Positions 1 through 64,000 of a DNA stretch of 64,000 nucleotides are shown here, piece by piece. Each line of letters starts with the position of its first letter. Within the stretch, counting starts at the first letter, position 1. The DNA lies in the IMG/VR virus record IMGVR_UViG_3300034071_001431, positions 1-64,000 of that record, one strand, 5' to 3'. Both the position numbers and the translations under genes were made by a program. Below the pieces are notes generated by a model that was not told the origin of the DNA, ran no database searches, and saw only the letters and a program-made list of their open reading frames with translations. The DNA comes from a virus.

Positions 1-254
1 CCGCCACCTTGTTCAGTTATAGTAACTGCTCCGTGTGCTCCAACTGCCTGCACTGCAATCTTACTACACTTAACAGGAAAGCGCATCTCTCTACTCTCAC
101 CAGCACGTAACAATGCACACTTGGTTGGATCAACGACCGGATTTTCACCAACTATAAAGTAAATTGATACAGACGAATATAATATCACAACTCCCTTTTT
201 AAGTACAGGGCTTTGTTGACTTATATTTGTAGCAGTTAGTGAGTATGATGCCAT
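1..254 (-). CDS. Virion-type small protein, C-terminus cut by window edge
   Basis: The reading frame opens at the ATG at 254 and runs off the left end of the window, so only the first 84 or so residues are visible. They begin MASYSLTATNISQQSP and are rich in beta-branched residues, with no catalytic motif. An exact T4-type late promoter octamer lies just upstream (273-280, minus). Together this suggests a late structural or decoration protein. The family is not recognised. Confidence 0.6.
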   Translation of the reverse strand, partial: MASYSLTATNISQQSPVLKKGVVILYSSVSIYFIVGENPVVDPTKCALLRAGESREMRFPVKCSKIAVQAVGAHGAVTITEQGG

Positions 255-272
255 TGTTGTTTCCTAATACAA

Positions 273-280
273 TATTTATA
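273..280 (-). promoter_or_regulatory. T4-type late promoter
   Basis: TATAAATA on the minus strand, 18 bases upstream of the ATG at 254. This is the exact octamer recognised by gp55-type late sigma factors in T4-like phages. No -35 is expected. Confidence 0.6.
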
Positions 281-289
281 GTCAAAATG

Positions 290-310
290 AAAGGCCCCGT
301 AGAGCCTTTT
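290..310 (-). terminator. Hairpin terminator after the gene at 332-541
   Basis: Arms AAAGGC and GCCTTT face each other across an 8-base loop, just downstream of the stop codon at 332. It separates the small early-type genes from the late virion gene to its left. Confidence 0.45.
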
Positions 311-331
311 GTTAGTGTGAAAGAAATCTAA

Positions 332-541
332 TTAAATATTACGCACTGCATACTCTGAAATCTTATGTGCCAACATACCAGGGATTGTTAAGTATGGCCA
401 TTCTGCTTCAAACGGACAAGGTGTTTCTCCCCAAGAGCCAGTTGTAATAAACGTTTTGTAAACTGCTAAGTCTGCTTTCTTAGTTGGATCAAACTTACGT
501 TTAGCAAATGCTTGTTGCTGTGAATAAAGTGTATTAACCAT
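332..541 (-). CDS. Small hypothetical protein
   Basis: Unrecognised protein of 69 residues. The start is the ATG at 541 (MVNTLYSQQQ), because GGAG lies at the right distance before it; an upstream in-frame start at 553 has none. The protein is basic near the N-terminus and aromatic in the middle. It closes a run of four minus-strand small genes that seem to share the promoter at 1244-1272. Confidence 0.55.
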   Translation of the reverse strand: MVNTLYSQQQAFAKRKFDPTKKADLAVYKTFITTGSWGETPCPFEAEWPYLTIPGMLAHKISEYAVRNI

Positions 542-554
542 TGTTATCTCCATT

Positions 555-728
555 TTAATATATTTCTTTGGTAATATAAAACTCAGTTGTTGGATATTTT
601 ACAATAAACTCATCGGTAGCAACAAACTGATTTAAACCATTCATATTAAAGAATTGTTTATGAAATGCTGTCTTATGTGTTTCTTTAATTGATACTGTTA
701 AATAAACACTTGTTGCTTTGCCTGCCAT
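555..728 (-). CDS. Small hypothetical protein
   Basis: Unrecognised 57-residue protein starting at the ATG at 728 (MAGKATSVYLTVSIKETHK), which has AGGAG at good spacing. The longer frame from 758 would overlap the upstream gene with no ribosome site. Alternating hydrophobic residues suggest a small beta-rich fold. Confidence 0.5.
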   Translation of the reverse strand: MAGKATSVYLTVSIKETHKTAFHKQFFNMNGLNQFVATDEFIVKYPTTEFYITKEIY

Positions 729-729
729 G

Positions 730-939
730 TTATTGCTCCTCGTTATTATTACGTTCATGTAATATTACAATTGCCGCTGAAATAATTATTTCTAATGAGT
801 TGTCACTAAACTCTTGCTGTGTTAACCAAGCTATGCAATTGTCCATTGTCATCTGACCAGCTTCGGTATCGATTGCAATGTCTTCATTAAAGACTGCTTG
901 GTTGATGTTATTAGAAATAATTATATCGTCTATGTTCAT
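730..939 (-). CDS. Small acidic hypothetical protein
   Basis: Unrecognised 69-residue acidic protein. Its ATG overlaps the stop of the upstream gene as TAATG, so the two are probably translationally coupled. No known domain is seen. Confidence 0.55.
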   Translation of the reverse strand: MNIDDIIISNNINQAVFNEDIAIDTEAGQMTMDNCIAWLTQQEFSDNSLEIIISAAIVILHERNNNEEQ

Positions 940-1211
940 TATACTACCTCTAACATATTAGCAGGAACATTCCAAATACCTTGTGCAGTTGCAACTTGTA
1001 CATTCTTAATTGCAATCTTACGCACTGTACCTTTTACAGTTAAACCGTTACGTGAGCTAACCCATTGCACGTTGTCACCAACAGTTAAATTACGTTTAGC
1101 TTGTTTACCTAATTTTGCACGAGCATACTTGATAGCATCAACAATGCTGTTTAATTCGTCGTTAGTAAAAGTACCTTGTACTAAAGCATTTGCAATTTGA
1201 GTAGCGTTCAT
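939..1211 (-). CDS. Conserved marine-phage protein with SH3/KOW-like half
   Basis: A 90-residue protein. The N-terminal half is helical (MNATQIANALVQGTFTNDEL). The second half, roughly residues 45-85 (GDNVQW...KGTVRKIAIKN), looks like a small SH3/KOW-type beta barrel. Proteins with this layout are common in T4-like marine phages, but I know no function for them. AAGGAG precedes the ATG. It is the first gene of a four-gene minus-strand unit driven by the promoter at 1244-1272. Confidence 0.65.
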   Translation of the reverse strand: MNATQIANALVQGTFTNDELNSIVDAIKYARAKLGKQAKRNLTVGDNVQWVSSRNGLTVKGTVRKIAIKNVQVATAQGIWNVPANMLEVV

Positions 1212-1243
1212 TTGTATCTCCTTGTTGTTAGTGTATGTAAAGC

Positions 1244-1272
1244 ATTATACAGCCATTTTACCAAAAAGTCAA
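1244..1272 (-). promoter_or_regulatory. Sigma70-type promoter
   Basis: TTGACT, 17 bases, TATAAT on the minus strand, upstream of the gene at 1211. The spacer sequence is nearly the same as in the promoters at 1512-1540 and 39759-39787, so these probably form one early promoter family. Confidence 0.8.
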
Positions 1273-1276
1273 CCTC

Positions 1277-1480
1277 TTATTTTGTTGCTTCCACTTCAGC
1301 AATTGCTGTAGTTGTATACATTTTGATTAATTTATCAACTACCTTGTTATACTTTTCACCATCAATGTATGCATCAAAGCTGTCAATGTTAAACTTAGTT
1401 ACTAATTTACTTTCCAAATCAAATAATGCCTTACACACCATATCAGTAACTTGTGTTTCAATTAATTGTTGTTTGTTCAT
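1277..1480 (-). CDS. Small hypothetical protein
   Basis: Unrecognised 67-residue, mostly helical protein (MNKQQLIETQVTDMVCKALF). The ATG at 1480 is chosen because GGAG precedes it; the longer frame to 1513 runs into the promoter. It has its own promoter at 1512-1540. Confidence 0.55.
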   Translation of the reverse strand: MNKQQLIETQVTDMVCKALFDLESKLVTKFNIDSFDAYIDGEKYNKVVDKLIKMYTTTAIAEVEATK

Positions 1481-1511
1481 TTGTTGCTCCGTTTTGTTAG
1501 TGTATGTAAGC

Positions 1512-1540
1512 ATTATACAGGCATTTTACCGAAATGTCAA
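1512..1540 (-). promoter_or_regulatory. Sigma70-type promoter
   Basis: TTGACA, 17 bases, TATAAT on the minus strand, in front of the gene at 1480. The spacer matches the 1244-1272 promoter at most positions. It is back to back with the plus-strand promoter at 1555. Confidence 0.8.
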
Positions 1541-1554
1541 GTGATATTTTCTGC

Positions 1555-1583
1555 TTGACTTTTGGCTAAAATCAGCGTATAAT
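1555..1583 (+). promoter_or_regulatory. Sigma70-type promoter, probably leaderless transcript
   Basis: TTGACT, 17 bases, TATAAT on the plus strand. The -10 box ends only 6 bases before the ATG at 1590, so transcription should begin at or next to the start codon. No Shine-Dalgarno sequence fits. It would drive the whole plus-strand array to 5.5 kb. Confidence 0.75.
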
Positions 1584-1589
1584 GATTGT

Positions 1590-1823
1590 ATGAATATTAC
1601 TTTAGTTAAAGAAAACTATCACTGGATTATGGAGTTGCACTCTGAAGGTTCGGTTGCGGAACGTACAGTGGATAACTGGGGTGCGGCGGTGGATTCAGTT
1701 ACTGAAGAATTAAAAGGGCGACAGGGCGTAAAGCGTATGTCGTATAATACTTGGCATTGGGATGGTAGACGTGAGAATGAAGCACGTGAGTACATCACAT
1801 ATTTTTATTTGAAGCATAATTAA
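1590..1823 (+). CDS. First small protein of the plus-strand array
   Basis: Unrecognised 77-residue protein beginning MNITLVKENYHWIMELHS and ending YITYFYLKHN. The C-terminus loosely resembles the LRW-type endings of the following small genes, so it may be a distant member of the same array. Its stop overlaps the next start as TAATG. The start sits at the predicted transcription start of the promoter at 1555. Confidence 0.6.
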   Translation: MNITLVKENYHWIMELHSEGSVAERTVDNWGAAVDSVTEELKGRQGVKRMSYNTWHWDGRRENEAREYITYFYLKHN

Positions 1824-2026
1824 TGCGATATACACGTGTTAAACTTTATAGGTTTTATGCAGTAGATTTTGATCTAACGCAATTAGACGAATACAAGTGG
1901 TGTGTTGACACATTTAAGTTACCAAGTGAGTTGCGTGAATGGTATGTAAATGCAACTTGGAATAAAATTGAATTTAACTTCCGTGACCCAGCGCATGCAC
2001 TAATGTTTTCATTGAGATGGGCATGA
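1823..2026 (+). CDS. LRW-tail small protein, array member
   Basis: A 67-residue protein ending DPAHALMFSLRWA. This C-terminal pattern (aromatic or Met, x, LRW, A/G) recurs in the downstream genes at 4447, 4608, 4826 and 5059. The body is rich in Trp and Tyr. The start overlaps the previous stop, and its own stop overlaps the next ATG as ATGA. Function unknown. I regard the array as a tandem paralogous family. Confidence 0.6.
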   Translation: MRYTRVKLYRFYAVDFDLTQLDEYKWCVDTFKLPSELREWYVNATWNKIEFNFRDPAHALMFSLRWA

Positions 2027-2197
2027 CAGAATATATCGAAGTATCACTTACTGGTGTTGGACTAAATCAACGCAGACTTATGCAGGCATGGTGGTTGGTG
2101 GTATGATGATGCTAAATGGATAGCAAGTGACCGCAAGTATTATTTTAGAGAAGAAAAAGACCGTATGCTATTTTTATTAAGGTTTGGAGCAAAATGA
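2023..2197 (+). pseudogene. Frameshifted LRW-tail array member
   Basis: The ATG at 2023 opens a frame that stops at 2104-2106. The +1 frame then carries WYDDAKWIASDRKYY and the family ending MLFLLRFGAK, with its stop overlapping the next gene as ATGA. Joining the frames near 2091-2101, inside a TGGTGGTTGGTGG repeat, gives a protein of about 58 residues like its neighbours. One extra base explains the break. Possible causes are a real mutation, a sequencing indel or +1 frameshifting before the UGA. Confidence 0.6.
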
Positions 2198-3342
2198 TAG
2201 ATACAAATTCAAAAACGTATTGTCCATTGATTTTCCATGGTATCTATGTTGAACGAACTAGCAATGGAGCATATCATATTGCACCATGTAGTACATCAAA
2301 AAAATCACAGGTATTAACTCAGAAAATTGATTTTGTTAACAATCAATCCCTTAATTTATTGCGAGTTTCGGCAAATAATAATGTACGGGCACCTCACTGC
2401 CAAAGTTGCTGGGTAGTAGAAGATAATCACGGTGAAAGTAAACGTCAAGTTTACATAGATTTGTATAGAGAAAATCAAATTCCTCAGACACAATCTATTG
2501 TATTGTTTAGTCTTGACTATAATACATTACCAATATGTAATGCTAAATGTATTATTTGCAGTCCGACCTACTCAAGTGCGTGGATTCAAGATGCACAATT
2601 ATTAAATAATACAGAGTCAAGATTTACTAAATCTACTAATATTAGTGACATCAATAAAGAACAAAATCAGCTCGATGGGTTAGATTTAACTCAACTAAAA
2701 AGTGTTTATTTCAATGGTGGTGAACCATTATTAACAAATGATCATGTCACTATATTAACGCAATTACAGAACATCAATGAAGTAGCAGTATCATATAATA
2801 TAAATGGATCTTGCTACCCAACAGAAGATGTGCTACAATTATGGAGTAAAGCCAAAGAAGTTACTTTATCGTTAAGTATTGATGGTATTAACGAGCAGTT
2901 TGAATATATTAGAAATCCACTGATATGGAAACAGGTAAGTGATAATATTGCTAAATTAAATAACTGTTTGCCCAATCTTAAAATTAATATAGCATATACT
3001 GTTGGCCTTCATAATGTGTTTGGATTACGCGAATGTATCAATTGGTGTAATACTAATATAGATAAATTTGATGTTGCTACACAATTTCATGTGCATACCG
3101 CAAATGGCAAATTAGATATTAAATTTGCAGGTAGAGAATTAAGAAAATCATTCTTAAATGAATTGTCGCTAATTGATAATAATAAATTTTATTGGGTTAC
3201 TTCTCTTAAAAATTATGTTAGATCTACAGTAGACCCAAGCAATGACTGGATGGATTATCTATATAGTCTTGACAAAATTAGAAATACAAATTGGGAAACT
3301 ACATTTGTAGAATTATATGAGAACAGTTTAAATGATAGATGA
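2194..3342 (+). CDS. Radical SAM enzyme with N-terminal auxiliary-cluster cysteines
   Basis: A 382-residue radical SAM protein. The 4Fe-4S motif C115-x3-C119-x2-C122 (LPICNAKCIICSPTYSSAW) is followed by the GGEPLL motif near 177 and SLSIDG near 228, as expected for a SAM-binding partial TIM barrel. An N-terminal segment has C10, C32 and a C69-x2-C72 pair that may hold a second cluster; such proteins are often named twitch-domain radical SAM proteins in phages. The ATG overlaps the stop of the broken small gene, so it is coupled to the peptide array. Substrate unknown. A peptide or small-protein substrate from the same array is an inference only. Two paralogs lie at 22950-25023. Confidence 0.85.
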   Translation: MIDTNSKTYCPLIFHGIYVERTSNGAYHIAPCSTSKKSQVLTQKIDFVNNQSLNLLRVSANNNVRAPHCQSCWVVEDNHGESKRQVYIDLYRENQIPQTQSIVLFSLDYNTLPICNAKCIICSPTYSSAWIQDAQLLNNTESRFTKSTNISDINKEQNQLDGLDLTQLKSVYFNGGEPLLTNDHVTILTQLQNINEVAVSYNINGSCYPTEDVLQLWSKAKEVTLSLSIDGINEQFEYIRNPLIWKQVSDNIAKLNNCLPNLKINIAYTVGLHNVFGLRECINWCNTNIDKFDVATQFHVHTANGKLDIKFAGRELRKSFLNELSLIDNNKFYWVTSLKNYVRSTVDPSNDWMDYLYSLDKIRNTNWETTFVELYENSLNDR

Positions 3343-4450
3343 TTTACATAATATATGGGGAGTGGCGCAGTACGCAACTCAACCGCAGTTTACCTGCTAC
3401 GAATCAGTGCAGGATAAATTAGACACATTTACTAAAGAACAATATCTTAAAGATCCAGTTGATACAATACAGCAAGTATTTGATATCTATCGTGCTATAA
3501 ACATTACGCCAATTGTCTATTACACAGAAGCTGGATTGATTACTGCTATTAAAGAGTTGTCTGAGACTGTAACTAATAGTGTTAAGAACAATGTTATTAA
3601 CTTGGGCAACAATCAGGGGCAAGGTATCAATAGATTTCTATTCCCAAACATGATGACTGCCGAACCAAAAGGACGTGGCAGTAACAGTCTTAAAGATCGC
3701 TTTCTAAGTGACGCAAAGTTAAAACGTGCAATCAATTTATGTTTTGAATATAGAGAAGGTAACAATTTAGTTAGCCCAACTGCATTACGTAGAGCATTAG
3801 AATTAGTTACAGGTGAGAATGTACAGAACTTTAAGTCGCTTAATGCACGTGCTATAGTAGAACACTTATGCCCTGTGCTTTGGGGCAATGTGTATGACTA
3901 CAGTGCGGGCTATGGCGGACGCATGCTGGGTATAACGACTAGTAACATGCGTTACAACTACCAATGTATCGACCCTAACACAGAAACAGTACAGCATCTA
4001 ACATACCTAAGTGAGCTAATAGAACAGGCAGTGGGTAACAAAGGATTGATTACACAATCAGTAAGCGAAGAATACGAGCCCGCTGATATTGATCTTGCGT
4101 TTAGTAGTCCGCCATACTTTAATTTAGAGAAGTACAGCGACGAGCCAACACAGTGCATGGTTAGGTATACTACGTTAGACGAATGGTTTGAGGGTTATGT
4201 TGCGCCCACTATGAAGAACATACACAAAGGCCTAAACAGTGATGGTGTGTTTGCTACTAACATTGCGGACTATAAGTCATATGGTAATAAAGAGTATGCT
4301 GTAGTTGAACGTTGGATTGCTACTGCTGAGAAGTTAGGCTTTAAACATTCAGGTACAATTAAGATGCTACTCAATACCCGCCCGGGCGTAGGGAACGATA
4401 AAATCGCAGGGCGTGAGAAGTGGGAAGGCGTTTACGTCTTTACAAAATGA
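3332..4450 (+). CDS. DNA methyltransferase-like protein (SPPY motif)
   Basis: A 372-residue class I methyltransferase. Residues near 188-200 (VYDYSAGYGGRMLG) resemble a SAM-binding loop. LAFSSPPYFNLEKY, near 255, is the catalytic S/D-PP-Y motif typical of N4-cytosine or N6-adenine DNA methyltransferases. No target-recognition domain or cognate restriction enzyme is visible, so it may modify phage DNA against host restriction. It overlaps the radical SAM gene by 11 bases and the next small gene by ATGA. Confidence 0.75.
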   Translation: MIDDLHNIWGVAQYATQPQFTCYESVQDKLDTFTKEQYLKDPVDTIQQVFDIYRAINITPIVYYTEAGLITAIKELSETVTNSVKNNVINLGNNQGQGINRFLFPNMMTAEPKGRGSNSLKDRFLSDAKLKRAINLCFEYREGNNLVSPTALRRALELVTGENVQNFKSLNARAIVEHLCPVLWGNVYDYSAGYGGRMLGITTSNMRYNYQCIDPNTETVQHLTYLSELIEQAVGNKGLITQSVSEEYEPADIDLAFSSPPYFNLEKYSDEPTQCMVRYTTLDEWFEGYVAPTMKNIHKGLNSDGVFATNIADYKSYGNKEYAVVERWIATAEKLGFKHSGTIKMLLNTRPGVGNDKIAGREKWEGVYVFTK

Positions 4451-4611
4451 TTAAAATTGGCCATTTACCATACCAGGAGATTTACGATCGTGTGATGTGG
4501 CTTCAGCAGACTGTTGGCGATGATGGTTGGTTCACAGAAAATCGCGATTGCTACATTGCAATCAAAGATCCAAAAATTGAATTTCTGTTTATACTAAGGT
4601 GGGGAGCATGA
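4447..4611 (+). CDS. LRW-tail small protein, array member
   Basis: A 54-residue protein starting MIKIGHLPYQEIYDRV and ending IEFLFILRWGA. The start at 4447 overlaps the methyltransferase stop (ATGA); a longer frame from 4420 would lie inside that gene. The shared tail and the coupled start identify it as part of the array. No function is known. Confidence 0.65.
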   Translation: MIKIGHLPYQEIYDRVMWLQQTVGDDGWFTENRDCYIAIKDPKIEFLFILRWGA

Positions 4612-4829
4612 GAGTATTGAATAAAGCAGTTTGGCCACACCAAGTTACACTCGACCCAACGTTCTTGCCGGACGAAGAATATGGTGTTTATGATGTACGT
4701 GAACGTTGGCTAAGAGAAAATATGTATGAGAACTATCCAAATCGGTGGCACATTGTTGGATATAAGCCCTTGACTTATTGCTTCAGTGACAGTAATGATT
4801 ACATGATGTTTTTATTGAGTTGCGCATGA
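4608..4829 (+). CDS. Array member with degenerate tail
   Basis: A 73-residue protein (MRVLNKAVWPHQ...). It ends NDYMMFLLSCA, where SC replaces the usual RW of the family tail. The ATG overlaps the preceding stop as ATGA. Trp and Tyr content is high. Unknown function. Confidence 0.6.
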   Translation: MRVLNKAVWPHQVTLDPTFLPDEEYGVYDVRERWLRENMYENYPNRWHIVGYKPLTYCFSDSNDYMMFLLSCA

Positions 4830-5062
4830 GTTTATTAGACGGAGCAAATGGTCGCAAGTTTATAGCAACGGGTCCTTTTGATGACGAAATGCCATACCAC
4901 TATATTGTTATTGCTGATATACAGTTTTGGGTAGATAATGAAGATGAAATATATCAATGGATGGAAGATAATTTACCACGTGGTAAAGCACACCATGCAG
5001 GTATGATGATTAGTTTAGATAGTGAAATTGATAGAACTGCTTTTTGTTTGAGGTGGGCATGA
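4826..5062 (+). CDS. LRW-tail small protein, array member
   Basis: A 78-residue acidic protein beginning MSLLDGANGRKF and ending RTAFCLRWA. The start at 4826 is set by the ATGA overlap. The centre is strongly acidic (DNEDEIYQWMEDN). Unknown function. Confidence 0.65.
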   Translation: MSLLDGANGRKFIATGPFDDEMPYHYIVIADIQFWVDNEDEIYQWMEDNLPRGKAHHAGMMISLDSEIDRTAFCLRWA

Positions 5063-5244
5063 TTGAAATTAACCTAATTCACGATTTAGACGATATAAAT
5101 TATACCAAATATAAGGCAGCAAAAGAGTGGTGCGAAGAAGAACATAATCAAGCTGGTGTTAGTAATCCAGAATGGTGGCAGTTCAGAACACAAATTAATA
5201 TTACAGATAAATTACTTACATTGTTAGTAATGAGGTGGTCGTAA
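5059..5244 (+). CDS. LRW-tail small protein, array member
   Basis: A 61-residue acidic protein starting MIEINLIHDLDD and ending LLTLLVMRWS. It is coupled to the upstream gene by ATGA and to the downstream gene by TAATG. Unknown function. Confidence 0.65.
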   Translation: MIEINLIHDLDDINYTKYKAAKEWCEEEHNQAGVSNPEWWQFRTQINITDKLLTLLVMRWS

Positions 5245-5507
5245 TGGCAACAACAATTTCAATGACTGAAAAACAATGGGCAACACTAAAAGACAAGATT
5301 GTAGAAGATTACGGTCGAACTACAGTATTAATTAGCTGGCGATTAAGAGATACATTGGGCTTTACTATACGTGAGTACAGGGATTATTCACCTGGTCAGG
5401 CGCAAAAAGAATATCCATTTGAGAGTTGGACTACTATACGCTTAGACTTTTGGGATGAACAGTTACATACAATGTTTCTTTTGAAATACAGCGATTACTT
5501 ATTGTAA
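5244..5507 (+). CDS. Last small protein of the plus-strand array
   Basis: An 87-residue protein (MATTISMTEKQWATLKDKIV) ending LHTMFLLKYSDYLL, a variant of the family tail with a short extension. The start at 5244 overlaps the previous stop. It converges on the minus-strand gene ending at 5499, overlapping it by 9 bases. Confidence 0.6.
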   Translation: MATTISMTEKQWATLKDKIVEDYGRTTVLISWRLRDTLGFTIREYRDYSPGQAQKEYPFESWTTIRLDFWDEQLHTMFLLKYSDYLL

Positions 5508-5723
5508 CGTATGCGTTTCTAATACATCTGCATCCATACCAAGTATTTCAAATATTAATTTAATGTTTGGGTGGACTGCACCAATATCAGACTCTGGTAT
5601 CATAACAAACTTAGCAGTACCATCTGCTTTAACTGCAAACACATAAATGTCGGCATCATCTACTGGACTAATTTGGTCTACGTACTCTACACTTACTTCT
5701 TCTTCGGATTTTGCCATTATCAT
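5499..5723 (-). CDS. Small acidic hypothetical protein
   Basis: Unrecognised 74-residue acidic protein. It may start at either ATG (5723 or 5717), since neither has a clear ribosome site; the gene overlaps the end of the metallopeptidase-like gene. It could be a small virion component, since it follows two virion-type genes. Confidence 0.45.
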   Translation of the reverse strand: MIMAKSEEEVSVEYVDQISPVDDADIYVFAVKADGTAKFVMIPESDIGAVHPNIKLIFEILGMDADVLETHTLQ

Positions 5724-6354
5724 GTGCCTTAAGATAAGTTATATTTTTTGCAATCTTCTTTAGTAATTTACGCATTACTAAATGATCACTTCCAAATGTA
5801 CGGCGGTAGTGTTCTAAATCTAAGCTCTCCATTGGTTCTATAGTATTTAACTTGTATTTTAAAATATAGAATCTAGCGGCTATGTTTGCGGCATACGCAT
5901 CTATTTCATCGGGCATGCCTAAATATTCTTGGTCATTTGTTGCATTACTGTGCTTACTAACATAACCTCTATTCATTATAAAGCGACGACTTCTATATTG
6001 ATGTTGATGTCTGTATTCATGTACCAACGATTCAACTAATTCAAGGGTAAGATCATCTGCTATCTTGCCTGTAATAAGCCATGGAGATTTTTTAGCCTGA
6101 TTAATTATAAGAGTTAGTTTGAATTGCTTACGTCGTTCTTCATCTAAGTTAGGGTCGTACTCTGCACCAAATGTAAAGTCACCCGGTGAAAGTATACTAT
6201 TATCGCCACAGTAGAAATCAACTTTAATTGAATGATGTTTATTAAGATGTTTGCCAAGTTGTCTGACAAAGTTGTGTGGAGTGATTCTTTTGTTAATCAA
6301 GCCTGCTACCCATTTTGAAATACTTACATACTCAACAATAGGATTTAATATCAT
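5668..6354 (-). CDS. HEXXH metallopeptidase-like protein
   Basis: A 228-residue protein with the zinc-binding motif H112-E113-Y-R-H116 in ESLVHEYRHQHQYRSRR and a later acidic residue in MPDEIDAYAA that could be the third ligand. The pattern resembles SprT-like or other phage-associated metallopeptidases. Its role is unknown; maturation of virion proteins or repair are possibilities. The start lies 3 bases after the stop of the upstream structural gene, suggesting co-expression. The C-terminus is highly basic. Confidence 0.6.
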   Translation of the reverse strand: MILNPIVEYVSISKWVAGLINKRITPHNFVRQLGKHLNKHHSIKVDFYCGDNSILSPGDFTFGAEYDPNLDEERRKQFKLTLIINQAKKSPWLITGKIADDLTLELVESLVHEYRHQHQYRSRRFIMNRGYVSKHSNATNDQEYLGMPDEIDAYAANIAARFYILKYKLNTIEPMESLDLEHYRRTFGSDHLVMRKLLKKIAKNITYLKAHDNGKIRRRSKCRVRRPN

Positions 6355-6356
6355 GG

Positions 6357-7931
6357 CTAACTACCGCCGAGTAAAGTTGATCCACCAGAAAGACTATTGT
6401 CACCGGCTGCGCTTGGCAATCCAGAAAATGGATTACTAGTCGGAGTAAATTGTAACGGAGCAATGCCATGAGCTTGCATGAGTAATTTATTTTTACCTTC
6501 AGCTAAACTTGCTTTAATTGCTTCGCCGTGTGCATCATCTGTTGCCATATTGTGCAATACATCTGTTACTCCCGACCCACTAGCGTCTGCGCCCAATGGA
6601 TGTAGTCCCATACCAAAGCTCTTAATACTTCCTAAACTAGCAGGAGTTGGTGTAGTTAAATCAACTCCTGCTTTAAGCATTAAACTAGAGGTTGTACTAA
6701 TCATTGCATGCACACCTGCTACTGCCGCTGTTATTGCACTTTCGCTACCCGATGCTAGGGCGGCGGCCATATCATTAATTTTTGGACCACCAGCTGCGGC
6801 TTGCGTGAAGTCTGTCATATTTGGAAGACCATGCGCACCGTTGCCTAATCCAGTCATACCATCTATATCGCCTTTTAAGTCACCCATCAGTCCGCCCAAA
6901 CTTGGTGCAAATGCATCTAATTTAGGAACGCTAGGGATAGTAATTCCATTTAACATACTTGCCGCAGCAGCTGGGCTATCAAATTTTGCACCCATATCAC
7001 CGAGCTTAGTAGCAACTCCTTTCAAGTCTGTAGACATACCAGCAACGTCAGCTGGATTAGATAATTTTTTAATATCAGTTAAATCTTTAAGACTTTGCAC
7101 ACCACCTACCCCAACTACTGGCGCAATATCTGACCCCATTGACCCAATTGATGCATATATGGTTTTTCCGGCCGGAGGAACAATGCCCATTTGATTGGTT
7201 ATTGTAGATATAATTTTAGGGTCGGTAATTGAATTCAGTACTTTATCAATAGATGAAGCATACACTGGATCGTGCATCTGGGTAATGTCAACTCCGGCTT
7301 TAGTTAATTCTGCATTTAGGCCCGATGCATTTCCTAATTTAAGACTTGATATTTTGTTAACTAGGCCGGCCGAAGAACCAAAATTATTCATATCTTTAAG
7401 ATCAAACGCAGGTCCTGCCGCAGTAAATGCTTTGGCGGCACTTGGTAGATCGCCTAGTACTTTATCTACTCCTTGTGTGGCCATTGAACTAATACTTGAT
7501 ATGCCGCTACCGTAATCGCCAAATGAAGTATTTGCTATAAAGCTAGTAGCTGATTTTATTTCCAATGCATCGGCAATATGGCCCTGTGCTTGCATTACTA
7601 CCTGACCAAATGCTGCTGGATTACCTGCTGGCAATAATTGTTTACTCTGTGTGTCTAGATTTGTTGCGGCCAATGCTAGATCTGCGGCAAGTGTGGGATT
7701 ATAACTAGGAGACAGAACATTACCATACAGGGCAGCTTTATCTTGCATCGCCGAGATTGCAGAAGTAACAGCTGGAGCAATTTGTAGTGCACCACCTTTA
7801 GCCAATCCGGCTATAGCAGTTAATGTCGCTGGCGTAAGTGCCCCAGCAGGTGTAGCTAGAGATGGTTTAAGATTTTCTAGTACTACACTACCTGCTTTAG
7901 CTGTTACCAGCGATATATCATGTTCTGCCAT
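6357..7931 (-). CDS. Large Ala/Gly/Ser-rich putative virion protein
   Basis: A 524-residue low-complexity protein rich in Ala, Gly, Ser and Met, with no catalytic motif. The C-terminus is NPFSGLPSAAGD...GGSTLLGGS. AGGA precedes the ATG. Composition and position suggest a virion protein, possibly in the tail or baseplate, but the family is not recognised. Large antisense open frames here (6478-7194 and 7195-7515 plus) are shadows of its composition. Confidence 0.6.
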   Translation of the reverse strand: MAEHDISLVTAKAGSVVLENLKPSLATPAGALTPATLTAIAGLAKGGALQIAPAVTSAISAMQDKAALYGNVLSPSYNPTLAADLALAATNLDTQSKQLLPAGNPAAFGQVVMQAQGHIADALEIKSATSFIANTSFGDYGSGISSISSMATQGVDKVLGDLPSAAKAFTAAGPAFDLKDMNNFGSSAGLVNKISSLKLGNASGLNAELTKAGVDITQMHDPVYASSIDKVLNSITDPKIISTITNQMGIVPPAGKTIYASIGSMGSDIAPVVGVGGVQSLKDLTDIKKLSNPADVAGMSTDLKGVATKLGDMGAKFDSPAAAASMLNGITIPSVPKLDAFAPSLGGLMGDLKGDIDGMTGLGNGAHGLPNMTDFTQAAAGGPKINDMAAALASGSESAITAAVAGVHAMISTTSSLMLKAGVDLTTPTPASLGSIKSFGMGLHPLGADASGSGVTDVLHNMATDDAHGEAIKASLAEGKNKLLMQAHGIAPLQFTPTSNPFSGLPSAAGDNSLSGGSTLLGGS

Positions 7932-7939
7932 TCTAAATC

Positions 7940-8251
7940 CTAAGTTATAATGCCGCCGGCACCAATTGGCTCAATGCCTGTTGTTGTATGTATATAATGA
8001 TTTACTAATTCGTTACTTGTTTGTGCATGTAACATCACATGACGTTTATCAATGTGTATACTCTTATTTAACTCAGATGTAAACAGGCTTTGCATCAGGC
8101 CAATGCCTTGTGGGCTTGGAACCACTATCATTGGTTTAGATACAATAAATTCATCAGCAGTTTCTTCAACTACTTTAGCAATAACTTCATCGCCATTTAC
8201 TAATTTAAATGATACTAATGTATCTCGGTCATACTTATTAGTTACTAGCAC
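7940..8251 (-). CDS. Sm-like/SH3-fold small protein
   Basis: A 103-residue protein whose first 45 residues (LVSFKLVNGDEVIAKVVEET) look like an Sm-like or SH3-type barrel, a type seen in many marine phages. The start is a GTG at 8251 with GGGGA upstream; it overlaps the last codons of the glutaredoxin gene. Function unknown. Confidence 0.55.
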   Translation of the reverse strand: MLVTNKYDRDTLVSFKLVNGDEVIAKVVEETADEFIVSKPMIVVPSPQGIGLMQSLFTSELNKSIHIDKRHVMLHAQTSNELVNHYIHTTTGIEPIGAGGIIT

Positions 8252-8501
8252 TTGTTTCCCCTAACATTTCGTTTAATTGTTCATCGGTTAATTTTTTTAA
8301 GCCTTGGAAGCCACCTTCAACAAATAGTTTGCCATCTCGATAAATTTGCGGCACTGTGCGATGACGTTGTTCCAACAACCATTCACGTGCTACATCATCT
8401 TCATCAATTTTAATTACTTCAAATGCAATCTTTTTTGTTGTTAATAAATTCTTAGCCTGCTCGCAAAACGGGCAATTATTTTTACTATATACTGTTAACA
8501 T
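8238..8501 (-). CDS. grx: Glutaredoxin
   Basis: An 87-residue glutaredoxin with the redox motif C10-P-F-C13 after MLTVYSKNN, followed by the TVPQIY cis-proline motif and GG near 65, which bind glutathione. It would reduce the C-terminal cysteines of the phage ribonucleotide reductase, like T4 NrdC. It lies directly downstream of nrdB, as in other T4-like phages. Length is normal for the family. Confidence 0.9.
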   Translation of the reverse strand: MLTVYSKNNCPFCEQAKNLLTTKKIAFEVIKIDEDDVAREWLLEQRHRTVPQIYRDGKLFVEGGFQGLKKLTDEQLNEMLGETSASN

Positions 8502-8518
8502 CTCGGCTCCTTTTATTA

Positions 8519-9619
8519 TTATAGTGATGGTAAATCGTTGTAGTTCATCTCATCCGACATAACTCCAATAACATAGTTAGTTGATTCAGATTCTTGTAAT
8601 GCTGTTTGTTTCTTGCTTGTATCTGTATGTTTATTAAACCACGGAATCGGTGTCGATTTAGGTGCAGGGCTAGTGTAACGTATACCAATTTGTTTCAAGG
8701 CATCTACGGCTGTATAATCAACAAATTCTTTAAGAATATTAGCGTTTAGACCAATAACCGGACCCATTTTGAACAAATAATCGGCCCATTCTTTCTCTTC
8801 GCGAATAACGTCTAAGTACATTTGATATACTTCAGCTTCACATTCTGCTTTAATTGCAGCAAAGCGTGGGTCTTCTTTAACTACTTGATTAATTAAAAAG
8901 GCAGTCCATTCTTTGTGTAACAACTCGTCTTGTAGGATTAAGCTAATGATATTACCGTTACCAATAAAGATACGATTTTCTACCATAGCCAAACTTGTAG
9001 CAAATGATACCATAAAGCGGAATGCTTCTAGACCATAGCTAGCATGTAAGGCCAGCCATACTGCTTTAATGTGATCTGTTTCACTAATTTTCATACCAAG
9101 TTCTTTTTGGCAATTAATTACATGTAATTTATCGTAATAGTTTCCAATTGTGCTAGCCATGCTAACAATCTCTTGTGTATCATGGATCGTGTTAAACACA
9201 TCCTTTGGTACGTTGTAAATGTTACGAATAATGTGACTGTAACTTTTACTATGAATGTTAGTTTCAAAAAATGACCAATTACTAATTAACGCTTCTAGCT
9301 CCGGTAGACTTACGACTGGGCCAAACACTTGATTAGGTGCGCGACCTTGTAAGCTATCTAATGCTGTTTGACGTAACAAGTTAGAAGTAAAAATGTGTTT
9401 TACTGCATCACTGGCACTCTTAAAATCATTGGCATCTTTACTTAAACTAATCTCCTCTGGTTGCCAAAAGAAACCACGAGCAGTAGCTTCAAAGTCTGCA
9501 ATCTTGTTATACTTAACTTCTTCGAAACGTTGTACTGTTACTGGTCCGGCTGGGTCAAGGAACATCTTACGTTGTAGATAGTTTGTTTGTTTTGCTAAAT
9601 TGTATTGTGCTAGTGACAT
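8519..9619 (-). CDS. nrdB: Ribonucleotide reductase class Ia, beta subunit
   Basis: A 366-residue R2 subunit, which houses the di-iron centre and tyrosyl radical used by NrdA to make deoxynucleotides. Recognisable pieces include the ligand helix ALISNWSFFETNIHSKSY and the ILQDELLHKEWTAF helix with the later metal ligands. The C-terminal tail (MNYDDLPSL), which docks on NrdA, is present. It sits between a gene of unknown function and the glutaredoxin in an nrdA-X-nrdB-grx operon. Confidence 0.93.
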   Translation of the reverse strand: MSLAQYNLAKQTNYLQRKMFLDPAGPVTVQRFEEVKYNKIADFEATARGFFWQPEEISLSKDANDFKSASDAVKHIFTSNLLRQTALDSLQGRAPNQVFGPVVSLPELEALISNWSFFETNIHSKSYSHIIRNIYNVPKDVFNTIHDTQEIVSMASTIGNYYDKLHVINCQKELGMKISETDHIKAVWLALHASYGLEAFRFMVSFATSLAMVENRIFIGNGNIISLILQDELLHKEWTAFLINQVVKEDPRFAAIKAECEAEVYQMYLDVIREEKEWADYLFKMGPVIGLNANILKEFVDYTAVDALKQIGIRYTSPAPKSTPIPWFNKHTDTSKKQTALQESESTNYVIGVMSDEMNYNDLPSL

Positions 9620-9620
9620 A

Positions 9621-10277
9621 TTATTTCTTCTTTAATTGTTCGAATAATTCGTGTAAAGGGTATCCTGCATTACGTTTAAGTTCCATTAATCCAATAGCAT
9701 GCCGAGTTCCTACATACTGCTCCTTAGATTCCGACAATACGAATACATATCGACTGTGATTGTGATCGCCGAGATATTTAGACAATTCATCCGATGACAT
9801 AACTGGGTTCAATACATATTGTGATGCTTGTGTATCATATACAGATATGTGATTTCCCTGATTAGCTATTCTTGTCCATAACTTTACTGCATCAGCAGAT
9901 AACATACTATCACTAGCAAAAACTAAATTTAAATTTGAAAGATCCTGTTTAATAAGCAGATACAAATCACTAGCATAAGGTGATACTTTAGATGCAATTG
10001 CTGGATTTTTCGAGGTCAATGTAACTTTACAAAAATTGCCATTTACTTCGGTGTCGACAATAATAGCGACACTAGCAGCATCTGCGGTTCCTATCCAATA
10101 TGTTAATTGGTTTTCAGATGTTAGTTTATAAACATTATTACCAAGTTGTTCTGGCTCTATTCCATCAGATAGTAGTTCTGTTAACATTTGATGTTGTGCT
10201 TCAAATGCATTATTAGCAGGAACAACCCACGGCATTTCTGTCAAAAATGTTCTATAAAAAATCTCGTAGTTGTCCAT
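9621..10277 (-). CDS. Unknown protein between nrdA and nrdB
   Basis: A 218-residue protein of unrecognised family. It starts MDNYEIFYRTFLTEMPWVV and has alternating beta segments, with a basic helical C-terminus. The ATG overlaps the nrdA stop (shared base 10277) and its own stop lies one base before nrdB, so it is made together with the reductase. No catalytic motif is obvious. The N-terminus (FLTEM) loosely resembles capsid-targeting peptides of T4-like phages, so a packaged protein is possible. Confidence 0.55.
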   Translation of the reverse strand: MDNYEIFYRTFLTEMPWVVPANNAFEAQHQMLTELLSDGIEPEQLGNNVYKLTSENQLTYWIGTADAASVAIIVDTEVNGNFCKVTLTSKNPAIASKVSPYASDLYLLIKQDLSNLNLVFASDSMLSADAVKLWTRIANQGNHISVYDTQASQYVLNPVMSSDELSKYLGDHNHSRYVFVLSESKEQYVGTRHAIGLMELKRNAGYPLHELFEQLKKK

Positions 10278-12595
10278 TATAATTTGCAGCTTTCGCAGCC
10301 CTCTTCATCATCATAATCTATCGGTGCCATAGTTGGCGCTACTTCTGCAACCATCTTACTACCTTGTTTATTAATCAAACTATAGTAAAATGTTTTTAAT
10401 CCCCATATATGTGCTTGCATTAAGTTCTTAGCAATTAATGTAGTTGGTACTTTTCTGTCCGCAAAGTGCGCTGGATTGTAAAAAGTATTTGTACTAATTG
10501 ATTGGTCAACATAAGCCGCAAGTACTGCCGCAGTTTTTAAGTATGCGCTACAATCTTTCTGTTCCCACATGAGTTGATATTTATTTTTCAATTTATGATA
10601 TTCTGGAACAACTTGTGTAAAGCTACCTGCCTTACTTTCTTTAACACTGATTAAACTCATCGGCATTTCAATACCGTTTGTACTGTTAATAACTACCGAA
10701 CTAGATTCAACTGGTGCAATTGCCATCAATGTAGCATTGCGTACACCATATTGTTTCATATTATTACGTAATGGTTCCCAATCTAGTTCGGGCGTAAAGT
10801 CTGCTAACTCATTAACTCCGTTAGCACGATTCTCCCACGGAAATGTACCTTGGCCGTAACGTGTTTTATCAGAGTCTAAACATGGGCCACGTTCTTTAGC
10901 AAGTTCAACTGTTGCTTCTGTTAAGTAGAATGCTTGATGTTCCATCCAGCTTTTAACTTCTTGCAATGCATCTTTTTCGCCGTACTGTAGACTGCGTTTA
11001 GCATGCCAATATGCTAAGTTAGTAATACCGATGCCAAGTGGTTGTAGTTCATCGTTGCTTAGTTTACTTTGTATCGACAAGAAATCTTGATAATCCAAAA
11101 TGTTACATAAGCTACGTTGTAAGATACGACAGGCGCGGCGCATATCTTCTGGATTGCGGAAAGCACCCCAATTTATACTACCAAGTGTACACAGGGCAAT
11201 GCGACCAGTTGGATCATCTAAGCGTTTGAATGGCTTAGTGGGTAGTAAAATCTCACAACACAGATTACTTTGATAAATGGTATGATATTCCGGATCAAAT
11301 GGTCCTTGCTTCATAACGTTATCAATAAACACTAGATAGATACGTCCTGTATCTGTACGTTCTTTTAATATGCCACCTTTAAACACTTCTTCGGCCGACA
11401 TTGTTTTCTTACGTAAGTTCTTTTGTTTTTCGTACTTAACATATAGTTCTTCAAATAGTTCCGTGTTGCTGTAAAATGCTTCGTATAAATCTGGCACTTC
11501 ATTTGGGTCAAAGAATGTAATGTTCTCTTTATTTTTAAATCGTCTCCAAAAGAACGCACTTAGTACAACACCATAGTCCATGTGGCGGACTCGTGTTTCA
11601 TCTGTACCTTGATTGTTTTTAAGTACAATTAAGTCGTCAAATTGATGATGCCAAATTGGATAGAATACAGTTGCACTTGCATTACGTATACCACCTTGAC
11701 TGCAACTACGTAAATCACCGAACCATTTCTTTAAGAATGGAATCATACCTGTGTGCTGTATTTCGCCGCCACGTATAGGCGAACCTAGACTACGTAGGCG
11801 CCCAATTTCTAGACCAATACCCGCACGTTTACTAGCATACTTGGCCATCATTTCACCAGATGCAAATATGCTATCTAAGTCATCGTCTGCTTTAATTAGT
11901 ACACATGAACTAAATTGTTTAGTTGGGGTACCGAGGCCGGCGAGAACAGGCGTTGCAAGGGTGAAAAGGCTGTCACTTGCGCATGTGTAGTATTCTTTAA
12001 TAAAACGCATACGTGCGCTGTTAGGTTCTTCTTTATGAAATACAGTTGCCGCTGCAATGATATATCGTATTTGTGGAGTTTCATATATCTGTTTAGTTGC
12101 ACGATTGCGTACAAGATATTTTTCAATTAATTGCTCAATGGCCGCATATGAATATGATTCATCTTTAGTATGGTCAATGAACGAATCCATTTTATCCCAT
12201 TCTTCTTCTGTATACCATTCAAGTAGTTCTGCTGTATACAATCCTGTCGCTACATTTGTCTTAACAATATCATACAAGCGAGGTGGCTCATAGTCGCCAT
12301 ACACATCTTTACGTAACATAGATAAGCGTTGCTTGCCTGCTACGTATTGATAGTTTGTATGTCCGATATCTGGATTGTGTTCTACGTCTATTAGATCTAC
12401 GATAGCACGGAGTGTAATTTCATCAATCTCTCGTGTACTAATGCCATCGTAAAAGTGTGGTTGTGCTTTGATTTCAATCATTGACTGACTTACATCTGCA
12501 ATCCCAGCACATACTTTTGTAATCTGGGCTTGCCATTTATCTACTGCTAACGGAGCGCGACTACCGCTACGTTTTATTACTTGAATGATACTCAA
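10277..12595 (-). CDS. nrdA: Ribonucleotide reductase class Ia, alpha subunit
   Basis: A 772-residue catalytic subunit. An N-terminal ATP-cone (VIKRSGSRAPLAVDKWQAQI) suggests dATP/ATP activity control. The core carries the TPVLAGLGTPTKQFSSCVL region, NLCCEILLPT and MSLISVKESKAGSFTQ. The C-terminal tail EEGCESCKL supplies the CxxC pair reduced by glutaredoxin. It is first in an operon with X, nrdB and grx. Length is normal. Confidence 0.95.
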   Translation of the reverse strand: MSIIQVIKRSGSRAPLAVDKWQAQITKVCAGIADVSQSMIEIKAQPHFYDGISTREIDEITLRAIVDLIDVEHNPDIGHTNYQYVAGKQRLSMLRKDVYGDYEPPRLYDIVKTNVATGLYTAELLEWYTEEEWDKMDSFIDHTKDESYSYAAIEQLIEKYLVRNRATKQIYETPQIRYIIAAATVFHKEEPNSARMRFIKEYYTCASDSLFTLATPVLAGLGTPTKQFSSCVLIKADDDLDSIFASGEMMAKYASKRAGIGLEIGRLRSLGSPIRGGEIQHTGMIPFLKKWFGDLRSCSQGGIRNASATVFYPIWHHQFDDLIVLKNNQGTDETRVRHMDYGVVLSAFFWRRFKNKENITFFDPNEVPDLYEAFYSNTELFEELYVKYEKQKNLRKKTMSAEEVFKGGILKERTDTGRIYLVFIDNVMKQGPFDPEYHTIYQSNLCCEILLPTKPFKRLDDPTGRIALCTLGSINWGAFRNPEDMRRACRILQRSLCNILDYQDFLSIQSKLSNDELQPLGIGITNLAYWHAKRSLQYGEKDALQEVKSWMEHQAFYLTEATVELAKERGPCLDSDKTRYGQGTFPWENRANGVNELADFTPELDWEPLRNNMKQYGVRNATLMAIAPVESSSVVINSTNGIEMPMSLISVKESKAGSFTQVVPEYHKLKNKYQLMWEQKDCSAYLKTAAVLAAYVDQSISTNTFYNPAHFADRKVPTTLIAKNLMQAHIWGLKTFYYSLINKQGSKMVAEVAPTMAPIDYDDEEGCESCKL

Positions 12596-12681
12596 TTTGA
12601 TGACCTCTTAATTTAGTACTGCTCTAAATTTGTATTGTTGAATGTTGTGTTGTATTTACTATTTTATTAACTGCGGTAAGA

Positions 12682-12689
12682 TATTTATA
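12682..12689 (-). promoter_or_regulatory. T4-type late promoter octamer
   Basis: TATAAATA on the minus strand, 87 bases upstream of nrdA and downstream of the fibre gene's stop. It could add late transcription of the nrd operon. Its AT-rich setting makes chance occurrence possible. Confidence 0.35.
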
Positions 12690-12733
12690 TACTCAGTATA
12701 GTATACATGTTATCACAATTTATTACAAGTATA

Positions 12734-13309
12734 TTAATTAAATATCGTTACATGAAATTTCATTTCTGCAACATTGCTTGGTCCAACTATATTAGTTGTT
12801 GTATAATACAGTACATTACCAGTAAATCCAAAAGTTACTCCGATATCAGCAGTTTCGGTATATTCATCATCTACTGAAGTTGTTGATCCGTAATTTGCAG
12901 CAGTTAATGTGCCTACTCGTCGTTTGGAATTCCTAGTAATAGCATACGACATTGTAGTAGGAGTATCTACTATTCCGATATTAGCAGTTGTGTTATTTGC
13001 TAAAGTAAGCGAATTAACTCCTGTAAGTAATTGTAAATTAGCAATATCAGAATGTATAGTAGTAACATCGGCTTCTATATTAGCAACATTACCTTGCAAT
13101 ACTGTGATAGCTGCCAATTCTGAGAATATAGATTGTGCAGTGAGAATTTCTGTACGACCGGTAGTAGGAGCACCTTCTGCTAATGTACCGTTACCAATGA
13201 ATAATCTACGTTCATCAATTGACCAGCCCAACTCAGCCGATGCTAATTGTGGCAAATCTTCTTGTAATCCTCTACGGATTTGTATTTTTGAAATTTGTAC
13301 TACAGCCAT
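12734..13309 (-). CDS. Tail-fibre-like virion protein with Mtd_N-type N-terminus
   Basis: A 191-residue protein. Residues 1-45 (IQIRRGLQEDLPQLASAELGW...RRLFIGNG) match the short N-terminal module found in many phage fibre and structural proteins, as in the Bordetella major tropism determinant. A coiled-coil-like stretch follows (VLQGNVANIEADVTTIHSDI), then a beta-rich C-terminus. Probably a short fibre or whisker component. Confidence 0.7.
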   Translation of the reverse strand: MAVVQISKIQIRRGLQEDLPQLASAELGWSIDERRLFIGNGTLAEGAPTTGRTEILTAQSIFSELAAITVLQGNVANIEADVTTIHSDIANLQLLTGVNSLTLANNTTANIGIVDTPTTMSYAITRNSKRRVGTLTAANYGSTTSVDDEYTETADIGVTFGFTGNVLYYTTTNIVGPSNVAEMKFHVTIFN

Positions 13310-13336
13310 GTTATTAACCTCATCTATATTTTATAT

Positions 13337-14020
13337 TTAGCTGAGATTATAATACTGCTCTACCCTTTTCAACCATTTTTCTGTCCACATATCCCATTCC
13401 TCGCCCTCAACTGTCCATGTCTGATACTGGAAGTCTTGACTGCACATTAGAATAACACCTTGTTTAATGTCAGTTCCGTGTGTTTCGTTGTGTGCTAGTC
13501 CATAAGCGCATAACTGGAGGAAATAGTCCTGAACCCACTCTGTTTTCTTCGGTTTATTGGTCTGTTTGTAGTCTAAAATAGCTGGTTTACCTTTATGTAC
13601 ACCACAAGCGTCAGTTGTACCAGCATACAGTCCAGATACATATAATGGTACTTCAATTCCCCATACCTCGTCTACATGTACTAAGCCCTGTTCTACAATT
13701 GTCTGCGCCATCTTATGACTTTGCATACTGTAGGGGTTAGTACCGGGCTCGCCCATATCGCGTCCATTACGCACATAGTCTTCCAACCATTTGTGCATAC
13801 GTGTTCCGCGATTGGCGGCTTCTGTAGTAATCTCTTGAGCTTTTTTCTCACCAACAGCTTTTCGCCAGTTATCAAGTGCCGCTTTACTTTCGGCGGACTT
13901 TGTTTTGTCGAGAATTGTTGTTACTGAAGGAACTTTACTGCCATCGGGCAAACTGTAAAGTCGTTTTCCATCCACGCTCTGGCGATTGATGGGTGTATAG
14001 TCGTATTTTTGTATAAGCAT
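13337..14020 (-). CDS. PD-(D/E)XK-type exonuclease
   Basis: A 227-residue nuclease of the type annotated as exonuclease in T4-like marine phages. Motif residues are GTTDACGVH (Asp) and ILDYKQT (D-x-K) near 135-155, and the N-terminal helix ANRGTRMHKWLEDY carries the conserved R-G-T-x-x-H typical of RecB/Cas4-like folds. It may trim host or recombination DNA. The stop of the upstream SGNH gene is adjacent, with no spacer. Confidence 0.75.
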   Translation of the reverse strand: MLIQKYDYTPINRQSVDGKRLYSLPDGSKVPSVTTILDKTKSAESKAALDNWRKAVGEKKAQEITTEAANRGTRMHKWLEDYVRNGRDMGEPGTNPYSMQSHKMAQTIVEQGLVHVDEVWGIEVPLYVSGLYAGTTDACGVHKGKPAILDYKQTNKPKKTEWVQDYFLQLCAYGLAHNETHGTDIKQGVILMCSQDFQYQTWTVEGEEWDMWTEKWLKRVEQYYNLS

Positions 14021-14737
14021 TTAATTATTGTATACTCTTAGAAATTCAGTTGCAACCTGTTTCTGCCACGACGGACCAGGATGCGAATCTCTAGCAGAAT
14101 CTGTGGGTATAAAAGAAGTGATATATGTATTGGCTTCTAATTCGTGCAATTTAAAATTGTAATTTTTACTTAATTGATTAACTAGAAGTTTATTTTTGGC
14201 AAAATTATTATAACTTTGCAGATTATCATATAAAAACAAAGTGTCTGTGGAAATTTTATCCCACGGACCATGCAGTTTAATAGCCGGGTGCCTCGGAGTT
14301 GGAGTATGATATGATTCGAATCTATTAGCCATTGTCCACAGGATAAAAACATGCTCGGGACTGAATAACGATACTACATTGGTTAAAATTCTAGCTATAG
14401 TGTCGTTGCTTGCTCCGGCAACACCTAAATTATATACATTATATTGTGGGAAAGAATTCTTAATTATAGATACCCATGAATCTTCTTCTCTGTTTCCTAT
14501 TCCCTCAGTGAAACTACAACCTAGACACAAAATATTTGGTAATGGACTTGCAAAATCAAATTCAGTAGTTCGATATCCGTAAGAATTGTATCTATAAATT
14601 ATACTAGTTTCGCTCCAGCCAGGTGGCATTGTATTTTTAAATGATTCCTCCGAATCACTGCCACTCCAATACGAATCCCCGGGTGGATTTTTTGTTTTTG
14701 GTATTATACCCTCGGCCCAATGATTTATACTATTCAT
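14021..14737 (-). CDS. SGNH/GDSL-type hydrolase-like protein
   Basis: A 238-residue protein. Block I is ILCLGCSFTEGIGN, with Ser as candidate nucleophile; the NLGVAGASNDTIAR block fits the second conserved Gly/Asn region; DSHPGPSWQKQ near the end fits the D-x-x-H block. SGNH enzymes remove or transfer acyl groups on sugars or lipids. Two relatives lie at 29664-30377 and at the right edge. The start overlaps the iscA stop by 4 bases. Confidence 0.65.
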   Translation of the reverse strand: MNSINHWAEGIIPKTKNPPGDSYWSGSDSEESFKNTMPPGWSETSIIYRYNSYGYRTTEFDFASPLPNILCLGCSFTEGIGNREEDSWVSIIKNSFPQYNVYNLGVAGASNDTIARILTNVVSLFSPEHVFILWTMANRFESYHTPTPRHPAIKLHGPWDKISTDTLFLYDNLQSYNNFAKNKLLVNQLSKNYNFKLHELEANTYITSFIPTDSARDSHPGPSWQKQVATEFLRVYNN

Positions 14738-15057
14738 ACAGTAAATGACTCACCGCAGCCACATTCGCCGGTAGCATTTGGATTAATAAATTCAAATCCC
14801 TCATTAAGCCCTTCACGTTTCCAATCCATTTTTAGGCCATTGACATAAACTAAATCTTTTGGTGTAGTAAAAATACTAACATCATGACACTTATATTCAA
14901 TATCGTTTACAGATAGTTGATCAACAAACTCAAGAACATAACTCATACCACTACAGCCAGCAGTTTTGACGCCAATTTTAATACCTAGCGTGTTTGCTCC
15001 ACGAGCAGTGATGCTTTTCTTAATTTTCTCTGCAGCCAATTCCGTTAAACTAATCAT
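14734..15057 (-). CDS. iscA: A-type iron-sulfur carrier protein (IscA/HesB family)
   Basis: A 107-residue A-type carrier with the three conserved cysteines C35 (TAGCSGMSY) and C99/C101 (GECGCGESF). These proteins accept and deliver Fe-S clusters to target enzymes. It overlaps the flavin monooxygenase gene by 4 bases and lies in the same operon as iscU. Its presence with three radical SAM genes and a 4Fe-4S oxidoreductase suggests it supports cluster loading during infection. Confidence 0.93.
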   Translation of the reverse strand: MISLTELAAEKIKKSITARGANTLGIKIGVKTAGCSGMSYVLEFVDQLSVNDIEYKCHDVSIFTTPKDLVYVNGLKMDWKREGLNEGFEFINPNATGECGCGESFTV

Positions 15058-16367
15058 TTAAATATCATTCCTTTTTTTAGATTACAAAACTTAAAATTAA
15101 ACCATTCTTTGTAATAATTTTGATATAACTGCCAGGTTCGCTTTGGAAATTTTTCTTTTGATCTTAAAAGATAATTTGCCTTTAGTGGAAAGTCAATTGG
15201 AGTGCTATCGAAATTTGAAATACTCGGAGTACACGAATACAAATTCTTTTTTTTCATATATTTCAATATACGGATAACGTAATGACTAATTAATTCACAG
15301 CGTAATGTCCAACTCTGATTTACGTACCCAAATGCCATTGCTAAATTTGGAACTCCGGTAAACATTGTTCCTCTATAAAATATAGTATCATGTATATCGA
15401 TTGAGATACCATTTACTATTATATTAACTCCGCCTAATAATTTTATCTCGAGTCCAGTAGCAGTAATTACAATATCGCTGCTAATAATTTGGCCAGTTTC
15501 AAGTTTAATTCCATCTTTAACGTAGCTATCGATTATACTCGTTATTAACCGAATCTTGCCATTGTCTACACAATCAAAAAATTCATTATCTAAAGTTAGA
15601 CATAATCGTTGTTCCCAAGGATAATAGTTAGGTCTATCATACCTAGTTAATAAAGTAGATGCCTCTAATGGATTATTTCTGCAATAATTATAAAATTTAA
15701 GTCCTTGCCATAGCCGTTTAACCCGAGAACTTTTCTGTTGTCTAGGTGCGCTTACTATATAACCCGGACTGCGTTGAATTACAGTAACTGATTTTGCTTG
15801 CTTGGTTAGTTCAGGAGCCAATGTAACCATAGTTGCTCCACTGCCGATAATAGTAATATCTTTATCTTTATAGTCAAGTTCCTGCCAATGTTGTGGATGT
15901 ACTATTTGCCCTGCATATTGAGTTGTATCTTTGATTTCAGGAGTATGAGGATTTTTATAATTAAAATAGCCCGAACACATCATAATAAATTGACACGTAA
16001 TAGTTGGGCGATCCACTAATGTGATGTACCACTTATTATTTTTCCATTCGATTGTAGTTACATTGTGATTATATCGAATTTGTTGACTAATATTATTGTT
16101 ATCTGCTGTTTGTTTAATATAATTGTTAATATCACTGCCGTTAGGAAATTGAGTATTTCCTTTCCATGGATTAAAACTATATCCGTATGTATACATATCA
16201 CTATCGGATCTTACTCCAGGATATTTAAATAAATCCCAAGTGCCGCCAATATTATCACGGGCTTCTAAAATGATATAGGAATGGTCAGGGCAATCATGCT
16301 GTAAATAATACGCCGATTGGATACCTGCCATTCCAGCACCTACTATTACAACATCAAAGTGTTCCAT
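15054..16367 (-). CDS. Flavin-containing (Baeyer-Villiger-type) monooxygenase
   Basis: A 437-residue FAD/NAD(P)H monooxygenase. The FAD Rossmann motif is VVIVGAGMAGIQSAYYL (from residue 6), followed by GGTWDLFKYPGVRSDSDMYTY, characteristic of the Baeyer-Villiger/FMO group. YAGQIVHPQHW (151-161) matches the fingerprint FxGxxxHxxxW with Tyr in place of Phe. A second GSGATM motif (from about 175) would bind NADPH, and ATGLEIKLL follows. It would insert oxygen into a ketone or oxidise N/S atoms; the substrate is unknown. It is unusual in a phage and lies inside the iscU-iscA cassette. Confidence 0.88.
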   Translation of the reverse strand: MEHFDVVIVGAGMAGIQSAYYLQHDCPDHSYIILEARDNIGGTWDLFKYPGVRSDSDMYTYGYSFNPWKGNTQFPNGSDINNYIKQTADNNNISQQIRYNHNVTTIEWKNNKWYITLVDRPTITCQFIMMCSGYFNYKNPHTPEIKDTTQYAGQIVHPQHWQELDYKDKDITIIGSGATMVTLAPELTKQAKSVTVIQRSPGYIVSAPRQQKSSRVKRLWQGLKFYNYCRNNPLEASTLLTRYDRPNYYPWEQRLCLTLDNEFFDCVDNGKIRLITSIIDSYVKDGIKLETGQIISSDIVITATGLEIKLLGGVNIIVNGISIDIHDTIFYRGTMFTGVPNLAMAFGYVNQSWTLRCELISHYVIRILKYMKKKNLYSCTPSISNFDSTPIDFPLKANYLLRSKEKFPKRTWQLYQNYYKEWFNFKFCNLKKGMIFK

Positions 16368-16371
16368 TTAA

Positions 16372-16524
16372 TTAATTGAATATCCGATCTAATACTGCTT
16401 GTTTTTGTTCGTTTGTAAAATTGTACCATTCTACTACTTCGTCTGTTGTTCTACCACAACCGCGGCAAACTCCATCAAATAATCCGCATGCGCCGACGCA
16501 CGGGCTTTCGATTTCCTCTTCCAT
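16372..16524 (-). CDS. DUF1289 family cysteine-rich protein
   Basis: A 50-residue protein beginning MEEEIESPCVGACGLF, with four cysteines in the pattern C-x3-C...C-x2-C followed by GRTTDEVVEW, the hallmark of DUF1289. Bacterial members are small proteins thought to bind an Fe-S cluster or zinc. The gene is in a different frame from the overlapping gene at 16434-16667 and ends 4 bases before the monooxygenase start. It fits the Fe-S theme of this operon. Confidence 0.8.
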   Translation of the reverse strand: MEEEIESPCVGACGLFDGVCRGCGRTTDEVVEWYNFTNEQKQAVLDRIFN

Positions 16525-16667
16525 TCTATTTCGACCCCTTGTTGATTGTTAATAAGATAGCTACATGCCTGTTGATGTTCGCATTGTTCAAATGTATTAT
16601 CCTCTTGATGTTTATCATGTAAACAACAATATTGTTGATATTCTGTATTGTGTAATGGGCAAGCCAT
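16434..16667 (-). CDS. Cys/His-rich small protein overlapping DUF1289 gene
   Basis: A 77-residue frame with AAGGA before its ATG. The first 36 residues contain many Cys and His (MACPLHNTEYQQYCCLHDKH...CEHQQACSYL), suggesting a metal site. Its last 30 codons overlap the DUF1289 gene in another frame, so the true C-terminus may be shorter if a frameshift is present. It begins 3 bases after the iscU stop. Function unknown. Confidence 0.55.
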   Translation of the reverse strand: MACPLHNTEYQQYCCLHDKHQEDNTFEQCEHQQACSYLINNQQGVEIEWKRKSKARASAHADYLMEFAAVVVEQQTK

Positions 16668-16670
16668 TTC

Positions 16671-17056
16671 TTATCCTTGTTTATTCCTATAATCTGCAAT
16701 AGCCGCTTTAATAGCATCTTCTGCTAATACACTACAATGTATCTTAACTGGGGGTAATGCAAGTTCTTCTGCTATTGCTGAGTTTTTAATTGTGTATGCT
16801 TCATCTAATGTCATACCTTTAAGCAATTCTGTTACTAGGCTAGAACTAGCAATTGCCGACCCACATCCGTATGTTTTAAACTTTGCATCGATTATAATAC
16901 CATCTTCGACTTGAATTTGTAACTTCATGACGTCACCTGTCATCCGCAAGCTGGGGCACCGACGATTCCGGTCCCAACTTGCGCATTCTCCTTGTCTAAA
17001 GATCCTACATTTCTTGGATTTTCATAATGGTCCAAGACCGCTGCTGAATAGCTCAT
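16671..17056 (-). CDS. iscU: Fe-S scaffold IscU, reading frame split by a stop plus 8-nt insertion
   Basis: The ATG at 17056 has a strong GGAGG site and encodes 38 residues of IscU (MSYSAAVLDHYENPRNVGSL...GAPACG). A TGA stop then follows the GGA codon (GGA 16945-16943, TGA 16942-16940). The rest of IscU (DVMKLQIQV...) resumes at 16934 after a GGT codon at 16937-16935. Skipping 8 nt from GGA to GGT restores the exact family sequence ACG-DVMKL. The ligands (Cys37 in PACG, the YGCGSA Cys, the KIHCSV Cys and the Asp after ACG) are all intact. Programmed bypass, recent mutation or sequence error are all possible. First gene of the Fe-S operon. Confidence 0.85.
16935..16945 (-). other. Candidate translational bypass site in iscU
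   Basis: On the coding strand the order is GGA, TGA, CA, GGT. A glycyl-tRNA leaving the GGA and re-pairing at GGT would skip 8 nt and the stop codon. T4 gene 60 also takes off at GGA directly before a stop codon and lands on a matching glycine codon, but over 50 nt. This is inference from sequence only. Confidence 0.35.
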
Positions 17057-17081
17057 ATAATACCTCCAATAGTATATTACA

Positions 17082-17110
17082 ATACTACACTATTTATAGT
17101 ATAAAGTCAA
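17082..17110 (-). promoter_or_regulatory. Promoter region of the iscU operon
   Basis: TTGACT, 17 bases, TAGTAT on the minus strand. A T4-type late octamer TATAAATA overlaps the spacer at 17091-17098. The operon could thus be read both by host-type sigma70 polymerase and by the late phage-modified polymerase. Confidence 0.55.
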
Positions 17111-17128
17111 TGTATTTTGGTTATTTGG

Positions 17129-17521
17129 TTATTGTGCTATTGGTGCGCCGCGTGATTTGGCAGCGCGATTTGCCATGCTACTAACATCATCTACCGGTGC
17201 TTGGAATGTATTTTGGGTAGCGCCATCTGTGTTAGTTGTAGTTGAATCTTCGTCTTCGCCCGTTAATGGAGCAAGGATAACTTGGTCTTTGTTAAAACTT
17301 TTAATAAGATTTTTTACTGCTGGATTATTTTCGTTTGCATCAACCAAAGCATCGTAGCTGAATGTTTTGTCTGTGTTTAATACTAGATTAATAAGACTTT
17401 TAGTACTGATTGTTGCTGGTGTTGATTTGTCTTGTGAACGGTGACGTAATAACTCCAGAGCAGTAACTAAGTTAGACTCTGGAGCACTATTGTTTTCACC
17501 TGCGAATTCGCGTAAACGCAT
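17129..17521 (-). CDS. Putative capsid-associated protein
   Basis: A 130-residue protein of unknown family, starting MRLREFAGENNSAPESN. The middle is helical and the C-terminal third is Thr/Asp-rich and probably disordered. The short N-terminal leader with an L-x-E match resembles the targeting peptides cleaved by T4 prohead protease. Its ATG abuts the stop of the gene upstream. Likely a head core or packaged protein; this is inference. Confidence 0.5.
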   Translation of the reverse strand: MRLREFAGENNSAPESNLVTALELLRHRSQDKSTPATISTKSLINLVLNTDKTFSYDALVDANENNPAVKNLIKSFNKDQVILAPLTGEDEDSTTTNTDGATQNTFQAPVDDVSSMANRAAKSRGAPIAQ

Positions 17522-18213
17522 TAACGCAATTCTCTACCCAATGTTTCAGTTCCGCCTACAGCTGCATCAGTTGCTGCGAAGCCATCCGCACCACCTTCTT
17601 CTGCATCAAAGTCGCTTGCTGGAGGAGGAAGGCCGCCTAAATCAGGAGCGCCACCTAAGTCATCACCTGGCATAGCCATTGGTTGATCAACTGCTTCGCC
17701 ACTTAATACACGTACACCAGAGTCAACGCCTTCACGTGCTTGTTGTAAGTTTTGCATTAATTGGTCTAGTGTACCACCAACTGCCGCTTTAAATGCATCA
17801 GCTTGTTCTGAACCAATTTGGTCACGGATACTGTCAAGTAATTGTGGAAGTTGTTCGTTTTGCATTTTGCCAACTTTCTCAATTGTATCTTGTACACTAT
17901 CAACCATATCTTTAGCAGCTAATAATACTTCTGCATTGCCAACTTCACCTTCGTTAAGTTGTTGATGTTGTTCAGTAAGCCAAGTGTTTAAGCCTTCTTG
18001 TACAGTTAACAACTCCATGTAACGTGGATTTGTTTCTGCTCTGTGAAAATCCGCACTATGACGGATTTTGTTTAAGTTTAATGATATTGTTTCACCTAAG
18101 CGTTGTGCCTTAGAGATAGACAATGTATCATAATCAATAGCAAAGCCGAATCGACTTTCCAATACCTTGTTAAGTCTTTTTGCTGATGTTGATGACATTT
18201 CTGATAGTTTCAT
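17521..18213 (-). CDS. Helical putative prohead core or structural protein
   Basis: A 230-residue protein. About 160 residues are predicted helical with Gln/Glu/Leu content, followed by a Gly/Ala/Asp/Pro-rich tail (DDLGGAPDLGGLPPPASDFD). The start MKLSEM has an L-x-E match near the N-terminus. This architecture fits an internal scaffold-like or core protein of a T4-like head, but no family is recognised. Confidence 0.5.
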   Translation of the reverse strand: MKLSEMSSTSAKRLNKVLESRFGFAIDYDTLSISKAQRLGETISLNLNKIRHSADFHRAETNPRYMELLTVQEGLNTWLTEQHQQLNEGEVGNAEVLLAAKDMVDSVQDTIEKVGKMQNEQLPQLLDSIRDQIGSEQADAFKAAVGGTLDQLMQNLQQAREGVDSGVRVLSGEAVDQPMAMPGDDLGGAPDLGGLPPPASDFDAEEGGADGFAATDAAVGGTETLGRELR

Positions 18214-18235
18214 GTTTAGTTCTTCCTGAATGCAA

Positions 18236-18727
18236 TTATTTAATATTATTTATCAAAACGATAGACTTCTTTAATTGTTTCTTCGATTCTTCAATTCGTA
18301 ACATAGTTTCAGTGTATTTATTAGAATATAATGTAATCTTCCAATCATCGTTGTTCTCTTGTGCTTGCTTATAACGATATCTGTACAGTATAGCATCAAA
18401 TTCAAGTATACCAATTAAGTTATCGTTGATACGTACTTCTTGAGCTAATTCGTATTTGTGCTTATGTAGCGCAATGCAGTAAAATATAGCATCTTTTCTA
18501 TTAAAGAAGTCAAATACTTGTTCGTTATCTTTAGTTATGCGCCAGTTTTTGTCTGTAATTTTTACTATTTTATACTTGCCAACTATTAATGTATCTGCGC
18601 CAAGTTGATAGCAGAATGGGAGCGGACCTTTACTGTGTTTAGCAAGTTCGGCCTCTGTAAATCGACGTATTTTTTCAATGTCAATTTCAGTCAATACGTT
18701 TTTTGTAATAGATTTTTCCGGCTTCAT
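18236..18727 (-). CDS. Hypothetical protein
   Basis: A 163-residue protein of unknown family, with a beta-rich middle (LIVGKYKIVKITDKNWRITKD) and a basic helical C-terminus (LRIEESKKQLKKSIVLINNIK). It overlaps the preceding gene by 41 bases in another frame. Part of the same minus-strand unit as the putative head proteins. Confidence 0.55.
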   Translation of the reverse strand: MKPEKSITKNVLTEIDIEKIRRFTEAELAKHSKGPLPFCYQLGADTLIVGKYKIVKITDKNWRITKDNEQVFDFFNRKDAIFYCIALHKHKYELAQEVRINDNLIGILEFDAILYRYRYKQAQENNDDWKITLYSNKYTETMLRIEESKKQLKKSIVLINNIK

Positions 18728-18896
18728 TTGTTCTTAACAGTACATCTTTGACTGTGAGTTGATTTGCGATCATTTGTTCGCGTTCGTCTAATTGACTTTT
18801 AGCAATACTAGTATCGCCTGTGAACTGTTCTAGTAGTTCATGTTCTTCGTTTGTGATTGTTAGTAATAGTTTGTTTGTGAGTTCAACAATTTTCAT
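18687..18896 (-). CDS. Small hypothetical protein
   Basis: Unrecognised 69-residue protein, acidic and helical in the middle (NEEHELLEQFTGD) and basic at the end (GKIYYKKRID). It ends inside the start of the next gene. Confidence 0.5.
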   Translation of the reverse strand: MKIVELTNKLLLTITNEEHELLEQFTGDTSIAKSQLDEREQMIANQLTVKDVLLRTNEAGKIYYKKRID

Positions 18897-18942
18897 GATG
18901 TTATCCTATAAAGTATTTATTACAGGATAACGTTAAGGAGTT

Positions 18943-19209
18943 TTATTTAAATAGTGAATGAGAGATAAAGCCAATAAGACCTGCTAGTACAACGCCCATC
19001 ATAGTTGTGAAGATGCTGATGGTTTGTTTGTCGCCACCCGATATTTTGTCGGTTAGGCTGTTTTTAATGTCAATCAGATGCAGCTCAAGTTTATCCATGC
19101 GCTGTTCTAAGTTGTTTAATTTAGTTTCCAAGCTACCGTACCTTACGGCGCATAGTTCGACATGTGCTTCTAAATTTTGCTTCTCGATTTCTGTAGGTTT
19201 ACTTGCCAT
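18943..19209 (-). CDS. Small coiled-coil protein with C-terminal membrane anchor
   Basis: An 88-residue protein: a coiled coil over residues 12-58 (LEAHVELCAVRYGSLETKLNN, then LEQRMDKLELHL), then a hydrophobic helix near 68-85 (TTMMGVVLAGLIGFISH). Topology resembles XhlA-like membrane-associated lysis accessory proteins and small proteins common in marine phages. Role unproven. Confidence 0.6.
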   Translation of the reverse strand: MASKPTEIEKQNLEAHVELCAVRYGSLETKLNNLEQRMDKLELHLIDIKNSLTDKISGGDKQTISIFTTMMGVVLAGLIGFISHSLFK

Positions 19210-19325
19210 TATCGCTCTCTTTTATATAGTAGCGATGCGTATTCGTTGAGCCTAGGTTATGCCTTAATATGTGCCATGATTATTGTTGTTGCATCTAACT
19301 AATATTTAGTTATATTGAGATATTG

Positions 19326-19748
19326 TTAAGTACGTGTTTTAAAGTAGATATTATTATTCACACCACTTGCGTAGAATAAGGGTAGCGGAGGTTTTGCTGT
19401 TTCGTCTAACCCAAGTATAATTGGTGTAATTTTAAAGTCATCTTTTAATGCGCCATACTTGTCGTGATTAAACGCATACACATCGTCGCGGTCAACTGCA
19501 AAGTCAAACGACCAAATGTTGTGTGTTCCTACATAGTTAACCCCAAACGCATACTCTGCAACATCAGCAGTTATAACAGACAGATAAGTAAATTCTAATA
19601 ACTGTGCTCGCAAACTTAGTAACTGATTTATTGTTTCCCAGTTACGCTGTTGATTGCGTTGCTTCTGTAATTCCGCTGATTGTGTTAGTACTTTAGTTTC
19701 GGTTATATCTATTAAGGTGTATGCTCGATACCGATATAATGCTTCCAT
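19326..19748 (-). CDS. Phage hypothetical protein, probably virion-associated
   Basis: A 140-residue protein. Starting at the ATG at 19748 gives MEALYRYRAYTLIDITETKV. An alternative ATG at 19766 lies before the late promoter octamer at 19754-19761, which is only 5 bases from 19748. The C-terminal part (HNIWSFDFAVDRDDVYA) resembles proteins of unknown function conserved among T4-like marine phages. Confidence 0.55.
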   Translation of the reverse strand: MEALYRYRAYTLIDITETKVLTQSAELQKQRNQQRNWETINQLLSLRAQLLEFTYLSVITADVAEYAFGVNYVGTHNIWSFDFAVDRDDVYAFNHDKYGALKDDFKITPIILGLDETAKPPLPLFYASGVNNNIYFKTRT

Positions 19749-19753
19749 AGCAA

Positions 19754-19761
19754 TATTTATA
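19754..19761 (-). promoter_or_regulatory. T4-type late promoter octamer
   Basis: TATAAATA on the minus strand, ending 5 bases before the ATG at 19748. If functional, the transcript would have essentially no leader. Confidence 0.45.
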
Positions 19762-19766
19762 GTCAT

Positions 19767-19797
19767 AAAAAAAGCCACAAATTATTGTGGCCTTTTT
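19767..19797 (-). terminator. Rho-independent terminator
   Basis: A GCCACAA/TTGTGGC stem followed on the minus strand by seven T residues, downstream of the virion-type gene ending at 19821. The opposite strand also has five T after the stem, so it may work both ways. Confidence 0.8.
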
Positions 19798-19820
19798 AGT
19801 TTACATTTTAATGTTTTATA

Positions 19821-20129
19821 TTAGAATGTGTAGTCTGCAACTGTAGTAGTTGCAACTGCTGCATTACAGATACCTTGTAATGAAGCTGTACCTGAAGTTG
19901 CTGTAACTTGTGTACCTGAGATAGCAACACGGAATGCATCTCCTGCTGGTGTACCTAAGATTTCAACAGTACCGATTGTTTCGATAGCACGTACTAGTTT
20001 TTCAAAGTCACTATCAACTGCTGAAGGACTTGTGTGTACTCCTGTTAAACCGATTGTGAACATTTGTAATGAACGACCTGTTGTTACTACTGGTAAAGCA
20101 CCACCGTTAACGCGAGCTGGTGTAGTCAT
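19821..20129 (-). CDS. Small virion-type protein
   Basis: A 102-residue Thr/Ala/Gly-rich protein (MTTPARVNGGALPVVTTGRS) with no catalytic motif. AGGAG lies before the ATG and a strong terminator follows the stop, so it can be expressed alone and highly. Composition fits a capsid decoration or tail component. Family not recognised. Confidence 0.55.
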   Translation of the reverse strand: MTTPARVNGGALPVVTTGRSLQMFTIGLTGVHTSPSAVDSDFEKLVRAIETIGTVEILGTPAGDAFRVAISGTQVTATSGTASLQGICNAAVATTTVADYTF

Positions 20130-20216
20130 AATATTTCTCCTAATTTTAAGTTTACGCTTTTATGCGCATACTTTTATTTATCATCTGTACAAAATTCTGT
20201 ATGATAATGTTTGTTT

Positions 20217-21473
20217 TTAGGCGCGGCGTAATGCGTTAGTTCTGCTGAATTCGAGCCTATCAACTAACTTAATTGCGCCGCCGTCGTGTCCTATTGCAAC
20301 AAATCCCTCTGGAGCAGTTACTTTATAACCGTCGTTAGTCTTTTGAAATGTGCCAATGCTGTCCACCTGTTGTAGTTTACGCATTAGTGCATGTTTAAGT
20401 TCGATAACTCGTTTGTACGTAGCAAGTATGATCAATAGGTTGTTGGCATTGTCTGCTACCCATTGTTCTTTTTCTTTAATCTTAACCAAGCGAGCCTGTG
20501 CCGCACGTCCAGCAATGCCACCTGTTAAATCTTCAATGCCTTTCATTAGTTCATCGTTGTAGTAATTAACAAACTTTTGTAAGAACTGCAATGGTTCGCC
20601 CACTTGTTCGCCTTGTCTAACCATTTGATTTATGAATGGCTTAATGCTACGTGCAAAGTCTTTATTGTTTAGTATAATGTCAAAGCGAGCTTGCCCGATC
20701 TTTTCCATTGTCGCTGTAGTAGCAGCAATTTGTTTTTGTATGCTTGCATTTTCGGTTGGAGTCAAACTTGCAACACCTGTAAAGTCTTTATACGTTGCGT
20801 CATCAAACCATACTGCCGATGTTTGATGCAAGCTACCTACGTTTACTCCGTAGTTTGCTGTCATTGTCTCTAGTGACGTGCCTTCGTAGCTAGTGTGGAA
20901 TATAATGCCAAGACTAGCTTTTGCAATACGTTTACCCAAGTTGCTATTAACTGGTACTGCATACGTAATTGTGTTTGGAGTGAATACATAGCAATCTTCA
21001 TCATTGATAGATACTGTGCTTACATCGCCTTCTGTAAACATCAAATCACCTTGTATAACACCACCGATGCCAAGTTTTGGGAGATGTTTTAATGCTGAAA
21101 GTAATTTAGTAGCAAGCTCTGGTTGTGCGCTGTACCATTTGTCAATGTCTGCTGCATTTTTACAACGTTTTGGCTCACCTTTAGCAAATACTGATTTAGT
21201 ACCAATAAAAAACTTACTATCACTCGGGTCAATACCACAGATAATTGCAGGAGCGCCATCCCATTTAACTGTAAGCTGTGTAGTTGTGCCAGTGCCTTCT
21301 GCTAACATAGCACGTAAACTTTCTACATAGTTTAATGCCGCTTGCGCACCCACATAGCCACTATTAAAGATTAAATCTTCTAAGTGTTCTATATGAATTG
21401 ATGGTGTTTTTATTCCAGTAGCTTCCACTAATTGCCAACTAGGACTTTTATTTTGTATTTCGTGCAGTTGCAT
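20217..21473 (-). CDS. KxDG-motif nucleotidyltransferase/ligase-like protein
   Basis: A 418-residue protein of the type annotated DUF6267 in marine T4-like phages. TVKWDGAPAIICG near residue 68 has the K-x-D-G signature of ATP-dependent DNA/RNA ligases and capping enzymes. FIGTKSVF, VIQGDLMFTEGD and the C-terminal AIKLVDRLEFSR could be later ligase motifs, although I cannot prove the full set. The N-terminus MQLHEIQNKSPSW resembles a packaging leader. Possibly a ligase carried or used during DNA repair. Function is inference. Confidence 0.55.
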   Translation of the reverse strand: MQLHEIQNKSPSWQLVEATGIKTPSIHIEHLEDLIFNSGYVGAQAALNYVESLRAMLAEGTGTTTQLTVKWDGAPAIICGIDPSDSKFFIGTKSVFAKGEPKRCKNAADIDKWYSAQPELATKLLSALKHLPKLGIGGVIQGDLMFTEGDVSTVSINDEDCYVFTPNTITYAVPVNSNLGKRIAKASLGIIFHTSYEGTSLETMTANYGVNVGSLHQTSAVWFDDATYKDFTGVASLTPTENASIQKQIAATTATMEKIGQARFDIILNNKDFARSIKPFINQMVRQGEQVGEPLQFLQKFVNYYNDELMKGIEDLTGGIAGRAAQARLVKIKEKEQWVADNANNLLIILATYKRVIELKHALMRKLQQVDSIGTFQKTNDGYKVTAPEGFVAIGHDGGAIKLVDRLEFSRTNALRRA

Positions 21474-21510
21474 TTGTTCGTTTTCCTATGTTGCCCGATA
21501 AATTAGAGGA

Positions 21511-22158
21511 TTAAACTGTTGGTGTTGCTGGTGCGGTACTAGTTTTAGCGGCAAGTGCAGCATATCTAGGATCGGTTGGGCCGATACCACCTATTGTTGG
21601 TAATGCAGTTGGTTTAATCGGTTTAGCTACCTTGGCTGCCAGTGGCTTTGGCGCTTCAGCCGGTGCTAATGCACGTGCTGCCATAAAATTAGAAATTTCT
21701 TTAGTTATCCACTGTGTCATTACATTAAGTGATGTATTGGCAGGAGCGATGGTTGGTGCAACTCCTGTAAATTTAGTAAACCATTGCACTGCTTGCGCAG
21801 GCTGTGACTGAGTACCCGATAATTTAATATTTTGATCAACAGCAACCCATTTTTGTAATGCTCCAGACGCAACTTTTTTAGTTTGTTCTGCCTGTTGTCT
21901 TGATGTTTGTGATGCTTGGTATCCTGTTTTTGCCGCAGCGAACGCTTGTTGAAGTTTAGGTATTGCAGCTACTCCTTTACCTATTTTGTTAGCTGCAGTT
22001 GCAATTAAGCCAGCTTTAGTAAATTTTCCTTGTGCATTTCGTGCGCCTATTTTGGCACCACCTTTAAGTCCACTAGCAAAATTTTGCCCTAGATTTTTAA
22101 CTGAATCAACAAAGCCTTCATCTACAGTATTTTCTGTTAATATTTCATTAATCTTCAT
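21511..22158 (-). CDS. Putative internal head protein with targeting-like N-terminus
   Basis: A 215-residue Ala/Lys/Gln-rich basic protein. Its start MKINEILTENTVDEGF resembles the capsid-targeting sequence of T4 internal proteins (MKTYQEFIAE), including an L-x-E site for prohead protease. The next gene starts with almost the same leader. The remainder is low-complexity, ending in a Pro/Ala tail. Inference: packaged into the head and possibly injected with the DNA. Confidence 0.5.
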   Translation of the reverse strand: MKINEILTENTVDEGFVDSVKNLGQNFASGLKGGAKIGARNAQGKFTKAGLIATAANKIGKGVAAIPKLQQAFAAAKTGYQASQTSRQQAEQTKKVASGALQKWVAVDQNIKLSGTQSQPAQAVQWFTKFTGVAPTIAPANTSLNVMTQWITKEISNFMAARALAPAEAPKPLAAKVAKPIKPTALPTIGGIGPTDPRYAALAAKTSTAPATPTV

Positions 22159-22173
22159 ATATGTTCTCTATTA

Positions 22174-22629
22174 TTATTTTAATAAACCGGCTGATTTAAT
22201 TACAGCATTTACTTCTGGCGAATCTGTTCCTGTTGTTGCTATTTTATTTTTAGCAAGGGTTCTTAAATATGCTGCATTCTGGGGAGCAACTATTGGTTCA
22301 CTGGCGGCGTTTGTTGATGCTTGTGGTACTCTGTCCATTGTTGCATCTGTGTCTTTTGGTAGTACTGCATAACTAGATGGTATGCCATGTGGAGCATTAT
22401 CAATTGTATTCGTTACTGCGCCTATTCCTTTAGCTACTGCGCCAAGTATTCCAGGAGTTGCTTTGCGTTGAGCAACATTCGCGGCGCCGCGTTGGGCCGA
22501 TGCATTAAATCTATCAACTGTTGCGCCCTTTACTCGTTGCATAATTCCGGGTTTTTTAACTTCAGGGGCGGTAGATTGTGCTATTAAATCGTCAATCTCT
22601 GCTTCGACCAATATTTCATTAATCTTCAT
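22174..22629 (-). CDS. Putative internal head protein with targeting-like N-terminus
   Basis: A 151-residue protein starting MKINEILVEAEIDDL, sharing the leader MKINEIL with the next gene but otherwise different. The basic Ala-rich middle fits a DNA-associated internal protein. The start overlaps the gene upstream by 11 bases. No known domain. Confidence 0.5.
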   Translation of the reverse strand: MKINEILVEAEIDDLIAQSTAPEVKKPGIMQRVKGATVDRFNASAQRGAANVAQRKATPGILGAVAKGIGAVTNTIDNAPHGIPSSYAVLPKDTDATMDRVPQASTNAASEPIVAPQNAAYLRTLAKNKIATTGTDSPEVNAVIKSAGLLK

Positions 22630-22867
22630 CTTTTAATTTCCGTATGCCACGTGCAAATTTTGCAGGGTCTTGTCCTTTAATTGCATTAAGCAGTCGTCGT
22701 TCTAATTCACCAGCTTGCTCTGCATCGTAGTTTTCACGTATGTGATTAATAAGGTTAATAGCACCGTTAATGATGTTATTAGCTCTGCTTTCAATCAGAT
22801 TTGCTTTATCCTTGTGCTGTAATAGCTCATCAAGCTCAGTAAGGATACTACGTGTGCGCTTTTGCAA
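22619..22867 (-). CDS. Small helical hypothetical protein
   Basis: Unrecognised 82-residue, fully helical, charged protein (MQKRTRSILTELDELLQHKDK). First gene of the unit leading into the two putative internal proteins. It diverges from the radical SAM gene at 22950. Confidence 0.5.
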   Translation of the reverse strand: MQKRTRSILTELDELLQHKDKANLIESRANNIINGAINLINHIRENYDAEQAGELERRLLNAIKGQDPAKFARGIRKLKDED

Positions 22868-22949
22868 GATCTTGCTCCATTTGTATTATTTATGTGTAAT
22901 CAAATTTAATTTATTTCTTTAAGTATAGCATAAGATAAGTAAAATTACA

Positions 22950-23975
22950 ATGAATAAATCTTTCTGTGTAATGCCATTCTACGGTGCCGAATATAATCAA
23001 TCTGGTTTTACAACTCCTTGTTGTTTACTTCCGTCCCATACGAATATAGCACAATTACAAGAAGAAATCCTCGATGATAAGCGACCGGCGGCATGCCAAA
23101 AATGTTGGCATCTAGAAGATCAAGGTAATACCAGTGACCGACAATTAAAAAATGCTATGTTCGACTTCTATACTGATAAAGCTATACAGTTCGTTGAAGA
23201 AGACTGCCGCAATGGTAAATTTAGTCCGCGGATTATCAAATTATATACGTCAAATTTATGTAATAGTACGTGTGTTACATGCGGCCCAACCGCAAGCACT
23301 GCATGGGCAACATTAAAGAAAATCAAGACTTTTAAAATAACAAATCAGAGTATATTAGATTCGGTGGTATTAACTGATGCAACAATGATAACCTTTGTCG
23401 GCGGCGAGCCGTTGTATGAGAAAAAGAATTTTGAATTATTGGAAAAATTAATAGAAATCGGTAACACTGCTTGTTTTATATCAATGACCACAAACGGATC
23501 GGTTGAATTAACTCCGTATCAACTTAATATTTTAAAACAATTCAATAATGTAAATTTATGCCTGAGTATAGATGGCATCGGGCCAGTATTCGAATACATG
23601 CGGTATCCACTAAAATGGTCGACTCTATTAGATAATATAGAAATATACAAAAACTCAAACATAAATTTATCAGTTAGTTACACAATTAGTAATTTAAATA
23701 TATTATATTATAACGAAACTATTGAATGGTTTGAACAATTGGGATTACCGCACAATCATAACATGGTCGATTATCCATTACATTTTTCTGTTAATGCGTT
23801 GCCAGAAGAAACTAAAAAACAATTACCAGTTAGTTTGTTTCGGGCACATGAATCGTCGGATGATTTACAATTTGCAAAATGTTTAAATGAAATTAAGAAA
23901 CAAGATCAGTTAAAGAGTATTTCGATTGATGATTTCTTACCCGAATTTGTTAATATGATCAATCGAAATACTTAA
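22950..23975 (+). CDS. Radical SAM enzyme with N-terminal auxiliary-cluster cysteines
   Basis: A 341-residue radical SAM protein. The cluster motif is C104-x3-C108-x2-C111 (NLCNSTCVTCGPTASTAW), followed by VGGEPLYE near 152 and LCLSIDG near 205. N-terminal cysteines C6, C24-C25 and C49-x2-C52 (AACQKCW) may hold a second cluster. It is similar in layout to the genes at 2194 and 23959. It overlaps the tail of the convergent radical SAM gene by 17 bases. No partner or substrate is evident. Confidence 0.87.
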   Translation: MNKSFCVMPFYGAEYNQSGFTTPCCLLPSHTNIAQLQEEILDDKRPAACQKCWHLEDQGNTSDRQLKNAMFDFYTDKAIQFVEEDCRNGKFSPRIIKLYTSNLCNSTCVTCGPTASTAWATLKKIKTFKITNQSILDSVVLTDATMITFVGGEPLYEKKNFELLEKLIEIGNTACFISMTTNGSVELTPYQLNILKQFNNVNLCLSIDGIGPVFEYMRYPLKWSTLLDNIEIYKNSNINLSVSYTISNLNILYYNETIEWFEQLGLPHNHNMVDYPLHFSVNALPEETKKQLPVSLFRAHESSDDLQFAKCLNEIKKQDQLKSISIDDFLPEFVNMINRNT

Positions 23976-25023
23976 CTATCTCTGAAAAAATTGTGCGCCA
24001 ATTATTATTTCTAATAGAATCCCATTGGTTAGTAAATTCAATGATAGGATCAATCGGCATCACATTAGTTGGTAATATCGTCGAGACATATTGATTAGTA
24101 TATTTTTCATGTATTACTTTTCGTAATGCTAGCGGAGTTCGATCTAATCCCCAATCTCCCCAACACGGATGAATATTAATTTCAGTGGCATCGCCCACTC
24201 TATTAGTTGCAAGATTTGTATGCACCCATTGTTCTAATCTATCATAGTAAAAAATATTAAATGGATTGAGTGTATGGTTAATTCTAAATAATACATTAAC
24301 TGGTGCAGTGGCCTTAAGAGTTAATAAATTACGTTCGATATGATTCCATCTCAATGGCCAACGTATGTAGTTAAATTGTTCTTCTATACCATCGATGCTT
24401 GCTTCGAAATATACAAGTTTAAATTTACTCCATAGATCAAGCAATGCAGGAGTCGGTAGTATGCTAGCATTGGTTGTGTACCAAATATCAACTTGTTCTG
24501 GATAAGGTATTTTTTCTAATACTTGTATATGACTATCTGTTAATAAGGGCTCACCGCCAAAGAATTTAATTCTCCGCAACTTCGATAAATCTACTGTAGC
24601 TAAAATAGTATCTAAATATGATTGAGCGTCATAATCCGATTTAATATGAATAACTTTGTTTTTATCTGATTGTTTAGCCCATAGTGAACTATATTCTGGC
24701 CCGCAAATAACACATGCGGCATTGCAATTAAAATCAATATTAATATCCAGGGCCACAACAGCATTATCATCGGTATCAGGAATTATATCAAAACTAGATT
24801 GTCGAAAACTATTATATCCAGCTTGCTCTTGTTTTTGACAGACTGAGCATCCCGGTATCCATCCGGTTACAGAATCTAATTGCAACTTTCTAGTTTGTTC
24901 TAAATTTTCATTAAATGGTGTTTCGCCCCTGTACCAACAACAGGGCTTTACTACTAATTTCTTATTAAGATTAATCGAATAACCATTGGAAAGAAATCTG
25001 CAGAAATTATTTGATCCTGCCAT
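23959..25023 (-). CDS. Radical SAM enzyme with N-terminal auxiliary-cluster cysteines
   Basis: A 354-residue paralog. C100-x3-C104-x2-C107 (FNCNAACVICGPEYSSLW) binds the catalytic cluster; FFGGEPLLTD near 160 is the SAM-binding motif. N-terminal C28-C29 and C59-x2-C62 repeat the auxiliary pattern. The tail FTNQWDSIRNNNWRTIF parallels the end of the protein at 2194 (KIRNTNWETTF), which suggests these two are closest relatives. It lies immediately downstream of the helicase gene. Confidence 0.87.
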   Translation of the reverse strand: MAGSNNFCRFLSNGYSINLNKKLVVKPCCWYRGETPFNENLEQTRKLQLDSVTGWIPGCSVCQKQEQAGYNSFRQSSFDIIPDTDDNAVVALDINIDFNCNAACVICGPEYSSLWAKQSDKNKVIHIKSDYDAQSYLDTILATVDLSKLRRIKFFGGEPLLTDSHIQVLEKIPYPEQVDIWYTTNASILPTPALLDLWSKFKLVYFEASIDGIEEQFNYIRWPLRWNHIERNLLTLKATAPVNVLFRINHTLNPFNIFYYDRLEQWVHTNLATNRVGDATEINIHPCWGDWGLDRTPLALRKVIHEKYTNQYVSTILPTNVMPIDPIIEFTNQWDSIRNNNWRTIFSEIVKYFD

Positions 25024-25025
25024 TA

Positions 25026-26432
25026 TTAACTGCTATTCTTTAAACTGGCAAGCATACCTTTAAGTTTGCTACTATCCACTGTTGCATTGATTTTTGGATG
25101 GTCTATAATTTCACCAGTTTCTTTATTAACTGTTGAGTTTGGCTTAATATTGTTTAATACATTGTTGATATTACGACTTGCACCATTGCCGTCACCTGCC
25201 ATATCTTCACCAGGGTCAGTAATACGCATTGTTTCAATATTATACTCTAAGTCTACTTTATGTCCTACGCCAGTTGAACTACGTGACTTCATACATTGTA
25301 ATTGATAACGACCACGTTCTTTCATAGCGCGACTTGTAAAGATACCAAACACGTTATCTGCTGTATTAATCTTACTAATACCACCTGCAATGTGACTATG
25401 ATCAAACTCAATTTCTTCAACTGCACTACGATTTAACTGTGATGCTGTTACAAGTAATACGTTAAGCTCTTTTGCTAAGTTACGCAATTCTTCTGCAACA
25501 TACTTGTCTTTAATAAACTGATCATTTGGGTTAACTTTAATCGATACTGGCATTACTAAGTCTAAGTAATCCACCATAACAAAGTCAATCTTAATACCTG
25601 TTTGTATCTGCACTTCTTTTAAGTAACTGCGTATGTCGTTTACATTGCTTTGCGCTGGAAAGCCCTTAACACGATATTGTCCAGATTTCTTACCCACCAT
25701 CTTAACTTTAAGTTCTGTTGTATCAATATCTTTTCTAATGTCTTTTGTACTCATACCAGTAAGCATAGCATCTGTACGCAGACTACATAGTTCTTCACTA
25801 AGCTCAAGTGTTACATACACACCACTAAGTCCCATTTGCAACCAACTAAGCGCAATGTTCATCATAACCAATGATTTACCTGAACCAGATCCGCCTGCAA
25901 AGATGTTAAGTTCACCGCGACTAAAGCCGCCGTACAATATCTTATCCATTTGTGGCCACCCTGTGCTTACTTGTCCACCACTGTTAAAGTATTTGTCAAT
26001 ACGAGCACGTGGATCTTCGAAGTATTCTGTGCCCATGTCTTTAGTTAAACTTATTTGTACAGCGTCTTTAATAAGTTTTTCTACAGGGTCATACTCGCCC
26101 TTCTCTAACATATCTGCCGCCGCTAGAATTGCACGTTCAAGTTCGTTACGTTTAGTAAAGCCCTCGAACTCTGTCATAAACCAGCTATAGTGGTCTTCGG
26201 TTAAGTCGGGCACGTGTTTAAGTGTGACTGTAGTTACTGCCTGCACTTGTTCAATAGTAGGTAGTGTTCTATATTCGTCACTGTGTTGTTTAATAAATTT
26301 AGCCGCCTCACGCAAACTTCTATCAAAGTTTTCGGGATTGTAGATGTTTTGCACTCGCACATAACTTTGCGGGTCTTGTAACATCATTTCAAGAAATAGT
26401 TTTTGCAGATCAGTCGAATATTCTTTGCTCAT
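25026..26432 (-). CDS. Replicative DNA helicase, gp41/DnaB-like
   Basis: A 468-residue RecA-fold hexameric helicase. Walker A is FAGGSGSGKSLVMMN near 180, Walker B VDFVMVDYLDLV near 285, and LNVLLVTASQLNR near 320 fits helicase motif 3. It would unwind DNA at the fork with the primase encoded directly upstream, as T4 gp41 with gp61. Length matches T4 gp41 (475). Confidence 0.92.
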   Translation of the reverse strand: MSKEYSTDLQKLFLEMMLQDPQSYVRVQNIYNPENFDRSLREAAKFIKQHSDEYRTLPTIEQVQAVTTVTLKHVPDLTEDHYSWFMTEFEGFTKRNELERAILAAADMLEKGEYDPVEKLIKDAVQISLTKDMGTEYFEDPRARIDKYFNSGGQVSTGWPQMDKILYGGFSRGELNIFAGGSGSGKSLVMMNIALSWLQMGLSGVYVTLELSEELCSLRTDAMLTGMSTKDIRKDIDTTELKVKMVGKKSGQYRVKGFPAQSNVNDIRSYLKEVQIQTGIKIDFVMVDYLDLVMPVSIKVNPNDQFIKDKYVAEELRNLAKELNVLLVTASQLNRSAVEEIEFDHSHIAGGISKINTADNVFGIFTSRAMKERGRYQLQCMKSRSSTGVGHKVDLEYNIETMRITDPGEDMAGDGNGASRNINNVLNNIKPNSTVNKETGEIIDHPKINATVDSSKLKGMLASLKNSS

Positions 26433-26435
26433 ATG

Positions 26436-27470
26436 TTAATTATATAGCCTTTTTCTTAATAGCTCAATTTTTAATTTGCTCGTTTCTTTAGCATCAATGA
26501 TAGATTTTAATGTAAAGAGTTTGCCGTACTTAGCTACCGCATCGCTAATATCTTTGCAGTCAGCATCTTCTTGCCATACAGGAAAGCTAACACTCCACCC
26601 ATACTTTATCGCCGCATCAACAAGTTTAGCACCACTCTTGTCCGCATCAGCAACAACAATAACCTCACGACCTAATGCATCAATAATGTCTGCTTGTTGT
26701 TCTGCAACTTCATTGCCTAATACTGCTACTCCATCAACTGCCATAGCATCAAATGGGCCTTCGCAAACGATAACAAACTTCCAATCACGTTGTTGATTGT
26801 TAGTGTTAAATACAACGTTGGGTTCATAGTGGCTGTAATACTTTGGTTTAACACCATCAGTAAACGCACGGCTTGTATAACCAATAGTTTTATCTTCCCA
26901 AATAATTGGAATAATTACACGTTGATGTAGACTATGCTCTGTACTATCAGTCCAAAAGAAATCATATTTTTGCATATCAATTCTGCGACTAGCGGCATAT
27001 CCAACAGCTGATTGCAATAGCGGTGGTACATTATTAAAATCATTTAATAGATGAAATGTAGTTAACTGTTGAAAACTTATAGCATCTTTGGGTAGCTCGC
27101 GTACTTTGAACTCAATCTTCTCTTCGGGTTCAATTTTAACTTGCTCTGGCGCAACTAAGTCTTTAATGCGGATTGCTTCGATTACTAAGCGTTTAACATC
27201 ACCATCATTTGCACCGAGCCAACTAAGTAGTTTACGAAATTTAAATGTTAAATGTCTACCGGGTTGATAGCTAGCTTTGAAGTTACAATTGAAGCAATGG
27301 TAGCTGACTGAACCATCGGCATTTGCTGTTAGTCCAGCACGACCTCTTGTGTCTGCACCTTCGCCATTGTGAATACAACATGCACCGTTAAAACTCGTCC
27401 AGCCGCTCGGCGTTGTTTTGCGCTTTGCGGGTAGAATTGTTTTAACGTAATCGGAGATAAGATTCAGCAT
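26436..27470 (-). CDS. DNA primase, gp61-like
   Basis: A 344-residue primase. The N-terminal zinc site has CCIHNGEG and YHCFNCNF ligands (about residues 31-60). A TOPRIM domain follows, with FVIVCEGPFDAMAVDG near 225 and VIVVADADKSG near 270. It makes RNA primers for lagging-strand synthesis. The gene lies directly before the helicase and appears to have a leaderless start under the promoter at 27478-27506. Confidence 0.92.
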   Translation of the reverse strand: MLNLISDYVKTILPAKRKTTPSGWTSFNGACCIHNGEGADTRGRAGLTANADGSVSYHCFNCNFKASYQPGRHLTFKFRKLLSWLGANDGDVKRLVIEAIRIKDLVAPEQVKIEPEEKIEFKVRELPKDAISFQQLTTFHLLNDFNNVPPLLQSAVGYAASRRIDMQKYDFFWTDSTEHSLHQRVIIPIIWEDKTIGYTSRAFTDGVKPKYYSHYEPNVVFNTNNQQRDWKFVIVCEGPFDAMAVDGVAVLGNEVAEQQADIIDALGREVIVVADADKSGAKLVDAAIKYGWSVSFPVWQEDADCKDISDAVAKYGKLFTLKSIIDAKETSKLKIELLRKRLYN

Positions 27471-27477
27471 ATACTAT

Positions 27478-27506
27478 ATTATATGCTAAATCCATTTTGA
27501 TGTCAA
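27478..27506 (-). promoter_or_regulatory. Sigma70-type promoter for primase-helicase, leaderless
   Basis: TTGACA, 17 bases, TATAAT on the minus strand. The -10 box ends 7 bases before the primase ATG, placing the transcription start at the start codon. No Shine-Dalgarno sequence is present. Confidence 0.75.
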
Positions 27507-27515
27507 GAGATTTGA

Positions 27516-27953
27516 TTAATAAACGTTTGAGATAACTTGCATTTGTCCAGCTGCACCCCAATTGTCGTCGGTGTATGCAGGTAGTGTTAAGTTACCCACT
27601 GCTGTTCCACTATAGCTTACAGTATAATTGTAGTATTCTTGTGTTAGGTTTGCGATGTTTGCTTGGTCCAACGTAACCGTACCAACCGCAGTAGTTACAT
27701 TCGAAATATTAGCAGTAGTTGACCATACTGTTGCATTACCATCAGTTAGCGCAAATGTAAAATCTCTACTTGTAATATTAGCAGGCTTTTGGTCATTGTT
27801 TCTAAATTGAATTGTGATAATATTGTCAATATTTTTATAAACTTTCACTGGTCTGCTATACACGATTCTATTCCTTGTTTTAATTGTGGGATCATCATCT
27901 AGAACCTGAACCTCTATAATATTTTCATATAAATAACTTGTGATGAGTTGCAC
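27516..27953 (-). CDS. Beta-rich virion-type protein
   Basis: A 145-residue protein beginning MQLITSYLYENIIEV, rich in Thr, Asn and Val, with the look of an immunoglobulin-like or baseplate beta domain (FTFALTDGNATVWSTTANIS). A late promoter octamer lies upstream at 27975-27982. Probably a tail or fibre component. Family unknown. Confidence 0.55.
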   Translation of the reverse strand: MQLITSYLYENIIEVQVLDDDPTIKTRNRIVYSRPVKVYKNIDNIITIQFRNNDQKPANITSRDFTFALTDGNATVWSTTANISNVTTAVGTVTLDQANIANLTQEYYNYTVSYSGTAVGNLTLPAYTDDNWGAAGQMQVISNVY

Positions 27954-27974
27954 TGTGTTTTATCCCTTATCACA

Positions 27975-27982
27975 TATTTATA
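27975..27982 (-). promoter_or_regulatory. T4-type late promoter
   Basis: TATAAATA on the minus strand, 21 bases upstream of the ATG at 27953 of a structural-type gene. Confidence 0.6.
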
Positions 27983-27991
27983 CGGAATCAC

Positions 27992-28366
27992 ATGGAAGAC
28001 AGTCACAAGATTTTACTCGATCAATATCCCTTCTTATCGTTCATAACGTATGGTGGAAATGATTATATTGGCATTGTTCAAAATGCAGATGAATTCATCA
28101 CCACTATATATGACTTCGCTGCATTACGTACTATAGAGCAGAAAACAGTGTTTTTAGCAATGGCAGATCAGTGGTGGTGGGAGAGTAATAGACTTATACC
28201 TATTAACGTATTTTTAAAGCAGGATTGGGTAGAGTTCAGAGTTTGTTTAAAAACATTCAACAGCAAAGATGTCGTAATACAACATGGGCCGTACGTAAGT
28301 TTAAGAGAGATTGCAGCAAAGCGTAGTAAGCGCAGAAGTATTACGTTAGTTAGACGTATCCAGTAA
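27992..28366 (+). CDS. Hypothetical protein
   Basis: A 124-residue protein, aromatic-rich (DQWWWESNRLIPINVFLKQDW) with a basic tail (AAKRSKRRSITLVRRI). Similar small proteins occur in T4-like marine phages, but I know no function. It is an isolated plus-strand gene overlapping the end of the minus-strand gene at 28346. Confidence 0.6.
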   Translation: MEDSHKILLDQYPFLSFITYGGNDYIGIVQNADEFITTIYDFAALRTIEQKTVFLAMADQWWWESNRLIPINVFLKQDWVEFRVCLKTFNSKDVVIQHGPYVSLREIAAKRSKRRSITLVRRIQ

Positions 28367-28927
28367 GTTCATATTAACAACAACCAAGTTGGCATACGCA
28401 AGGCTGTGACTTTTTTTAAAGTAATAAGTATCATCAGCGGGTTTATCCCAAATAGTTTCAGCAACTTCTTTCCAAGTTTTACCAACCAAGTGTCGCTTTG
28501 CAGGACGTATAATAGCAAGAAACATAGCTAGACGCGGAATAGTGTTTACTGCTTCGGGCATTTGTAGCAGTAAGTCATAATGTGCATTTACATGCATCAA
28601 TTGCGCACAGAAGTCTGGGTCGTATAGTTTAGCCCAATCCGGTTCACGCATAAGCTCAATTAAATGTTCTTCGTCACGTACTTGCTTATATAAGTTTACA
28701 TTAAGAAAGTCCAGCTTAACATAACCTCTATCTTCAGCAACATCATAATCTAAACTTGCTTGCGCTGTGAATGGGTCTTGTGGGATGTCAGTTGCATACA
28801 CACCAGTATTATGCTTAACCATCTTACCATCACGCAGAATACTTGCCTGTGTTACATTAAGCAAGCTGATAACTTGCTCTCTATCAGCAAAATCAATGTC
28901 AATGTCACTTTTAAACTTAATGGTCAT
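28346..28927 (-). CDS. Small C-family DNA polymerase palm-like protein
   Basis: A 193-residue protein that recalls fragments of bacterial DnaE. SDIDIDFADREQVISLL resembles the DnaE PDxDxDF...R motif with two catalytic Asp. HNTGVYATDIP resembles the Thr/His-A-A-G-V-V segment. RGYVKLDFLNVN resembles GLLKxDFLGL with the third catalytic Asp. It is far too short for a polymerase and lacks PHP, fingers and clamp-binding regions. It may be a repurposed palm. This homology is my inference. It overlaps the upstream zinc-finger gene by 4 bases. Confidence 0.5.
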   Translation of the reverse strand: MTIKFKSDIDIDFADREQVISLLNVTQASILRDGKMVKHNTGVYATDIPQDPFTAQASLDYDVAEDRGYVKLDFLNVNLYKQVRDEEHLIELMREPDWAKLYDPDFCAQLMHVNAHYDLLLQMPEAVNTIPRLAMFLAIIRPAKRHLVGKTWKEVAETIWDKPADDTYYFKKSHSLAYANLVVVNMNLLDTSN

Positions 28928-29667
28928 AGCCCAGCATCTTTCAATATTTGTTTAGTCCATTCAGTATCAGCCAAGTAATCCTTAAACTTACGTTGCCAAT
29001 ACTCCGGGTCAATCATTGTGATTATTTGTGTAATTTGCTCTTCGCCCAATGTATCCAAGAATGCAATGCCCGAATCGCAGTTAAACACAATCCAAGGACT
29101 AATACGCCCATTTGCAATATGATGACAAACACGGTTTGCGTTAGCCAATCTAAAATAGTCTGTAAACCCGTTTGGAAATAATTCCGTATTTTCATCCACA
29201 TAATTCTGCATCTCCGTTAATGCTCGTTCGAGTGCATCTTGTACTGCTTCTTTGCGCATGTATTGATGCAAGTATTCTAAGTATATTACTTCATGTGTCC
29301 AATGGTCAATCTTCTTGTTCTGTTTAATTACATATTCAATAAATGCTTTTGGGTTTACTGCACGTATACCAATAATATGTCTGCCGAACTTAACAAACGC
29401 TGTGTAGTATGGACTTGTAACAAAGTCAGCATAGCTCTTTAGTTTAGCCGAGCCTTGTGTTAGTTCAAAGAAACGTAAGTATGCTTGTAACCCAAACTGG
29501 ACTCCGACTTCTTTTTCCTGTTGCCAACGACGTTTGGGCTCACACAGATGCGCAGCCAAAGTACTTTCCTTACGAAATTCCTTTGAACAATATTTACAAG
29601 TATATGTTGGCGTGGCTTCTATGTTAGTTTTACCTTCATTCCAAGCTGATACTATTTCATCAATCAT
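28924..29667 (-). CDS. Zinc-finger protein of unknown function
   Basis: A 247-residue protein. Residues around 20-42 (YTCKYCSKEFRKESTLAAHL, then C) form a C2H2/C2HC-type zinc finger. The rest is helical and unrecognised. The start is the ATG at 29667, overlapping the stop of the SGNH gene as ATGA; a TTG 6 bases earlier is less likely. Found beside replication-type genes, so DNA binding is plausible. Confidence 0.6.
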   Translation of the reverse strand: MIDEIVSAWNEGKTNIEATPTYTCKYCSKEFRKESTLAAHLCEPKRRWQQEKEVGVQFGLQAYLRFFELTQGSAKLKSYADFVTSPYYTAFVKFGRHIIGIRAVNPKAFIEYVIKQNKKIDHWTHEVIYLEYLHQYMRKEAVQDALERALTEMQNYVDENTELFPNGFTDYFRLANANRVCHHIANGRISPWIVFNCDSGIAFLDTLGEEQITQIITMIDPEYWQRKFKDYLADTEWTKQILKDAGL

Positions 29668-30377
29668 AAACAATTTTCATTAATATAATTATACAGGAAA
29701 TCATTTAACATTGTATACCCATCATTACCATAATGGCCCCACTCTGGGTTTACATTAATAGCACGTTCATCTTTAGATAGTTGAGCTCCGTTGACATACA
29801 TCCATTTGTTAGACATAAAATTTTCAATATCAATTATTCGTTTATCTTTTCGAATAATATCCATTTTCTTCATATCAAATAAATTTAATTCAATTGTGGT
29901 TTTAATTATATGTTCGCAGGTATTAAAAATACAATATTTAATTTTTAAAGAACGCAACCAGGTAGTTAACAAAATAATATCAATTAATAATTTTTCAATA
30001 TGTGCAGGGTGAGAGTCATATACTGCTTTATCATCTATATATTTTTTTAATGCCGTTTCAATTTTGTTATATTCAGTGGCTAGCGGCCGAGTTGGTTGTA
30101 TTCCGCTTACCGAATAACTGACCCACGATCCTTCTTCGTTCCCAAGATTTACTGCCCATGCTGCTTCGGCACGGCTATGGAATGTTAACATAATAATAAC
30201 AAAATCTGTCTGCGGATTATTTAGAATATATTCAAATGTAGTACGTAATATTCTATCATTTGATGAGCCATCTTGTCCAAAGTTAATCACAGTTTTGGCC
30301 TGCAATCTATCTGCTAGATCTTTATAATTTTTCCAGGTACGGGCATAACTACATCCATTGATCAATAAATGGTTCAT
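29664..30377 (-). CDS. SGNH-hydrolase-like protein
   Basis: A 237-residue protein starting MNHLLINGCSYARTWKNY, where GCSY fits SGNH block I, and INFGQDGSSNDRILR fits the block with conserved Gly and Asn. WGHYGNDGYTMLNDFL near the C-terminus resembles the final His block. It is related in layout to 14021-14737. Possible role: acyl removal or transfer on a glycan. The start overlaps the upstream stop. Confidence 0.6.
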   Translation of the reverse strand: MNHLLINGCSYARTWKNYKDLADRLQAKTVINFGQDGSSNDRILRTTFEYILNNPQTDFVIIMLTFHSRAEAAWAVNLGNEEGSWVSYSVSGIQPTRPLATEYNKIETALKKYIDDKAVYDSHPAHIEKLLIDIILLTTWLRSLKIKYCIFNTCEHIIKTTIELNLFDMKKMDIIRKDKRIIDIENFMSNKWMYVNGAQLSKDERAINVNPEWGHYGNDGYTMLNDFLYNYINENCL

Positions 30378-30838
30378 TCTAGCTCTTTCTTAATGGTCTT
30401 ATCATCCATGCCCATTTTCTGTCCGAGCAGTTTAAGACTTTTAGTATCATTGACGGCAACAAGTACATCAATCTCGTCTTCTTTAAGATTGGGATATAGT
30501 TTAGCGAGGAACTTTGATGCTTTGCTATTGCCTTCTTTCTTCTTAGTACCTTGCCAATAATGACTTTGTCTACCCATGCCCGGGCTTACAGTTGTACACA
30601 TTAACCATTGTAACTTTGGATGTTTGTTTAAGTCAAAGAAGTTTTTGTTTACCCGTTCGTTTACTGCCATTACATAATATGCTTGTAAATCACTTGAACC
30701 TGTAACACTTGCACCATAACGTAACATCAAGTATGTGCTAAACTTCTTCAAATCTTCTGCTGTAAAGTTATCGTAGTAAGCACGATCTTTGCGATCATAT
30801 GCTGCCATTTCATCATTGATTTGTAAACTTGAACTCAC
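30374..30838 (-). CDS. Conserved marine-phage protein
   Basis: A 154-residue protein. It has helical segments, a central block (LNKHPKLQWLMCTTVSPGMG) followed by a Lys-rich stretch and a helix-turn-like end (LLGQKMGMDDKTIKKELE). Its place among replication genes makes a clamp-loader small subunit conceivable, but similarity to T4 gp62 is not visible. Function left open. Confidence 0.5.
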   Translation of the reverse strand: MSSSLQINDEMAAYDRKDRAYYDNFTAEDLKKFSTYLMLRYGASVTGSSDLQAYYVMAVNERVNKNFFDLNKHPKLQWLMCTTVSPGMGRQSHYWQGTKKKEGNSKASKFLAKLYPNLKEDEIDVLVAVNDTKSLKLLGQKMGMDDKTIKKELE

Positions 30839-31074
30839 TTGCCGCCTCTTAGTTTGTTTGCCATGTAATTCACTGTGTTCTCTAAGAATTGTAACTTTGT
30901 TTTTAAACTTGCAATAAATTCATCTTGTTGATGTACTTTACGATACAGTTCTTCAAATGCCGCTTGCGATTCTTTCATGCGCTTTTCATGCGAAAGTAGG
31001 TTAGGGCGTGGTGGCGCATTTGGGTCTACTGCACGTTTCTTCTTTACTTTAAATTGTTTAGCGTTAAATGCCAT
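30835..31074 (-). CDS. Small basic coiled-coil protein
   Basis: A 79-residue protein: a basic N-terminus (KQFKVKKKRAVDPNAPPRPN) and a coiled coil (residues 35-75). The stop overlaps the next start (ATGA-type). Unknown function. Confidence 0.55.
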   Translation of the reverse strand: MAFNAKQFKVKKKRAVDPNAPPRPNLLSHEKRMKESQAAFEELYRKVHQQDEFIASLKTKLQFLENTVNYMANKLRGGK

Positions 31075-31333
31075 CTTTATATTCCTTGCTTAACTTATAT
31101 ATCATTATAACATGATCAAGGGCGGCTTGTAAAGCAATATTTGTTTTAGCTGTCTGGCGAATCTTTTCCCACATGGAACGTTCCATCATTTCTTCATGAT
31201 GTTTAAGTATTTGACGCTTGTTATCTGACGCGGAATAAGTGATTTCAGCAGTTGGCACAAATGATGCTGATAAGTCCATGCCTTCGTACATCATATCATC
31301 TGTTATTACACTAGGATTAAGTTTAGTTGTCAT
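31064..31333 (-). CDS. Hypothetical protein
   Basis: An 89-residue protein starting MTTKLNPSVITDDMMYEGMD, chosen because its ATG lies 1 base after the upstream stop (TAATATG), matching the junction of the gene before. A start at 31342 is possible. Helical C-terminal half. Function unknown. Confidence 0.55.
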   Translation of the reverse strand: MTTKLNPSVITDDMMYEGMDLSASFVPTAEITYSASDNKRQILKHHEEMMERSMWEKIRQTAKTNIALQAALDHVIMIYKLSKEYKDGI

Positions 31334-31334
31334 A

Positions 31335-31505
31335 TTATCCATTCCAATGTCGCAATACACCTGCAATAATAGTAAAGTTAGTTAGCAGGTATGTTATTAC
31401 AATTATAGTGCGTATCAGTGCAACTCTATCTGCTTCTCTATCTGTTGTTCCGGCTTTTTCACCGAGTGCTTTAGCCCATAGCCGCCATGCTCTCTTATGT
31501 ATCAT
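31335..31505 (-). CDS. Small membrane protein
   Basis: A 56-residue protein (MIHKRAWRLWAKALGEKAGT...) with one hydrophobic segment near residues 30-50 (ALIRTIIVITYLLTNFTIIA) and a basic N-terminus, so it should span the inner membrane once. Similar short proteins occur in marine T4-like phages. It is joined to its neighbours by TAATATG junctions on both sides. A role in the membrane, such as lysis control, is possible but unproven. Confidence 0.65.
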   Translation of the reverse strand: MIHKRAWRLWAKALGEKAGTTDREADRVALIRTIIVITYLLTNFTIIAGVLRHWNG

Positions 31506-31506
31506 A

Positions 31507-32007
31507 TTACCAGATCTTTGAGTAGTCTACAATTTCACTTTGTCTCGAAATGTCCTTAACAAAGTATGCGCATAGTGGCTTATCACCTGATTCAATTGGC
31601 ACTGCAAGCATTTGCCCTGGTTTAAGTTTTGGGAAGTACCATTTAACATCCTGGTAGATATCTACAATTTCAATTGGGAAGAACTCTGGCTTAAAGCTCG
31701 ATATCGGATTGAATCCAAATACACTAAAGCCTCTATCATTGATACTTGTTAATGGTATTACTTCTAAATCTCCGATGTCTGATTCGCCAATTAGTACTTG
31801 CCAATCAACTGGCATCTTTACCATATTGCCGCCGATGTTTAATACAAGTGCAGGACTGTTAAATGATTCTAAAAAGATAAGTGGGATAAAGAAGTAGTCT
31901 GGATTCTTTGGATCACTATTGTCTAATATTGCAAAACGTAAATCCTCAACTTCGTCGGGGATTTCGTTCATTTCGTACGCTTGATTCTCTAATGTTAGTA
32001 TATGCAT
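31507..32007 (-). CDS. Conserved phage protein of unknown function
   Basis: A 166-residue beta-rich protein (MHILTLENQAYEMNEIPDEV). Similar proteins occur in marine T4-like phages near replication genes. Its ATG shares a base with the stop of the methyltransferase gene upstream. No catalytic motif is evident. Confidence 0.55.
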   Translation of the reverse strand: MHILTLENQAYEMNEIPDEVEDLRFAILDNSDPKNPDYFFIPLIFLESFNSPALVLNIGGNMVKMPVDWQVLIGESDIGDLEVIPLTSINDRGFSVFGFNPISSFKPEFFPIEIVDIYQDVKWYFPKLKPGQMLAVPIESGDKPLCAYFVKDISRQSEIVDYSKIW

Positions 32008-32738
32008 TACTTTCCTCGTTTTAATATTACACCGCGTTCTAATATACCGCGGATATCTTCTTTTACTATGTTAAATCCCATCGCTAAGAGGAAAATTACA
32101 CCTGGCCCATTTTTACCAATCCAGCAATCATTGTATCGCAGAGTGTCATCAAATACAACAATGCAATCGTCGGCTAACCAAGGATACAAATAATGCAATT
32201 GTTTAAAATGTTCGAGTTGACATTCACTATTTGTTAACGTAAATCCAAACGCTTTATATTGCGCTCGCATTTCCTGCATCATTGAATTATATGTTATCGG
32301 GAATGTTACTTCGGCTTGAAATTCCGGTGGTAGATTCTCAAATTTACAAAAATCAGGTGGCCAATCAACTCCTTTAATTATATCATATACCGATTTGTTC
32401 CATAACTCAGAATCTATAGTATCATCTGTTCTATTATTATTCCACAGATAATCAAAGTTGTCGAGATACATAATTGATATTTTTTTGTTAATTTGCGGAT
32501 ACATATCCCGACACCAGTCGGAACCAATTGCGGTGTGCCATTTAATAGACGAATGTGATATTTTTGTTTGTGCATTGTTTAAAATGTCAACCGAGTGTAA
32601 CTCAATGTTATACTTTGCGGCAAGTTCTGCAAAGTATAACGTACTACCTTCACCACGATCACTGCCTATTTCAACTATCACACTGCCAGAATCAATGTTT
32701 GTAATACATTCGTGTGTTTTTTTAAATAAAGAACCCAT
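32007..32738 (-). CDS. Class I SAM methyltransferase-like protein
   Basis: A 243-residue Rossmann-fold protein. SVIVEIGSDRGEGSTLYFAE near 25-42 is the SAM-binding loop; IELHSVDI follows with the acidic residue for the ribose. WLADDCIVVFDDT near 205 resembles metal/substrate residues in macrocin-type methyltransferases. Likely acts on a sugar or small molecule. The ATG at 32738 is chosen for its GGAG site; that site lies in a copy of the uvsW gene end. Confidence 0.65.
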   Translation of the reverse strand: MGSLFKKTHECITNIDSGSVIVEIGSDRGEGSTLYFAELAAKYNIELHSVDILNNAQTKISHSSIKWHTAIGSDWCRDMYPQINKKISIMYLDNFDYLWNNNRTDDTIDSELWNKSVYDIIKGVDWPPDFCKFENLPPEFQAEVTFPITYNSMMQEMRAQYKAFGFTLTNSECQLEHFKQLHYLYPWLADDCIVVFDDTLRYNDCWIGKNGPGVIFLLAMGFNIVKEDIRGILERGVILKRGK

Positions 32739-32759
32739 TATTTCCACTCCGTTTTTCTA
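32738..32759. repeat. Direct repeat copy of uvsW 3' end
   Basis: 22 of 23 positions match 33398-33420, differing by one T in a T-run. The two copies flank the methyltransferase gene at 32789-33394. Confidence 0.8.
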
Positions 32760-32788
32760 AAATTAGTATGTGCATATATTCTCTTTAA

Positions 32789-33394
32789 TTATTTTTCAAA
32801 TACCATATAAATTCCGCCTTTTTTAAAGGATGCACATTCTATTAGATCCTCGGACCGAAATTTTTTAATTAGCCTATATCCCAAAATATCTAATGCTTTT
32901 TCATAATAAAAGTCATTTATTGTTATGCTTAATCCACAATGTTTTTTATGTGCCCAGCGCCATCCTGTAATATTAATAAGCTCTTCTTTGATGGCCACAG
33001 GGCAATTCATATCCCATGTTTCTAACAATATATATTTTGGAGAAATGTTATTAACTATATCTTCGACTATTGCCAATGGCGCATGCGAATGATATAAAAA
33101 ACCAAACAAAACTACAGTATCATAATGTGTATTAGTCCGGCTTAGGAACAAATGTGCATCTTCTTCGTAGATTGTAATATTACCTAAAAACTTTTCTCTA
33201 AGTACATTGCATAAACCGCTATCATATTCAACTACAGAAATATTATTAGTATATTGCAAAAATTGCTCAGTAAATCGACCGTCAAGTGGACCAATTTCTA
33301 AAATTTTTCCTGTAATGAATTCAGTTAACTGTTCAACAATAGTTTTGCAAATAATAGTTTTGCAAATAATTTCATCGGAATTGTTGCTTTTCAT
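32789..33394 (-). CDS. Class I SAM methyltransferase, inserted gene
   Basis: A 201-residue methyltransferase with the SAM loop GKILEIGPLDGRFTEQFL near 35-50 and a DTVVLFGFLYHSH segment near 95. Target unknown. The gene is bracketed by a 22-nt direct repeat of the uvsW end, which suggests insertion between uvsW and the gene at 32738. A 15-nt tandem duplication near its start encodes CKTIICKTI. Confidence 0.7.
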   Translation of the reverse strand: MKSNNSDEIICKTIICKTIVEQLTEFITGKILEIGPLDGRFTEQFLQYTNNISVVEYDSGLCNVLREKFLGNITIYEEDAHLFLSRTNTHYDTVVLFGFLYHSHAPLAIVEDIVNNISPKYILLETWDMNCPVAIKEELINITGWRWAHKKHCGLSITINDFYYEKALDILGYRLIKKFRSEDLIECASFKKGGIYMVFEK

Positions 33395-33397
33395 TTG

Positions 33398-33420
33398 TTA
33401 TTTCCACTCCGTTTTTTCTA
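33398..33420. repeat. Direct repeat, original copy at uvsW stop
   Basis: Covers the last codons and stop of uvsW (KTEWK, stop). Its near-exact copy is at 32738-32759. Confidence 0.8.
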
Positions 33421-34855
33421 CCGCATAAGGATAGTTTGCTTCTGTATAGAATTTCTTTCTGACTGTGAGGTGACGTTTAGCAAACTTACAAGTTGATGTT
33501 ACGTCCCAGATTTGGACAAAATCTTTGTCTTCCGCTTTGCGAATGCCACGCCCGATACTTTGGATGACCCTAACAAAACTCTTACCAGGCTCAATAAGCA
33601 CAAGGTTAAAAACACGAGGAATATTGATACCGACAGCAGCAACCCCATAAGTGGCAACAGCAACAAAGTTGTCACTGGTCGCAAATTCATCATAACTTTC
33701 TTTTCTATCATTTGCTTTTGTTCCTCCCGATACAAACACAGCATCTTTAACTAACTCAACTAATGCTTTGCCTGGAGCGATACGATCAACTAAGACAAGT
33801 GTGTTGCCAGTCAATCGAATACGCTCTATCATTTTACTTATGTAATCAATACGTGCGTCGGTCTCTAATAGATATTTTAACTCGCTTTGATAATCCTTGT
33901 ATTCAACGTGATCGATTAGCTGTACAACGTTCACGTGACAGTTAGCAAGCACACCCTGGTCTTGTAATTCACTTGCGCTTAACCGCCCAATGACGTCGCC
34001 TAATGAACACTTTAATGCCATAAATTCGTACATTTCTTTAGGTATTGTGCCCGTTAATCCCCACCGAATCGGAATGTGTGCCATTACACTAGTAAGTAAA
34101 GTTTTAAGTGCATCTGCTTTAGCCATGTGTACTTCGTCAACCATTACACAAACAACACCTTCCAAAAATTCCATAATGGTAATGTCGGCTTCGTGTGCTT
34201 TGGTATTTTTAAGTAGGATGTTTAGACTTTGCCAGGTACAAATAGTATGAGTGTGTCCAAACTCTTTTCTATCACCAAAGTAAACACCAACGTCTAAGCC
34301 CAAGTTAATGTAGTCTGCTTCTGTTTGTGTTACTAATGATTTGTTTGGTACAATTACTACAGTGCGACCATATTGCTCACAGCTATAGCTTAGTGCCGCA
34401 GTAATTAATGTCTTACCTGCGCCTGTTGCAATTTCTTGTAAGCATTGTGGGTTCTCAAGGAACTTGTTAATAATCTCAATTTGATAATCCCGTAGTACAA
34501 CTGGCTGACCCGCTATTGGATGTTTTGCTGGCCATACTTTATGTGCAAACGTTTGCTCTGTCACTTGTGTAAATGCAAACTGTGTTTGATAGTCACGTAA
34601 ATCTTCTAGCTCAATATCATAACCACGCTCATCAATGTAGGCCAACATGTCGGCCAGCAAGTTAGTGTACGTGCTACCACCCAATTGGAAATATGCTACC
34701 TTGCCATCCCATCGACCAAGACGTACACTTGGTAGATAACGTGCGCCCGGGATTTCATACTTAAACTTATTGGCTAGATATTTGCGCTCTGTAAGTTCAA
34801 GTCCTTCTAACTTACAGTTCACTTCATCTTTAATTATAATTTTACATGTTGCCAT
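33398..34855 (-). CDS. uvsW: UvsW-like DNA helicase
   Basis: A 485-residue superfamily 2 helicase. Motif I is EIATGAGKTLITAAL near 135, motif II CVMVDEVHMAK (DEVH), motif III GLTGTI, and motif VI IQSIGRGIRKAED. In T4, UvsW unwinds R-loops and branched DNA and shuts off origin-dependent initiation. The start is the ATG at 34855 (MATCKIIIKDEV), which has AGGA before it and overlaps the oxidoreductase end by 14 bases in another frame. Confidence 0.92.
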   Translation of the reverse strand: MATCKIIIKDEVNCKLEGLELTERKYLANKFKYEIPGARYLPSVRLGRWDGKVAYFQLGGSTYTNLLADMLAYIDERGYDIELEDLRDYQTQFAFTQVTEQTFAHKVWPAKHPIAGQPVVLRDYQIEIINKFLENPQCLQEIATGAGKTLITAALSYSCEQYGRTVVIVPNKSLVTQTEADYINLGLDVGVYFGDRKEFGHTHTICTWQSLNILLKNTKAHEADITIMEFLEGVVCVMVDEVHMAKADALKTLLTSVMAHIPIRWGLTGTIPKEMYEFMALKCSLGDVIGRLSASELQDQGVLANCHVNVVQLIDHVEYKDYQSELKYLLETDARIDYISKMIERIRLTGNTLVLVDRIAPGKALVELVKDAVFVSGGTKANDRKESYDEFATSDNFVAVATYGVAAVGINIPRVFNLVLIEPGKSFVRVIQSIGRGIRKAEDKDFVQIWDVTSTCKFAKRHLTVRKKFYTEANYPYAVEKTEWK

Positions 34856-36887
34856 TAATTTTCCTAATGTTTGCAAATACAAATTTGTATTGCGGGCTTA
34901 AATAATCAATATTATTATCATTTGTTAACTGATTAATAATAGGATGATTTGCTATGCGTAATAAGCCTTGTTGACTATTACTAACTAGTTTACATGCTAT
35001 TGTTATTGATGTCAATTCTATTTCTAATATTACTTGCTCATTATCTGCTATACCTAATTTGATTGCATCTACGTCTGCTATCTCTATTATAGGGTCGGCA
35101 TTTGATTTAATAACTTCATTCATTGTTGTCTTTTGTCTAATCCCACATTGCAATACAAATTTGTAATTTGAGTTTTGTATTCTCTGCTCGGGCAACTTTA
35201 ATGTTGATAACAAAAATGATGGTGCTAAGTCAATTTGATGTGTTTGTTGAGTAGTTGTATTAATATCAACTCTTCCAATATCGTTAAGTTGATTAATCTG
35301 AGTGGTTGTTAATTCAAATGCTGTATCGGAATTGATACTAAGATTATGTCGAAATAATTCCCACCATACTATAGCCAATAAAGGTGTTTGGTAATTTAAT
35401 CCAATGGTATTGCGCAATATATAATAAACTTCAGGAATACGTTTATCAAACATTGCAATCAGATCAGTATAAAACTTAACAGTATCAATTTCTTTATTTT
35501 TAATTTCTGGCAACAAATTTAGTTTTGCTAAAAGTAACTCATATATTTCATTAGTGGATTTTGTATAAGACTTGGTAAGCACAGGGCTGCTTAATTGTAG
35601 CATACCATTTTCGGCATGAAATGCATTCACACATTCGTATCGTTCCAGGAACGTTGGAGTAGGCAATATATAGTCTGCTAGTTTTGCGCTTGCTGTCATA
35701 AAACTATCTAACACAATCACCAGTGGAACTTTTTCTAGTTGTGATTTAAATCTTGTTGCATTAGGCACTCGGTTGACTGGATTTGAATTATCGATTATAA
35801 CACATCCAAAATTTAAATTATCTGTTACCAATGAACCAGAAATAATTCCGTTATGCTGCGGTTTATTAGTTGTAGGAGTTTTCAAATTAGGAAGATAATG
35901 GTCCATGTATGTTAATACAGAATTCATCGACTCCATTGCATTTGGTTTTTGGTAATTACCGGTTAACATATATAACAATATAATTAGGTAATTATTAGCA
36001 AACGGAAACATACTATGGCAAATACCATTACCCGAATCAACTGCAACCGATTCGCTATCTTTTATTGTATTAACTATAGTAGTTAATTGGTGATGTGATA
36101 TATTGCATATAGATAAACAGTCAGCTAAGTTTACTTTAGCAAAATGTTGATTTACTTTATCAAACTTACTAGTATGCGTCGCTATAAATTCAGTGTTAAT
36201 TGCCTTGTCTATTATTAATTTCTTAATAATAGCAGTTAATAACCAGGCGTCTGTGCCGGGCGCAATCTTAGCATGTATATCTGCTATATTGGCTGTTTCA
36301 GTAGTGACCGGGTCTATTACAATAAGTGTCCGTGCAGTATTGTTTTTAATATCATTAAGTATTTTTCTAGCTCGTGGATAATGTTGTGTTACCCAGGGAT
36401 TTTGTCCAATAACAATAAGTGTCTGTGCTTTTTGTTTATTTGGCACGACGCCCGCTTTAAAAAATAATTTTTGAGTTACATAAGTGTATGCTTTCTCAAA
36501 TGATAAAACATTAGTTGCATACTGCACCCCTAACTTTGCCATTAGTTCATAATTATATAGCGTAGTTGCATTATACGATGGACTAAGCGGTGCCATGTAC
36601 AAAATACTATTTAAATGTGGCTTAATATCAATTGCTATTTCATCAATGGCTTGCTCCCACGTGATAGGGATAAATTCATCATTTACTTTTTTCAATGGAC
36701 TAGTAATACGGTCAGGACTAGATTGGAATTCGATTAATTGTTGGGATTTTTCACAGATATAACCTTGACTAACTGGATCATTGAAGTCAGGTGCAACTTT
36801 AATAATACGATTATTTTCAACTGTTACGTTAATGCCACATTCAGCAAGACACAGATGACAAAATGATTTTTTAATTTCAATTGACAC
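34842..36887 (-). CDS. Molybdopterin (bis-MGD) oxidoreductase with 4Fe-4S site
   Basis: A 681-residue member of the DMSO reductase/formate dehydrogenase superfamily. The N-terminal domain carries C10-x2-C13-x3-C17 and C45, a typical 4Fe-4S site (FCHLCLAECGINVTVEN...YICEKS). Next come SPLKKV and the cofactor domain (LIVIGQNPWVTQHYPRA, PGTDAWLLTAIIKKLI, DSFMTASAKLADYILPTPTFLERY). The C-terminal molydopterin-binding domain begins near 580. I see no obvious Cys or Sec metal ligand. There is no signal peptide, so it is cytoplasmic. Electron donor and substrate are unknown. Very unusual for a phage; it overlaps uvsW. Confidence 0.85.
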   Translation of the reverse strand: MSIEIKKSFCHLCLAECGINVTVENNRIIKVAPDFNDPVSQGYICEKSQQLIEFQSSPDRITSPLKKVNDEFIPITWEQAIDEIAIDIKPHLNSILYMAPLSPSYNATTLYNYELMAKLGVQYATNVLSFEKAYTYVTQKLFFKAGVVPNKQKAQTLIVIGQNPWVTQHYPRARKILNDIKNNTARTLIVIDPVTTETANIADIHAKIAPGTDAWLLTAIIKKLIIDKAINTEFIATHTSKFDKVNQHFAKVNLADCLSICNISHHQLTTIVNTIKDSESVAVDSGNGICHSMFPFANNYLIILLYMLTGNYQKPNAMESMNSVLTYMDHYLPNLKTPTTNKPQHNGIISGSLVTDNLNFGCVIIDNSNPVNRVPNATRFKSQLEKVPLVIVLDSFMTASAKLADYILPTPTFLERYECVNAFHAENGMLQLSSPVLTKSYTKSTNEIYELLLAKLNLLPEIKNKEIDTVKFYTDLIAMFDKRIPEVYYILRNTIGLNYQTPLLAIVWWELFRHNLSINSDTAFELTTTQINQLNDIGRVDINTTTQQTHQIDLAPSFLLSTLKLPEQRIQNSNYKFVLQCGIRQKTTMNEVIKSNADPIIEIADVDAIKLGIADNEQVILEIELTSITIACKLVSNSQQGLLRIANHPIINQLTNDNNIDYLSPQYKFVFANIRKINGNM

Positions 36888-38011
36888 TACTCATTTTCTC
36901 TTAATTTAGTAGTCGTGCAGTACGCAATCTTTTCTGCTCTGTTAAGCCAGTCCATGCGTTTACCACCATACATCATTTCAACCATCGAAATAAGTAGAGG
37001 CACTGGATAATCCCATGTTGGTGGAATCTTGTTTGCATATACTACTTTAACATGATCTATATTGTAATCGCAAGTCTTTGTTTTACCACTATAGTTAAAA
37101 CGGACAACTTCATCATCTTTGAACATACTCAAGTCTATATTAACAGATGTCATTGCTGGGTCATATATGCATATTGGATAACGATTGGTTACTTCTGCAT
37201 ACGCAAATAACATTGATAACGCATCTTCCATCATTGGTAAATGTATATCACGTTTAGAACCAAATATATCTAATAGTGTAGGACGTATTAGCATATCATC
37301 ATATGTGTATCCAAGCACACCAGAATTGTCAATTAGTGCAACTACGTTATCAAACCCAAAGCCACCTAACTTAGCATTAATGTATTCGATTAAACTATCA
37401 GAAGCGTTAGTAATTTCAAAACATGTTTCGTTGCGTATCAATTTGATTTCGTATGGTATTGCTTCACACTCTATAATCAAATTAAACAAGTTTTGTACAA
37501 GTGGGTCAATTTCAAATTGATTTAATTCGCCCCAAGTAACTGCCCAATTTACATTACATTCAGTAATTGCCAAATACCAAACCTTTTCTTCTTGGTCGTA
37601 CTTCATACTACCTTGACTTATATTCCTTGCTTCTTGTATTGCTTTAATCATCGGTAGGTCATATGGAAAGCGTACACCAATACGTTCATCATCTAACCAA
37701 ATTTGTTTGGATCTGTTTATAATGCGCACTGGCTTGCGATAACGTGGATTTTCAATAGGCGTTATATCAATGCTATGTTTAGCAAATTGCTTGCGATATT
37801 TAAGCACAAGACGTACAGCAAGGTCTGCTTGCTTGTCTGTTAGCGCACCGCCCCAATAAGTATGTGCGCTCATGCTCTCTACTATTGTAGTGTCGTAACG
37901 TGCAAGACTTATAGTAGGAACAGCAAAGGGATTACTAATTGTAGATGTATTGGGGTCGTGTCCCCCAAGTAATTCTAAATAGTCTTCAACGAATGTGTAT
38001 GCAATTGTCAT
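36887..38011 (-). CDS. Conserved phage protein with possible HARP-like segment
   Basis: A 374-residue protein. Residues about 115-165 (RIGVRFPYDLPMIKAIQE...YDQEEKVWYLAIT) recall the HARP domain that helps SNF2-type helicases bind forked DNA. This and the nearby uvsW suggest a partner in recombination or branch remodelling, but it is an inference. It appears to be translated from a leaderless transcript. Its stop overlaps the next start by one base. Confidence 0.5.
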   Translation of the reverse strand: MTIAYTFVEDYLELLGGHDPNTSTISNPFAVPTISLARYDTTIVESMSAHTYWGGALTDKQADLAVRLVLKYRKQFAKHSIDITPIENPRYRKPVRIINRSKQIWLDDERIGVRFPYDLPMIKAIQEARNISQGSMKYDQEEKVWYLAITECNVNWAVTWGELNQFEIDPLVQNLFNLIIECEAIPYEIKLIRNETCFEITNASDSLIEYINAKLGGFGFDNVVALIDNSGVLGYTYDDMLIRPTLLDIFGSKRDIHLPMMEDALSMLFAYAEVTNRYPICIYDPAMTSVNIDLSMFKDDEVVRFNYSGKTKTCDYNIDHVKVVYANKIPPTWDYPVPLLISMVEMMYGGKRMDWLNRAEKIAYCTTTKLRENE

Positions 38012-38017
38012 ACTATT

Positions 38018-38046
38018 AGTATACGCGATTGTTTTAAGTAAATCAA
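38018..38046 (-). promoter_or_regulatory. Sigma70-type promoter, leaderless start
   Basis: TTGATT, 17 bases, TATACT on the minus strand. The -10 box ends 6 bases before the ATG at 38011, so the mRNA should start at the start codon. It would drive the 38011 gene, the oxidoreductase and uvsW. Confidence 0.65.
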
Positions 38047-38049
38047 CCT

Positions 38050-38085
38050 AAAAAAAAAAGCTCAACGTAATTAAACATTGAGCTT
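38050..38085 (-). terminator. Rho-independent terminator
   Basis: AGCTCAA/TTGAGCT stem with a 12-base loop, followed on the minus strand by at least nine T residues. It ends transcription from the AAA+ ATPase gene before the next promoter. Confidence 0.85.
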
Positions 38086-38091
38086 TGAGGT

Positions 38092-38123
38092 CACTGTGTC
38101 AGGAGCATACATGCGACACAGTG
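38092..38123. repeat. Perfect 9-bp inverted repeat
   Basis: CACTGTGTC and GACACAGTG face each other across 14 bases, just upstream of the terminator in transcript order. It could form a second hairpin or bind a protein. Confidence 0.6.
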
Positions 38124-38127
38124 AAAG

Positions 38128-38235
38128 CTATATTATAAATATTGCAAGCAAAAACCACCAAGCTGACCAACCGCACCAACCTACCAAGTACGCTGTACCT
38201 GCAAGTATCAATAGTGCGGCTGTGTTCCTGTCCAT
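38128..38235 (-). CDS. 35-residue membrane peptide
   Basis: A short frame starting MDRNTAALLILAGTAYLVGW with a Trp-rich hydrophobic run to the end. Its ATG lies 1 base after the ATPase stop (TAAGATG), so reinitiation is plausible. It is a single membrane helix. It could be a small regulatory or lysis-type peptide; coding status is moderate. Confidence 0.5.
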   Translation of the reverse strand: MDRNTAALLILAGTAYLVGWCGWSAWWFLLAIFII

Positions 38236-38236
38236 C

Positions 38237-39259
38237 TTAGTTAGCTTTCATACAAGTTGTTGAAGCAAGTGCCTGCCATTTAAGTGGAAAGCTCTTACGT
38301 AGCTCTGCTACTTTAATTGCCATACGCAAACTCATTTCACGCATTTTGTTTTTGTTTACGTTCAAGAAGTCAATAATCTCATCTTGTGCGCATTGTTCAA
38401 AATCGTAGTCTGCAAACAATACACCAGTATCAGCAATTTGTTTAATACGCAAAATCTTATCACGCATTGTGTCAAGTGTCAAATCTAAGTAGTGACAACG
38501 TGATTGCAATGCTTCTAAGTGATCTTTCATCTTTTGGCTACGTACTTGATCAAATTTCAAGTTTGTAATAAAGATTACACTACCGTGAAATGTAAAGCTA
38601 TTAGGAATGCCTTCATTTTTTAATGCACGGCTTTCAGCTAACCAGCTAATCTTACGATTTTTACCACTGTCCAATGCACCTTTAAGCAAGTTCAAGCACA
38701 CATCATCAAACAAGATGCTATCACAGTCATCAAATACAATTACGCAGTTGCTATCACTAAACTCATACAATGTTTTGTACAAGCCAATAGCTGTTGCACT
38801 ACCTTTAACAATAGTACTTTTTACGCGACGTCCGCTAATTTGATCAAATAGTGCAGAACGTTCAAGTTCTTTTTCTACTGTAAAAGATTTACCAACACCC
38901 GGAGGGCCACTTACAATCATTGCACGGATATCACCGTTCAATGTTGCTTTAGTCATTTCATCTAAGATTTCAAAACGTTCTGCAATTTCAGAAATACGTT
39001 GTTCATCTGTTACAGTTGAAACAACTGCACGTTCTGCTTTGTTTACAACACCTGTGTATTCATCAGCGTGTACAAACTCAAAGTCTGTAACGTTATCTAC
39101 TAACACACGTACCTTATCTTTACCAAACTGTCCTGTACCATCAACAGTAATAAAACCACCTTTAGCACCAACAGTATAATGTTTTACTAACGGAAATACT
39201 TCATTTTCCACTTTAGCGTTTCTGTAAGTACCACTTTTAATTTTAACAAAACCAGTCAT
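38237..39259 (-). CDS. AAA+ ATPase
   Basis: A 340-residue protein with an N-terminal beta domain (about 1-75) and an AAA+ module. Walker A is GPPGVGKS (118-125), Walker B CVIVFDDCDS near 172, and sensor-type VIFITNLKFD near 230. Such ATPases are common in marine T4-like phages; target unknown. It has its own promoter, a GGAG site before the ATG and a strong terminator downstream. Confidence 0.8.
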   Translation of the reverse strand: MTGFVKIKSGTYRNAKVENEVFPLVKHYTVGAKGGFITVDGTGQFGKDKVRVLVDNVTDFEFVHADEYTGVVNKAERAVVSTVTDEQRISEIAERFEILDEMTKATLNGDIRAMIVSGPPGVGKSFTVEKELERSALFDQISGRRVKSTIVKGSATAIGLYKTLYEFSDSNCVIVFDDCDSILFDDVCLNLLKGALDSGKNRKISWLAESRALKNEGIPNSFTFHGSVIFITNLKFDQVRSQKMKDHLEALQSRCHYLDLTLDTMRDKILRIKQIADTGVLFADYDFEQCAQDEIIDFLNVNKNKMREMSLRMAIKVAELRKSFPLKWQALASTTCMKAN

Positions 39260-39305
39260 TTAATGCTCCTTAAATTGTCTTTTGTTGTTTTCTTATTGTG
39301 TAGCT

Positions 39306-39334
39306 ATTATACAGGCAATTTTCGTTTTTGTCAA
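39306..39334 (-). promoter_or_regulatory. Sigma70-type promoter
   Basis: TTGACA, 17 bases, TATAAT on the minus strand, 47 bases upstream of the AAA+ ATPase start. Confidence 0.8.
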
Positions 39335-39339
39335 CCTCT

Positions 39340-39726
39340 TTATGCTAACTCCTTTAATGCTACATCAAATAGTGTAGCGTAACTGTAAGGTAAACCAAGT
39401 GTAAAACACACGTACTCACCGCCATACATTTTATCTGATTCAGTAAGACCTAAGCCTTCAACAATCCACTTAATAGATTGTTCACGTGAGTTGCTAATTG
39501 ACTCCACTGAAGCAATGTGCTTTTCAAAACTAGCAATTGCTAATTGTTCGCGAGCTTGTTCTTCTTTGTCAGTAACGTCAAGTTCCACAAGCAAGCCATC
39601 CCATATTGACTGTTTAGTTTCATCGTTGCTGTTGACCCACTTAGCCCAAAAGTATTCGCCCGGGCGTGAACCACGTGCATCTTTGTGCAAATCGCTAACT
39701 ACGTTCTCATCAAATGTGTATGTCAT
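39340..39726 (-). CDS. Hypothetical early protein
   Basis: Unrecognised 128-residue acidic protein (MTYTFDENVVSDLHKDARGS). It has its own promoter, and a GGAG site lies upstream of the ATG. It ends just before the promoter of the ATPase gene. Confidence 0.6.
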   Translation of the reverse strand: MTYTFDENVVSDLHKDARGSRPGEYFWAKWVNSNDETKQSIWDGLLVELDVTDKEEQAREQLAIASFEKHIASVESISNSREQSIKWIVEGLGLTESDKMYGGEYVCFTLGLPYSYATLFDVALKELA

Positions 39727-39758
39727 CTTGTGCTCCGTTGCTTTAGTGTATAAGTGCT

Positions 39759-39787
39759 ATTATACAGCCATTTTACCAAAAAGTCAA
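39759..39787 (-). promoter_or_regulatory. Sigma70-type promoter
   Basis: TTGACT, 17 bases, TATAAT on the minus strand. The spacer is identical to that of the 1244-1272 promoter. Confidence 0.8.
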
Positions 39788-39791
39788 GTGA

Positions 39792-40079
39792 TTAAACGTT
39801 AAGTTCGCGGAAGTCGGAGTATGGGATTGTGTAGTTGTTAGCACGAATAATTGTAACTAACTCTTTTGCCGCTGAGTTCAATAAACGTGCGCGGCCGCGA
39901 ATATTTGCTCCGCTAAGTTCACCGTCACAAGTTAAGTTCTCTGGGCTTAGGTCATTGTCTAAACTATCAAACAGATTTTGACAATCACGTTCTGATAAGT
40001 TATTAACATCATAAGTTGGGTTGTTAAAAATAGAGGCCCAAGCATTTTTTTGTTCGATATACTGTGCTAAGTTTTTCAT
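39792..40079 (-). CDS. Hypothetical early protein
   Basis: Unrecognised 95-residue protein, acidic in the middle (SERDCQNLFDSLDNDLSPEN). GGAG precedes the ATG at 40079. It lies in an early-type unit of short genes each with its own promoter. Confidence 0.6.
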   Translation of the reverse strand: MKNLAQYIEQKNAWASIFNNPTYDVNNLSERDCQNLFDSLDNDLSPENLTCDGELSGANIRGRARLLNSAAKELVTIIRANNYTIPYSDFRELNV

Positions 40080-40093
40080 TTTGTTTCTCCTTA

Positions 40094-40210
40094 TTAGTGA
40101 GCAACAACTACAAATTTATCAGGATCTAGACCGCGTTCAAAACAAAAATCTAACGCATCATCAAAATCTGTAAATTTATATTCTTGAGTTCCAACTGTGA
40201 TATAAAACAT
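40094..40210 (-). CDS. 38-residue hypothetical protein
   Basis: A short frame MFYITVGTQEYKFTDFDDAL ending KFVVVAH, with GGAG before the ATG and a good promoter upstream. Unknown function, but both signals support coding. Confidence 0.6.
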   Translation of the reverse strand: MFYITVGTQEYKFTDFDDALDFCFERGLDPDKFVVVAH

Positions 40211-40242
40211 TTGTTGCTCCTTGTTGTTAGTGTATGTATAGC

Positions 40243-40271
40243 ATTATACGCTCAAAATAATATTTTGTCAA
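40243..40271 (-). promoter_or_regulatory. Sigma70-type promoter
   Basis: TTGACA, 17 bases, TATAAT on the minus strand, 33 bases upstream of the ATG at 40210. Confidence 0.8.
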
Positions 40272-40295
40272 TCGAAATCTAACTTAAATAGTAGT

Positions 40296-40790
40296 ATGAA
40301 TTTCGAATTAATTAAAACTCAATTAACTGAATGGTTAGTGTCATTCGTTGAAAAACCAAACCCTGCATTAAACAATTGGCCGCCTTGTCCGTATGCAAGA
40401 CAAGCTCGCATAAACAATAAAATACTTATAATCGAAAGTAGCATAGAAGATTTAACTAAAGCAGTCAACAAAAGTGTAACTATGTTTGAGCAATATGATG
40501 TTGTGGTGATATGCTTTGACCACACCCTACTCTCTGGTGAAAATTGCCAACAGTTAGCACTAGAATTGAATAATACCATTATGCAAAATGATTATGTTCT
40601 ATTAGAAGATCACCCAGATATTAAAGAATATGTTGCAGGCGTTAATATGAACTTCGGGCAGTGCGGATTATTTGTAATTTCTCCATTGAGCAAATTAACT
40701 GCGGCGTCTGATCAAATTCGTTCTAAGGGATATTACGATACGTGGAGTCAATCAGAGTTAGACGAAGTAGTGACATGGCGCCATAAGTAA
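40296..40790 (+). CDS. Conserved hypothetical protein (WPPCPYA motif)
   Basis: A 164-residue protein with NNWPPCPYARQARI near residue 27. Proteins with this motif occur in marine phages and bacteria, but I know no assigned reaction. It starts a four-gene plus-strand cassette with an acetyltransferase-like and an amidinotransferase gene. Confidence 0.6.
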   Translation: MNFELIKTQLTEWLVSFVEKPNPALNNWPPCPYARQARINNKILIIESSIEDLTKAVNKSVTMFEQYDVVVICFDHTLLSGENCQQLALELNNTIMQNDYVLLEDHPDIKEYVAGVNMNFGQCGLFVISPLSKLTAASDQIRSKGYYDTWSQSELDEVVTWRHK

Positions 40791-40794
40791 TTTA

Positions 40795-41223
40795 ATGAAA
40801 TACGCAAGAATAAATCTGGCAGAAACTAATTATACAACATCAACTAACTGGCAGTATATCCGCAACCCCGATATATCAGAATTAAATCTCATTTATCACA
40901 AGTACTGCGAATATAAAAAGTTCAGTAGCGTTATGCCAATTTTTGATCAACAATATTTAGATAGTAACTCCGACATAATCGGATATCATAATCAAGGCCA
41001 ATTAATAGCATTCAGTTTAGTTAAAAAATATGATGCTAACAATGCTGAAAGTTTACAGTTTGCATGGGACTATGAGAATCCTAAATTGCGATTAGGAATA
41101 GAAAGTTTAAAGAATGAGTGCGCTATATACAAAGCATTAGGATTTACTTACTTGTATGTAGGCGGAGCAGATGAATATAAACAAACTATCTCCGGGTTTG
41201 AATTATTAGGAAAATTAGAATGA
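40795..41223 (+). CDS. GNAT-type acyltransferase-like protein
   Basis: A 142-residue protein. The C-terminal half (LRLGIESLKNECAIYKALGF then YLYVGG) resembles the acetyl-CoA or aminoacyl-transfer fold of GNAT and arginyl-transferase C-domains. No clear Q/RxxGxG/A loop is present, so catalysis is uncertain. It is coupled to the amidinotransferase gene by a 4-base overlap. Confidence 0.5.
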   Translation: MKYARINLAETNYTTSTNWQYIRNPDISELNLIYHKYCEYKKFSSVMPIFDQQYLDSNSDIIGYHNQGQLIAFSLVKKYDANNAESLQFAWDYENPKLRLGIESLKNECAIYKALGFTYLYVGGADEYKQTISGFELLGKLE

Positions 41224-42386
41224 CATATTCAGTTTATCAACATTGGGATCCACTAGAGGTGTGTGCTGTTGGCAAGAGTTATAGTCCAGAATTTTATGCA
41301 TATATTGAAAATCCTAAAATACGAGAAGTATTTGAACGCATTGCTAGAGAGACCGAAGAGGATTATCAGAAATTAATCACTCTATTAGAATCGTTTAATG
41401 TTGAAATAGTTCGCCCCAACGTAAGTGATAATTATTTAGATTACTTAGATCCATTAACTAATAAGATTGCAGCACCACCAATGGAACCAAGAGATTATAG
41501 TATAATGCTCGGTGAAGAATTTTATTTTAGCTTACCAGCATCAGGACAGGAATTGTGGGATCTGCTCAAAGGTGACAGTTGGCCAACAGACTTACCTAGT
41601 CAACACGACTTTGCATTATTAGATGATAATATTAAACTCGAGTTAACACAATTTCATGCAGATATATATTCATTATACCCAACTAAATCACACAATATTA
41701 ATATGTGGAATGAATTATACAATGCAGTGCAACCTCAATTAATTTCCGCTACTAAAGAAGAACATCTGAGAGGAATCAATGCCGCCGAATGTACTCGGAT
41801 AGGAAGAGATATCTATGTAGGAACTAATTATTACGGGCAAGATACAACTAAAAAAATTGCGTGGCTTAATAAGAATAAACCAGAGTATAGATGGCACAGC
41901 GTCGATTCTGGTGGGCACTCGGATGCAACATTTTGTCCAGTAAAACCTGGGTTGATTATTAGTTTGTATGATATTCCTACGTATAAAGATACATTTCCGG
42001 GCTGGGAAGTAGTATATTTGCCCGGGCAAAGTTGGAAGGAAGTAAGGACATTCATTGAGCTTAAAGAAAAAAATAAAGGCAAGTGGTGGGTTCCCGGCGA
42101 AGAACTCAATGATGAGTTCACTGACTATGTAGAAGAATGGCTGGGACATTGGGTTGGGTTTGTAGAAGAAACTGTATTCGATGTAAACATGTTAGTTATC
42201 GATGAACAAAATGTAGTATGCAATAATTATAACAAAGATGTATTTGATGCATTTGAAAGACACGGAATTACCCCGCACATTGTAAATTTCCGTCATAGAT
42301 ATTTTTGGGACGGTGGGTTACATTGTATTACAAGTGATATAAGCCGGCGTGGCACGATGCAAGACTATTTTCCAGAGAGAGGTTAA
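41220..42386 (+). CDS. Glycine amidinotransferase-like enzyme
   Basis: A 388-residue amidinotransferase/arginine deiminase-fold protein. MAPPMEPRD-type and AAECTRIGRDIYVG regions fit arginine:glycine amidinotransferase. SGGHSDATFCPVKPG carries the catalytic His (with Asp), and DGGLHCITSDI carries the catalytic Cys near residue 371. It would move an amidino group from arginine to an amine; the acceptor is unknown. It is translated with the acyltransferase-like gene. Confidence 0.85.
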   Translation: MTYSVYQHWDPLEVCAVGKSYSPEFYAYIENPKIREVFERIARETEEDYQKLITLLESFNVEIVRPNVSDNYLDYLDPLTNKIAAPPMEPRDYSIMLGEEFYFSLPASGQELWDLLKGDSWPTDLPSQHDFALLDDNIKLELTQFHADIYSLYPTKSHNINMWNELYNAVQPQLISATKEEHLRGINAAECTRIGRDIYVGTNYYGQDTTKKIAWLNKNKPEYRWHSVDSGGHSDATFCPVKPGLIISLYDIPTYKDTFPGWEVVYLPGQSWKEVRTFIELKEKNKGKWWVPGEELNDEFTDYVEEWLGHWVGFVEETVFDVNMLVIDEQNVVCNNYNKDVFDAFERHGITPHIVNFRHRYFWDGGLHCITSDISRRGTMQDYFPERG

Positions 42387-42387
42387 G

Positions 42388-42717
42388 ATGGACATTTATC
42401 ATATATGGGCAGACAAAGAAGGCGACATCAGTGATTTAGACTGGGTCAATAATATGAAGGGATTTTTACAACATTTAGTCGACGAGGATAAATTAGTCAG
42501 CTATCGTATTACACGTTGTAAGATGGGTTTCCGCAGTATGGATATTCCAGAGTGGCATATTATGATGGAATTTAAAGATATGGCACAGTTAGATAATGCG
42601 TTTAAACGTGTTGCTCCGTTAGAAGGTGAGTTAGAATCTAAACATAGAAGTTTCAATCAATTCGTTAAGGGCAACATCCAACACGCATTATATCGTGACT
42701 GGCCGGATAATCTATAA
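42388..42717 (+). CDS. DUF6614-like small protein
   Basis: A 109-residue protein starting MDIYHIWADKEGDISDLDWV, where GAGAGG precedes the ATG at 42388. EWHIMMEFKDMAQLDNAF and HALYRDWPDN fit the family DUF6614, whose function is unknown. It begins 1 base after the amidinotransferase stop and converges on the desaturase gene. Confidence 0.7.
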   Translation: MDIYHIWADKEGDISDLDWVNNMKGFLQHLVDEDKLVSYRITRCKMGFRSMDIPEWHIMMEFKDMAQLDNAFKRVAPLEGELESKHRSFNQFVKGNIQHALYRDWPDNL

Positions 42718-43458
42718 TTTTTTTGAAGTCTGTATAAATCGTATAATGTTTCCAAAAATATCAAACTTATAGTTGCCCCATGCATTATCATATTCAGCTG
42801 GTCGAGCATGATGGTTATTATGCAGGTGAGCACCAAGTAAAAATATTCCAGCCCATTGATTGTTGGTACTAGTATTATCCTGTGCATTATCTGCAGGACC
42901 CCACTTGTGGCATGCTACGTTTACTAAAAAATTAATCCATAGAGTCGATAATACGTTGACTGCATAATACCAAAGTAATAATGGTGATGCTAATGCTAAT
43001 ATTACAAATACTGCAACTTGAATTTTAAAATAGTGACGATGTTGTTGCACCAACCATGTATCTTTAAATAAATCTTTAACTATACGTGCTGTAAAGTCTA
43101 CGGTATTATGTTGATAAAAAATAGTGCCCCATAGATTAGTATGCGGATTGTGTGGATCTTTGTCTGTATCAGAATATCTATGATGTAATCTGTGTACTCC
43201 AGCAAACGCTACAATACTACCTTCGCCCGCCAGTGTATGTAATACTATTAATACCCGTTGATAGAACTTTGATGTAGCAAAACTGTTATGGCTCCATAGC
43301 CTGTGGGCGCCAACTTCACTTCCTATTCCTTTAGTTACAACACACAGAATAAAAATAATTATTGGAGCTTCCCACCCAATAGTTAAGTAAAAGGGCATGG
43401 TTAGCGCCAATATTGCGCTGACTATAATTAATAGCAAATGTTTAGTTTTATATGACAT
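42712..43458 (-). CDS. Membrane fatty-acid desaturase 1
   Basis: A 248-residue integral membrane desaturase of the delta-9 acyl type. Histidine boxes are HRLWSH (52-57), HRLHH (89-93) and HNNHH near 215, which hold the di-iron centre. Two hydrophobic hairpins surround them. It would put a double bond into acyl chains of membrane lipids using oxygen and an electron donor, which is not encoded nearby. One of four paralogs in the window. Confidence 0.92.
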   Translation of the reverse strand: MSYKTKHLLLIIVSAILALTMPFYLTIGWEAPIIIFILCVVTKGIGSEVGAHRLWSHNSFATSKFYQRVLIVLHTLAGEGSIVAFAGVHRLHHRYSDTDKDPHNPHTNLWGTIFYQHNTVDFTARIVKDLFKDTWLVQQHRHYFKIQVAVFVILALASPLLLWYYAVNVLSTLWINFLVNVACHKWGPADNAQDNTSTNNQWAGIFLLGAHLHNNHHARPAEYDNAWGNYKFDIFGNIIRFIQTSKKL

Positions 43459-43497
43459 ATAACTAATTATCTGTGATTGGTATTGTGTGAAATATTT

Positions 43498-43656
43498 TTA
43501 CTCGCAGTCAGTACACTCAATTAAGCGTCGAACTATTTCGGCTTCGGTCTTGGTATCAGTTGGTACAAGGGTTAGTGTTTCTCTTTGGTACGCAGATAGT
43601 TGATGTTTAGCAAGTGCCAATACATCATTTGCTAATTGTGCTGTTGTCGTTGACAT
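43498..43656 (-). CDS. Small hypothetical protein
   Basis: A 52-residue protein starting MSTTTAQLANDVLALAKHQL at the ATG at 43656, with AAGGGA upstream. It ends ECTDCE with a CxxC-like pair. Unknown function. Confidence 0.5.
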   Translation of the reverse strand: MSTTTAQLANDVLALAKHQLSAYQRETLTLVPTDTKTEAEIVRRLIECTDCE

Positions 43657-43714
43657 TGTGTGTCCCTTAGTTAATTTACATGGCAATTTTGTCACCATGT
43701 AAATATTTAGTTGA

Positions 43715-44200
43715 TTATGTAATTAATGCCGCAAGTATAGCGGGGTCAATATCATCAAAGGTGCCACGCTCATTTTCGCTTACAAACTTTGAACTGTGCT
43801 GATACACTTGCTCATTTGGTTCGGGTAGTTGTTCAGTAAGCGCAATCATAAGACGATATGCTTCCCATGCTTCTTTAACACCATCACTTGTAACGTCTGC
43901 TTCTGTTGGGTATAAGTCCATCCAAATGTAATCACGCGGCACTGAGCTTGCACTAATACCGTTAGCACGTGGCTCGAGTACTTTACCGGACTTCCAAAGT
44001 TCAAGTCCAATGCGTTCACATTCTGCTGGGTCTAATCCCATTAAGTAATCACGTCTATGGGTATATTCAGTAATTACATTTTTAACGTGTTCTTCCGTAA
44101 TCATATGTGTACGTGCAATGATGCACATAACATCTTCAAGTTTAACTGTACCGTTAACTAAATCTTTAAGACACCGACCAAAACTAAAACCTATTTTCAT
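43715..44200 (-). CDS. Hypothetical protein
   Basis: A 161-residue, mostly helical protein (MKIGFSFGRCLKDLVNGTVKL). No known family. Its own promoter lies upstream at 44224-44252 and AAAGG precedes the ATG. Confidence 0.6.
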   Translation of the reverse strand: MKIGFSFGRCLKDLVNGTVKLEDVMCIIARTHMITEEHVKNVITEYTHRRDYLMGLDPAECERIGLELWKSGKVLEPRANGISASSVPRDYIWMDLYPTEADVTSDGVKEAWEAYRLMIALTEQLPEPNEQVYQHSSKFVSENERGTFDDIDPAILAALIT

Positions 44201-44223
44201 ACAGAACCTTTCACTAAAAACAT

Positions 44224-44252
44224 AGTATAACTGAAATTAGTGAAGGTGTCAA
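44224..44252 (-). promoter_or_regulatory. Sigma70-type promoter
   Basis: TTGACA, 17 bases, TATACT on the minus strand upstream of the gene at 44200. Confidence 0.75.
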
Positions 44253-44255
44253 GCG

Positions 44256-44765
44256 TTATCTTACAGCGACTTTGTCTCCACTGTAAAACGTGTGTCCGCC
44301 AATGCGATCTATTTTAGCAAGACCCCACTTTGGGCGCACTTTAGCATTATGAAAGTACAATGCTTCAGAGCCAAGTGATTCTAATCTAAGTCCGTCAAGT
44401 AATACCTTACGTGCAATTTCTTGACTGTCCTGCCATGCTTTAGAATATACTCGGCGACCTTTTGCTAACGGGTCACACACCCATGAGAATTGACATATAG
44501 TCTTATCTGCTACTTGAGTTTTTTGATTTACAACCCCGCATATGGTTGATGGGAAATTACCATTATTTGCTCTATTGATTGTTACTTGAGCTACTGCTAC
44601 TTTGCCGTCAAAACTTTCGCTTCCGGCTTCATGGTAAATGTTTTGTGCTAAACAAGTTAATTGTTTTTGTGTTGCAACTGATATTGCTTCTTCTGCGTTG
44701 GCAGTAATTATAACTAATGACATAATGGCCATGAATGCTATTTTTGAGTAGATGAAACTGCTCAT
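44256..44765 (-). CDS. SleB/CwlJ-type cell wall hydrolase with signal sequence
   Basis: A 169-residue Hydrolase_2 family protein. Residues 1-25 form a hydrophobic export signal or signal anchor (FMAIMSLVIITANAE). The catalytic region NIYHEAGSESFDGKVAVAQV carries the conserved Glu, and CQFSWVCDP and ALYFHN follow. It would cut peptidoglycan and is the best endolysin candidate here; the signal suggests Sec-dependent, SAR-like release rather than a holin-only route. Confidence 0.82.
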   Translation of the reverse strand: MSSFIYSKIAFMAIMSLVIITANAEEAISVATQKQLTCLAQNIYHEAGSESFDGKVAVAQVTINRANNGNFPSTICGVVNQKTQVADKTICQFSWVCDPLAKGRRVYSKAWQDSQEIARKVLLDGLRLESLGSEALYFHNAKVRPKWGLAKIDRIGGHTFYSGDKVAVR

Positions 44766-44815
44766 AGTAGATACCTCCTATTAAGTTATTGCGTGTAATT
44801 CTTACAGACGTGTTA

Positions 44816-45031
44816 TTAAGTTGATGACTTTCTTTGAAATGTTAAAAATTTGCAAGTAGCTGGTTGTTCTTGAATCATCAGTAGATCATAATCACTACAT
44901 CTGGGTTCTACAACTTCTAAACTTGCTGTGTGTCTGTGGCACGTAGTACTTATCTTACACTTTCTTCCTGCACAATAATAACTTAGTGCCGGCGTTGCTT
45001 CTTGCAATGTGGTTTCCTGTGGCTTTCGCAT
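44816..45031 (-). CDS. Small cysteine-rich protein
   Basis: A 71-residue protein with six cysteines and several His (YYCAGRKCKISTTCHRHTA). It may bind metal or form disulfides. AGGAGG lies before the ATG. Family unknown. Confidence 0.55.
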   Translation of the reverse strand: MRKPQETTLQEATPALSYYCAGRKCKISTTCHRHTASLEVVEPRCSDYDLLMIQEQPATCKFLTFQRKSST

Positions 45032-45052
45032 AAGAATCCTCCTTGTGTATTA

Positions 45053-45087
45053 TATATAGTCCATGTATTCCCATGGTTTACTATATA
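45053..45087. repeat. Inverted repeat between the Cys-rich gene and the next
   Basis: Outer arms TATATAGT and ACTATATA, inner arms CCATG and CATGG, in the gap between two minus-strand genes. It may be an operator or a weak terminator hairpin. Confidence 0.4.
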
Positions 45088-45112
45088 CTTTACTTTATGC
45101 AGGATAGGATAA

Positions 45113-45934
45113 CTACCACAAATTTAAAATACCCGGCATACGTTTAAGTAGATCGAGTCTATAATGATCCCATATATTATACAATTCTTCACTATCGTAA
45201 TCATTTATTAATACCTTTAAATCCGATAATGCACCAATGTCTGCAATATAAGGCTTATACTTAGCTGGCATAGTTTCATCAGTGTGATGATATGCCAGCA
45301 CCGATAGTCCGGATAATTCTAAATAAGTCGATATTAATCGTTCATTTAAAAATGTAAACATAGGCAATGATTTATCATGCGCATACAAAGCAGAACCCGG
45401 AGCAAATACTTGTTTATGGAATTCAGCATCACTTGCTGCTTCGGTAAATATTCGGCGACTAAATGCCATATAACCATCCCAAAACTCCCTATTTCCTACC
45501 ACATAAGTAGCAAAAACGGTGTGTCTTCTGTCTATTACTAACTCTCGTACGTTAATGTCTTTGTAACCACTTTTAGCCATAAACGAATCTGCTATTTGAC
45601 TTAGATTCGGATGGTAGATATCTCCTTGTTCCCATGGATTTGCAAATAGTGCTTCATTTACTAGAAAAGGATTAAACAAATAAACATCGTATCCGGGATT
45701 TGCTGTAATATAATCTGTTGTTTGCTTTCCGGTCAGGAACATCTTTTCTTTATATCGCCAGCTAACAAATCCCCAATGGTCCAAATCCTGTGCGACAATA
45801 TTTTCATGTTCCTTATCCCATACATACCATTCACACAATTCCGGGCGAAGGTTTGATGTATTGTCATATGCAGTGAATCCTGGATCTAATAATGGTATTT
45901 GGGCAGGATCGTAATATATTTGAAATATTTTCAT
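45113..45934 (-). CDS. Glycan-locus protein of unknown family
   Basis: A 273-residue protein (MKIFQIYYDPAQIPLLDPGF). The overall look (SWRYKEKMFLTGKQTTDYI, VYLFNPF) recalls glycosyltransferase-like proteins of surface polysaccharide loci, but no D-x-D motif is clear. It is the last of four genes with a methyltransferase, a similar unknown protein and a nucleotide-sugar dehydratase, each overlapping or abutting the next. Confidence 0.5.
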   Translation of the reverse strand: MKIFQIYYDPAQIPLLDPGFTAYDNTSNLRPELCEWYVWDKEHENIVAQDLDHWGFVSWRYKEKMFLTGKQTTDYITANPGYDVYLFNPFLVNEALFANPWEQGDIYHPNLSQIADSFMAKSGYKDINVRELVIDRRHTVFATYVVGNREFWDGYMAFSRRIFTEAASDAEFHKQVFAPGSALYAHDKSLPMFTFLNERLISTYLELSGLSVLAYHHTDETMPAKYKPYIADIGALSDLKVLINDYDSEELYNIWDHYRLDLLKRMPGILNLW

Positions 45935-46470
45935 TATTTCTTAATTCCCCAAAAATATAAATCTTGTGATGCTGGATTTACGGAATAGTTATGACTTGCA
46001 AATATGTCCGATGCATTAATAATATTATTGAAATCATCTTCGATTAGATTTTTATAATATTCCCAACCTTTTCCAATAGTCAAAGGACTATCTAGAGGAG
46101 AGGTACGAGTGGTACCGTGCTCTGCTCTACCAGTGGTAGCACAGGTCATTACAATTAGTCCGCCTGATTTACATAGTCTAATCATATTTAGAAATGTTTC
46201 GGCCCAATGCGGATTATGCTCAAAACATTCGCATGATATAACAGTATCAAATGTTTCCACGGGTGCATCATACACGTGCCCTTCACATACAATATCGACA
46301 TCTCGACCGGCGCCCACATCTATGCCTGTATAATCGCAGTTATCAAAGAATTGGCGTACTGAACCATTTATATTTAAACTACCAATTTCTAATACCTTAC
46401 TATTAGTAAACTGTTTAGGAAATACTGCACGTATGCTACTTACAAAATATAATTGTTGTGGGTGTGACAT
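45934..46470 (-). CDS. Class I SAM methyltransferase
   Basis: A 178-residue Methyltransf_11-type enzyme. SKVLEIGSLNINGSVRQFF near 25 is the SAM loop, GIDVGAGRDVD the second motif, and FDTVISCECFEHN the motif IV/V region. Probably methylates a sugar in the same pathway as the neighbouring dehydratase. It shares a base with each neighbour. Confidence 0.8.
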   Translation of the reverse strand: MSHPQQLYFVSSIRAVFPKQFTNSKVLEIGSLNINGSVRQFFDNCDYTGIDVGAGRDVDIVCEGHVYDAPVETFDTVISCECFEHNPHWAETFLNMIRLCKSGGLIVMTCATTGRAEHGTTRTSPLDSPLTIGKGWEYYKNLIEDDFNNIINASDIFASHNYSVNPASQDLYFWGIKK

Positions 46471-47222
46471 TAGTCCATTACTTCCATTCCGTTTGGTGCG
46501 ATGTTACCTCGAAGGCCAACTGTATCAAGTTCGACTAGTTTACTAGGTGGAACGAACTTAGCCATACTATGTTCGATATCAATATATTTTCCTTTGTTAA
46601 ATGTCGCAAACATATTTTGAAGAATATTTTGAAATAGTTGAATAGTGTCCACATACAAACTCGGAGTAAACGACCACAGGCGAGTTTGTAACATTGTTGA
46701 TACTCCGGTGTCTGCGGTTGCAATCCAACTTGGTTGTGCTTTCTTAAACACATATTTGTCTACAGTTGTTTCGTTATCAAACTTAGTAATGTCAAACTTA
46801 TCAGTGACTTGATAACGTCCGCTAAGTTTAAATATACGAGATGAATTTGCAATAATATCCATTATCTCTGCATTGGTTGACATGTATGATAATGCTTTGT
46901 ACATACCAATGCACTCCATTGAATTCTTACCAATATCGTAATTAGTAATATTATTATGGAAATGCTGTATGTCTTTATCATCACTGTTATCAATGTAATA
47001 ATCAACAAGGTCAATCAACTCATTCAGTTCATTGCTCTCGTCTTGTGCAATTGCAGTAGTACTATTGTCGATTAAGATAACAGTACAGCCCGGTATATAT
47101 TGCTTTGCGCTTTTAACAGTATCTAACGTTTGTTGTATGCGTTGTTTAGCATCATAAATGCCATAGTTAGTATGTACTGCTGATGTTACTAAGACGGTAG
47201 GTTTAGTTAGCATCTCAACCAT
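46470..47222 (-). CDS. Possible glycosyltransferase-like protein
   Basis: A 250-residue protein with a nucleotide-binding-like start (TVLVTSAVHTNYGIYDAKQR) and TVILIDNSTT. These suggest a GT-A-type glycosyltransferase of unusual type, although no D-x-D is clear. It overlaps the dehydratase end; the second Met (MLTKPT) is the likelier start. Confidence 0.45.
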   Translation of the reverse strand: MVEMLTKPTVLVTSAVHTNYGIYDAKQRIQQTLDTVKSAKQYIPGCTVILIDNSTTAIAQDESNELNELIDLVDYYIDNSDDKDIQHFHNNITNYDIGKNSMECIGMYKALSYMSTNAEIMDIIANSSRIFKLSGRYQVTDKFDITKFDNETTVDKYVFKKAQPSWIATADTGVSTMLQTRLWSFTPSLYVDTIQLFQNILQNMFATFNKGKYIDIEHSMAKFVPPSKLVELDTVGLRGNIAPNGMEVMD

Positions 47223-48235
47223 CTCTCATTAGCTAATGTCCATTGTACTACTTCGCCGATACGATCCGATAATGCAACTTTCGGTTCCCATCCAAGTGTA
47301 CGCATATAGTCGCCGCTCAATGCATAACGTAAATCATGCCCCGGACGTGAACTATGGAAGTCTACCATTTCATATTTTAATTCTTTACCTTGTGCTGTTG
47401 CAATTAGTTTAGCAAGTGCTAAATTATCAATTTCTTCTTTACCAACTAAATTAAATTTAGGACATTTTGCATCGCCAAAATCACGTGCTAGTTTACTTGG
47501 GTCTAAGTTTAACAAGAAGTGCATGGCATCAGCTACATCCGCGGCATGAATATAATGTCTACTTCCTGGTATTGTACGTGTGCTATCACTGTGAATAGTA
47601 ATAGAGTCACCATCGTTTACTTTACGTATACACATAGGAATAAACTTCTCAGGATGCTGTCTTTCACCAAACACATTCATAGTATGGGTAATGTAAATTG
47701 GCAGGCCATATGTATTTTCAAATGCAACTGCTAGCTCTTCGCCGCCGGCTTTACTTGCTGAATATGGATTAGTTGAATTATATCTATCACGTTCTTTATA
47801 ATTAACTCCTGCTGGTGCCGGACCAAATACTTCATCAGTTGAGAAATAGATAAAGCGTTCTAAGTTAGGCAATGTACGTGCAAATTGCAATGCGTGACCT
47901 GTACCGACTACGTTATCCATTACAAATTCCATTGGATAATCAATACTGCGATCTACATGCGAACCTGCCGCCAAGTGTAATACAAAGTTTGCATCACCAA
48001 TCTCACGTGCTACCATTGGATTAATTTCTGCACGTAAATCATGAAATACAATCTTAACACGTTTACGTGTTTCTAACGGAAAGTCTTCCATCATATCAGC
48101 TAATCGGTTTAAGTTACCCGAAAAGTCTAAACGATCTAAGCTGACAATGTTCCAGTCGGTATTTTTAAGTAAGTTTTCGATAACATGATGTGCGATGAAT
48201 CCAGCACCACCTGTTACCAGCACGGTTTTTGACAT
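47207..48235 (-). CDS. Nucleotide-sugar 4,6-dehydratase/epimerase (SDR family)
   Basis: A 342-residue extended SDR enzyme. The NAD motif is VLVTGGAGFIAHHV (from residue 4), YFSTDEVFG carries the Ser-Thr-Asp-Glu of 4,6-dehydratases, and NPYSASKAGGE holds Tyr-x3-Lys. It likely converts dTDP- or GDP-type sugars to 4-keto-6-deoxy forms. The ATG at 48235 has AAGGA; the longer frame does not. First of a four-gene sugar unit. Confidence 0.88.
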   Translation of the reverse strand: MSKTVLVTGGAGFIAHHVIENLLKNTDWNIVSLDRLDFSGNLNRLADMMEDFPLETRKRVKIVFHDLRAEINPMVAREIGDANFVLHLAAGSHVDRSIDYPMEFVMDNVVGTGHALQFARTLPNLERFIYFSTDEVFGPAPAGVNYKERDRYNSTNPYSASKAGGEELAVAFENTYGLPIYITHTMNVFGERQHPEKFIPMCIRKVNDGDSITIHSDSTRTIPGSRHYIHAADVADAMHFLLNLDPSKLARDFGDAKCPKFNLVGKEEIDNLALAKLIATAQGKELKYEMVDFHSSRPGHDLRYALSGDYMRTLGWEPKVALSDRIGEVVQWTLANERWLRC

Positions 48236-48269
48236 TGAATGTTTCCTTGTTAATTGATACAATATTTAT

Positions 48270-48425
48270 TTACGCTGGTTGTGATACTTTGCCTTCTACG
48301 TATTCACGAATGAACTTAACTGCTTTACGACTTGTATCGAATACAAACTCTTTTGCATCATCTTCTGTATTTAAAATTACAATAAAACCATTTGCTACTT
48401 TTCTAATCTCGATTGATTCAAACAT
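48270..48425 (-). CDS. Small conserved phage protein
   Basis: A 51-residue protein starting MFESIEIRKVANGFIVILNT, with GGAG before the ATG. Short beta-beta-alpha type proteins like this occur widely in marine T4-like phages. Function unknown. A promoter-like TTGACT lies at 48475-48480 with a weak -10. Confidence 0.6.
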   Translation of the reverse strand: MFESIEIRKVANGFIVILNTEDDAKEFVFDTSRKAVKFIREYVEGKVSQPA

Positions 48426-48483
48426 AGTGTTACTCCGGTTATAATATATTAGTTTAACACTATTTTACAACGTTAGTCAAGAG

Positions 48484-48506
48484 AATAGGCAAGAAATCTG
48501 CCTATT
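48484..48506 (-). terminator. Hairpin terminator, weak
   Basis: AATAGGCA and TGCCTATT arms with a 7-base loop, just downstream of the stop at 48516. The following T-run is short. Confidence 0.45.
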
Positions 48507-48515
48507 TTGAGTGAA

Positions 48516-48725
48516 TTACTTAGCTGGTTGTTGCTGACGTGCTTGTCCACCGTTAGCTGGTGTTGAGCGCAATTCAGAGAACTTTTTGTTCTTAGATTCC
48601 ATGTATGATTGCTGAGCACTTACCATTGCATTCAGATAAATCTTACGTTCTGTTTTGTCTAAGATTGTTGCTAATGTTAATTTAACCATCTTACCTAATT
48701 TGAAACTTGCATTTGTTTTAGCCAT
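48516..48725 (-). CDS. Small basic hypothetical protein
   Basis: A 69-residue basic protein (MAKTNASFKLGKMVKLTLAT) with a Gln-rich tail. AAGGAG lies before the ATG. Family unknown. Confidence 0.55.
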   Translation of the reverse strand: MAKTNASFKLGKMVKLTLATILDKTERKIYLNAMVSAQQSYMESKNKKFSELRSTPANGGQARQQQPAK

Positions 48726-48737
48726 GTGTATTACTCC

Positions 48738-48977
48738 TTATCGTGATTCAACTTTGAGATTTAGTACAAAATTTTCTACTAACAGTTTAGTGATTGTTGC
48801 TACTATAATTGCTTCGCCGTCTTCAGTTGAAGCGTGTTGCTTATATAGTTCAAATGCTTGACTGCCCACCAGTTGATATATACGGTCTTTATCAAGTGGT
48901 AAGTTTTCCCAATCAATTGCATCGGTTGTTTCTACTTCTTTTGCTAGTTCAATAATTTGTTCAAGTGTGTAGTTCAT
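48738..48977 (-). CDS. Small hypothetical protein, leaderless
   Basis: A 79-residue helical acidic protein starting MNYTLEQIIELAKEVETTDA. The start at 48977 falls exactly where the promoter at 48984-49012 predicts transcription to begin; the longer frame would run through that promoter. Conserved-looking WENLPLDKDRIYQL segment. Function unknown. Confidence 0.6.
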   Translation of the reverse strand: MNYTLEQIIELAKEVETTDAIDWENLPLDKDRIYQLVGSQAFELYKQHASTEDGEAIIVATITKLLVENFVLNLKVESR

Positions 48978-48983
48978 ATAATT

Positions 48984-49012
48984 AGTATATAGCCTCCAGA
49001 AACTAAAGTCAA
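48984..49012 (-). promoter_or_regulatory. Sigma70-type promoter, leaderless start
   Basis: TTGACT, 17 bases, TATACT on the minus strand. The -10 box ends 6 bases before the ATG at 48977. Confidence 0.65.
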
Positions 49013-49053
49013 CAAAAATATTCATCAGAATAGAATAATTAGTAAATATAGAT

Positions 49054-49854
49054 ATGTATAAATTATTCAAACTACCAAATCTTTCTAATTATCAACAAAC
49101 TCTACTAGTACAAGCAATTTTATATAGTAGCGTAGCACTGGTGCTGTTATTTGCATTTGATTGGCTACTACTGCTAAAAGGATTACTTGTTGGTTGGGTG
49201 TTTTTTTGTTTTGCTATTTCTATTAGCTTACACAAATATGCAAGTCATCGTTCGTTTGAACCGCGCAACCGCCTTATCAAACTAATTTTATTATGGTTAG
49301 GTAACCAAGCAACCTTAGGAAGTAGCATAGGATTTGCAGCAGGGCACAGACAACATCATATATCAAGCGACACCGACGCAGACCCATTTAGACTAACTGA
49401 TTCATTTATGCATAATTTAAAACTATGGTTCTATTATTTTCCAACTGGTACTATTAGTCCACGACTAATTAAAGATTTGTCTGGTGATAAGGATTATAAG
49501 TTTTTTCACACCCATTATTGGAAAATTTGGGCAGTACTACCTGTTAGCATGTTTTGCCTACTAGGTCCTGTATATTTTGTTTATTTCTTTGCACTTCCGG
49601 TAGTATATGGTTTCTTAGGAATGAGTTATGTTACTGTAGTTGCACACTCAACAACATGGCGCAAATGGTTTAATGGAACTGCTGATTTTGATACAAACGA
49701 TCAAAGTTGGGATGGTAAATTCTTTACTGTGCTATTTGCTGGCGAAGGATATCACCACACACATCATGCAAATCCCAGCGAATACAGTTATAGTATCCCC
49801 GGGAAGCAATTTGATTTTTCAGGCTTTGTAATTAAATATATTAAGAAAGACTAA
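49054..49854 (+). CDS. Membrane fatty-acid desaturase 2
   Basis: A 266-residue desaturase with histidine boxes HKYASH (near 63), HRQHH (near 105) and HHTHH (near 231), and hydrophobic segments before and between. It is the only desaturase on the plus strand, and its end overlaps the convergent desaturase gene by 4 bases. The closest visible relative is that neighbour (shared KLWFYYFP and SPR-x-(I/V)-KDL segments), so they probably arose by duplication. Confidence 0.92.
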   Translation: MYKLFKLPNLSNYQQTLLVQAILYSSVALVLLFAFDWLLLLKGLLVGWVFFCFAISISLHKYASHRSFEPRNRLIKLILLWLGNQATLGSSIGFAAGHRQHHISSDTDADPFRLTDSFMHNLKLWFYYFPTGTISPRLIKDLSGDKDYKFFHTHYWKIWAVLPVSMFCLLGPVYFVYFFALPVVYGFLGMSYVTVVAHSTTWRKWFNGTADFDTNDQSWDGKFFTVLFAGEGYHHTHHANPSEYSYSIPGKQFDFSGFVIKYIKKD

Positions 49855-50675
49855 GTGTAAAACTTCTGTTCGTATTCTTCTTCTTCAGCCTTTGGCACAT
49901 GCCCAATTAGTTTAATCATCCAAAAACCAAAGTCCCAATCTCTTGCAGTAAACTTATTTCTACATGCTGCAGGACGGGCATGATGGTTATTATGATTACC
50001 ATCACCTGGCACAAATACTGATGCTAGTTGACTGTTAAATGTTAAATCATCACTATCAAAGTTAGTATATCCAATTAATTTATGCAACCATGTTTTATGT
50101 GCTAATACAGTAATGTAACTAATTGCAGTAAAGCCGTAGATAACAGGAATAAAGTAAAAATAGCATAATAATTTAATATCAATTAATGCCAATACCACAA
50201 TGTACGCTATTACAATTTTAAAATAGTACTTGTGGAAAAACTTATGCAACGGGTCAACAGTTAAGTCCTTTACTGTACGTGGGCTTATGTGGTATGTTGG
50301 AAAATAATAGAACCAAAGTTTAATTGACCTCCATGCACTTTCGTTAATATTCGGACTATGCGGGTCTTCGGGCTTGTCAGAAAATTTGTGATGTTTACGA
50401 TGAGTTGCGGCCCAACTAATATTACTACCAAGACTTAATATAGTACTACAAAATAGCATAAAGCCTTTAATAGCATCATTCTTTGTTTCAAAACTTCTAT
50501 GACTACTATATTTGTGCAACCCACAACTTGCACCAAGTAAAAATATCAACCAAGAAAATATTAGACTAGGAACTAGCCAGTGCCAATCGAACTGCCATAG
50601 CAGTGTGTAAACAAACCCTCCATATGCAAATGCTTGTAAAAGTTTTGCTTTGGCATCTAAACTAAGTTTAATCAT
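49851..50675 (-). CDS. Membrane fatty-acid desaturase 3
   Basis: A 274-residue desaturase with histidine boxes HKYSSH, HRKHHKFSD and HNNHH. The motif IKLWFYYFPTYHISPRTVKD parallels the plus-strand neighbour. A late promoter octamer lies upstream at 50693-50700, so this copy may act late. Probable role: changing acyl unsaturation of the host membrane. Confidence 0.92.
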   Translation of the reverse strand: MIKLSLDAKAKLLQAFAYGGFVYTLLWQFDWHWLVPSLIFSWLIFLLGASCGLHKYSSHRSFETKNDAIKGFMLFCSTILSLGSNISWAATHRKHHKFSDKPEDPHSPNINESAWRSIKLWFYYFPTYHISPRTVKDLTVDPLHKFFHKYYFKIVIAYIVVLALIDIKLLCYFYFIPVIYGFTAISYITVLAHKTWLHKLIGYTNFDSDDLTFNSQLASVFVPGDGNHNNHHARPAACRNKFTARDWDFGFWMIKLIGHVPKAEEEEYEQKFYT

Positions 50676-50692
50676 ACTATCCCCTATGCTGT

Positions 50693-50700
50693 TATTTATA
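50693..50700 (-). promoter_or_regulatory. T4-type late promoter
   Basis: TATAAATA on the minus strand, 17 bases before the ATG at 50675 of desaturase 3. Confidence 0.5.
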
Positions 50701-50719
50701 ATACAGGTTGTGTGGCCAT

Positions 50720-50745
50720 AAAAAAAGGCACCGAAGTGCCTTTTT
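50720..50745 (-). terminator. Rho-independent terminator
   Basis: GGCAC/GTGCC stem with a short loop, flanked by A-runs on one side and T-runs on the other, so it gives T residues after the stem on either strand. It closes the beta-barrel gene. Confidence 0.85.
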
Positions 50746-50756
50746 ATTAGTTCAAA

Positions 50757-51341
50757 TTAGAACTTAACCAAATAACCTAGGTTGTAACCAATAAACTCGC
50801 TAGCGCCATAACTACGATCCACGCCCAATGTCAAAGTTTGATTTTTTGCTAAAGTATAATCTGCACCTAAACGCACAGTATCAGTCTGTTCATTATATGA
50901 ATTATTAAAGCTATCACGGAAACGGTATCCAGCTCTAACTACAAATCCATTTGCCAAATCTAATTTAGCACCAGGTTCTATGCTGTAATAAGAATAGTCA
51001 CTGTTAGTGGTAAATTTATAACCCAAACCGCCACGAGTATATAATGAAATACCGTTAGTTAAACCATAAGCGTAAGTAACTCCAGATTCTAATCTAGTGC
51101 TGCTTACTCCGTCATTATTGTTTAATTTTTCTGTACGAAATTGCTCACCTAAATCGATAGTTAAATTATCAGATAACTTGCGACCAACTGTAAAGTTTAC
51201 ACCTTGACGATTTGTATCTTGGCTGTCGCTGGCTACGGTATCACGGAATGTATATTGTAAATGTACAAAGTTTTTGTTATCTTCTGCAAATGCTTGTGTT
51301 GCTGATACTGCTAATAATAATGCTAATAAAATTTTACTCAT
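50757..51341 (-). CDS. Secreted outer-membrane beta-barrel protein
   Basis: A 194-residue protein with a classical signal peptide (MSKILLALLLAVSATQAFA, cut before EDNK). The mature part is made of amphipathic strands and ends with an aromatic residue (YNLGYLVKF), as outer-membrane barrels do; 10 strands fit the length. It could change host outer-membrane permeability or block superinfection. It has its own promoter and terminator, an isolated expression unit. Confidence 0.78.
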   Translation of the reverse strand: MSKILLALLLAVSATQAFAEDNKNFVHLQYTFRDTVASDSQDTNRQGVNFTVGRKLSDNLTIDLGEQFRTEKLNNNDGVSSTRLESGVTYAYGLTNGISLYTRGGLGYKFTTNSDYSYYSIEPGAKLDLANGFVVRAGYRFRDSFNNSYNEQTDTVRLGADYTLAKNQTLTLGVDRSYGASEFIGYNLGYLVKF

Positions 51342-51387
51342 TGATAATACTCCTTAATTGATACACTATGACTTATAGTATTTGTAT

Positions 51388-51416
51388 AGTGTATATGTAT
51401 TTATCAGTGGTGTCAA
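51388..51416 (-). promoter_or_regulatory. Sigma70-type promoter
   Basis: TTGACA, 17 bases, TACACT on the minus strand, upstream of the outer-membrane barrel gene. Confidence 0.65.
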
Positions 51417-51450
51417 CCTTTTTGTTGTTTTTTGATACTAGGTGTTGTTT

Positions 51451-51669
51451 TTATGCAACATCAATTAACTTTGCTTGTGTAACTCGCATCATTAATTCAG
51501 TTGTACCTACCTTAATGTGAATTGGACCATTGAATGTTGCTTGCCGAAGAATAGTTAGCGTTGAGCCAACTTTAATACCGAGTGCATTAATTCGACGAGA
51601 AAGTTCCTCGTCGAATGATAATGCTAATACCTTAACGCTTGCACCAACTTCTGCTTGGTCTAATGTCAT
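51451..51669 (-). CDS. FeoA-domain protein
   Basis: A 72-residue SH3-like FeoA protein (MTLDQAEVGASVKVLAL...RRINALGIKVGSTLTILRQA). In bacteria FeoA is a cytoplasmic partner of the ferrous iron transporter FeoB, and similar domains sit in iron-dependent regulators. No FeoB is present here, so it would act on a host partner or regulate. It overlaps the phosphoesterase gene by 4 bases. Confidence 0.78.
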   Translation of the reverse strand: MTLDQAEVGASVKVLALSFDEELSRRINALGIKVGSTLTILRQATFNGPIHIKVGTTELMMRVTQAKLIDVA

Positions 51670-52562
51670 ACATCAACATATTTCAATGCAAAGCCAGTTG
51701 CTTGCGTTTCGTATCCAATGTAACCGCGTGGATTACAAACAATACGTGTTTCACCAATGACATAATCATACGGGTCATGTGTATGACCGTGTACCCATAG
51801 CTTAATCTGTGGACGATACGCTATGAAGTCGCCAAGCTCTGTATAGAACCCACCGTTCATAATCCTATCCCCACGGAATCTATCATGACAGCTTTGCATG
51901 CTTGGTGCGTGATGACCTACAACTACGTATTTCTTAGTAGGATCATTTGCAGTAACATGATTAACATAATCAATTGCTTGCTTGTGATCATTCATTGCAT
52001 CAGTTGGGGTAAACTTGCTTGCTTCTTCCTTAAACTTGTATCCAATAACAGTACGTACAGCATTAAAGTCAATACCATCGTCATACAATGGCACTTTACG
52101 TTGCACCATGTTGTTACCGTTATCAATGCACCTAAAGTCATTCATAGCATTTTTAATACCTGCTAGTGTAAGTGGGTCACCGCCGTTCATATCAGTCCAA
52201 ATAGTAGCACCAATAAATGTAATGTCACCAAGTTCCAATGTTTCTTTTTCAAGTATATGAATGTTTTCGAACTCTGCTAACGCACGTTTAAGAATGCCGT
52301 TTGTGTACTTAACATCACCATCATAGTGTTCGTGATTGCCCACTACGTAAATTACTTTAGGGAACGCTTTGCTTACTTGCGCAAAGAATTCCATATAACG
52401 ATCAGCACGTTTACGATTGCTGTACATGTTCTTGTCTGCTAGTTCAATGTCACGAGCAACACAAATATCGCCAGCTAAGATTAGCACGTCAGCATTTTGG
52501 TCATTGGTTAATTCAATGCTACCAAACTCCAAATGTATATCTGATGCTATTGCTAAACGCAT
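51666..52562 (-). CDS. Calcineurin-like metallophosphoesterase
   Basis: A 298-residue phosphoesterase with the metal motifs D-x-H (ASDIHLEF), GD (LAGDIC), GNHEH (YVVGNHEHYD), GHH (VVGHHAPS) and GHTH (WVHGHTHDPYD). It would hydrolyse phosphodiesters or phosphomonoesters; the substrate is unknown. It has a GGAG site and its own promoter at 52586-52614. Confidence 0.88.
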   Translation of the reverse strand: MRLAIASDIHLEFGSIELTNDQNADVLILAGDICVARDIELADKNMYSNRKRADRYMEFFAQVSKAFPKVIYVVGNHEHYDGDVKYTNGILKRALAEFENIHILEKETLELGDITFIGATIWTDMNGGDPLTLAGIKNAMNDFRCIDNGNNMVQRKVPLYDDGIDFNAVRTVIGYKFKEEASKFTPTDAMNDHKQAIDYVNHVTANDPTKKYVVVGHHAPSMQSCHDRFRGDRIMNGGFYTELGDFIAYRPQIKLWVHGHTHDPYDYVIGETRIVCNPRGYIGYETQATGFALKYVDV

Positions 52563-52585
52563 TGCGTTCTCCTTATTAATGTATT

Positions 52586-52614
52586 ATTATACTATGAAAC
52601 GACTGGTTTGTCAA
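52586..52614 (-). promoter_or_regulatory. Sigma70-type promoter
   Basis: TTGACA, 17 bases, TATAAT on the minus strand. The -35 box contains the stop codon of the small gene upstream. Confidence 0.8.
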
Positions 52615-52760
52615 TCGTTTATTTGAATTGTTTCTTTGATGACTTCGTATCCGTTGAGCTTGCTATCGGATACTGTCTTGTCTGCTTTTGCTTCGTTTGT
52701 GTACTTAAATGTGTTTGTTACTACACCATCTTCTTTAATTGTTACTACGTACAATATCAT
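52611..52760 (-). CDS. 49-residue hypothetical protein
   Basis: A short frame MILYVVTIKEDGVVTNTFKY ending ETIQIND. Alternating beta strands are likely. Its stop codon lies inside the -35 box of the next promoter. No clear ribosome site is seen, so confidence is moderate. Confidence 0.5.
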   Translation of the reverse strand: MILYVVTIKEDGVVTNTFKYTNEAKADKTVSDSKLNGYEVIKETIQIND

Positions 52761-52806
52761 AAAACTGTCCCCCAATGTATTATTTAACATTAGAGGACAG
52801 ATTATT

Positions 52807-53277
52807 TTATGCCGCTAATACGTGATGTAACCGGTCGGCTGCGTAACTTGCAGCCCATGCGTTTGGTTTAACCATTGGAATAACATTGCAGGTACCGCGA
52901 ATGTAACCAATTGCTTGTGTTACAACACAGCTTGAACCGTGTATTTCATTCGGGTTAATATCAAGATGGACAGCAACATCTCGCCCTTCTAATACTTCGT
53001 GTAGTTTTAAGTACAGTTCAGAAATTTTGTATACTTCGTTCATTAAACGCATACTTGGGCGGTTGCGTTTTTGATCGTAATCTACTTCAGTTGAGCTTTC
53101 ACCAAAGATTTTACAACCGTGTTTACCATCAATGTGAACTACAATCGCCATTGTGTATTCAGCATGCCATACACCATTCTTACGAAAGCGTGTACTATCG
53201 CCACCAATGTAGATTTTAGTTTCATCACTTTGTGCATTGATAAAATCACGTACTTCATCGAAATTCAGTTTTTTCAT
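52807..53277 (-). CDS. RNase H-like protein (YkuK/DUF458 type)
   Basis: A 156-residue RNase H-fold protein. TKIYIGGDSTRFRKNG carries the first Asp, EYTMAIVVHI and GESSTEVDYDQKR the second region, and VHLDINPNEIHGSS the Asp-rich third strand. These match the YkuK family of predicted RNase H-like nucleases. It could act on RNA-DNA hybrids; activity is not proven in the family. Confidence 0.75.
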   Translation of the reverse strand: MKKLNFDEVRDFINAQSDETKIYIGGDSTRFRKNGVWHAEYTMAIVVHIDGKHGCKIFGESSTEVDYDQKRNRPSMRLMNEVYKISELYLKLHEVLEGRDVAVHLDINPNEIHGSSCVVTQAIGYIRGTCNVIPMVKPNAWAASYAADRLHHVLAA

Positions 53278-53287
53278 ATCCTACCCT

Positions 53288-54052
53288 TTATTCTTTTGTT
53301 ATTTTAGCTAATTTAAAAAATTCTAATAATTTTAGTACACCCCAACCAAGATCAACTTCCCACCATTTCATTGATAATTTAGGAGATGAAGGTCTAGCAT
53401 GATGATTTGCATGTAACTCTTCCCCTCCTTGAAAAATTGCCAATGGCCACATATTAAGAGCGCGGCAACGAGGGTCATACCCTTCATTAACATATCCTAT
53501 GCCGCGATGGGTTGCATACAGCGATAACACCGTACCTATAAATGCGTGATATAATATAAAAATTGCAGGAATAATGCCCGCAATACCAAACAATACAAAT
53601 ATAATACTCAGTGAAATTCTATTTCCAAGATATGGCCAACGTCGACATATATTAATATCTACCCAATTAGTGGGATCGGTTACGTCATCTGCATATTTTT
53701 TGATATCAGCAGGGCTAGTAAAAGTAGACGGGCCACCATAATCGGTTAATTGTTTTATTGAATAAAAGTACGGACTGTGTGGGTCATCTTTTGTATCGGC
53801 ATATTGGTGATGTTTTCTGTGTCTAGTTACACTACGTTTCATCCAGCCCGGTGATATCATTTGCCATGTCGTTAACCATAATATAAGACTAGTTAATTGA
53901 ACGATAACCGGATGTAGCACTGCCATTTGATGGGCTTGTACTCTATGCATGTATATTGAGTAAGTTAATCCTTGCAATTGAATTATAATAAATGCCAATA
54001 CAACCGCTCCGTGCCAGCCCGATGTGCCAACTACTCCGAAAATATATGTCAT
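53288..54052 (-). CDS. Membrane fatty-acid desaturase 4
   Basis: A 254-residue desaturase with a variant first box (YMHRVQAHQM), then RHRKHHQYADTKDDPHSPYF and HANHHARPSSPKLS. The first box HRVQAH fits H-x3-x-H. It is the most divergent of the four. AAAGGG precedes the ATG. Together with the other three it points to active remodelling of membrane acyl chains. Confidence 0.9.
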   Translation of the reverse strand: MTYIFGVVGTSGWHGAVVLAFIIIQLQGLTYSIYMHRVQAHQMAVLHPVIVQLTSLILWLTTWQMISPGWMKRSVTRHRKHHQYADTKDDPHSPYFYSIKQLTDYGGPSTFTSPADIKKYADDVTDPTNWVDINICRRWPYLGNRISLSIIFVLFGIAGIIPAIFILYHAFIGTVLSLYATHRGIGYVNEGYDPRCRALNMWPLAIFQGGEELHANHHARPSSPKLSMKWWEVDLGWGVLKLLEFFKLAKITKE

Positions 54053-54084
54053 ATATTACCCTTTATTGTATTTACTATTAGTAT

Positions 54085-54160
54085 TGGTGCAACCTGTAGG
54101 AATCGAACCTACTTCAACGGTTCTTCAAACCGCCGCTATGACCACATCAGCTAAAGTTGC
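54085..54160 (-). tRNA. tRNA-Phe(GAA)
   Basis: Acceptor GCAACTT/AGGTTGC, anticodon loop TTGAAGA, T-arm GTAGGTTCGATTCCTAC and encoded CCA. It stands 2.3 kb apart from the main tRNA array, between a desaturase and a small gene. Confidence 0.9.
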
Positions 54161-54161
54161 T

Positions 54162-54353
54162 TTAATCTATTACTAGGTTTTGTTCGAGTACTTGCTTGAC
54201 TTTGTGTGCCTCTGCAATAAGCTCAGCAATCTTTTCATCAATGTTAGCATACGTTACGTCACGTACATCAATGCTAACAGTAAACTTAGTATCTAAACAA
54301 AGTTCCTTGTTAGCATTTTTGGATATTTTACCCGAAGGTGATAACTTAATCAT
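54162..54353 (-). CDS. Small hypothetical protein
   Basis: A 63-residue protein (MIKLSPSGKISKNANKELCL) with a helical C-terminus (IDEKIAELIAEAHKVKQVLE). It ends 1 base before tRNA-Phe. AGGAG lies before the ATG. Function unknown. Confidence 0.55.
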   Translation of the reverse strand: MIKLSPSGKISKNANKELCLDTKFTVSIDVRDVTYANIDEKIAELIAEAHKVKQVLEQNLVID

Positions 54354-54364
54354 ATACTACTCCT

Positions 54365-54859
54365 TTACATATTGCTTTTAGTTAAGTGATGTCTATAATC
54401 ATCACGCCAATTGTGTTGCTCGTCTGGGTTATGTGTTAACCCTAACAGCTTCATTAGTTTGTGTTTAACACGTAGGTTAGGACTACGAAACTTTTCAGTA
54501 TCTCTAAAGCCCATCATAACACCAATCTCTACTACTGCACCGCTACGACATAAACCTGCATGACAGTGAACAACAATGTTTATATGCTCAGCTAACGCAC
54601 GTTGTAGCAACTGTAAAATTGCTTCTGCTTGCGCATCGCTAATCAATGGCTCTTCACCGTACTCTGCAACATCGGTATCTTCTGCATCTAAAAACTTAAA
54701 CTGATGCACTTCTTTAAATGCATGCTTTGGTGTTGGAAAAAGAGTAATAGGGTCAACGATTTGAATAAGCATAGAGTTAGCGCCAGCATCAAAGTGCTCG
54801 CCTACTTGTATGTCTTTCATACTAACGTTTTCAATCCATGGTTTAATCATCATATTCAT
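54365..54859 (-). CDS. Dual-specificity/tyrosine-type protein phosphatase
   Basis: A 164-residue phosphatase with the P-loop VVHCHAGLCRSG (C-x5-R) near 105, preceded by a general-acid candidate in the DADTDVAEYGEE region. It would remove phosphate from Tyr/Ser/Thr or from phosphorylated small molecules. Similar proteins occur in T4-like phages. Overlaps the next upstream gene by 17 bases. Confidence 0.8.
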   Translation of the reverse strand: MNMMIKPWIENVSMKDIQVGEHFDAGANSMLIQIVDPITLFPTPKHAFKEVHQFKFLDAEDTDVAEYGEEPLISDAQAEAILQLLQRALAEHINIVVHCHAGLCRSGAVVEIGVMMGFRDTEKFRSPNLRVKHKLMKLLGLTHNPDEQHNWRDDYRHHLTKSNM

Positions 54860-55220
54860 CCTTATAATACTCGGGGTGTTTAGCTCTTACAATAAGATGT
54901 GTGCCCATTGCACTTCCACTGCTAAACTGTGCTCCTACCTTAAACTTTCTTCCGTTAAGTGTAAATGGTATTAATACACTATCGCCATTCCACCAACTAC
55001 GCTGTATACTAATATATCCATCTGCACCTAACTGCTCGCGCAACTTAGCAAACTCTGGGTGGTCAGCCGAACTCGTAGTCGAACATTCGCCCTTACCTTG
55101 TATAATTAAAATAAGTTCTTCTGCTGTGGGTACACGACCATTGCGTGTATACGTGTTCCACTCATCACGAATAGTTACACTTGTTAAGTATTCTGGGTCG
55201 ATTGTAAAGTCCACTACCAT
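54843..55220 (-). CDS. Hypothetical protein
   Basis: A 125-residue protein (MVVDFTIDPEYLTSVTIRDE) with a central WNGDSVLIPFTLNGRKFKVG beta segment and an acidic tail. It overlaps both neighbours by a few bases. Unknown function. Confidence 0.55.
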   Translation of the reverse strand: MVVDFTIDPEYLTSVTIRDEWNTYTRNGRVPTAEELILIIQGKGECSTTSSADHPEFAKLREQLGADGYISIQRSWWNGDSVLIPFTLNGRKFKVGAQFSSGSAMGTHLIVRAKHPEYYKDEYDD

Positions 55221-55474
55221 ACCTCACTTTTTAATATCTGTAGCATTACTTCTTGCTGTTCTTCTTCGGTTAGCTTTGCTAACTCAGGGCGATCTCTATG
55301 CTTATACCAAATCATATTACCATCAACAGTTAGTGTAACTATAGTATGTGCCTTGTAGACAAGTTGTCCGGGTAGTTGTGTACCGCGATATACCACATAC
55401 TGCCCGACGGTTCTACTACTGAACGCACGGTTCATATCTGCACCAAGTGGCCCCATGTCGCAATAGTATGTCAT
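55214..55474 (-). CDS. Hypothetical protein
   Basis: An 86-residue protein (MTYYCDMGPLGADMNRAFSS) with a basic beta-rich middle and an acidic helical end. Coupled to neighbours by overlaps. Unknown function. Confidence 0.5.
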   Translation of the reverse strand: MTYYCDMGPLGADMNRAFSSRTVGQYVVYRGTQLPGQLVYKAHTIVTLTVDGNMIWYKHRDRPELAKLTEEEQQEVMLQILKSEVW

Positions 55475-55635
55475 CGTTTCTTTCTAATGTTTCTATTGTA
55501 CACTTCACCGTTTGGAAGTTTACCATCTATTACGCCAGCAACTCCCATCTTTCCTACAATGATAAGTTCTTCTGGCTTAATAGTTTGTAGTGCTTCTTTA
55601 TCTTTAATCCATTGCGGTTTTAATTTAGAAGTCAT
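55471..55635 (-). CDS. Small hypothetical protein
   Basis: A 54-residue protein starting MTSKLKPQWIKDKEALQTIK. The ATG at 55635 overlaps the end of the upstream gene; the longer frame to 55713 lies inside that gene. The segment PEELIIVGKMGVAGVIDGKL suggests a small beta fold. Unknown function. Confidence 0.5.
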   Translation of the reverse strand: MTSKLKPQWIKDKEALQTIKPEELIIVGKMGVAGVIDGKLPNGEVYNRNIRKKR

Positions 55636-55987
55636 ATACTTTTGGTTTTCCATCTGTGTGTAAATAATGCCACAACACTTTCTTATCGAAGTCTGCTCGT
55701 ATAGTCGGGTCACTGCACCATTTTTTAACTATGTCAGCATTACCATAACTATTGTGTGGTGCATGATGTACAATCCATTTGGCAATATTTGCCATTGATG
55801 GACTGTTTGCATGATCTGCTTTAAATGCCGCAGTAAACAGATCACCCTCGAGCATAGCAGTTAAAAAACTACCCGGCTCCATACCATGTACAAAGTATCG
55901 TACCAATGCTTCGTGGGCAGGTTTCGGAATACTATACGTTGTCTGCCAGTCATTGTATTCTAACCAATCTAATTCACTGTGTGCCAT
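55625..55987 (-). CDS. Hypothetical protein
   Basis: A 120-residue protein starting MAHSELDWLEYNDWQTTYSI at the ATG at 55987 with a GAGAG site. It lies 1 base after the stop of the DUF7448-like gene. Helical, with Trp-rich ends. Unknown function. Confidence 0.6.
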   Translation of the reverse strand: MAHSELDWLEYNDWQTTYSIPKPAHEALVRYFVHGMEPGSFLTAMLEGDLFTAAFKADHANSPSMANIAKWIVHHAPHNSYGNADIVKKWCSDPTIRADFDKKVLWHYLHTDGKPKVYDF

Positions 55988-55988
55988 G

Positions 55989-56387
55989 TTACTGCTCTCT
56001 TTTAAAAGAAACTTCCTCTGAATAGTAACCGTTGCTTGAACCATACCATCTGATGTCAACGTACCCTTTGCGAGTTGCTAATTTATAAAATGTCCATGTG
56101 TGTGACCCGTATTCATCTTCTTCTACTTCACCTGCAGATTTAATCAAGTCAAATAAGTTTTGTGCTTCTTCTGCCATTAAGATTTCTTCGCCAACTAAGT
56201 CAGCTAAGTCACCAACGATAGATTCGATTGATACTGATTCACAACAAGATTGTTCGTGATACAAAGTGTATACTTCGCCGTCTGTAGTCACAAACTTCAT
56301 TTCATCGTTGTATTCGTTGACTACTACGCTTGTCAACACTTTACCTTTTAATTCGTTAAATTCTACTTCTTTATAGTTGTAAGACAT
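55989..56387 (-). CDS. DUF7448-like phage protein
   Basis: A 132-residue protein. YTLYHEQSCCESVSIESIVG and DLADLVGEEILMAEE fit a family (DUF7448) found in many phages; function unknown. AGGAGG precedes the ATG and a strong promoter lies at 56414-56442. First gene of the unit down to the phosphatase. Confidence 0.7.
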   Translation of the reverse strand: MSYNYKEVEFNELKGKVLTSVVVNEYNDEMKFVTTDGEVYTLYHEQSCCESVSIESIVGDLADLVGEEILMAEEAQNLFDLIKSAGEVEEDEYGSHTWTFYKLATRKGYVDIRWYGSSNGYYSEEVSFKREQ

Positions 56388-56413
56388 AATAGCCTCCTTT
56401 TTTAATTAAGTGT

Positions 56414-56442
56414 ATTATACATTCATATTGTTGTTTTGTCAA
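56414..56442 (-). promoter_or_regulatory. Sigma70-type promoter
   Basis: TTGACA, 17 bases, TATAAT on the minus strand. It lies just past the 3' end of the tRNA array and restarts transcription for protein genes. Confidence 0.8.
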
Positions 56443-56450
56443 TCGAAATT

Positions 56451-56524
56451 TGGAGCGGCTAGCGAGAATCGAACTCGCGATTAAACTTTGGCAAAGTTTT
56501 AGGTTTCCATTACATCATAGCCGC
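56451..56524 (-). tRNA. tRNA-Gly(GCC)
   Basis: Anticodon loop TTGCCAA on an AAACT/AGTTT stem, T-arm GCGAGTTCGATTCTCGC and encoded CCA. Last tRNA of the array. Confidence 0.9.
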
Positions 56525-56533
56525 ATTTTAATC

Positions 56534-56597
56534 TTACTGCTCAGTAACATTTGAACTGATTTAGCCGGTTTTGACGGCAAATGTTACTGAGCAGTAA
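56534..56597. repeat. Perfect 20-bp inverted repeat in tRNA spacer
   Basis: Arms 56534-56553 and 56578-56597 are exact reverse complements around a 24-base loop. It fills the gap between tRNA-Arg(ACG) and tRNA-Gly(GCC) and would form a long RNA hairpin. Confidence 0.9.
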
Positions 56598-56606
56598 CAT
56601 TTTATT

Positions 56607-56684
56607 TGGTGCGCCCGGAGGAAATCGAATCCCCAACCTCATGCTTCGTAGGCATGTGCTCTAATCCAATTGAGCTACGGTCGC
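56607..56684 (-). tRNA. tRNA-Arg(ACG)
   Basis: Anticodon loop CTACGAA on a CATGC/GCATG stem and encoded CCA. One A-G mismatch in the acceptor stem. Confidence 0.88.
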
Positions 56685-56698
56685 ATTAAAACTACTAT

Positions 56699-56753
56699 GC
56701 TAGTATTTTAGAAGTATTATAAGGATAGTTGCCTAAAATACTACTATACTAGC
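56699..56753. repeat. Imperfect inverted repeat in tRNA spacer
   Basis: GCTAGTATTTTAG faces CTAAAATACTACTATACTAGC; the second arm carries an 8-base insertion. It lies between tRNA-Arg(TCG) and tRNA-Arg(ACG). Confidence 0.75.
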
Positions 56754-56763
56754 TTTTATGATT

Positions 56764-56833
56764 TGGAGCCCCCGAACGGTATCGAACCGCTTCTTTCGGC
56801 TTCGAAGGCCAAAGTCCGTCCATCGGCGGGGGC
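56764..56833 (-). tRNA. tRNA-Arg(TCG), reduced D-arm
   Basis: Acceptor GCCCCCG/CGGGGGC, anticodon loop CTTCGAA, T-arm GCGGTTCGATACCGT and CCA. Only 70 nt long. The D-arm shrinks to CCG-ATGGA-CGG directly after the acceptor. It may be functional but atypical. Confidence 0.7.
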
Positions 56834-56839
56834 ATTGTT

Positions 56840-56916
56840 TGGTAGAGATGGTAGGATTTGAACCTACGGTAGCTTGCGTATGAAGCAAGTGCATTAGGCC
56901 ACTATGCTACATCTCT
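56840..56916 (-). tRNA. tRNA-Met or Ile2 (CAT)
   Basis: Anticodon loop TTCATAC on a CTTGC/GCAAG stem, acceptor AGAGATG/CATCTCT, CCA encoded. The first pair A-T rules out an initiator. Elongator Met or lysidine-type Ile cannot be told apart here. Confidence 0.88.
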
Positions 56917-56926
56917 ATATCGAAAG

Positions 56927-57003
56927 TGGAGTATGTGACAGGAGTCGAACCTGCATAATACGGGGTTGCAATCCGCAGCTTATCCATTCAGCTACACACA
57001 TAC
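56927..57003 (-). tRNA. tRNA-Cys(GCA)
   Basis: Acceptor GTATGTG/CACATAC and T-arm GCAGGTTCGACTCCTGT. The anticodon stem GCGGA/CCCGT has an A-C pair next to loop TTGCAAC, giving GCA. Confidence 0.8.
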
Positions 57004-57009
57004 ATTGTT

Positions 57010-57085
57010 TGGCACCCCCTGATGGACTCGAACCACCGAATGACAGGATCAAAACCTGTTGCCTTACCAGCTTGGCGAAGAGGGT
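57010..57085 (-). tRNA. tRNA-Gln(TTG)
   Basis: Anticodon loop TTTTGAT on ACAGG/CCTGT, acceptor ACCCTCT/AGGGGGT, discriminator G and CCA. Confidence 0.9.
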
Positions 57086-57236
57086 ATAAGTGATATTTTT
57101 AGAATGAGTTGGGAGTTATCCTCCCCGGATGTCCGTAATCCTAAGTTCGAGGTTGCAACTCCTTAGGGGTCACTAGTAAATTCTAGCTATAGCAGGGTGC
57201 GCATTGTTAAGTGGCGAGCCCGGACAATTCTTTGTT
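57086..57236 (-). other. Non-coding spacer, 150 bases
   Basis: Between tRNA-Arg(TCT) and tRNA-Gln. It contains a small GGGAG/CTCCC hairpin near 57110-57125 but no complete tRNA or credible frame. Confidence 0.5.
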
Positions 57237-57311
57237 TGGTCCGGCGTGAGGGAATCGAACCCCCAACTAGGGAGTAGAAATCCCCTGTTATGTCCATTTA
57301 ACTAACACCGG
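57237..57311 (-). tRNA. tRNA-Arg(TCT)
   Basis: Acceptor CCGGTGT/ACGCCGG, anticodon loop TTTCTAC on GGGGA/TCCCT, T-arm GGGGGTTCGATTCCCTC and CCA. Confidence 0.9.
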
Positions 57312-57317
57312 AATTAC

Positions 57318-57407
57318 TGGCGGAGAGTCAGGGAGTCGAACCCTGTCAACCGTATAAAGGGTTGTACACCTTAGCAGGGTGGTGCCTTACCGTCCGGCCC
57401 ACTCTCC
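57318..57407 (-). tRNA. tRNA-Ser(GCT)
   Basis: Acceptor GGAGAGT/ACTCTCC, loop CTGCTAA, long variable arm, discriminator G and CCA. Class II tRNA. Confidence 0.92.
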
Positions 57408-57417
57408 AAATGCTATA

Positions 57418-57828
57418 TTACATTGTTACTTTAGGTTTTGCTTGTTTTTTATTATTTTTAAGTATGCCATATACAGCACCGCATAACCATTGCCCTTGTG
57501 CATCATACATCTTGTCACCGCTAATGTCCCAAAAGTATGTATTGGATTCACCGCTTGGATAAGCATTAATTAATGTGCCACGTTGCTTTAATAAGCATTC
57601 TTCAACATCAATAGCAGATACAAATACAAGGTCGGTGTTTACATATTGCATATTGACAAATATACCTGTACTTTTTTTAGTACCTTTTTTGTATTCTTTA
57701 ACCTTTACTGATTCAACATCAGCAATTAAACGTACTCCATCACCCGAATCAGTTACCACTGCCCAATTTTCAGCGTGTGCTGTGATTGTAAACAAAAGTG
57801 CTAACGATAATACTACAGTGCGTAACAT
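57418..57828 (-). CDS. Secreted surface-adhesin E-like protein within tRNA array
   Basis: A 136-residue protein with a signal peptide (MLRTVVLSLALLFTITAHA, cut before ENWAVV). The mature part (WAVVTDSGDGVRLIADVESV, VNMQYVNTDLVF) resembles small periplasmic proteins of the surface-adhesin E type in proteobacteria. Two Cys may form a disulfide. It is an unexpected exported gene between two serine tRNAs. Confidence 0.65.
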   Translation of the reverse strand: MLRTVVLSLALLFTITAHAENWAVVTDSGDGVRLIADVESVKVKEYKKGTKKSTGIFVNMQYVNTDLVFVSAIDVEECLLKQRGTLINAYPSGESNTYFWDISGDKMYDAQGQWLCGAVYGILKNNKKQAKPKVTM

Positions 57829-57846
57829 ATTATTCCTTAATAAAAT

Positions 57847-57936
57847 TGGCGGAAGCGGTGAGATTCGAACTCACGGAGCATTTCTGCTCGGCAGTTTTCA
57901 AGACTGCAGCCATAAACCAGACTCGACCACACTTCC
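57847..57936 (-). tRNA. tRNA-Ser(TGA)
   Basis: Acceptor GGAAGTG, loop CTTGAAA on GCAGT/ACTGC, variable arm CGAGCAGAAATGCTC, discriminator G and CCA. Confidence 0.92.
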
Positions 57937-58081
57937 ATTTAAAATTTATTATAGCAAGTCACCGCCTTATTCGTCAACCGAAGTTGTGATCTTTTCCTTG
58001 CCTGACAGCTTTTTCAACTAGGGTTTTTCAATACTACCTGGATGCTGTTTACCCCAAACACGTAGCGGTACAAAGATTCTT

Positions 58082-58156
58082 TGGTGCATCGAGAAGGTAA
58101 CGATCCTTCCGCCTATCGCTTATCAAGCGAGTGCTCTACCTCTGAGCTACCGATGC
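58082..58156 (-). tRNA. tRNA-Ile(GAT), swapped T-loop pair
   Basis: Anticodon loop TTGATAA, CCA encoded. The T-loop reads ATCGTTA on GAAGG/CCTTC, so positions 54 and 58 are A and T instead of T and A. Confidence 0.85.
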
Positions 58157-58305
58157 ATATAAAAGGTTTTTGAGCGCCTAGCTATCTGTACCGGACAGCC
58201 TTGCTAGATTGTCTCGAATCGGAGAGATCAACATATTTCGCGCAATTCCATAATCCATTGATGCGGACGCTACTTAGGACTCAATCCAACCGTCTATCTC
58301 AAAAC
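58157..58305 (-). other. Non-coding spacer, 149 bases
   Basis: Between tRNA-Asn and tRNA-Ile. The ends can pair (TTTTTGAG near 58168 with CTCAAAA near 58298), suggesting a stem that encloses the spacer. No tRNA or credible frame is seen. Confidence 0.45.
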
Positions 58306-58380
58306 TGGCTCCGAAGGGTGGGATCGAACCACCGACCAAAAGATTAACAGTCTTCTGCGCTACCGCTACGCTACTTCGGA
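58306..58380 (-). tRNA. tRNA-Asn(GTT)
   Basis: Acceptor TCCGAAG/CTTCGGA, loop CTGTTAA, T-arm GGTGGTTCGATCCCACC, discriminator G and CCA. Confidence 0.93.
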
Positions 58381-58387
58381 ATTGACT

Positions 58388-58464
58388 TGGTGGAAGATAA
58401 AGGGATCGAACCTTTGACCTTGGCCTTGTAAGGGCCCTGCTCGTACCAGCTGAGCTAATCTTCC
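58388..58464 (-). tRNA. tRNA-Val(TAC)
   Basis: Acceptor GGAAGAT/ATCTTCC, loop CTTACAA, T-arm AAAGGTTCGATCCCTTT and CCA. Confidence 0.93.
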
Positions 58465-58471
58465 TATAATA

Positions 58472-58547
58472 TGGTGGAGGTGACAAGGATCGAACTTGCT
58501 ACATCCTGCTTGCAAAGCAGGCGCTCTCCCAAATGAGCTACACCCCC
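58472..58547 (-). tRNA. tRNA-Ala(TGC)
   Basis: Acceptor GGGGGTG, loop TTTGCAA on CCTGC/GCAGG, T-arm with GTTCGATCC, and CCA. Confidence 0.93.
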
Positions 58548-58844
58548 GTATTTCTTTTCTATAATATATAATGTTCATCTACTTTGTTAGTAGTGGACTG
58601 TACCGCGCAGTCACTTTCTATAATGTTACACGATAGTAATAAGTGTTTTGCTACTTCGCACTACCAAAGCCCAAAACTGAGTAGTTACCCTGTCCAACTG
58701 TTTCCTTATGGGTGCAACAGTAAATAACCTACGCATTTCTCAAGTCGCTCACGTAATAAGCCTTGCAGTAGAGCGTATGCACTGTGCTAGTATGGTCATT
58801 AGCAATATACCCACTTTGATAAAGTAAAAGTGTAACCTGGTGTT
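58548..58844 (-). other. Non-coding spacer, about 297 bases
   Basis: The longest clean gap in the middle of the array, between tRNA-Gly(TCC) and tRNA-Ala. I see no complete tRNA, frame with a ribosome site or known RNA family. It is richer in G and C than the protein-coding AT-rich spacers and could fold. Confidence 0.5.
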
Positions 58845-58918
58845 TGGAGCGGGATATCAGAATCGAACTGATGACAGAAGTTTGGAAAACTCCAGTTTTG
58901 CCATTAAACTAATCCCGC
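58845..58918 (-). tRNA. tRNA-Gly(TCC)
   Basis: Acceptor GCGGGAT/ATCCCGC, loop TTTCCAA, T-arm ATCAGTTCGATTCTGAT and CCA. Confidence 0.93.
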
Positions 58919-58922
58919 ATGT

Positions 58923-59007
58923 TGGTGCGAATGGTCGGACTTGAACCGACATGCCCTGCGGCGAGGGATTTTAAGTCCCTTGTGTATACCAATTTCACCA
59001 CACTCGC
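58923..59007 (-). tRNA. tRNA-Leu(TAA)
   Basis: Class II tRNA: acceptor GCGAGTG, loop CTTAAAA on GGGA/TCCC, a long variable arm and CCA. Its D-arm TTGGTATACACA is shared with the tRNA fragment at 59591. Confidence 0.92.
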
Positions 59008-59015
59008 TTTACTAC

Positions 59016-59100
59016 TGGTGCGGCTGGTCAGACTCGAACTGACACGTCTTTCGACACGAGCTTCTAAGACTCGCATGGCTACCAATTACATCACAACCGC
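59016..59100 (-). tRNA. tRNA-Leu(TAG)
   Basis: Class II tRNA: acceptor GCGGTTG, loop CTTAGAA on CGAGT/GCTCG, a long variable arm and CCA. Its 5' end overlaps the 3' end of the HNH endonuclease gene by 15 bases. Confidence 0.92.
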
Positions 59101-59538
59101 TTTTTTCTTTCTGCCACCCTTACGATTAAGAGCAATTTTTCTTTTGTGCTCTTCAGTTAGGGTCTTACCTTTATTTGCTTTGCCGCCAGCAGATTTATTA
59201 CCTTTAGCGTTTAATCTACAAGCTTCTTCGTAACCATATTTGGCAACTGTTCTGTCCCAAATTGAATTGCCAGGGCCTTGATCTAATCTATTTTCTTGTG
59301 CTGTACCCCAATATAAATGATTAGGATTACTACACTTTTCGTTATTACAAGCATGACAGATATGTATCTTGTGCCCGCTCGGAATAGTTGTGTTTAGTAT
59401 ATGAGCCATTAAACCTTTACAATAACTAGACAATCCACCTTTTATAGGTCCGCCTCGTTCTATACAGGGTTCTGTTAAAACTAAGTGCTGCTGTCTTGCT
59501 TCTTTAGGCTGTGTAATGTATTCTTCTATTAATAACAT
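59086..59538 (-). CDS. HNH homing endonuclease with NUMOD3-like tail
   Basis: A 150-residue HNH endonuclease. The core is HKIHICHACNNEKCSNPNHLYWGTAQENRLD (residues from about 55), with the zinc cysteines and catalytic His. The C-terminal GKTLTEEHKRKIALNRKG is a NUMOD3-like DNA-binding helix. It is a freestanding homing gene inside the tRNA array. Its last codons run into tRNA-Leu(TAG), and a truncated tRNA-Leu copy lies just upstream. Confidence 0.88.
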   Translation of the reverse strand: MLLIEEYITQPKEARQQHLVLTEPCIERGGPIKGGLSSYCKGLMAHILNTTIPSGHKIHICHACNNEKCSNPNHLYWGTAQENRLDQGPGNSIWDRTVAKYGYEEACRLNAKGNKSAGGKANKGKTLTEEHKRKIALNRKGGRKKKAVVM

Positions 59539-59590
59539 TTCGTATCTCCTTATGTTTATTTAGCTAAACACAGTGAAAAACGTTAATTAA

Positions 59591-59617
59591 TGTGTATACC
59601 AATTCCACCAAAGAGGC
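59591..59617 (-). pseudogene. Truncated tRNA-Leu 5' fragment
   Basis: The minus strand reads as the acceptor 5' strand and D-arm of a leucine tRNA (GCCTCTTTGGTGGAATTGG then TATACACA) and then stops. The D-arm matches tRNA-Leu(TAA). No anticodon or T-arm follows. It lies upstream of the HNH gene. Confidence 0.75.
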
Positions 59618-59630
59618 ATTATTGTATTTT

Positions 59631-59706
<76 letters not shown>

Positions 59707-59715
59707 GATAAGATT

Positions 59716-59883
59716 TTATTTAACTAAGCGTGATTCCAATATAGCAATCCTGTTACGGAGTTTTGCTTTATCTTTACCTTTGCTAGCTTTATCCAACAAT
59801 GTATTTAGTTGGGTTAAATTCAAGGGACCTAATTTAGGTTTGCCTGTGCGTGTTTTCATTGAATCTGCTTTTTTAATTGCCAT
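59716..59883 (-). CDS. Small basic protein in tRNA array
   Basis: A 55-residue basic protein starting MAIKKADSMKTRTGKPKLGP, with GGGGAA before the ATG at 59883. A longer frame to 60036 would read through tRNA-fMet and is rejected. Similar small Lys-rich proteins occur in marine phages. It may bind nucleic acid; unproven. Confidence 0.65.
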   Translation of the reverse strand: MAIKKADSMKTRTGKPKLGPLNLTQLNTLLDKASKGKDKAKLRNRIAILESRLVK

Positions 59884-59901
59884 GTTATTCCCCTGTGTAT
59901 T

Positions 59902-59976
59902 TGGTTGCGGAGGACGGATTCGAACCGCCGATCTAAAGGTTATGAGCCTTCCGGGTTGCCACTTCCCCACCCCGCG
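59902..59976 (-). tRNA. tRNA-fMet(CAT), initiator-like
   Basis: Loop CTCATAA and CCA encoded. The acceptor CGCGGGG/CTCCGCA leaves C1 opposite A72, the mismatch that marks bacterial initiator tRNAs. The three G-C pairs expected in the anticodon stem are only partly present. Confidence 0.8.
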
Positions 59977-60382
59977 ATAAAAGTTCTGCGGCCAGTACAG
60001 GCCTGTTATCATGTGCAGAATCATGGCTAATTTCAAAGATGGAGTTTCACCATAGGCATTAACTACCCTTCGGACGGTTTGCTATTCTCTCCTAACCTCG
60101 AATACATAATGTAATAGCTTTCTTCCATGTACTTATTTGTTACTATCTATACAGTGTAGCAGTTTTGATATGTGTTGTCAACTACTACTACTTAAATTAA
60201 ATGCTCTGACGGGTGTGCGCGGTAGACTCCAGCATCACTTAATGGACTACATGCCTTTCGCCGCTGGCCACACCCCGCTCTCGGATTGCCACCGCTAGTT
60301 TGGTAAGACTAGAACCACCCTTGGCTATCACACCACTTCTCATCGTGCGGGTCACAATATCCATTGATTAGATGGAACGTCC
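59977..60382 (-). other. Long non-coding spacer with internal promoter
   Basis: About 406 bases between tRNA-Trp and tRNA-fMet. It contains the promoter at 60153-60181. The half nearest tRNA-Trp is GC-rich and could fold. There is no complete tRNA or convincing coding frame; a 21-codon frame near 60068-60133 (minus) lacks a good ribosome site. Confidence 0.5.
60153..60181 (-). promoter_or_regulatory. Internal promoter of the tRNA array
   Basis: TTGACA, 17 bases, TACACT on the minus strand, upstream of tRNA-fMet. It would serve the second half of the array. Confidence 0.7.
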
Positions 60383-60456
60383 TGGCTCCGGTGGAGGGAA
60401 TCGAACCCCCACTAGTGGTTTTGGAGACCACCGCACTGCCATTATACTACACCGGA
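60383..60456 (-). tRNA. tRNA-Trp(CCA)
   Basis: Acceptor TCCGGTG/CACCGGA, loop CTCCAAA on GTGGT/ACCAC, discriminator G and CCA. Confidence 0.93.
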
Positions 60457-60470
60457 ATATACTTAAAACT

Positions 60471-60548
60471 TGGCGACACTTACGGAATTCGAATCCGTGA
60501 TCTCTACCGTGACAGGGTAGCGCATTAAGCCAGCTATGCTAAAGTGCC
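60471..60548 (-). tRNA. tRNA-Asp(GTC)
   Basis: Loop CTGTCAC on CTACC/GGTAG, T-arm CACGGATTCGAATTCCGT, discriminator G and CCA. Confidence 0.92.
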
Positions 60549-60606
60549 AAAGAACTTCCGAGCCGACTGCAAGCAGTATTCTACGGACGGAAGCCATATT
60601 AAAAGT

Positions 60607-60681
60607 TGGGTTGACTAACCGGGTTCGAACCGGTGATGAAGGAATCACAATCCTTAGTATTACCACTATACTATAGTCAAC
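60607..60681 (-). tRNA. tRNA-His(GTG)
   Basis: Loop TTGTGAT on AAGGA/TCCTT. The acceptor TTGACTA/TAGTCAA is extended by an encoded G-1 opposite C73, as histidyl-tRNA synthetase requires. CCA encoded. Confidence 0.93.
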
Positions 60682-60767
60682 ATTGAAACCATACAGAAAC
60701 ACACTGTGGGCGTTGCTATGCAGCATACTAAATCTAGTCTAGTTGCGAACAATGTGTTTTCTTATGG

Positions 60768-60843
60768 TGGTAGGAGAGATGGGGTACGATCCCACAACCT
60801 CGAAATTAAAAGTTTCTTGCTCTGCCAGTTGAGCTACTCTCCC
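60768..60843 (-). tRNA. tRNA-Lys(TTT), swapped T-loop pair
   Basis: Acceptor GGGAGAG/CTCTCCT, loop CTTTTAA on GAAA/TTTC, CCA encoded. The T-loop reads ATCGTAC, again A54 and T58, as in tRNA-Ile. Confidence 0.88.
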
Positions 60844-60955
60844 ATATATGTATAAAGATGTTTAACGTGCCTATCCTTAATCATACATGGGATTAAAGAC
60901 GACACTAAAGTTTACCTCGCTTCATGTGTTGCTCCTATTAAATTTACTACAAAAC

Positions 60956-61041
60956 TGGTGGGCAAGGATGGAATCGAACCAACTCAACCAGGGGTAACAG
61001 ATTTACAGTCTGCTGCGCCTCTCCAACTGCGCCGCTTGCCC
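60956..61041 (-). tRNA. tRNA-Tyr(GTA)
   Basis: Class II tRNA: acceptor GGGCAAG/CTTGCCC, loop CTGTAAA on CAGA/TCTG, a long variable arm and CCA. Confidence 0.93.
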
Positions 61042-61048
61042 ATTGTAA

Positions 61049-61135
61049 TACCATATTGAAGCATACTATAATTCTAAGTTTAACGGCCAGAGTTAACTTG
61101 GCATTAGAAACGGTACAATATGCTTCAATATGGTA
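61049..61135. repeat. Perfect 17-bp inverted repeat spanning tRNA spacer
   Basis: Arms 61049-61065 and 61119-61135 are exact reverse complements. They enclose the tRNA-Tyr to tRNA-Glu spacer, and the right arm includes the CCA end of tRNA-Glu. Confidence 0.9.
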
Positions 61136-61205
61136 TCGCGTAGCGGAATCGAACCGCTCCTAGTTGGATGAAAACCAACTGTTCTAACCGATAAACTAAC
61201 GCGAT
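61131..61205 (-). tRNA. tRNA-Glu(TTC)
   Basis: Acceptor ATCGCGT/ACGCGAT, loop TTTTCAT, T-arm GCGGTTCGATTCCGC and CCA. It is the first tRNA after the main promoter and boxA. Confidence 0.93.
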
Positions 61206-61217
61206 ATTGTAAAACTA

Positions 61218-61234
61218 TAAATTGTTAAAGAGCG
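61218..61234 (-). promoter_or_regulatory. rrn-type boxA antitermination element
   Basis: The minus strand reads CGCTCTTTAACAATTTA, matching the E. coli rRNA-operon boxA (TGCTCTTTAACAATTTA) except at the first base. BoxA RNA is bound by NusB and S10 and lets polymerase resist Rho on untranslated RNA. It lies in the leader between the promoter and tRNA-Glu. Confidence 0.85.
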
Positions 61235-61256
61235 TATTACTTAACTTCAAGTAGCT

Positions 61257-61284
61257 ATTATACACTCTTTAATTTATTTGTCAA
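61257..61284 (-). promoter_or_regulatory. Main promoter of the tRNA array
   Basis: TTGACA, 16 bases, TATAAT on the minus strand. Transcription would start near 61250, pass through boxA and enter tRNA-Glu. Confidence 0.8.
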
Positions 61285-61287
61285 TCT

Positions 61288-61350
61288 TTATTTTTGTCTT
61301 GCGTAAGATGGAAAGCCGAAGCCTCCAACATCAGTATCATGTTCGTTCAT
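61288..61350 (-). CDS. 20-residue micropeptide, possible
   Basis: A frame MNEHDTDVGGFGFPSYARQK with AAAGGAG at good spacing before the ATG. It ends just upstream of the tRNA promoter. Very short, so coding is uncertain, but the ribosome site is strong. Confidence 0.4.
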   Translation of the reverse strand: MNEHDTDVGGFGFPSYARQK

Positions 61351-61678
61351 GATCGTTTCTCCTTTAGCATTTTATCCGCCTGCAATTAAGTATAAATCAG
61401 CGGTTATAACTTTAATTCCTGTAAGTACTACAGGGCGGGATAGTTATGTTTCCCTACTGCGCTCTAGATTGGGGGCTTCCTTGGATACTACGCCAGTACG
61501 CTATCCTCGTTCTCGTAGGGATTAAACCCCTTCCTGCCACACCTCAGTCCACAGGACTATACTTGCCTGTGTTCAAGTTAAATTGTTCCGCAAGCTCCAT
61601 TGTACGCTTCCCTATCCTAAGCCGGACACAGGCGTCTTGCGCTTCTAATGAGGTCGCAACCCTCTCTAGGCGGTTTTC
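61351..61678 (-). other. Non-coding, GC-richer spacer of about 330 bases
   Basis: Between tRNA-Pro and the micropeptide. It contains facing arms GCCTGTGT (near 61566) and ACACAGGC (near 61626) and several short hairpins. No tRNA, ribosome site or protein-like frame is seen; a 99-codon plus-strand frame from 61446 crosses tRNA-Pro and is rejected. Confidence 0.5.
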
Positions 61679-61756
61679 TGGTCTCTCGTGTAGGATTCGA
61701 ACCTACGTTCTTCTTGCTCCCAAAGCAAGTGCCATACCAGACTAGGCGAACGAGAG
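61679..61756 (-). tRNA. tRNA-Pro(TGG)
   Basis: Acceptor CTCTCGT/ACGAGAG, loop TTTGGGA on CTTGC/GCAAG, T-arm GTAGGTTCGAATCCTAC and CCA. It lies upstream of the main tRNA promoter, so it needs its own start or read-through. Confidence 0.93.
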
Positions 61757-61779
61757 TTAAACGCACTCATATGAATGCG

Positions 61780-61862
61780 TATAATAAAGTACACTAATTG
61801 CTCTCTTAAGACATAATCCACATTGCGTGGGACCTAGTTGCCGATTAATGTACTTTATTATA
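61780..61862. repeat. Perfect 14-bp inverted repeat upstream of tRNA-Pro
   Basis: TATAATAAAGTACA at 61780-61793 and its exact reverse complement at 61849-61862. It may be a processing or termination stem. Confidence 0.8.
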
Positions 61863-61966
61863 ACAAGTATTTTCTGTTCACAAAAGAACATGCCATCCAC
61901 TTGTCCGCCCATTTGCCTTTTTAACGTGTGTGCCGCGATCTCGTTTCGCATAACACGTACTGCTTA

Positions 61967-62095
61967 CTACTTAGAAAGTTTCTTTAAAAGATTAACATTT
62001 TCTGTTAATAGTTGGGTTACCCTTTCTAATTTTTGTTCTAATACCACTATCCTTTGTTCTGGAGTCGGCTTTTGAACAGTTTCTTTTTTATCCAT
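61967..62095 (-). CDS. 42-residue coiled-coil protein
   Basis: A short frame MDKKETVQKPTPEQRIVVLE continuing as a leucine-zipper-like helix to the end. GGAGCCGGAG precedes the ATG. Function unknown. Confidence 0.6.
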   Translation of the reverse strand: MDKKETVQKPTPEQRIVVLEQKLERVTQLLTENVNLLKKLSK

Positions 62096-62113
62096 CTCCG
62101 GCTCCTTAAAAGC

Positions 62114-62145
62114 AAAAAACCCTAGTCTTTCGAGCTAGGGTTTAA
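62114..62145. terminator. Bidirectional-type terminator hairpin
   Basis: AAACCCTAG/CTAGGGTTT stem with an 8-base loop and six T after it on the minus strand. It ends transcripts from the gene at 62178-62303. Confidence 0.8.
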
Positions 62146-62177
62146 GTAAAAATTCATTTCTGATATAAAAATAAACG

Positions 62178-62303
62178 TTAACTTAAACCCTCATTATGCG
62201 GTGTGCGATCATTACTGCCTAATGTCTCAATCGCTGACCAATAAGACATCGTGGCAAGTATCTGCACTGGTGATTTCTTAAATTGATTACACGTTTTAAA
62301 CAT
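62178..62303 (-). CDS. 41-residue hypothetical protein
   Basis: A short frame MFKTCNQFKKSPVQILATMS ending NEGLS, with AAGGAAG upstream, a strong promoter and a terminator. Unknown function. Confidence 0.55.
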   Translation of the reverse strand: MFKTCNQFKKSPVQILATMSYWSAIETLGSNDRTPHNEGLS

Positions 62304-62344
62304 TTTGCTTTCGCTTCCTTTAATTAATTTCTTATTAAGCTGCT

Positions 62345-62373
62345 ATTATATATTCTATTTATACTCTTGTCAA
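62345..62373 (-). promoter_or_regulatory. Sigma70-type promoter
   Basis: TTGACA, 17 bases, TATAAT on the minus strand, serving the gene at 62303. Confidence 0.8.
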
Positions 62374-62397
62374 GTACTTTATCTATTTATTTATCAT

Positions 62398-63132
62398 TTA
62401 TTTTTGAACCGGTGTTATATCCGGTGATTTTTTGAATCTTTGTCTAGTTTTACCGTGCATTGTATAAACACTATTGTCCGGTACATCATCTAATACCAAA
62501 CTACCAATGTATACTATAGCATTATTACCTACAGTGAGCAAGTCTTTTTTTCTACTCGGTATTAATGTACTTCTAACTCCAATGCGAACATTGTTGCCAA
62601 CTTTAACATGTGCTAAAATACTTGCGGCGCCGATAATACTATTGCGCCCTACAGTTGTATCAACTAATCTTGTGTCCCAATCAATTACACTGTAATCACC
62701 TATTACTACATCTGATCCGATACTAGCATTAGACAAAATCATAATACCTTTGCCCAATGTTAAATTACGTTTACTATGAAACCAATGCACATCTTTTGAT
62801 ATTAAGTTTACTACTGTTACACCTGCCTTGTCGAGTAACTCTAACCGTTGACGTCTAAGTGTATCTGCATCAAATTCTTGCCCTAGTGCTTGTTTACCAT
62901 CCCACCAGTTTGCCGGAAAGAAATTGTATTTTGCCCATTTATTGTTAGGTACAAGTAATTCTTCTTCTGACCCTATTACAGGAATACCGCAAATCTCAGT
63001 GGTATTACCCCAATAGTGCTTATCTAGTATTCCGATAATTTTATATCCGCTATGTTTAGCAGTTTCTATTATATCGGCTAGGTTTTGTCTACTACCAACC
63101 AATACTAATTTCTTTTTAAACAAGTTAAACAT
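62398..63132 (-). CDS. PglD/NeuD-like sugar O/N-acyltransferase
   Basis: A 244-residue protein. The N-terminal part (KKLVLVGSRQNLADIIETAK) is the PglD-type nucleotide-sugar-binding domain. The C-terminal half is a left-handed beta helix of hexapeptide repeats (LGKGIMILSNASIGSDVVIG, VGRNSIIGAASILAHVKVGN). It would acetylate an amino sugar for surface glycan. It overlaps the upstream small gene by 8 bases. Confidence 0.82.
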   Translation of the reverse strand: MFNLFKKKLVLVGSRQNLADIIETAKHSGYKIIGILDKHYWGNTTEICGIPVIGSEEELLVPNNKWAKYNFFPANWWDGKQALGQEFDADTLRRQRLELLDKAGVTVVNLISKDVHWFHSKRNLTLGKGIMILSNASIGSDVVIGDYSVIDWDTRLVDTTVGRNSIIGAASILAHVKVGNNVRIGVRSTLIPSRKKDLLTVGNNAIVYIGSLVLDDVPDNSVYTMHGKTRQRFKKSPDITPVQK

Positions 63133-63319
63133 CGTTGATTACATCAATTCCTGCTGTATCACCTAATTCACTTACTGCTTCTACTGCGGCTTTTTTCTTT
63201 GGTGCGCCCCAGAAGTTAGTTGTTGCTGTTTCGCTTTGTACACCGCGGGCAATTTGTTTGATTTCCCCACCTGTAGCTAAGAACTCTTGCATTGCTTGTT
63301 GGTATTCTTCGTTTGTCAT
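63125..63319 (-). CDS. Small hypothetical protein
   Basis: A 64-residue protein (MTNEEYQQAMQEFLATGGEI) with a basic middle (APKKKAAVEA). Similar short proteins are common in marine phages. AAGGAA precedes the ATG; the promoter is at 63341-63369. Confidence 0.6.
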   Translation of the reverse strand: MTNEEYQQAMQEFLATGGEIKQIARGVQSETATTNFWGAPKKKAAVEAVSELGDTAGIDVINDV

Positions 63320-63340
63320 ATTGTTCCTTAAGTTTTAATT

Positions 63341-63369
63341 AGTATAGCAAATTAATTGTCAGCCGTCAA
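63341..63369 (-). promoter_or_regulatory. Sigma70-type promoter
   Basis: TTGACG, 17 bases, TATACT on the minus strand. The -35 overlaps the last codons of the gene that runs off the window. Confidence 0.6.
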
Positions 63370-64000
63370 CTGATTTTTTATTATATAGTTGTAGAGATAA
63401 TCAGCCCAACGTTCGTGCCCTTCTTCTCGCGGATGCCAACGTTTAAATAACAACGGGTTTACATTCATTAAGTCTCGACGTTCGTTAATCATGTTATACC
63501 ATGTCTCACCAACTTCTGTTTTAAACTTATTAGTTATTAATTCGTTGCGTTCTAAAAATTTTGCAATTGACCAAACTCCCGAACCCTGCATATAACAAGG
63601 ATTTAACGGAATATCAAATAATAAATCAATCCAATGTTTAGGAGTCTGCGTTGGGTGCGATATTATAGAATTAGTAAACGCAGGGCCAGCAATACACCTA
63701 ACTGTAGGATTTTGTTTCAACACCTGATCAATTCTTTGGTAGTGCCAAGTTTCGACATCTTGCAATACATCCATTATTGATTGATTAGCAGTGTCGGCAA
63801 ATGATGTTTTATACTGAGTGATCACTCGAGTTTCGTATTCACCGTCAAGTTCCCTACCATGATCACTAAATCCCAACACTGCTATAATCTTTTTAGTCTG
63901 CGGAACTAGTTGCGGCACTAACTTTTCAAATTCACCAATGACCCAATCCCAACTGCCCCCAGGTAAGGCTATCTGTACCCAATTGGCTCCTAACTTTTGT
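63352..64000 (-). CDS. SGNH-type protein, N-terminus cut by window edge
   Basis: The frame stays open from 63352 to the right edge, giving at least 215 residues. The visible start is QKLGANWVQIALPGGSWDWV. The internal GTG at 63918 is not needed as a start. RVITQYKTSFADT and the late RWHPREEGHERWADYLYNY block (His near the end) resemble SGNH hydrolase-like proteins such as 14021-14737. It probably belongs with the acyltransferase in surface glycan work. Confidence 0.6.
   Translation of the reverse strand, partial: QKLGANWVQIALPGGSWDWVIGEFEKLVPQLVPQTKKIIAVLGFSDHGRELDGEYETRVITQYKTSFADTANQSIMDVLQDVETWHYQRIDQVLKQNPTVRCIAGPAFTNSIISHPTQTPKHWIDLLFDIPLNPCYMQGSGVWSIAKFLERNELITNKFKTEVGETWYNMINERRDLMNVNPLLFKRWHPREEGHERWADYLYNYIIKNQLTADN

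Follow-up and report, generated by a model that had tools for sequence, protein, structure and literature searches.

The iscU gene carried by the viral DNA analysed here is divided between two reading frames, and its arrangement is best explained, with a probability of roughly 0.78, as a programmed short translational bypass that constitutes, or used to constitute, a mobile cassette together with a homing endonuclease. The DNA, hereafter the window, is a stretch of 64,000 nt covering positions 1 to 64,000 of the IMG/VR record IMGVR_UViG_3300034071_001431. The gene lies on the minus strand, which the preliminary description of this DNA had left unstated, and its anatomy can be read directly as follows.

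16943 to 17056, minus strand: first part of iscU, codons 1-38, from the ATG at 17056 to the take-off GGA (sequence; Pfam match)
16988 to 16993, minus strand: Shine-Dalgarno motif AAGGAG within the coding sequence, 4 nt 5′ of the hairpin (conservation of AGGAG)
16945 to 16983, minus strand: hairpin with 5′ arm 16983-16969, loop 16968-16962 and 3′ arm 16961-16958 plus 16955-16945, interrupted by a 2-nt bulge (folding, covariation)
16945 to 16943, minus strand: take-off codon GGA, codon 38 (Gly) (sequence)
16940 to 16942, minus strand: stop codon TGA, immediately 3′ of the take-off GGA (sequence)
16938 to 16939, minus strand: CA, the remainder of the gap, which with TGA makes up the 5-nt spacer from take-off to landing (sequence)
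16935 to 16937, minus strand: landing codon GGT, adjoining the conserved Asp codon GAC (landing conserved among split relatives)
16671 to 16937, minus strand: second part of iscU, in the other frame, from the landing codon to TAA (sequence; Pfam match; purifying selection)

The first part matches positions 2-35 of the Pfam NifU_N profile and the second part positions 34-124, so that no IscU residues are missing; the protein had been described as complete though split over two frames, and these matches bear that out. A hop from GGA to GGT spans exactly 8 nt and gives a product reading ACG-DVMK, precisely as had been proposed, and the three cluster cysteines and the Asp that were said to be kept are all present. 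The miniature bypass that the preliminary description had put forward as possible is likewise supported by a variable hop with a constant landing, selection on the second frame and three features that the description did not mention: a covarying hairpin, a Shine-Dalgarno motif and an adjacent nuclease gene.

Protein searches of viral contigs returned both split and uninterrupted relatives. Pattern scans in which GAPACG had to be followed by a stop yielded, once duplicates were removed, at least 81 distinct viral iscU versions from many metagenomes, all split at the same glycine codon; 51 uninterrupted phage iscU genes served as the control set. As the scans demanded a stop after GGN, the occurrence of a stop directly after take-off in 81 of 81 versions follows from the design of the search. 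Hop lengths vary, with one version at 5 nt, three at 6, 40 at 7, 18 at 8, 16 at 9 and three at 10, and all three frame relations are represented (43, 19 and 19 versions by length modulo 3); landing is constant, at GGN-GAY with its conserved Asp in 81 of 81. The gap has no conserved sequence except its stop codon, and the spacer ranges from 2 to 7 nt across relatives. Take-off and landing codons always share GG; matching at the wobble base as well was tested for and is not supported, full identity being found in 30 of 81 versions against 24.4 expected, with no excess, and the window itself combining GGA with GGT. The hairpin of the window and its TGACA gap recur together in seven other distinct loci, which answers the suggestion that the junction be sought in relatives; recurrence on this scale lies far outside chance.

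Both parts of the split genes show the signature of purifying selection, with pN/pS values of 0.246 before the gap and 0.198 after it, compared with 0.174 and 0.182 for the corresponding parts of uninterrupted genes, synonymous differences being near saturation. As the value for the second frame is like that of uninterrupted genes, the downstream frame is being selected as protein. Searches that started from the hairpin or from the nuclease also retrieved rare forms whose gap has no stop, GGT-TGTT-GGA and GGT-A-GGC, the latter a 4-nt hop; the loci concerned (L425, L426 and L428; L443 and L444) place UGU or AGG in the ribosomal A site, and L428 ends at the take-off codon. A pattern scan of cellular genomes, one per species for about 85,000 species, gave chance matches and no split iscU. 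Among isolated phages, an undivided iscU-like gene is listed in both annotated records inspected, and searches of open-licence papers found none on bypass in iscU.

A hairpin lies directly 5′ of the take-off site in every split version. In the window it is a 39-nt fold in which pairing extends up to and including the first G of the take-off codon. Ten pairs of its lower stem are formed in all of 41 distinct split sequences, with 41 cells altered on both sides; one pair is seen as CG, AU, UA and GC, spanning a change between Gln and His codons. The covariation score of the split set was reached by none of 500 shuffles, whereas the same columns in 49 uninterrupted genes behave like shuffled ones (the hairpin-bearing L036 being left out of this control). 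Folding relative to synonymous shuffles gave a mean z of -3.73 in the split set, compared with -0.57 in the uninterrupted one, and the hairpin is absent from the 51 uninterrupted controls save for L036. In L036 and L280, the iscU gene is uninterrupted and keeps the hairpin, with the gap absent and no nuclease adjoining; these hairpins are possibly relics that persisted after loss of the gap. When the other genes of the examined loci were searched for the same succession of Shine-Dalgarno motif, hairpin and stop, 12 weak candidates were found, none of them convincing.

The Shine-Dalgarno motif sets split and uninterrupted genes apart just as sharply: of 79 split versions, 76 have AGGAG at a distance of 3-7 nt on the 5′ side of the hairpin, in two codon registers, versus none of the 51 uninterrupted genes (Fisher's test, 5e-33, a guide only, as the sequences share ancestry). 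Once the hairpin is folded out, the distance from AGGAG to the landing codon is 8-14 nt.

The link with a mobile element comes from the neighbouring gene. A family of nuclease-like genes encoding about 200 aa sits directly 5′ of iscU in 54 of the 81 split loci and in none of the 51 uninterrupted ones; in the DNA examined, no member was found at the remaining 27 split loci, several of which retain what look like remnants of the nuclease end. Its members, referred to here as putative homing endonucleases, combine an invariant DH...N...N with paired Cys motifs and WNKG repeats. PHROG matches name HNH endonucleases, weakly, and the top structural matches of an AlphaFold model (pLDDT 83) are the HNH domains of Cas9, also weak; Pfam gives no clear match for most members, a search for a solved structure related by sequence found none, and isolates hold distant matches only. 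At L173 (546-1298), 5′ of a split iscU with a hop of 10 nt, the N-terminal part of the family is kept and a restriction-like DUF559 nuclease part replaces the HNH, a swap of catalytic domain. At L139 and L275, the usual place of the nuclease directly 5′ of a split iscU is occupied by other NUMOD3 proteins, which on inspection of their sequences resemble HNH and GIY-YIG nucleases. When searches were started from the nuclease, every informative neighbour was iscU, either split or uninterrupted with an altered target region, and never the canonical uninterrupted form. The nuclease adjoins such an uninterrupted, diverged iscU at 18 loci (L386, L394, L395, L409, L416, L433, L446 and others), mostly reading GAPSCGDVL, and this divergence is perhaps another route to resistance against the nuclease.

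A tree built without the hairpin calls for at least 14 changes between the split and uninterrupted states and at least 16 changes of hop length, many of its branches being weakly supported. In pairs of loci with identical cassettes, the nucleases are mostly 88-100% identical and the iscU sequences after the gap 71-85% identical, with iscU identity dropping within about 23 nt of the landing site. In most cases, then, the nuclease, the 5′ part of iscU and the hop site are passed on as a unit and the part of iscU 3′ of the hop diverges; in general, this is the trace expected of co-conversion next to a cut site. In four same-cassette pairs the nucleases are only 54-56% identical, which indicates that cassette and nuclease can separate. 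In many relatives the nuclease gene seems to spread the hop site as a selfish element, and the copy in the window appears to be a descendant that has parted from its endonuclease. A search for the nuclease elsewhere in the window's record did not find it, an empty answer of this kind being weak evidence, and the cassette reading therefore depends on relatives, L136 and L128 among them, that have the same hairpin and gap.

From these patterns in the sequences we infer a hop that leaves the gap untranslated, aided by the Shine-Dalgarno motif and the hairpin, in an element spread by cleavage and homing. The ribosome would translate IscU up to Gly codon 38 and meet the stop codon; peptidyl-tRNA-Gly would then detach from GGN and re-pair at the GGN downstream, 8 nt away in the window and 5-10 nt in relatives, to give ...ACG-DVMK.... 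Re-pairing of the hairpin, with its 5′ arm outside the ribosome exit, could pull on the mRNA and move the ribosome forward; the lower stem, about 11 pairs long, could draw in about ten nt, which would fit the range of hops. Once folded, the hairpin would also leave AGGAG and the landing codon roughly as far apart as a Shine-Dalgarno motif and a start codon are in initiation, and anti-Shine-Dalgarno pairing there could catch the ribosome at landing. As to origin, the hop site may be the resistance half of a mobile cassette, in which the homing endonuclease encoded 5′ of iscU would cut uninterrupted iscU near ACG-D, the insert would block cleavage of the element's own copy, and the Shine-Dalgarno motif, hairpin and hop would restore IscU.

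The split could also be served by termination and reinitiation, in which translation would stop after ACG and restart on the second frame, in the window at the ATG within GGATGA or at the ATG of DVM, IscU being made as two chains. The ATGA overlap of the window, the Shine-Dalgarno motif and an ATG three codons past landing in most versions agree with such a restart; nevertheless, ATG, GTG and TTG are all absent from the 32 codons past landing in 13 of the 81 versions, and in two of the 13 the upstream part of that frame lacks them as well. Restarting at DVM would moreover leave GGN-GAY untranslated, although it is kept in every version, and a split between the Cys and Asp of the active-site loop would probably be harsh for a scaffold protein, all of which makes reinitiation unlikely. 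Ordinary frameshifting or stop readthrough, joining the frames and lengthening the stretch from ACG to D by one to four residues, is quite unlikely: the three frame relations occur with the same hairpin, Shine-Dalgarno motif and landing codon, so that no single shift or readthrough serves all versions, even if 7-nt hops could be +1 shifts as in prfB, where a recoding Shine-Dalgarno motif is known (PMC5009743), and 6- and 9-nt hops could be readthrough. Added residues would also lengthen an active-site loop of constant length in uninterrupted genes, and this explanation leaves the retention of both Gly codons unaccounted for.

A gene that is decayed or misassembled, carrying a plain insertion and yielding no functional product, is very improbable. 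A short insertion is indeed the sole DNA difference between split and uninterrupted genes, and the preliminary description had given an assembly error and a plain 8-nt insertion equal standing with bypass; however, the same insertion is common to dozens of relatives, and the split ones add the hairpin, the Shine-Dalgarno motif, purifying selection on both parts and the adjacent nuclease gene. For the family as a whole, assembly error and pseudogene are ruled out by the 81 related versions and by selection on the second frame. Uninterrupted relatives, which had been held to count against bypass, do exist, but their split counterparts carry features unexpected for a plain insertion. It is also highly improbable that the gap is removed from the RNA by hairpin-guided cleavage and ligation: a stable hairpin does adjoin the short segment that has to be omitted, but the gap is only 2-7 nt long and has no conserved sequence beyond the stop, and the Shine-Dalgarno motif fits a process based on the ribosome. 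To our knowledge, such removal has no bacterial precedent.

The proposed bypass of the gap by the ribosome has a known counterpart in gene 60 of phage T4, where a 5′ stem-loop is believed to refold and thereby pull on the mRNA while the ribosome departs from a GGA that precedes a stop (PMC5009743, PMC11194080). There, the topoisomerase gene was split by a homing endonuclease, against whose cleavage the 50-nt insert is believed to give protection (PMC5009743); the nuclease is MobA (PMC2988022). The iscU element resembles gene 60 in its Gly take-off directly before a stop, its Gly landing and its 5′ stem-loop, and resembles gene 60 and MobA in having a neighbouring, here putative, HNH-type homing endonuclease and an insert thought to be protective; the comparison with gene 60 made in the preliminary description is therefore apt also in the stem-loop and the nuclease, which it had not included. 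As in T4-type bypass, two protein parts lie apart by a gap, in any frame relation, and make up a complete IscU, the gap presumably staying untranslated. Unlike gene 60 with its 50-nt hop, the iscU element would hop 4-10 nt, its hairpin reaches the take-off codon and is preceded by a strong Shine-Dalgarno motif, the wobble base is unmatched, the target is iscU, and many variants exist instead of one. By inspection, the consensus of the first part of iscU contains no nascent-peptide motif of the KKYK type.

Other systems share some traits with it. The mitochondrial byp elements of Magnusiomyces capitatus (81 sites in 12 genes) are said to be independent of mRNA context (PMC5009743); like the iscU element, they are numerous short inserts that would inactivate their genes if not bypassed, with take-off and landing codons not always perfectly matched, whereas the iscU element occupies one gene and has a conserved hairpin and Shine-Dalgarno motif. 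A short gap in another phage gene likewise has a Shine-Dalgarno motif 5′ of it, but is linked to the codon UUA and not to a stop, and the review mentions neither a homing endonuclease nor a hairpin for it. Synthetic stop-hops have also been set up in E. coli (Weiss 1987, cited in PMC5009743), with a tRNA passing over a stop that is flanked by matched codons close to each other; these were built constructs, unlike the natural iscU element, and the review knew of no natural in-frame case. The +1 frameshift of prfB also combines a stop codon at the shift site with an internal Shine-Dalgarno motif, yet it is one fixed shift with the motif 3 nt 5′ of the shift codon, whereas iscU has three frame relations and a hairpin between motif and site.

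We lean, by a little better than even, towards regarding the iscU element as a second natural class of bypass, in which refolding of a hairpin would pull the ribosome, a Shine-Dalgarno motif would stand at initiation distance, landing would reuse the docking of initiation, and neither a nascent-peptide signal nor fully matched codons would be needed; with the homing endonuclease, it would constitute a mobile element in which hopping replaces an intron or intein. Known natural examples of programmed bypass are few, and shorter counterparts of gene 60 have long been presumed and were still scarce according to a 2016 review (PMC5009743); here, dozens of natural variants of one short element are available. 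Their variation covers hop length, stop codon, spacer and Gly codons and thus makes the roles of the hairpin, the Shine-Dalgarno motif and codon matching directly testable. If the reading is correct, this would be the second phage case in which a homing endonuclease is paired with bypass, a pairing that suggests a general route by which selfish nucleases could keep their own genome safe with no need of an intron. Split iscU genes of this kind would be labelled as broken by automatic annotation.

Within the window, genes for an IscA-like protein, a flavin oxidoreductase and a DUF1289 protein follow 3′ of iscU on the same strand (14734-16524, minus strand) and probably form one Fe-S operon with it. 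Possible clients of the phage IscU are three radical-SAM-like proteins and a molybdopterin oxidoreductase with an Fe4S4 domain (2194-3342, 22950-23975, 23959-25023 and 34842-36887). The window also encodes an array of 25 tRNA genes (54085-61756, minus strand), two of them tRNA-Gly with anticodons GCC and UCC, and three fatty acid desaturases (42712-43458, 49054-49854 and 53288-54052).
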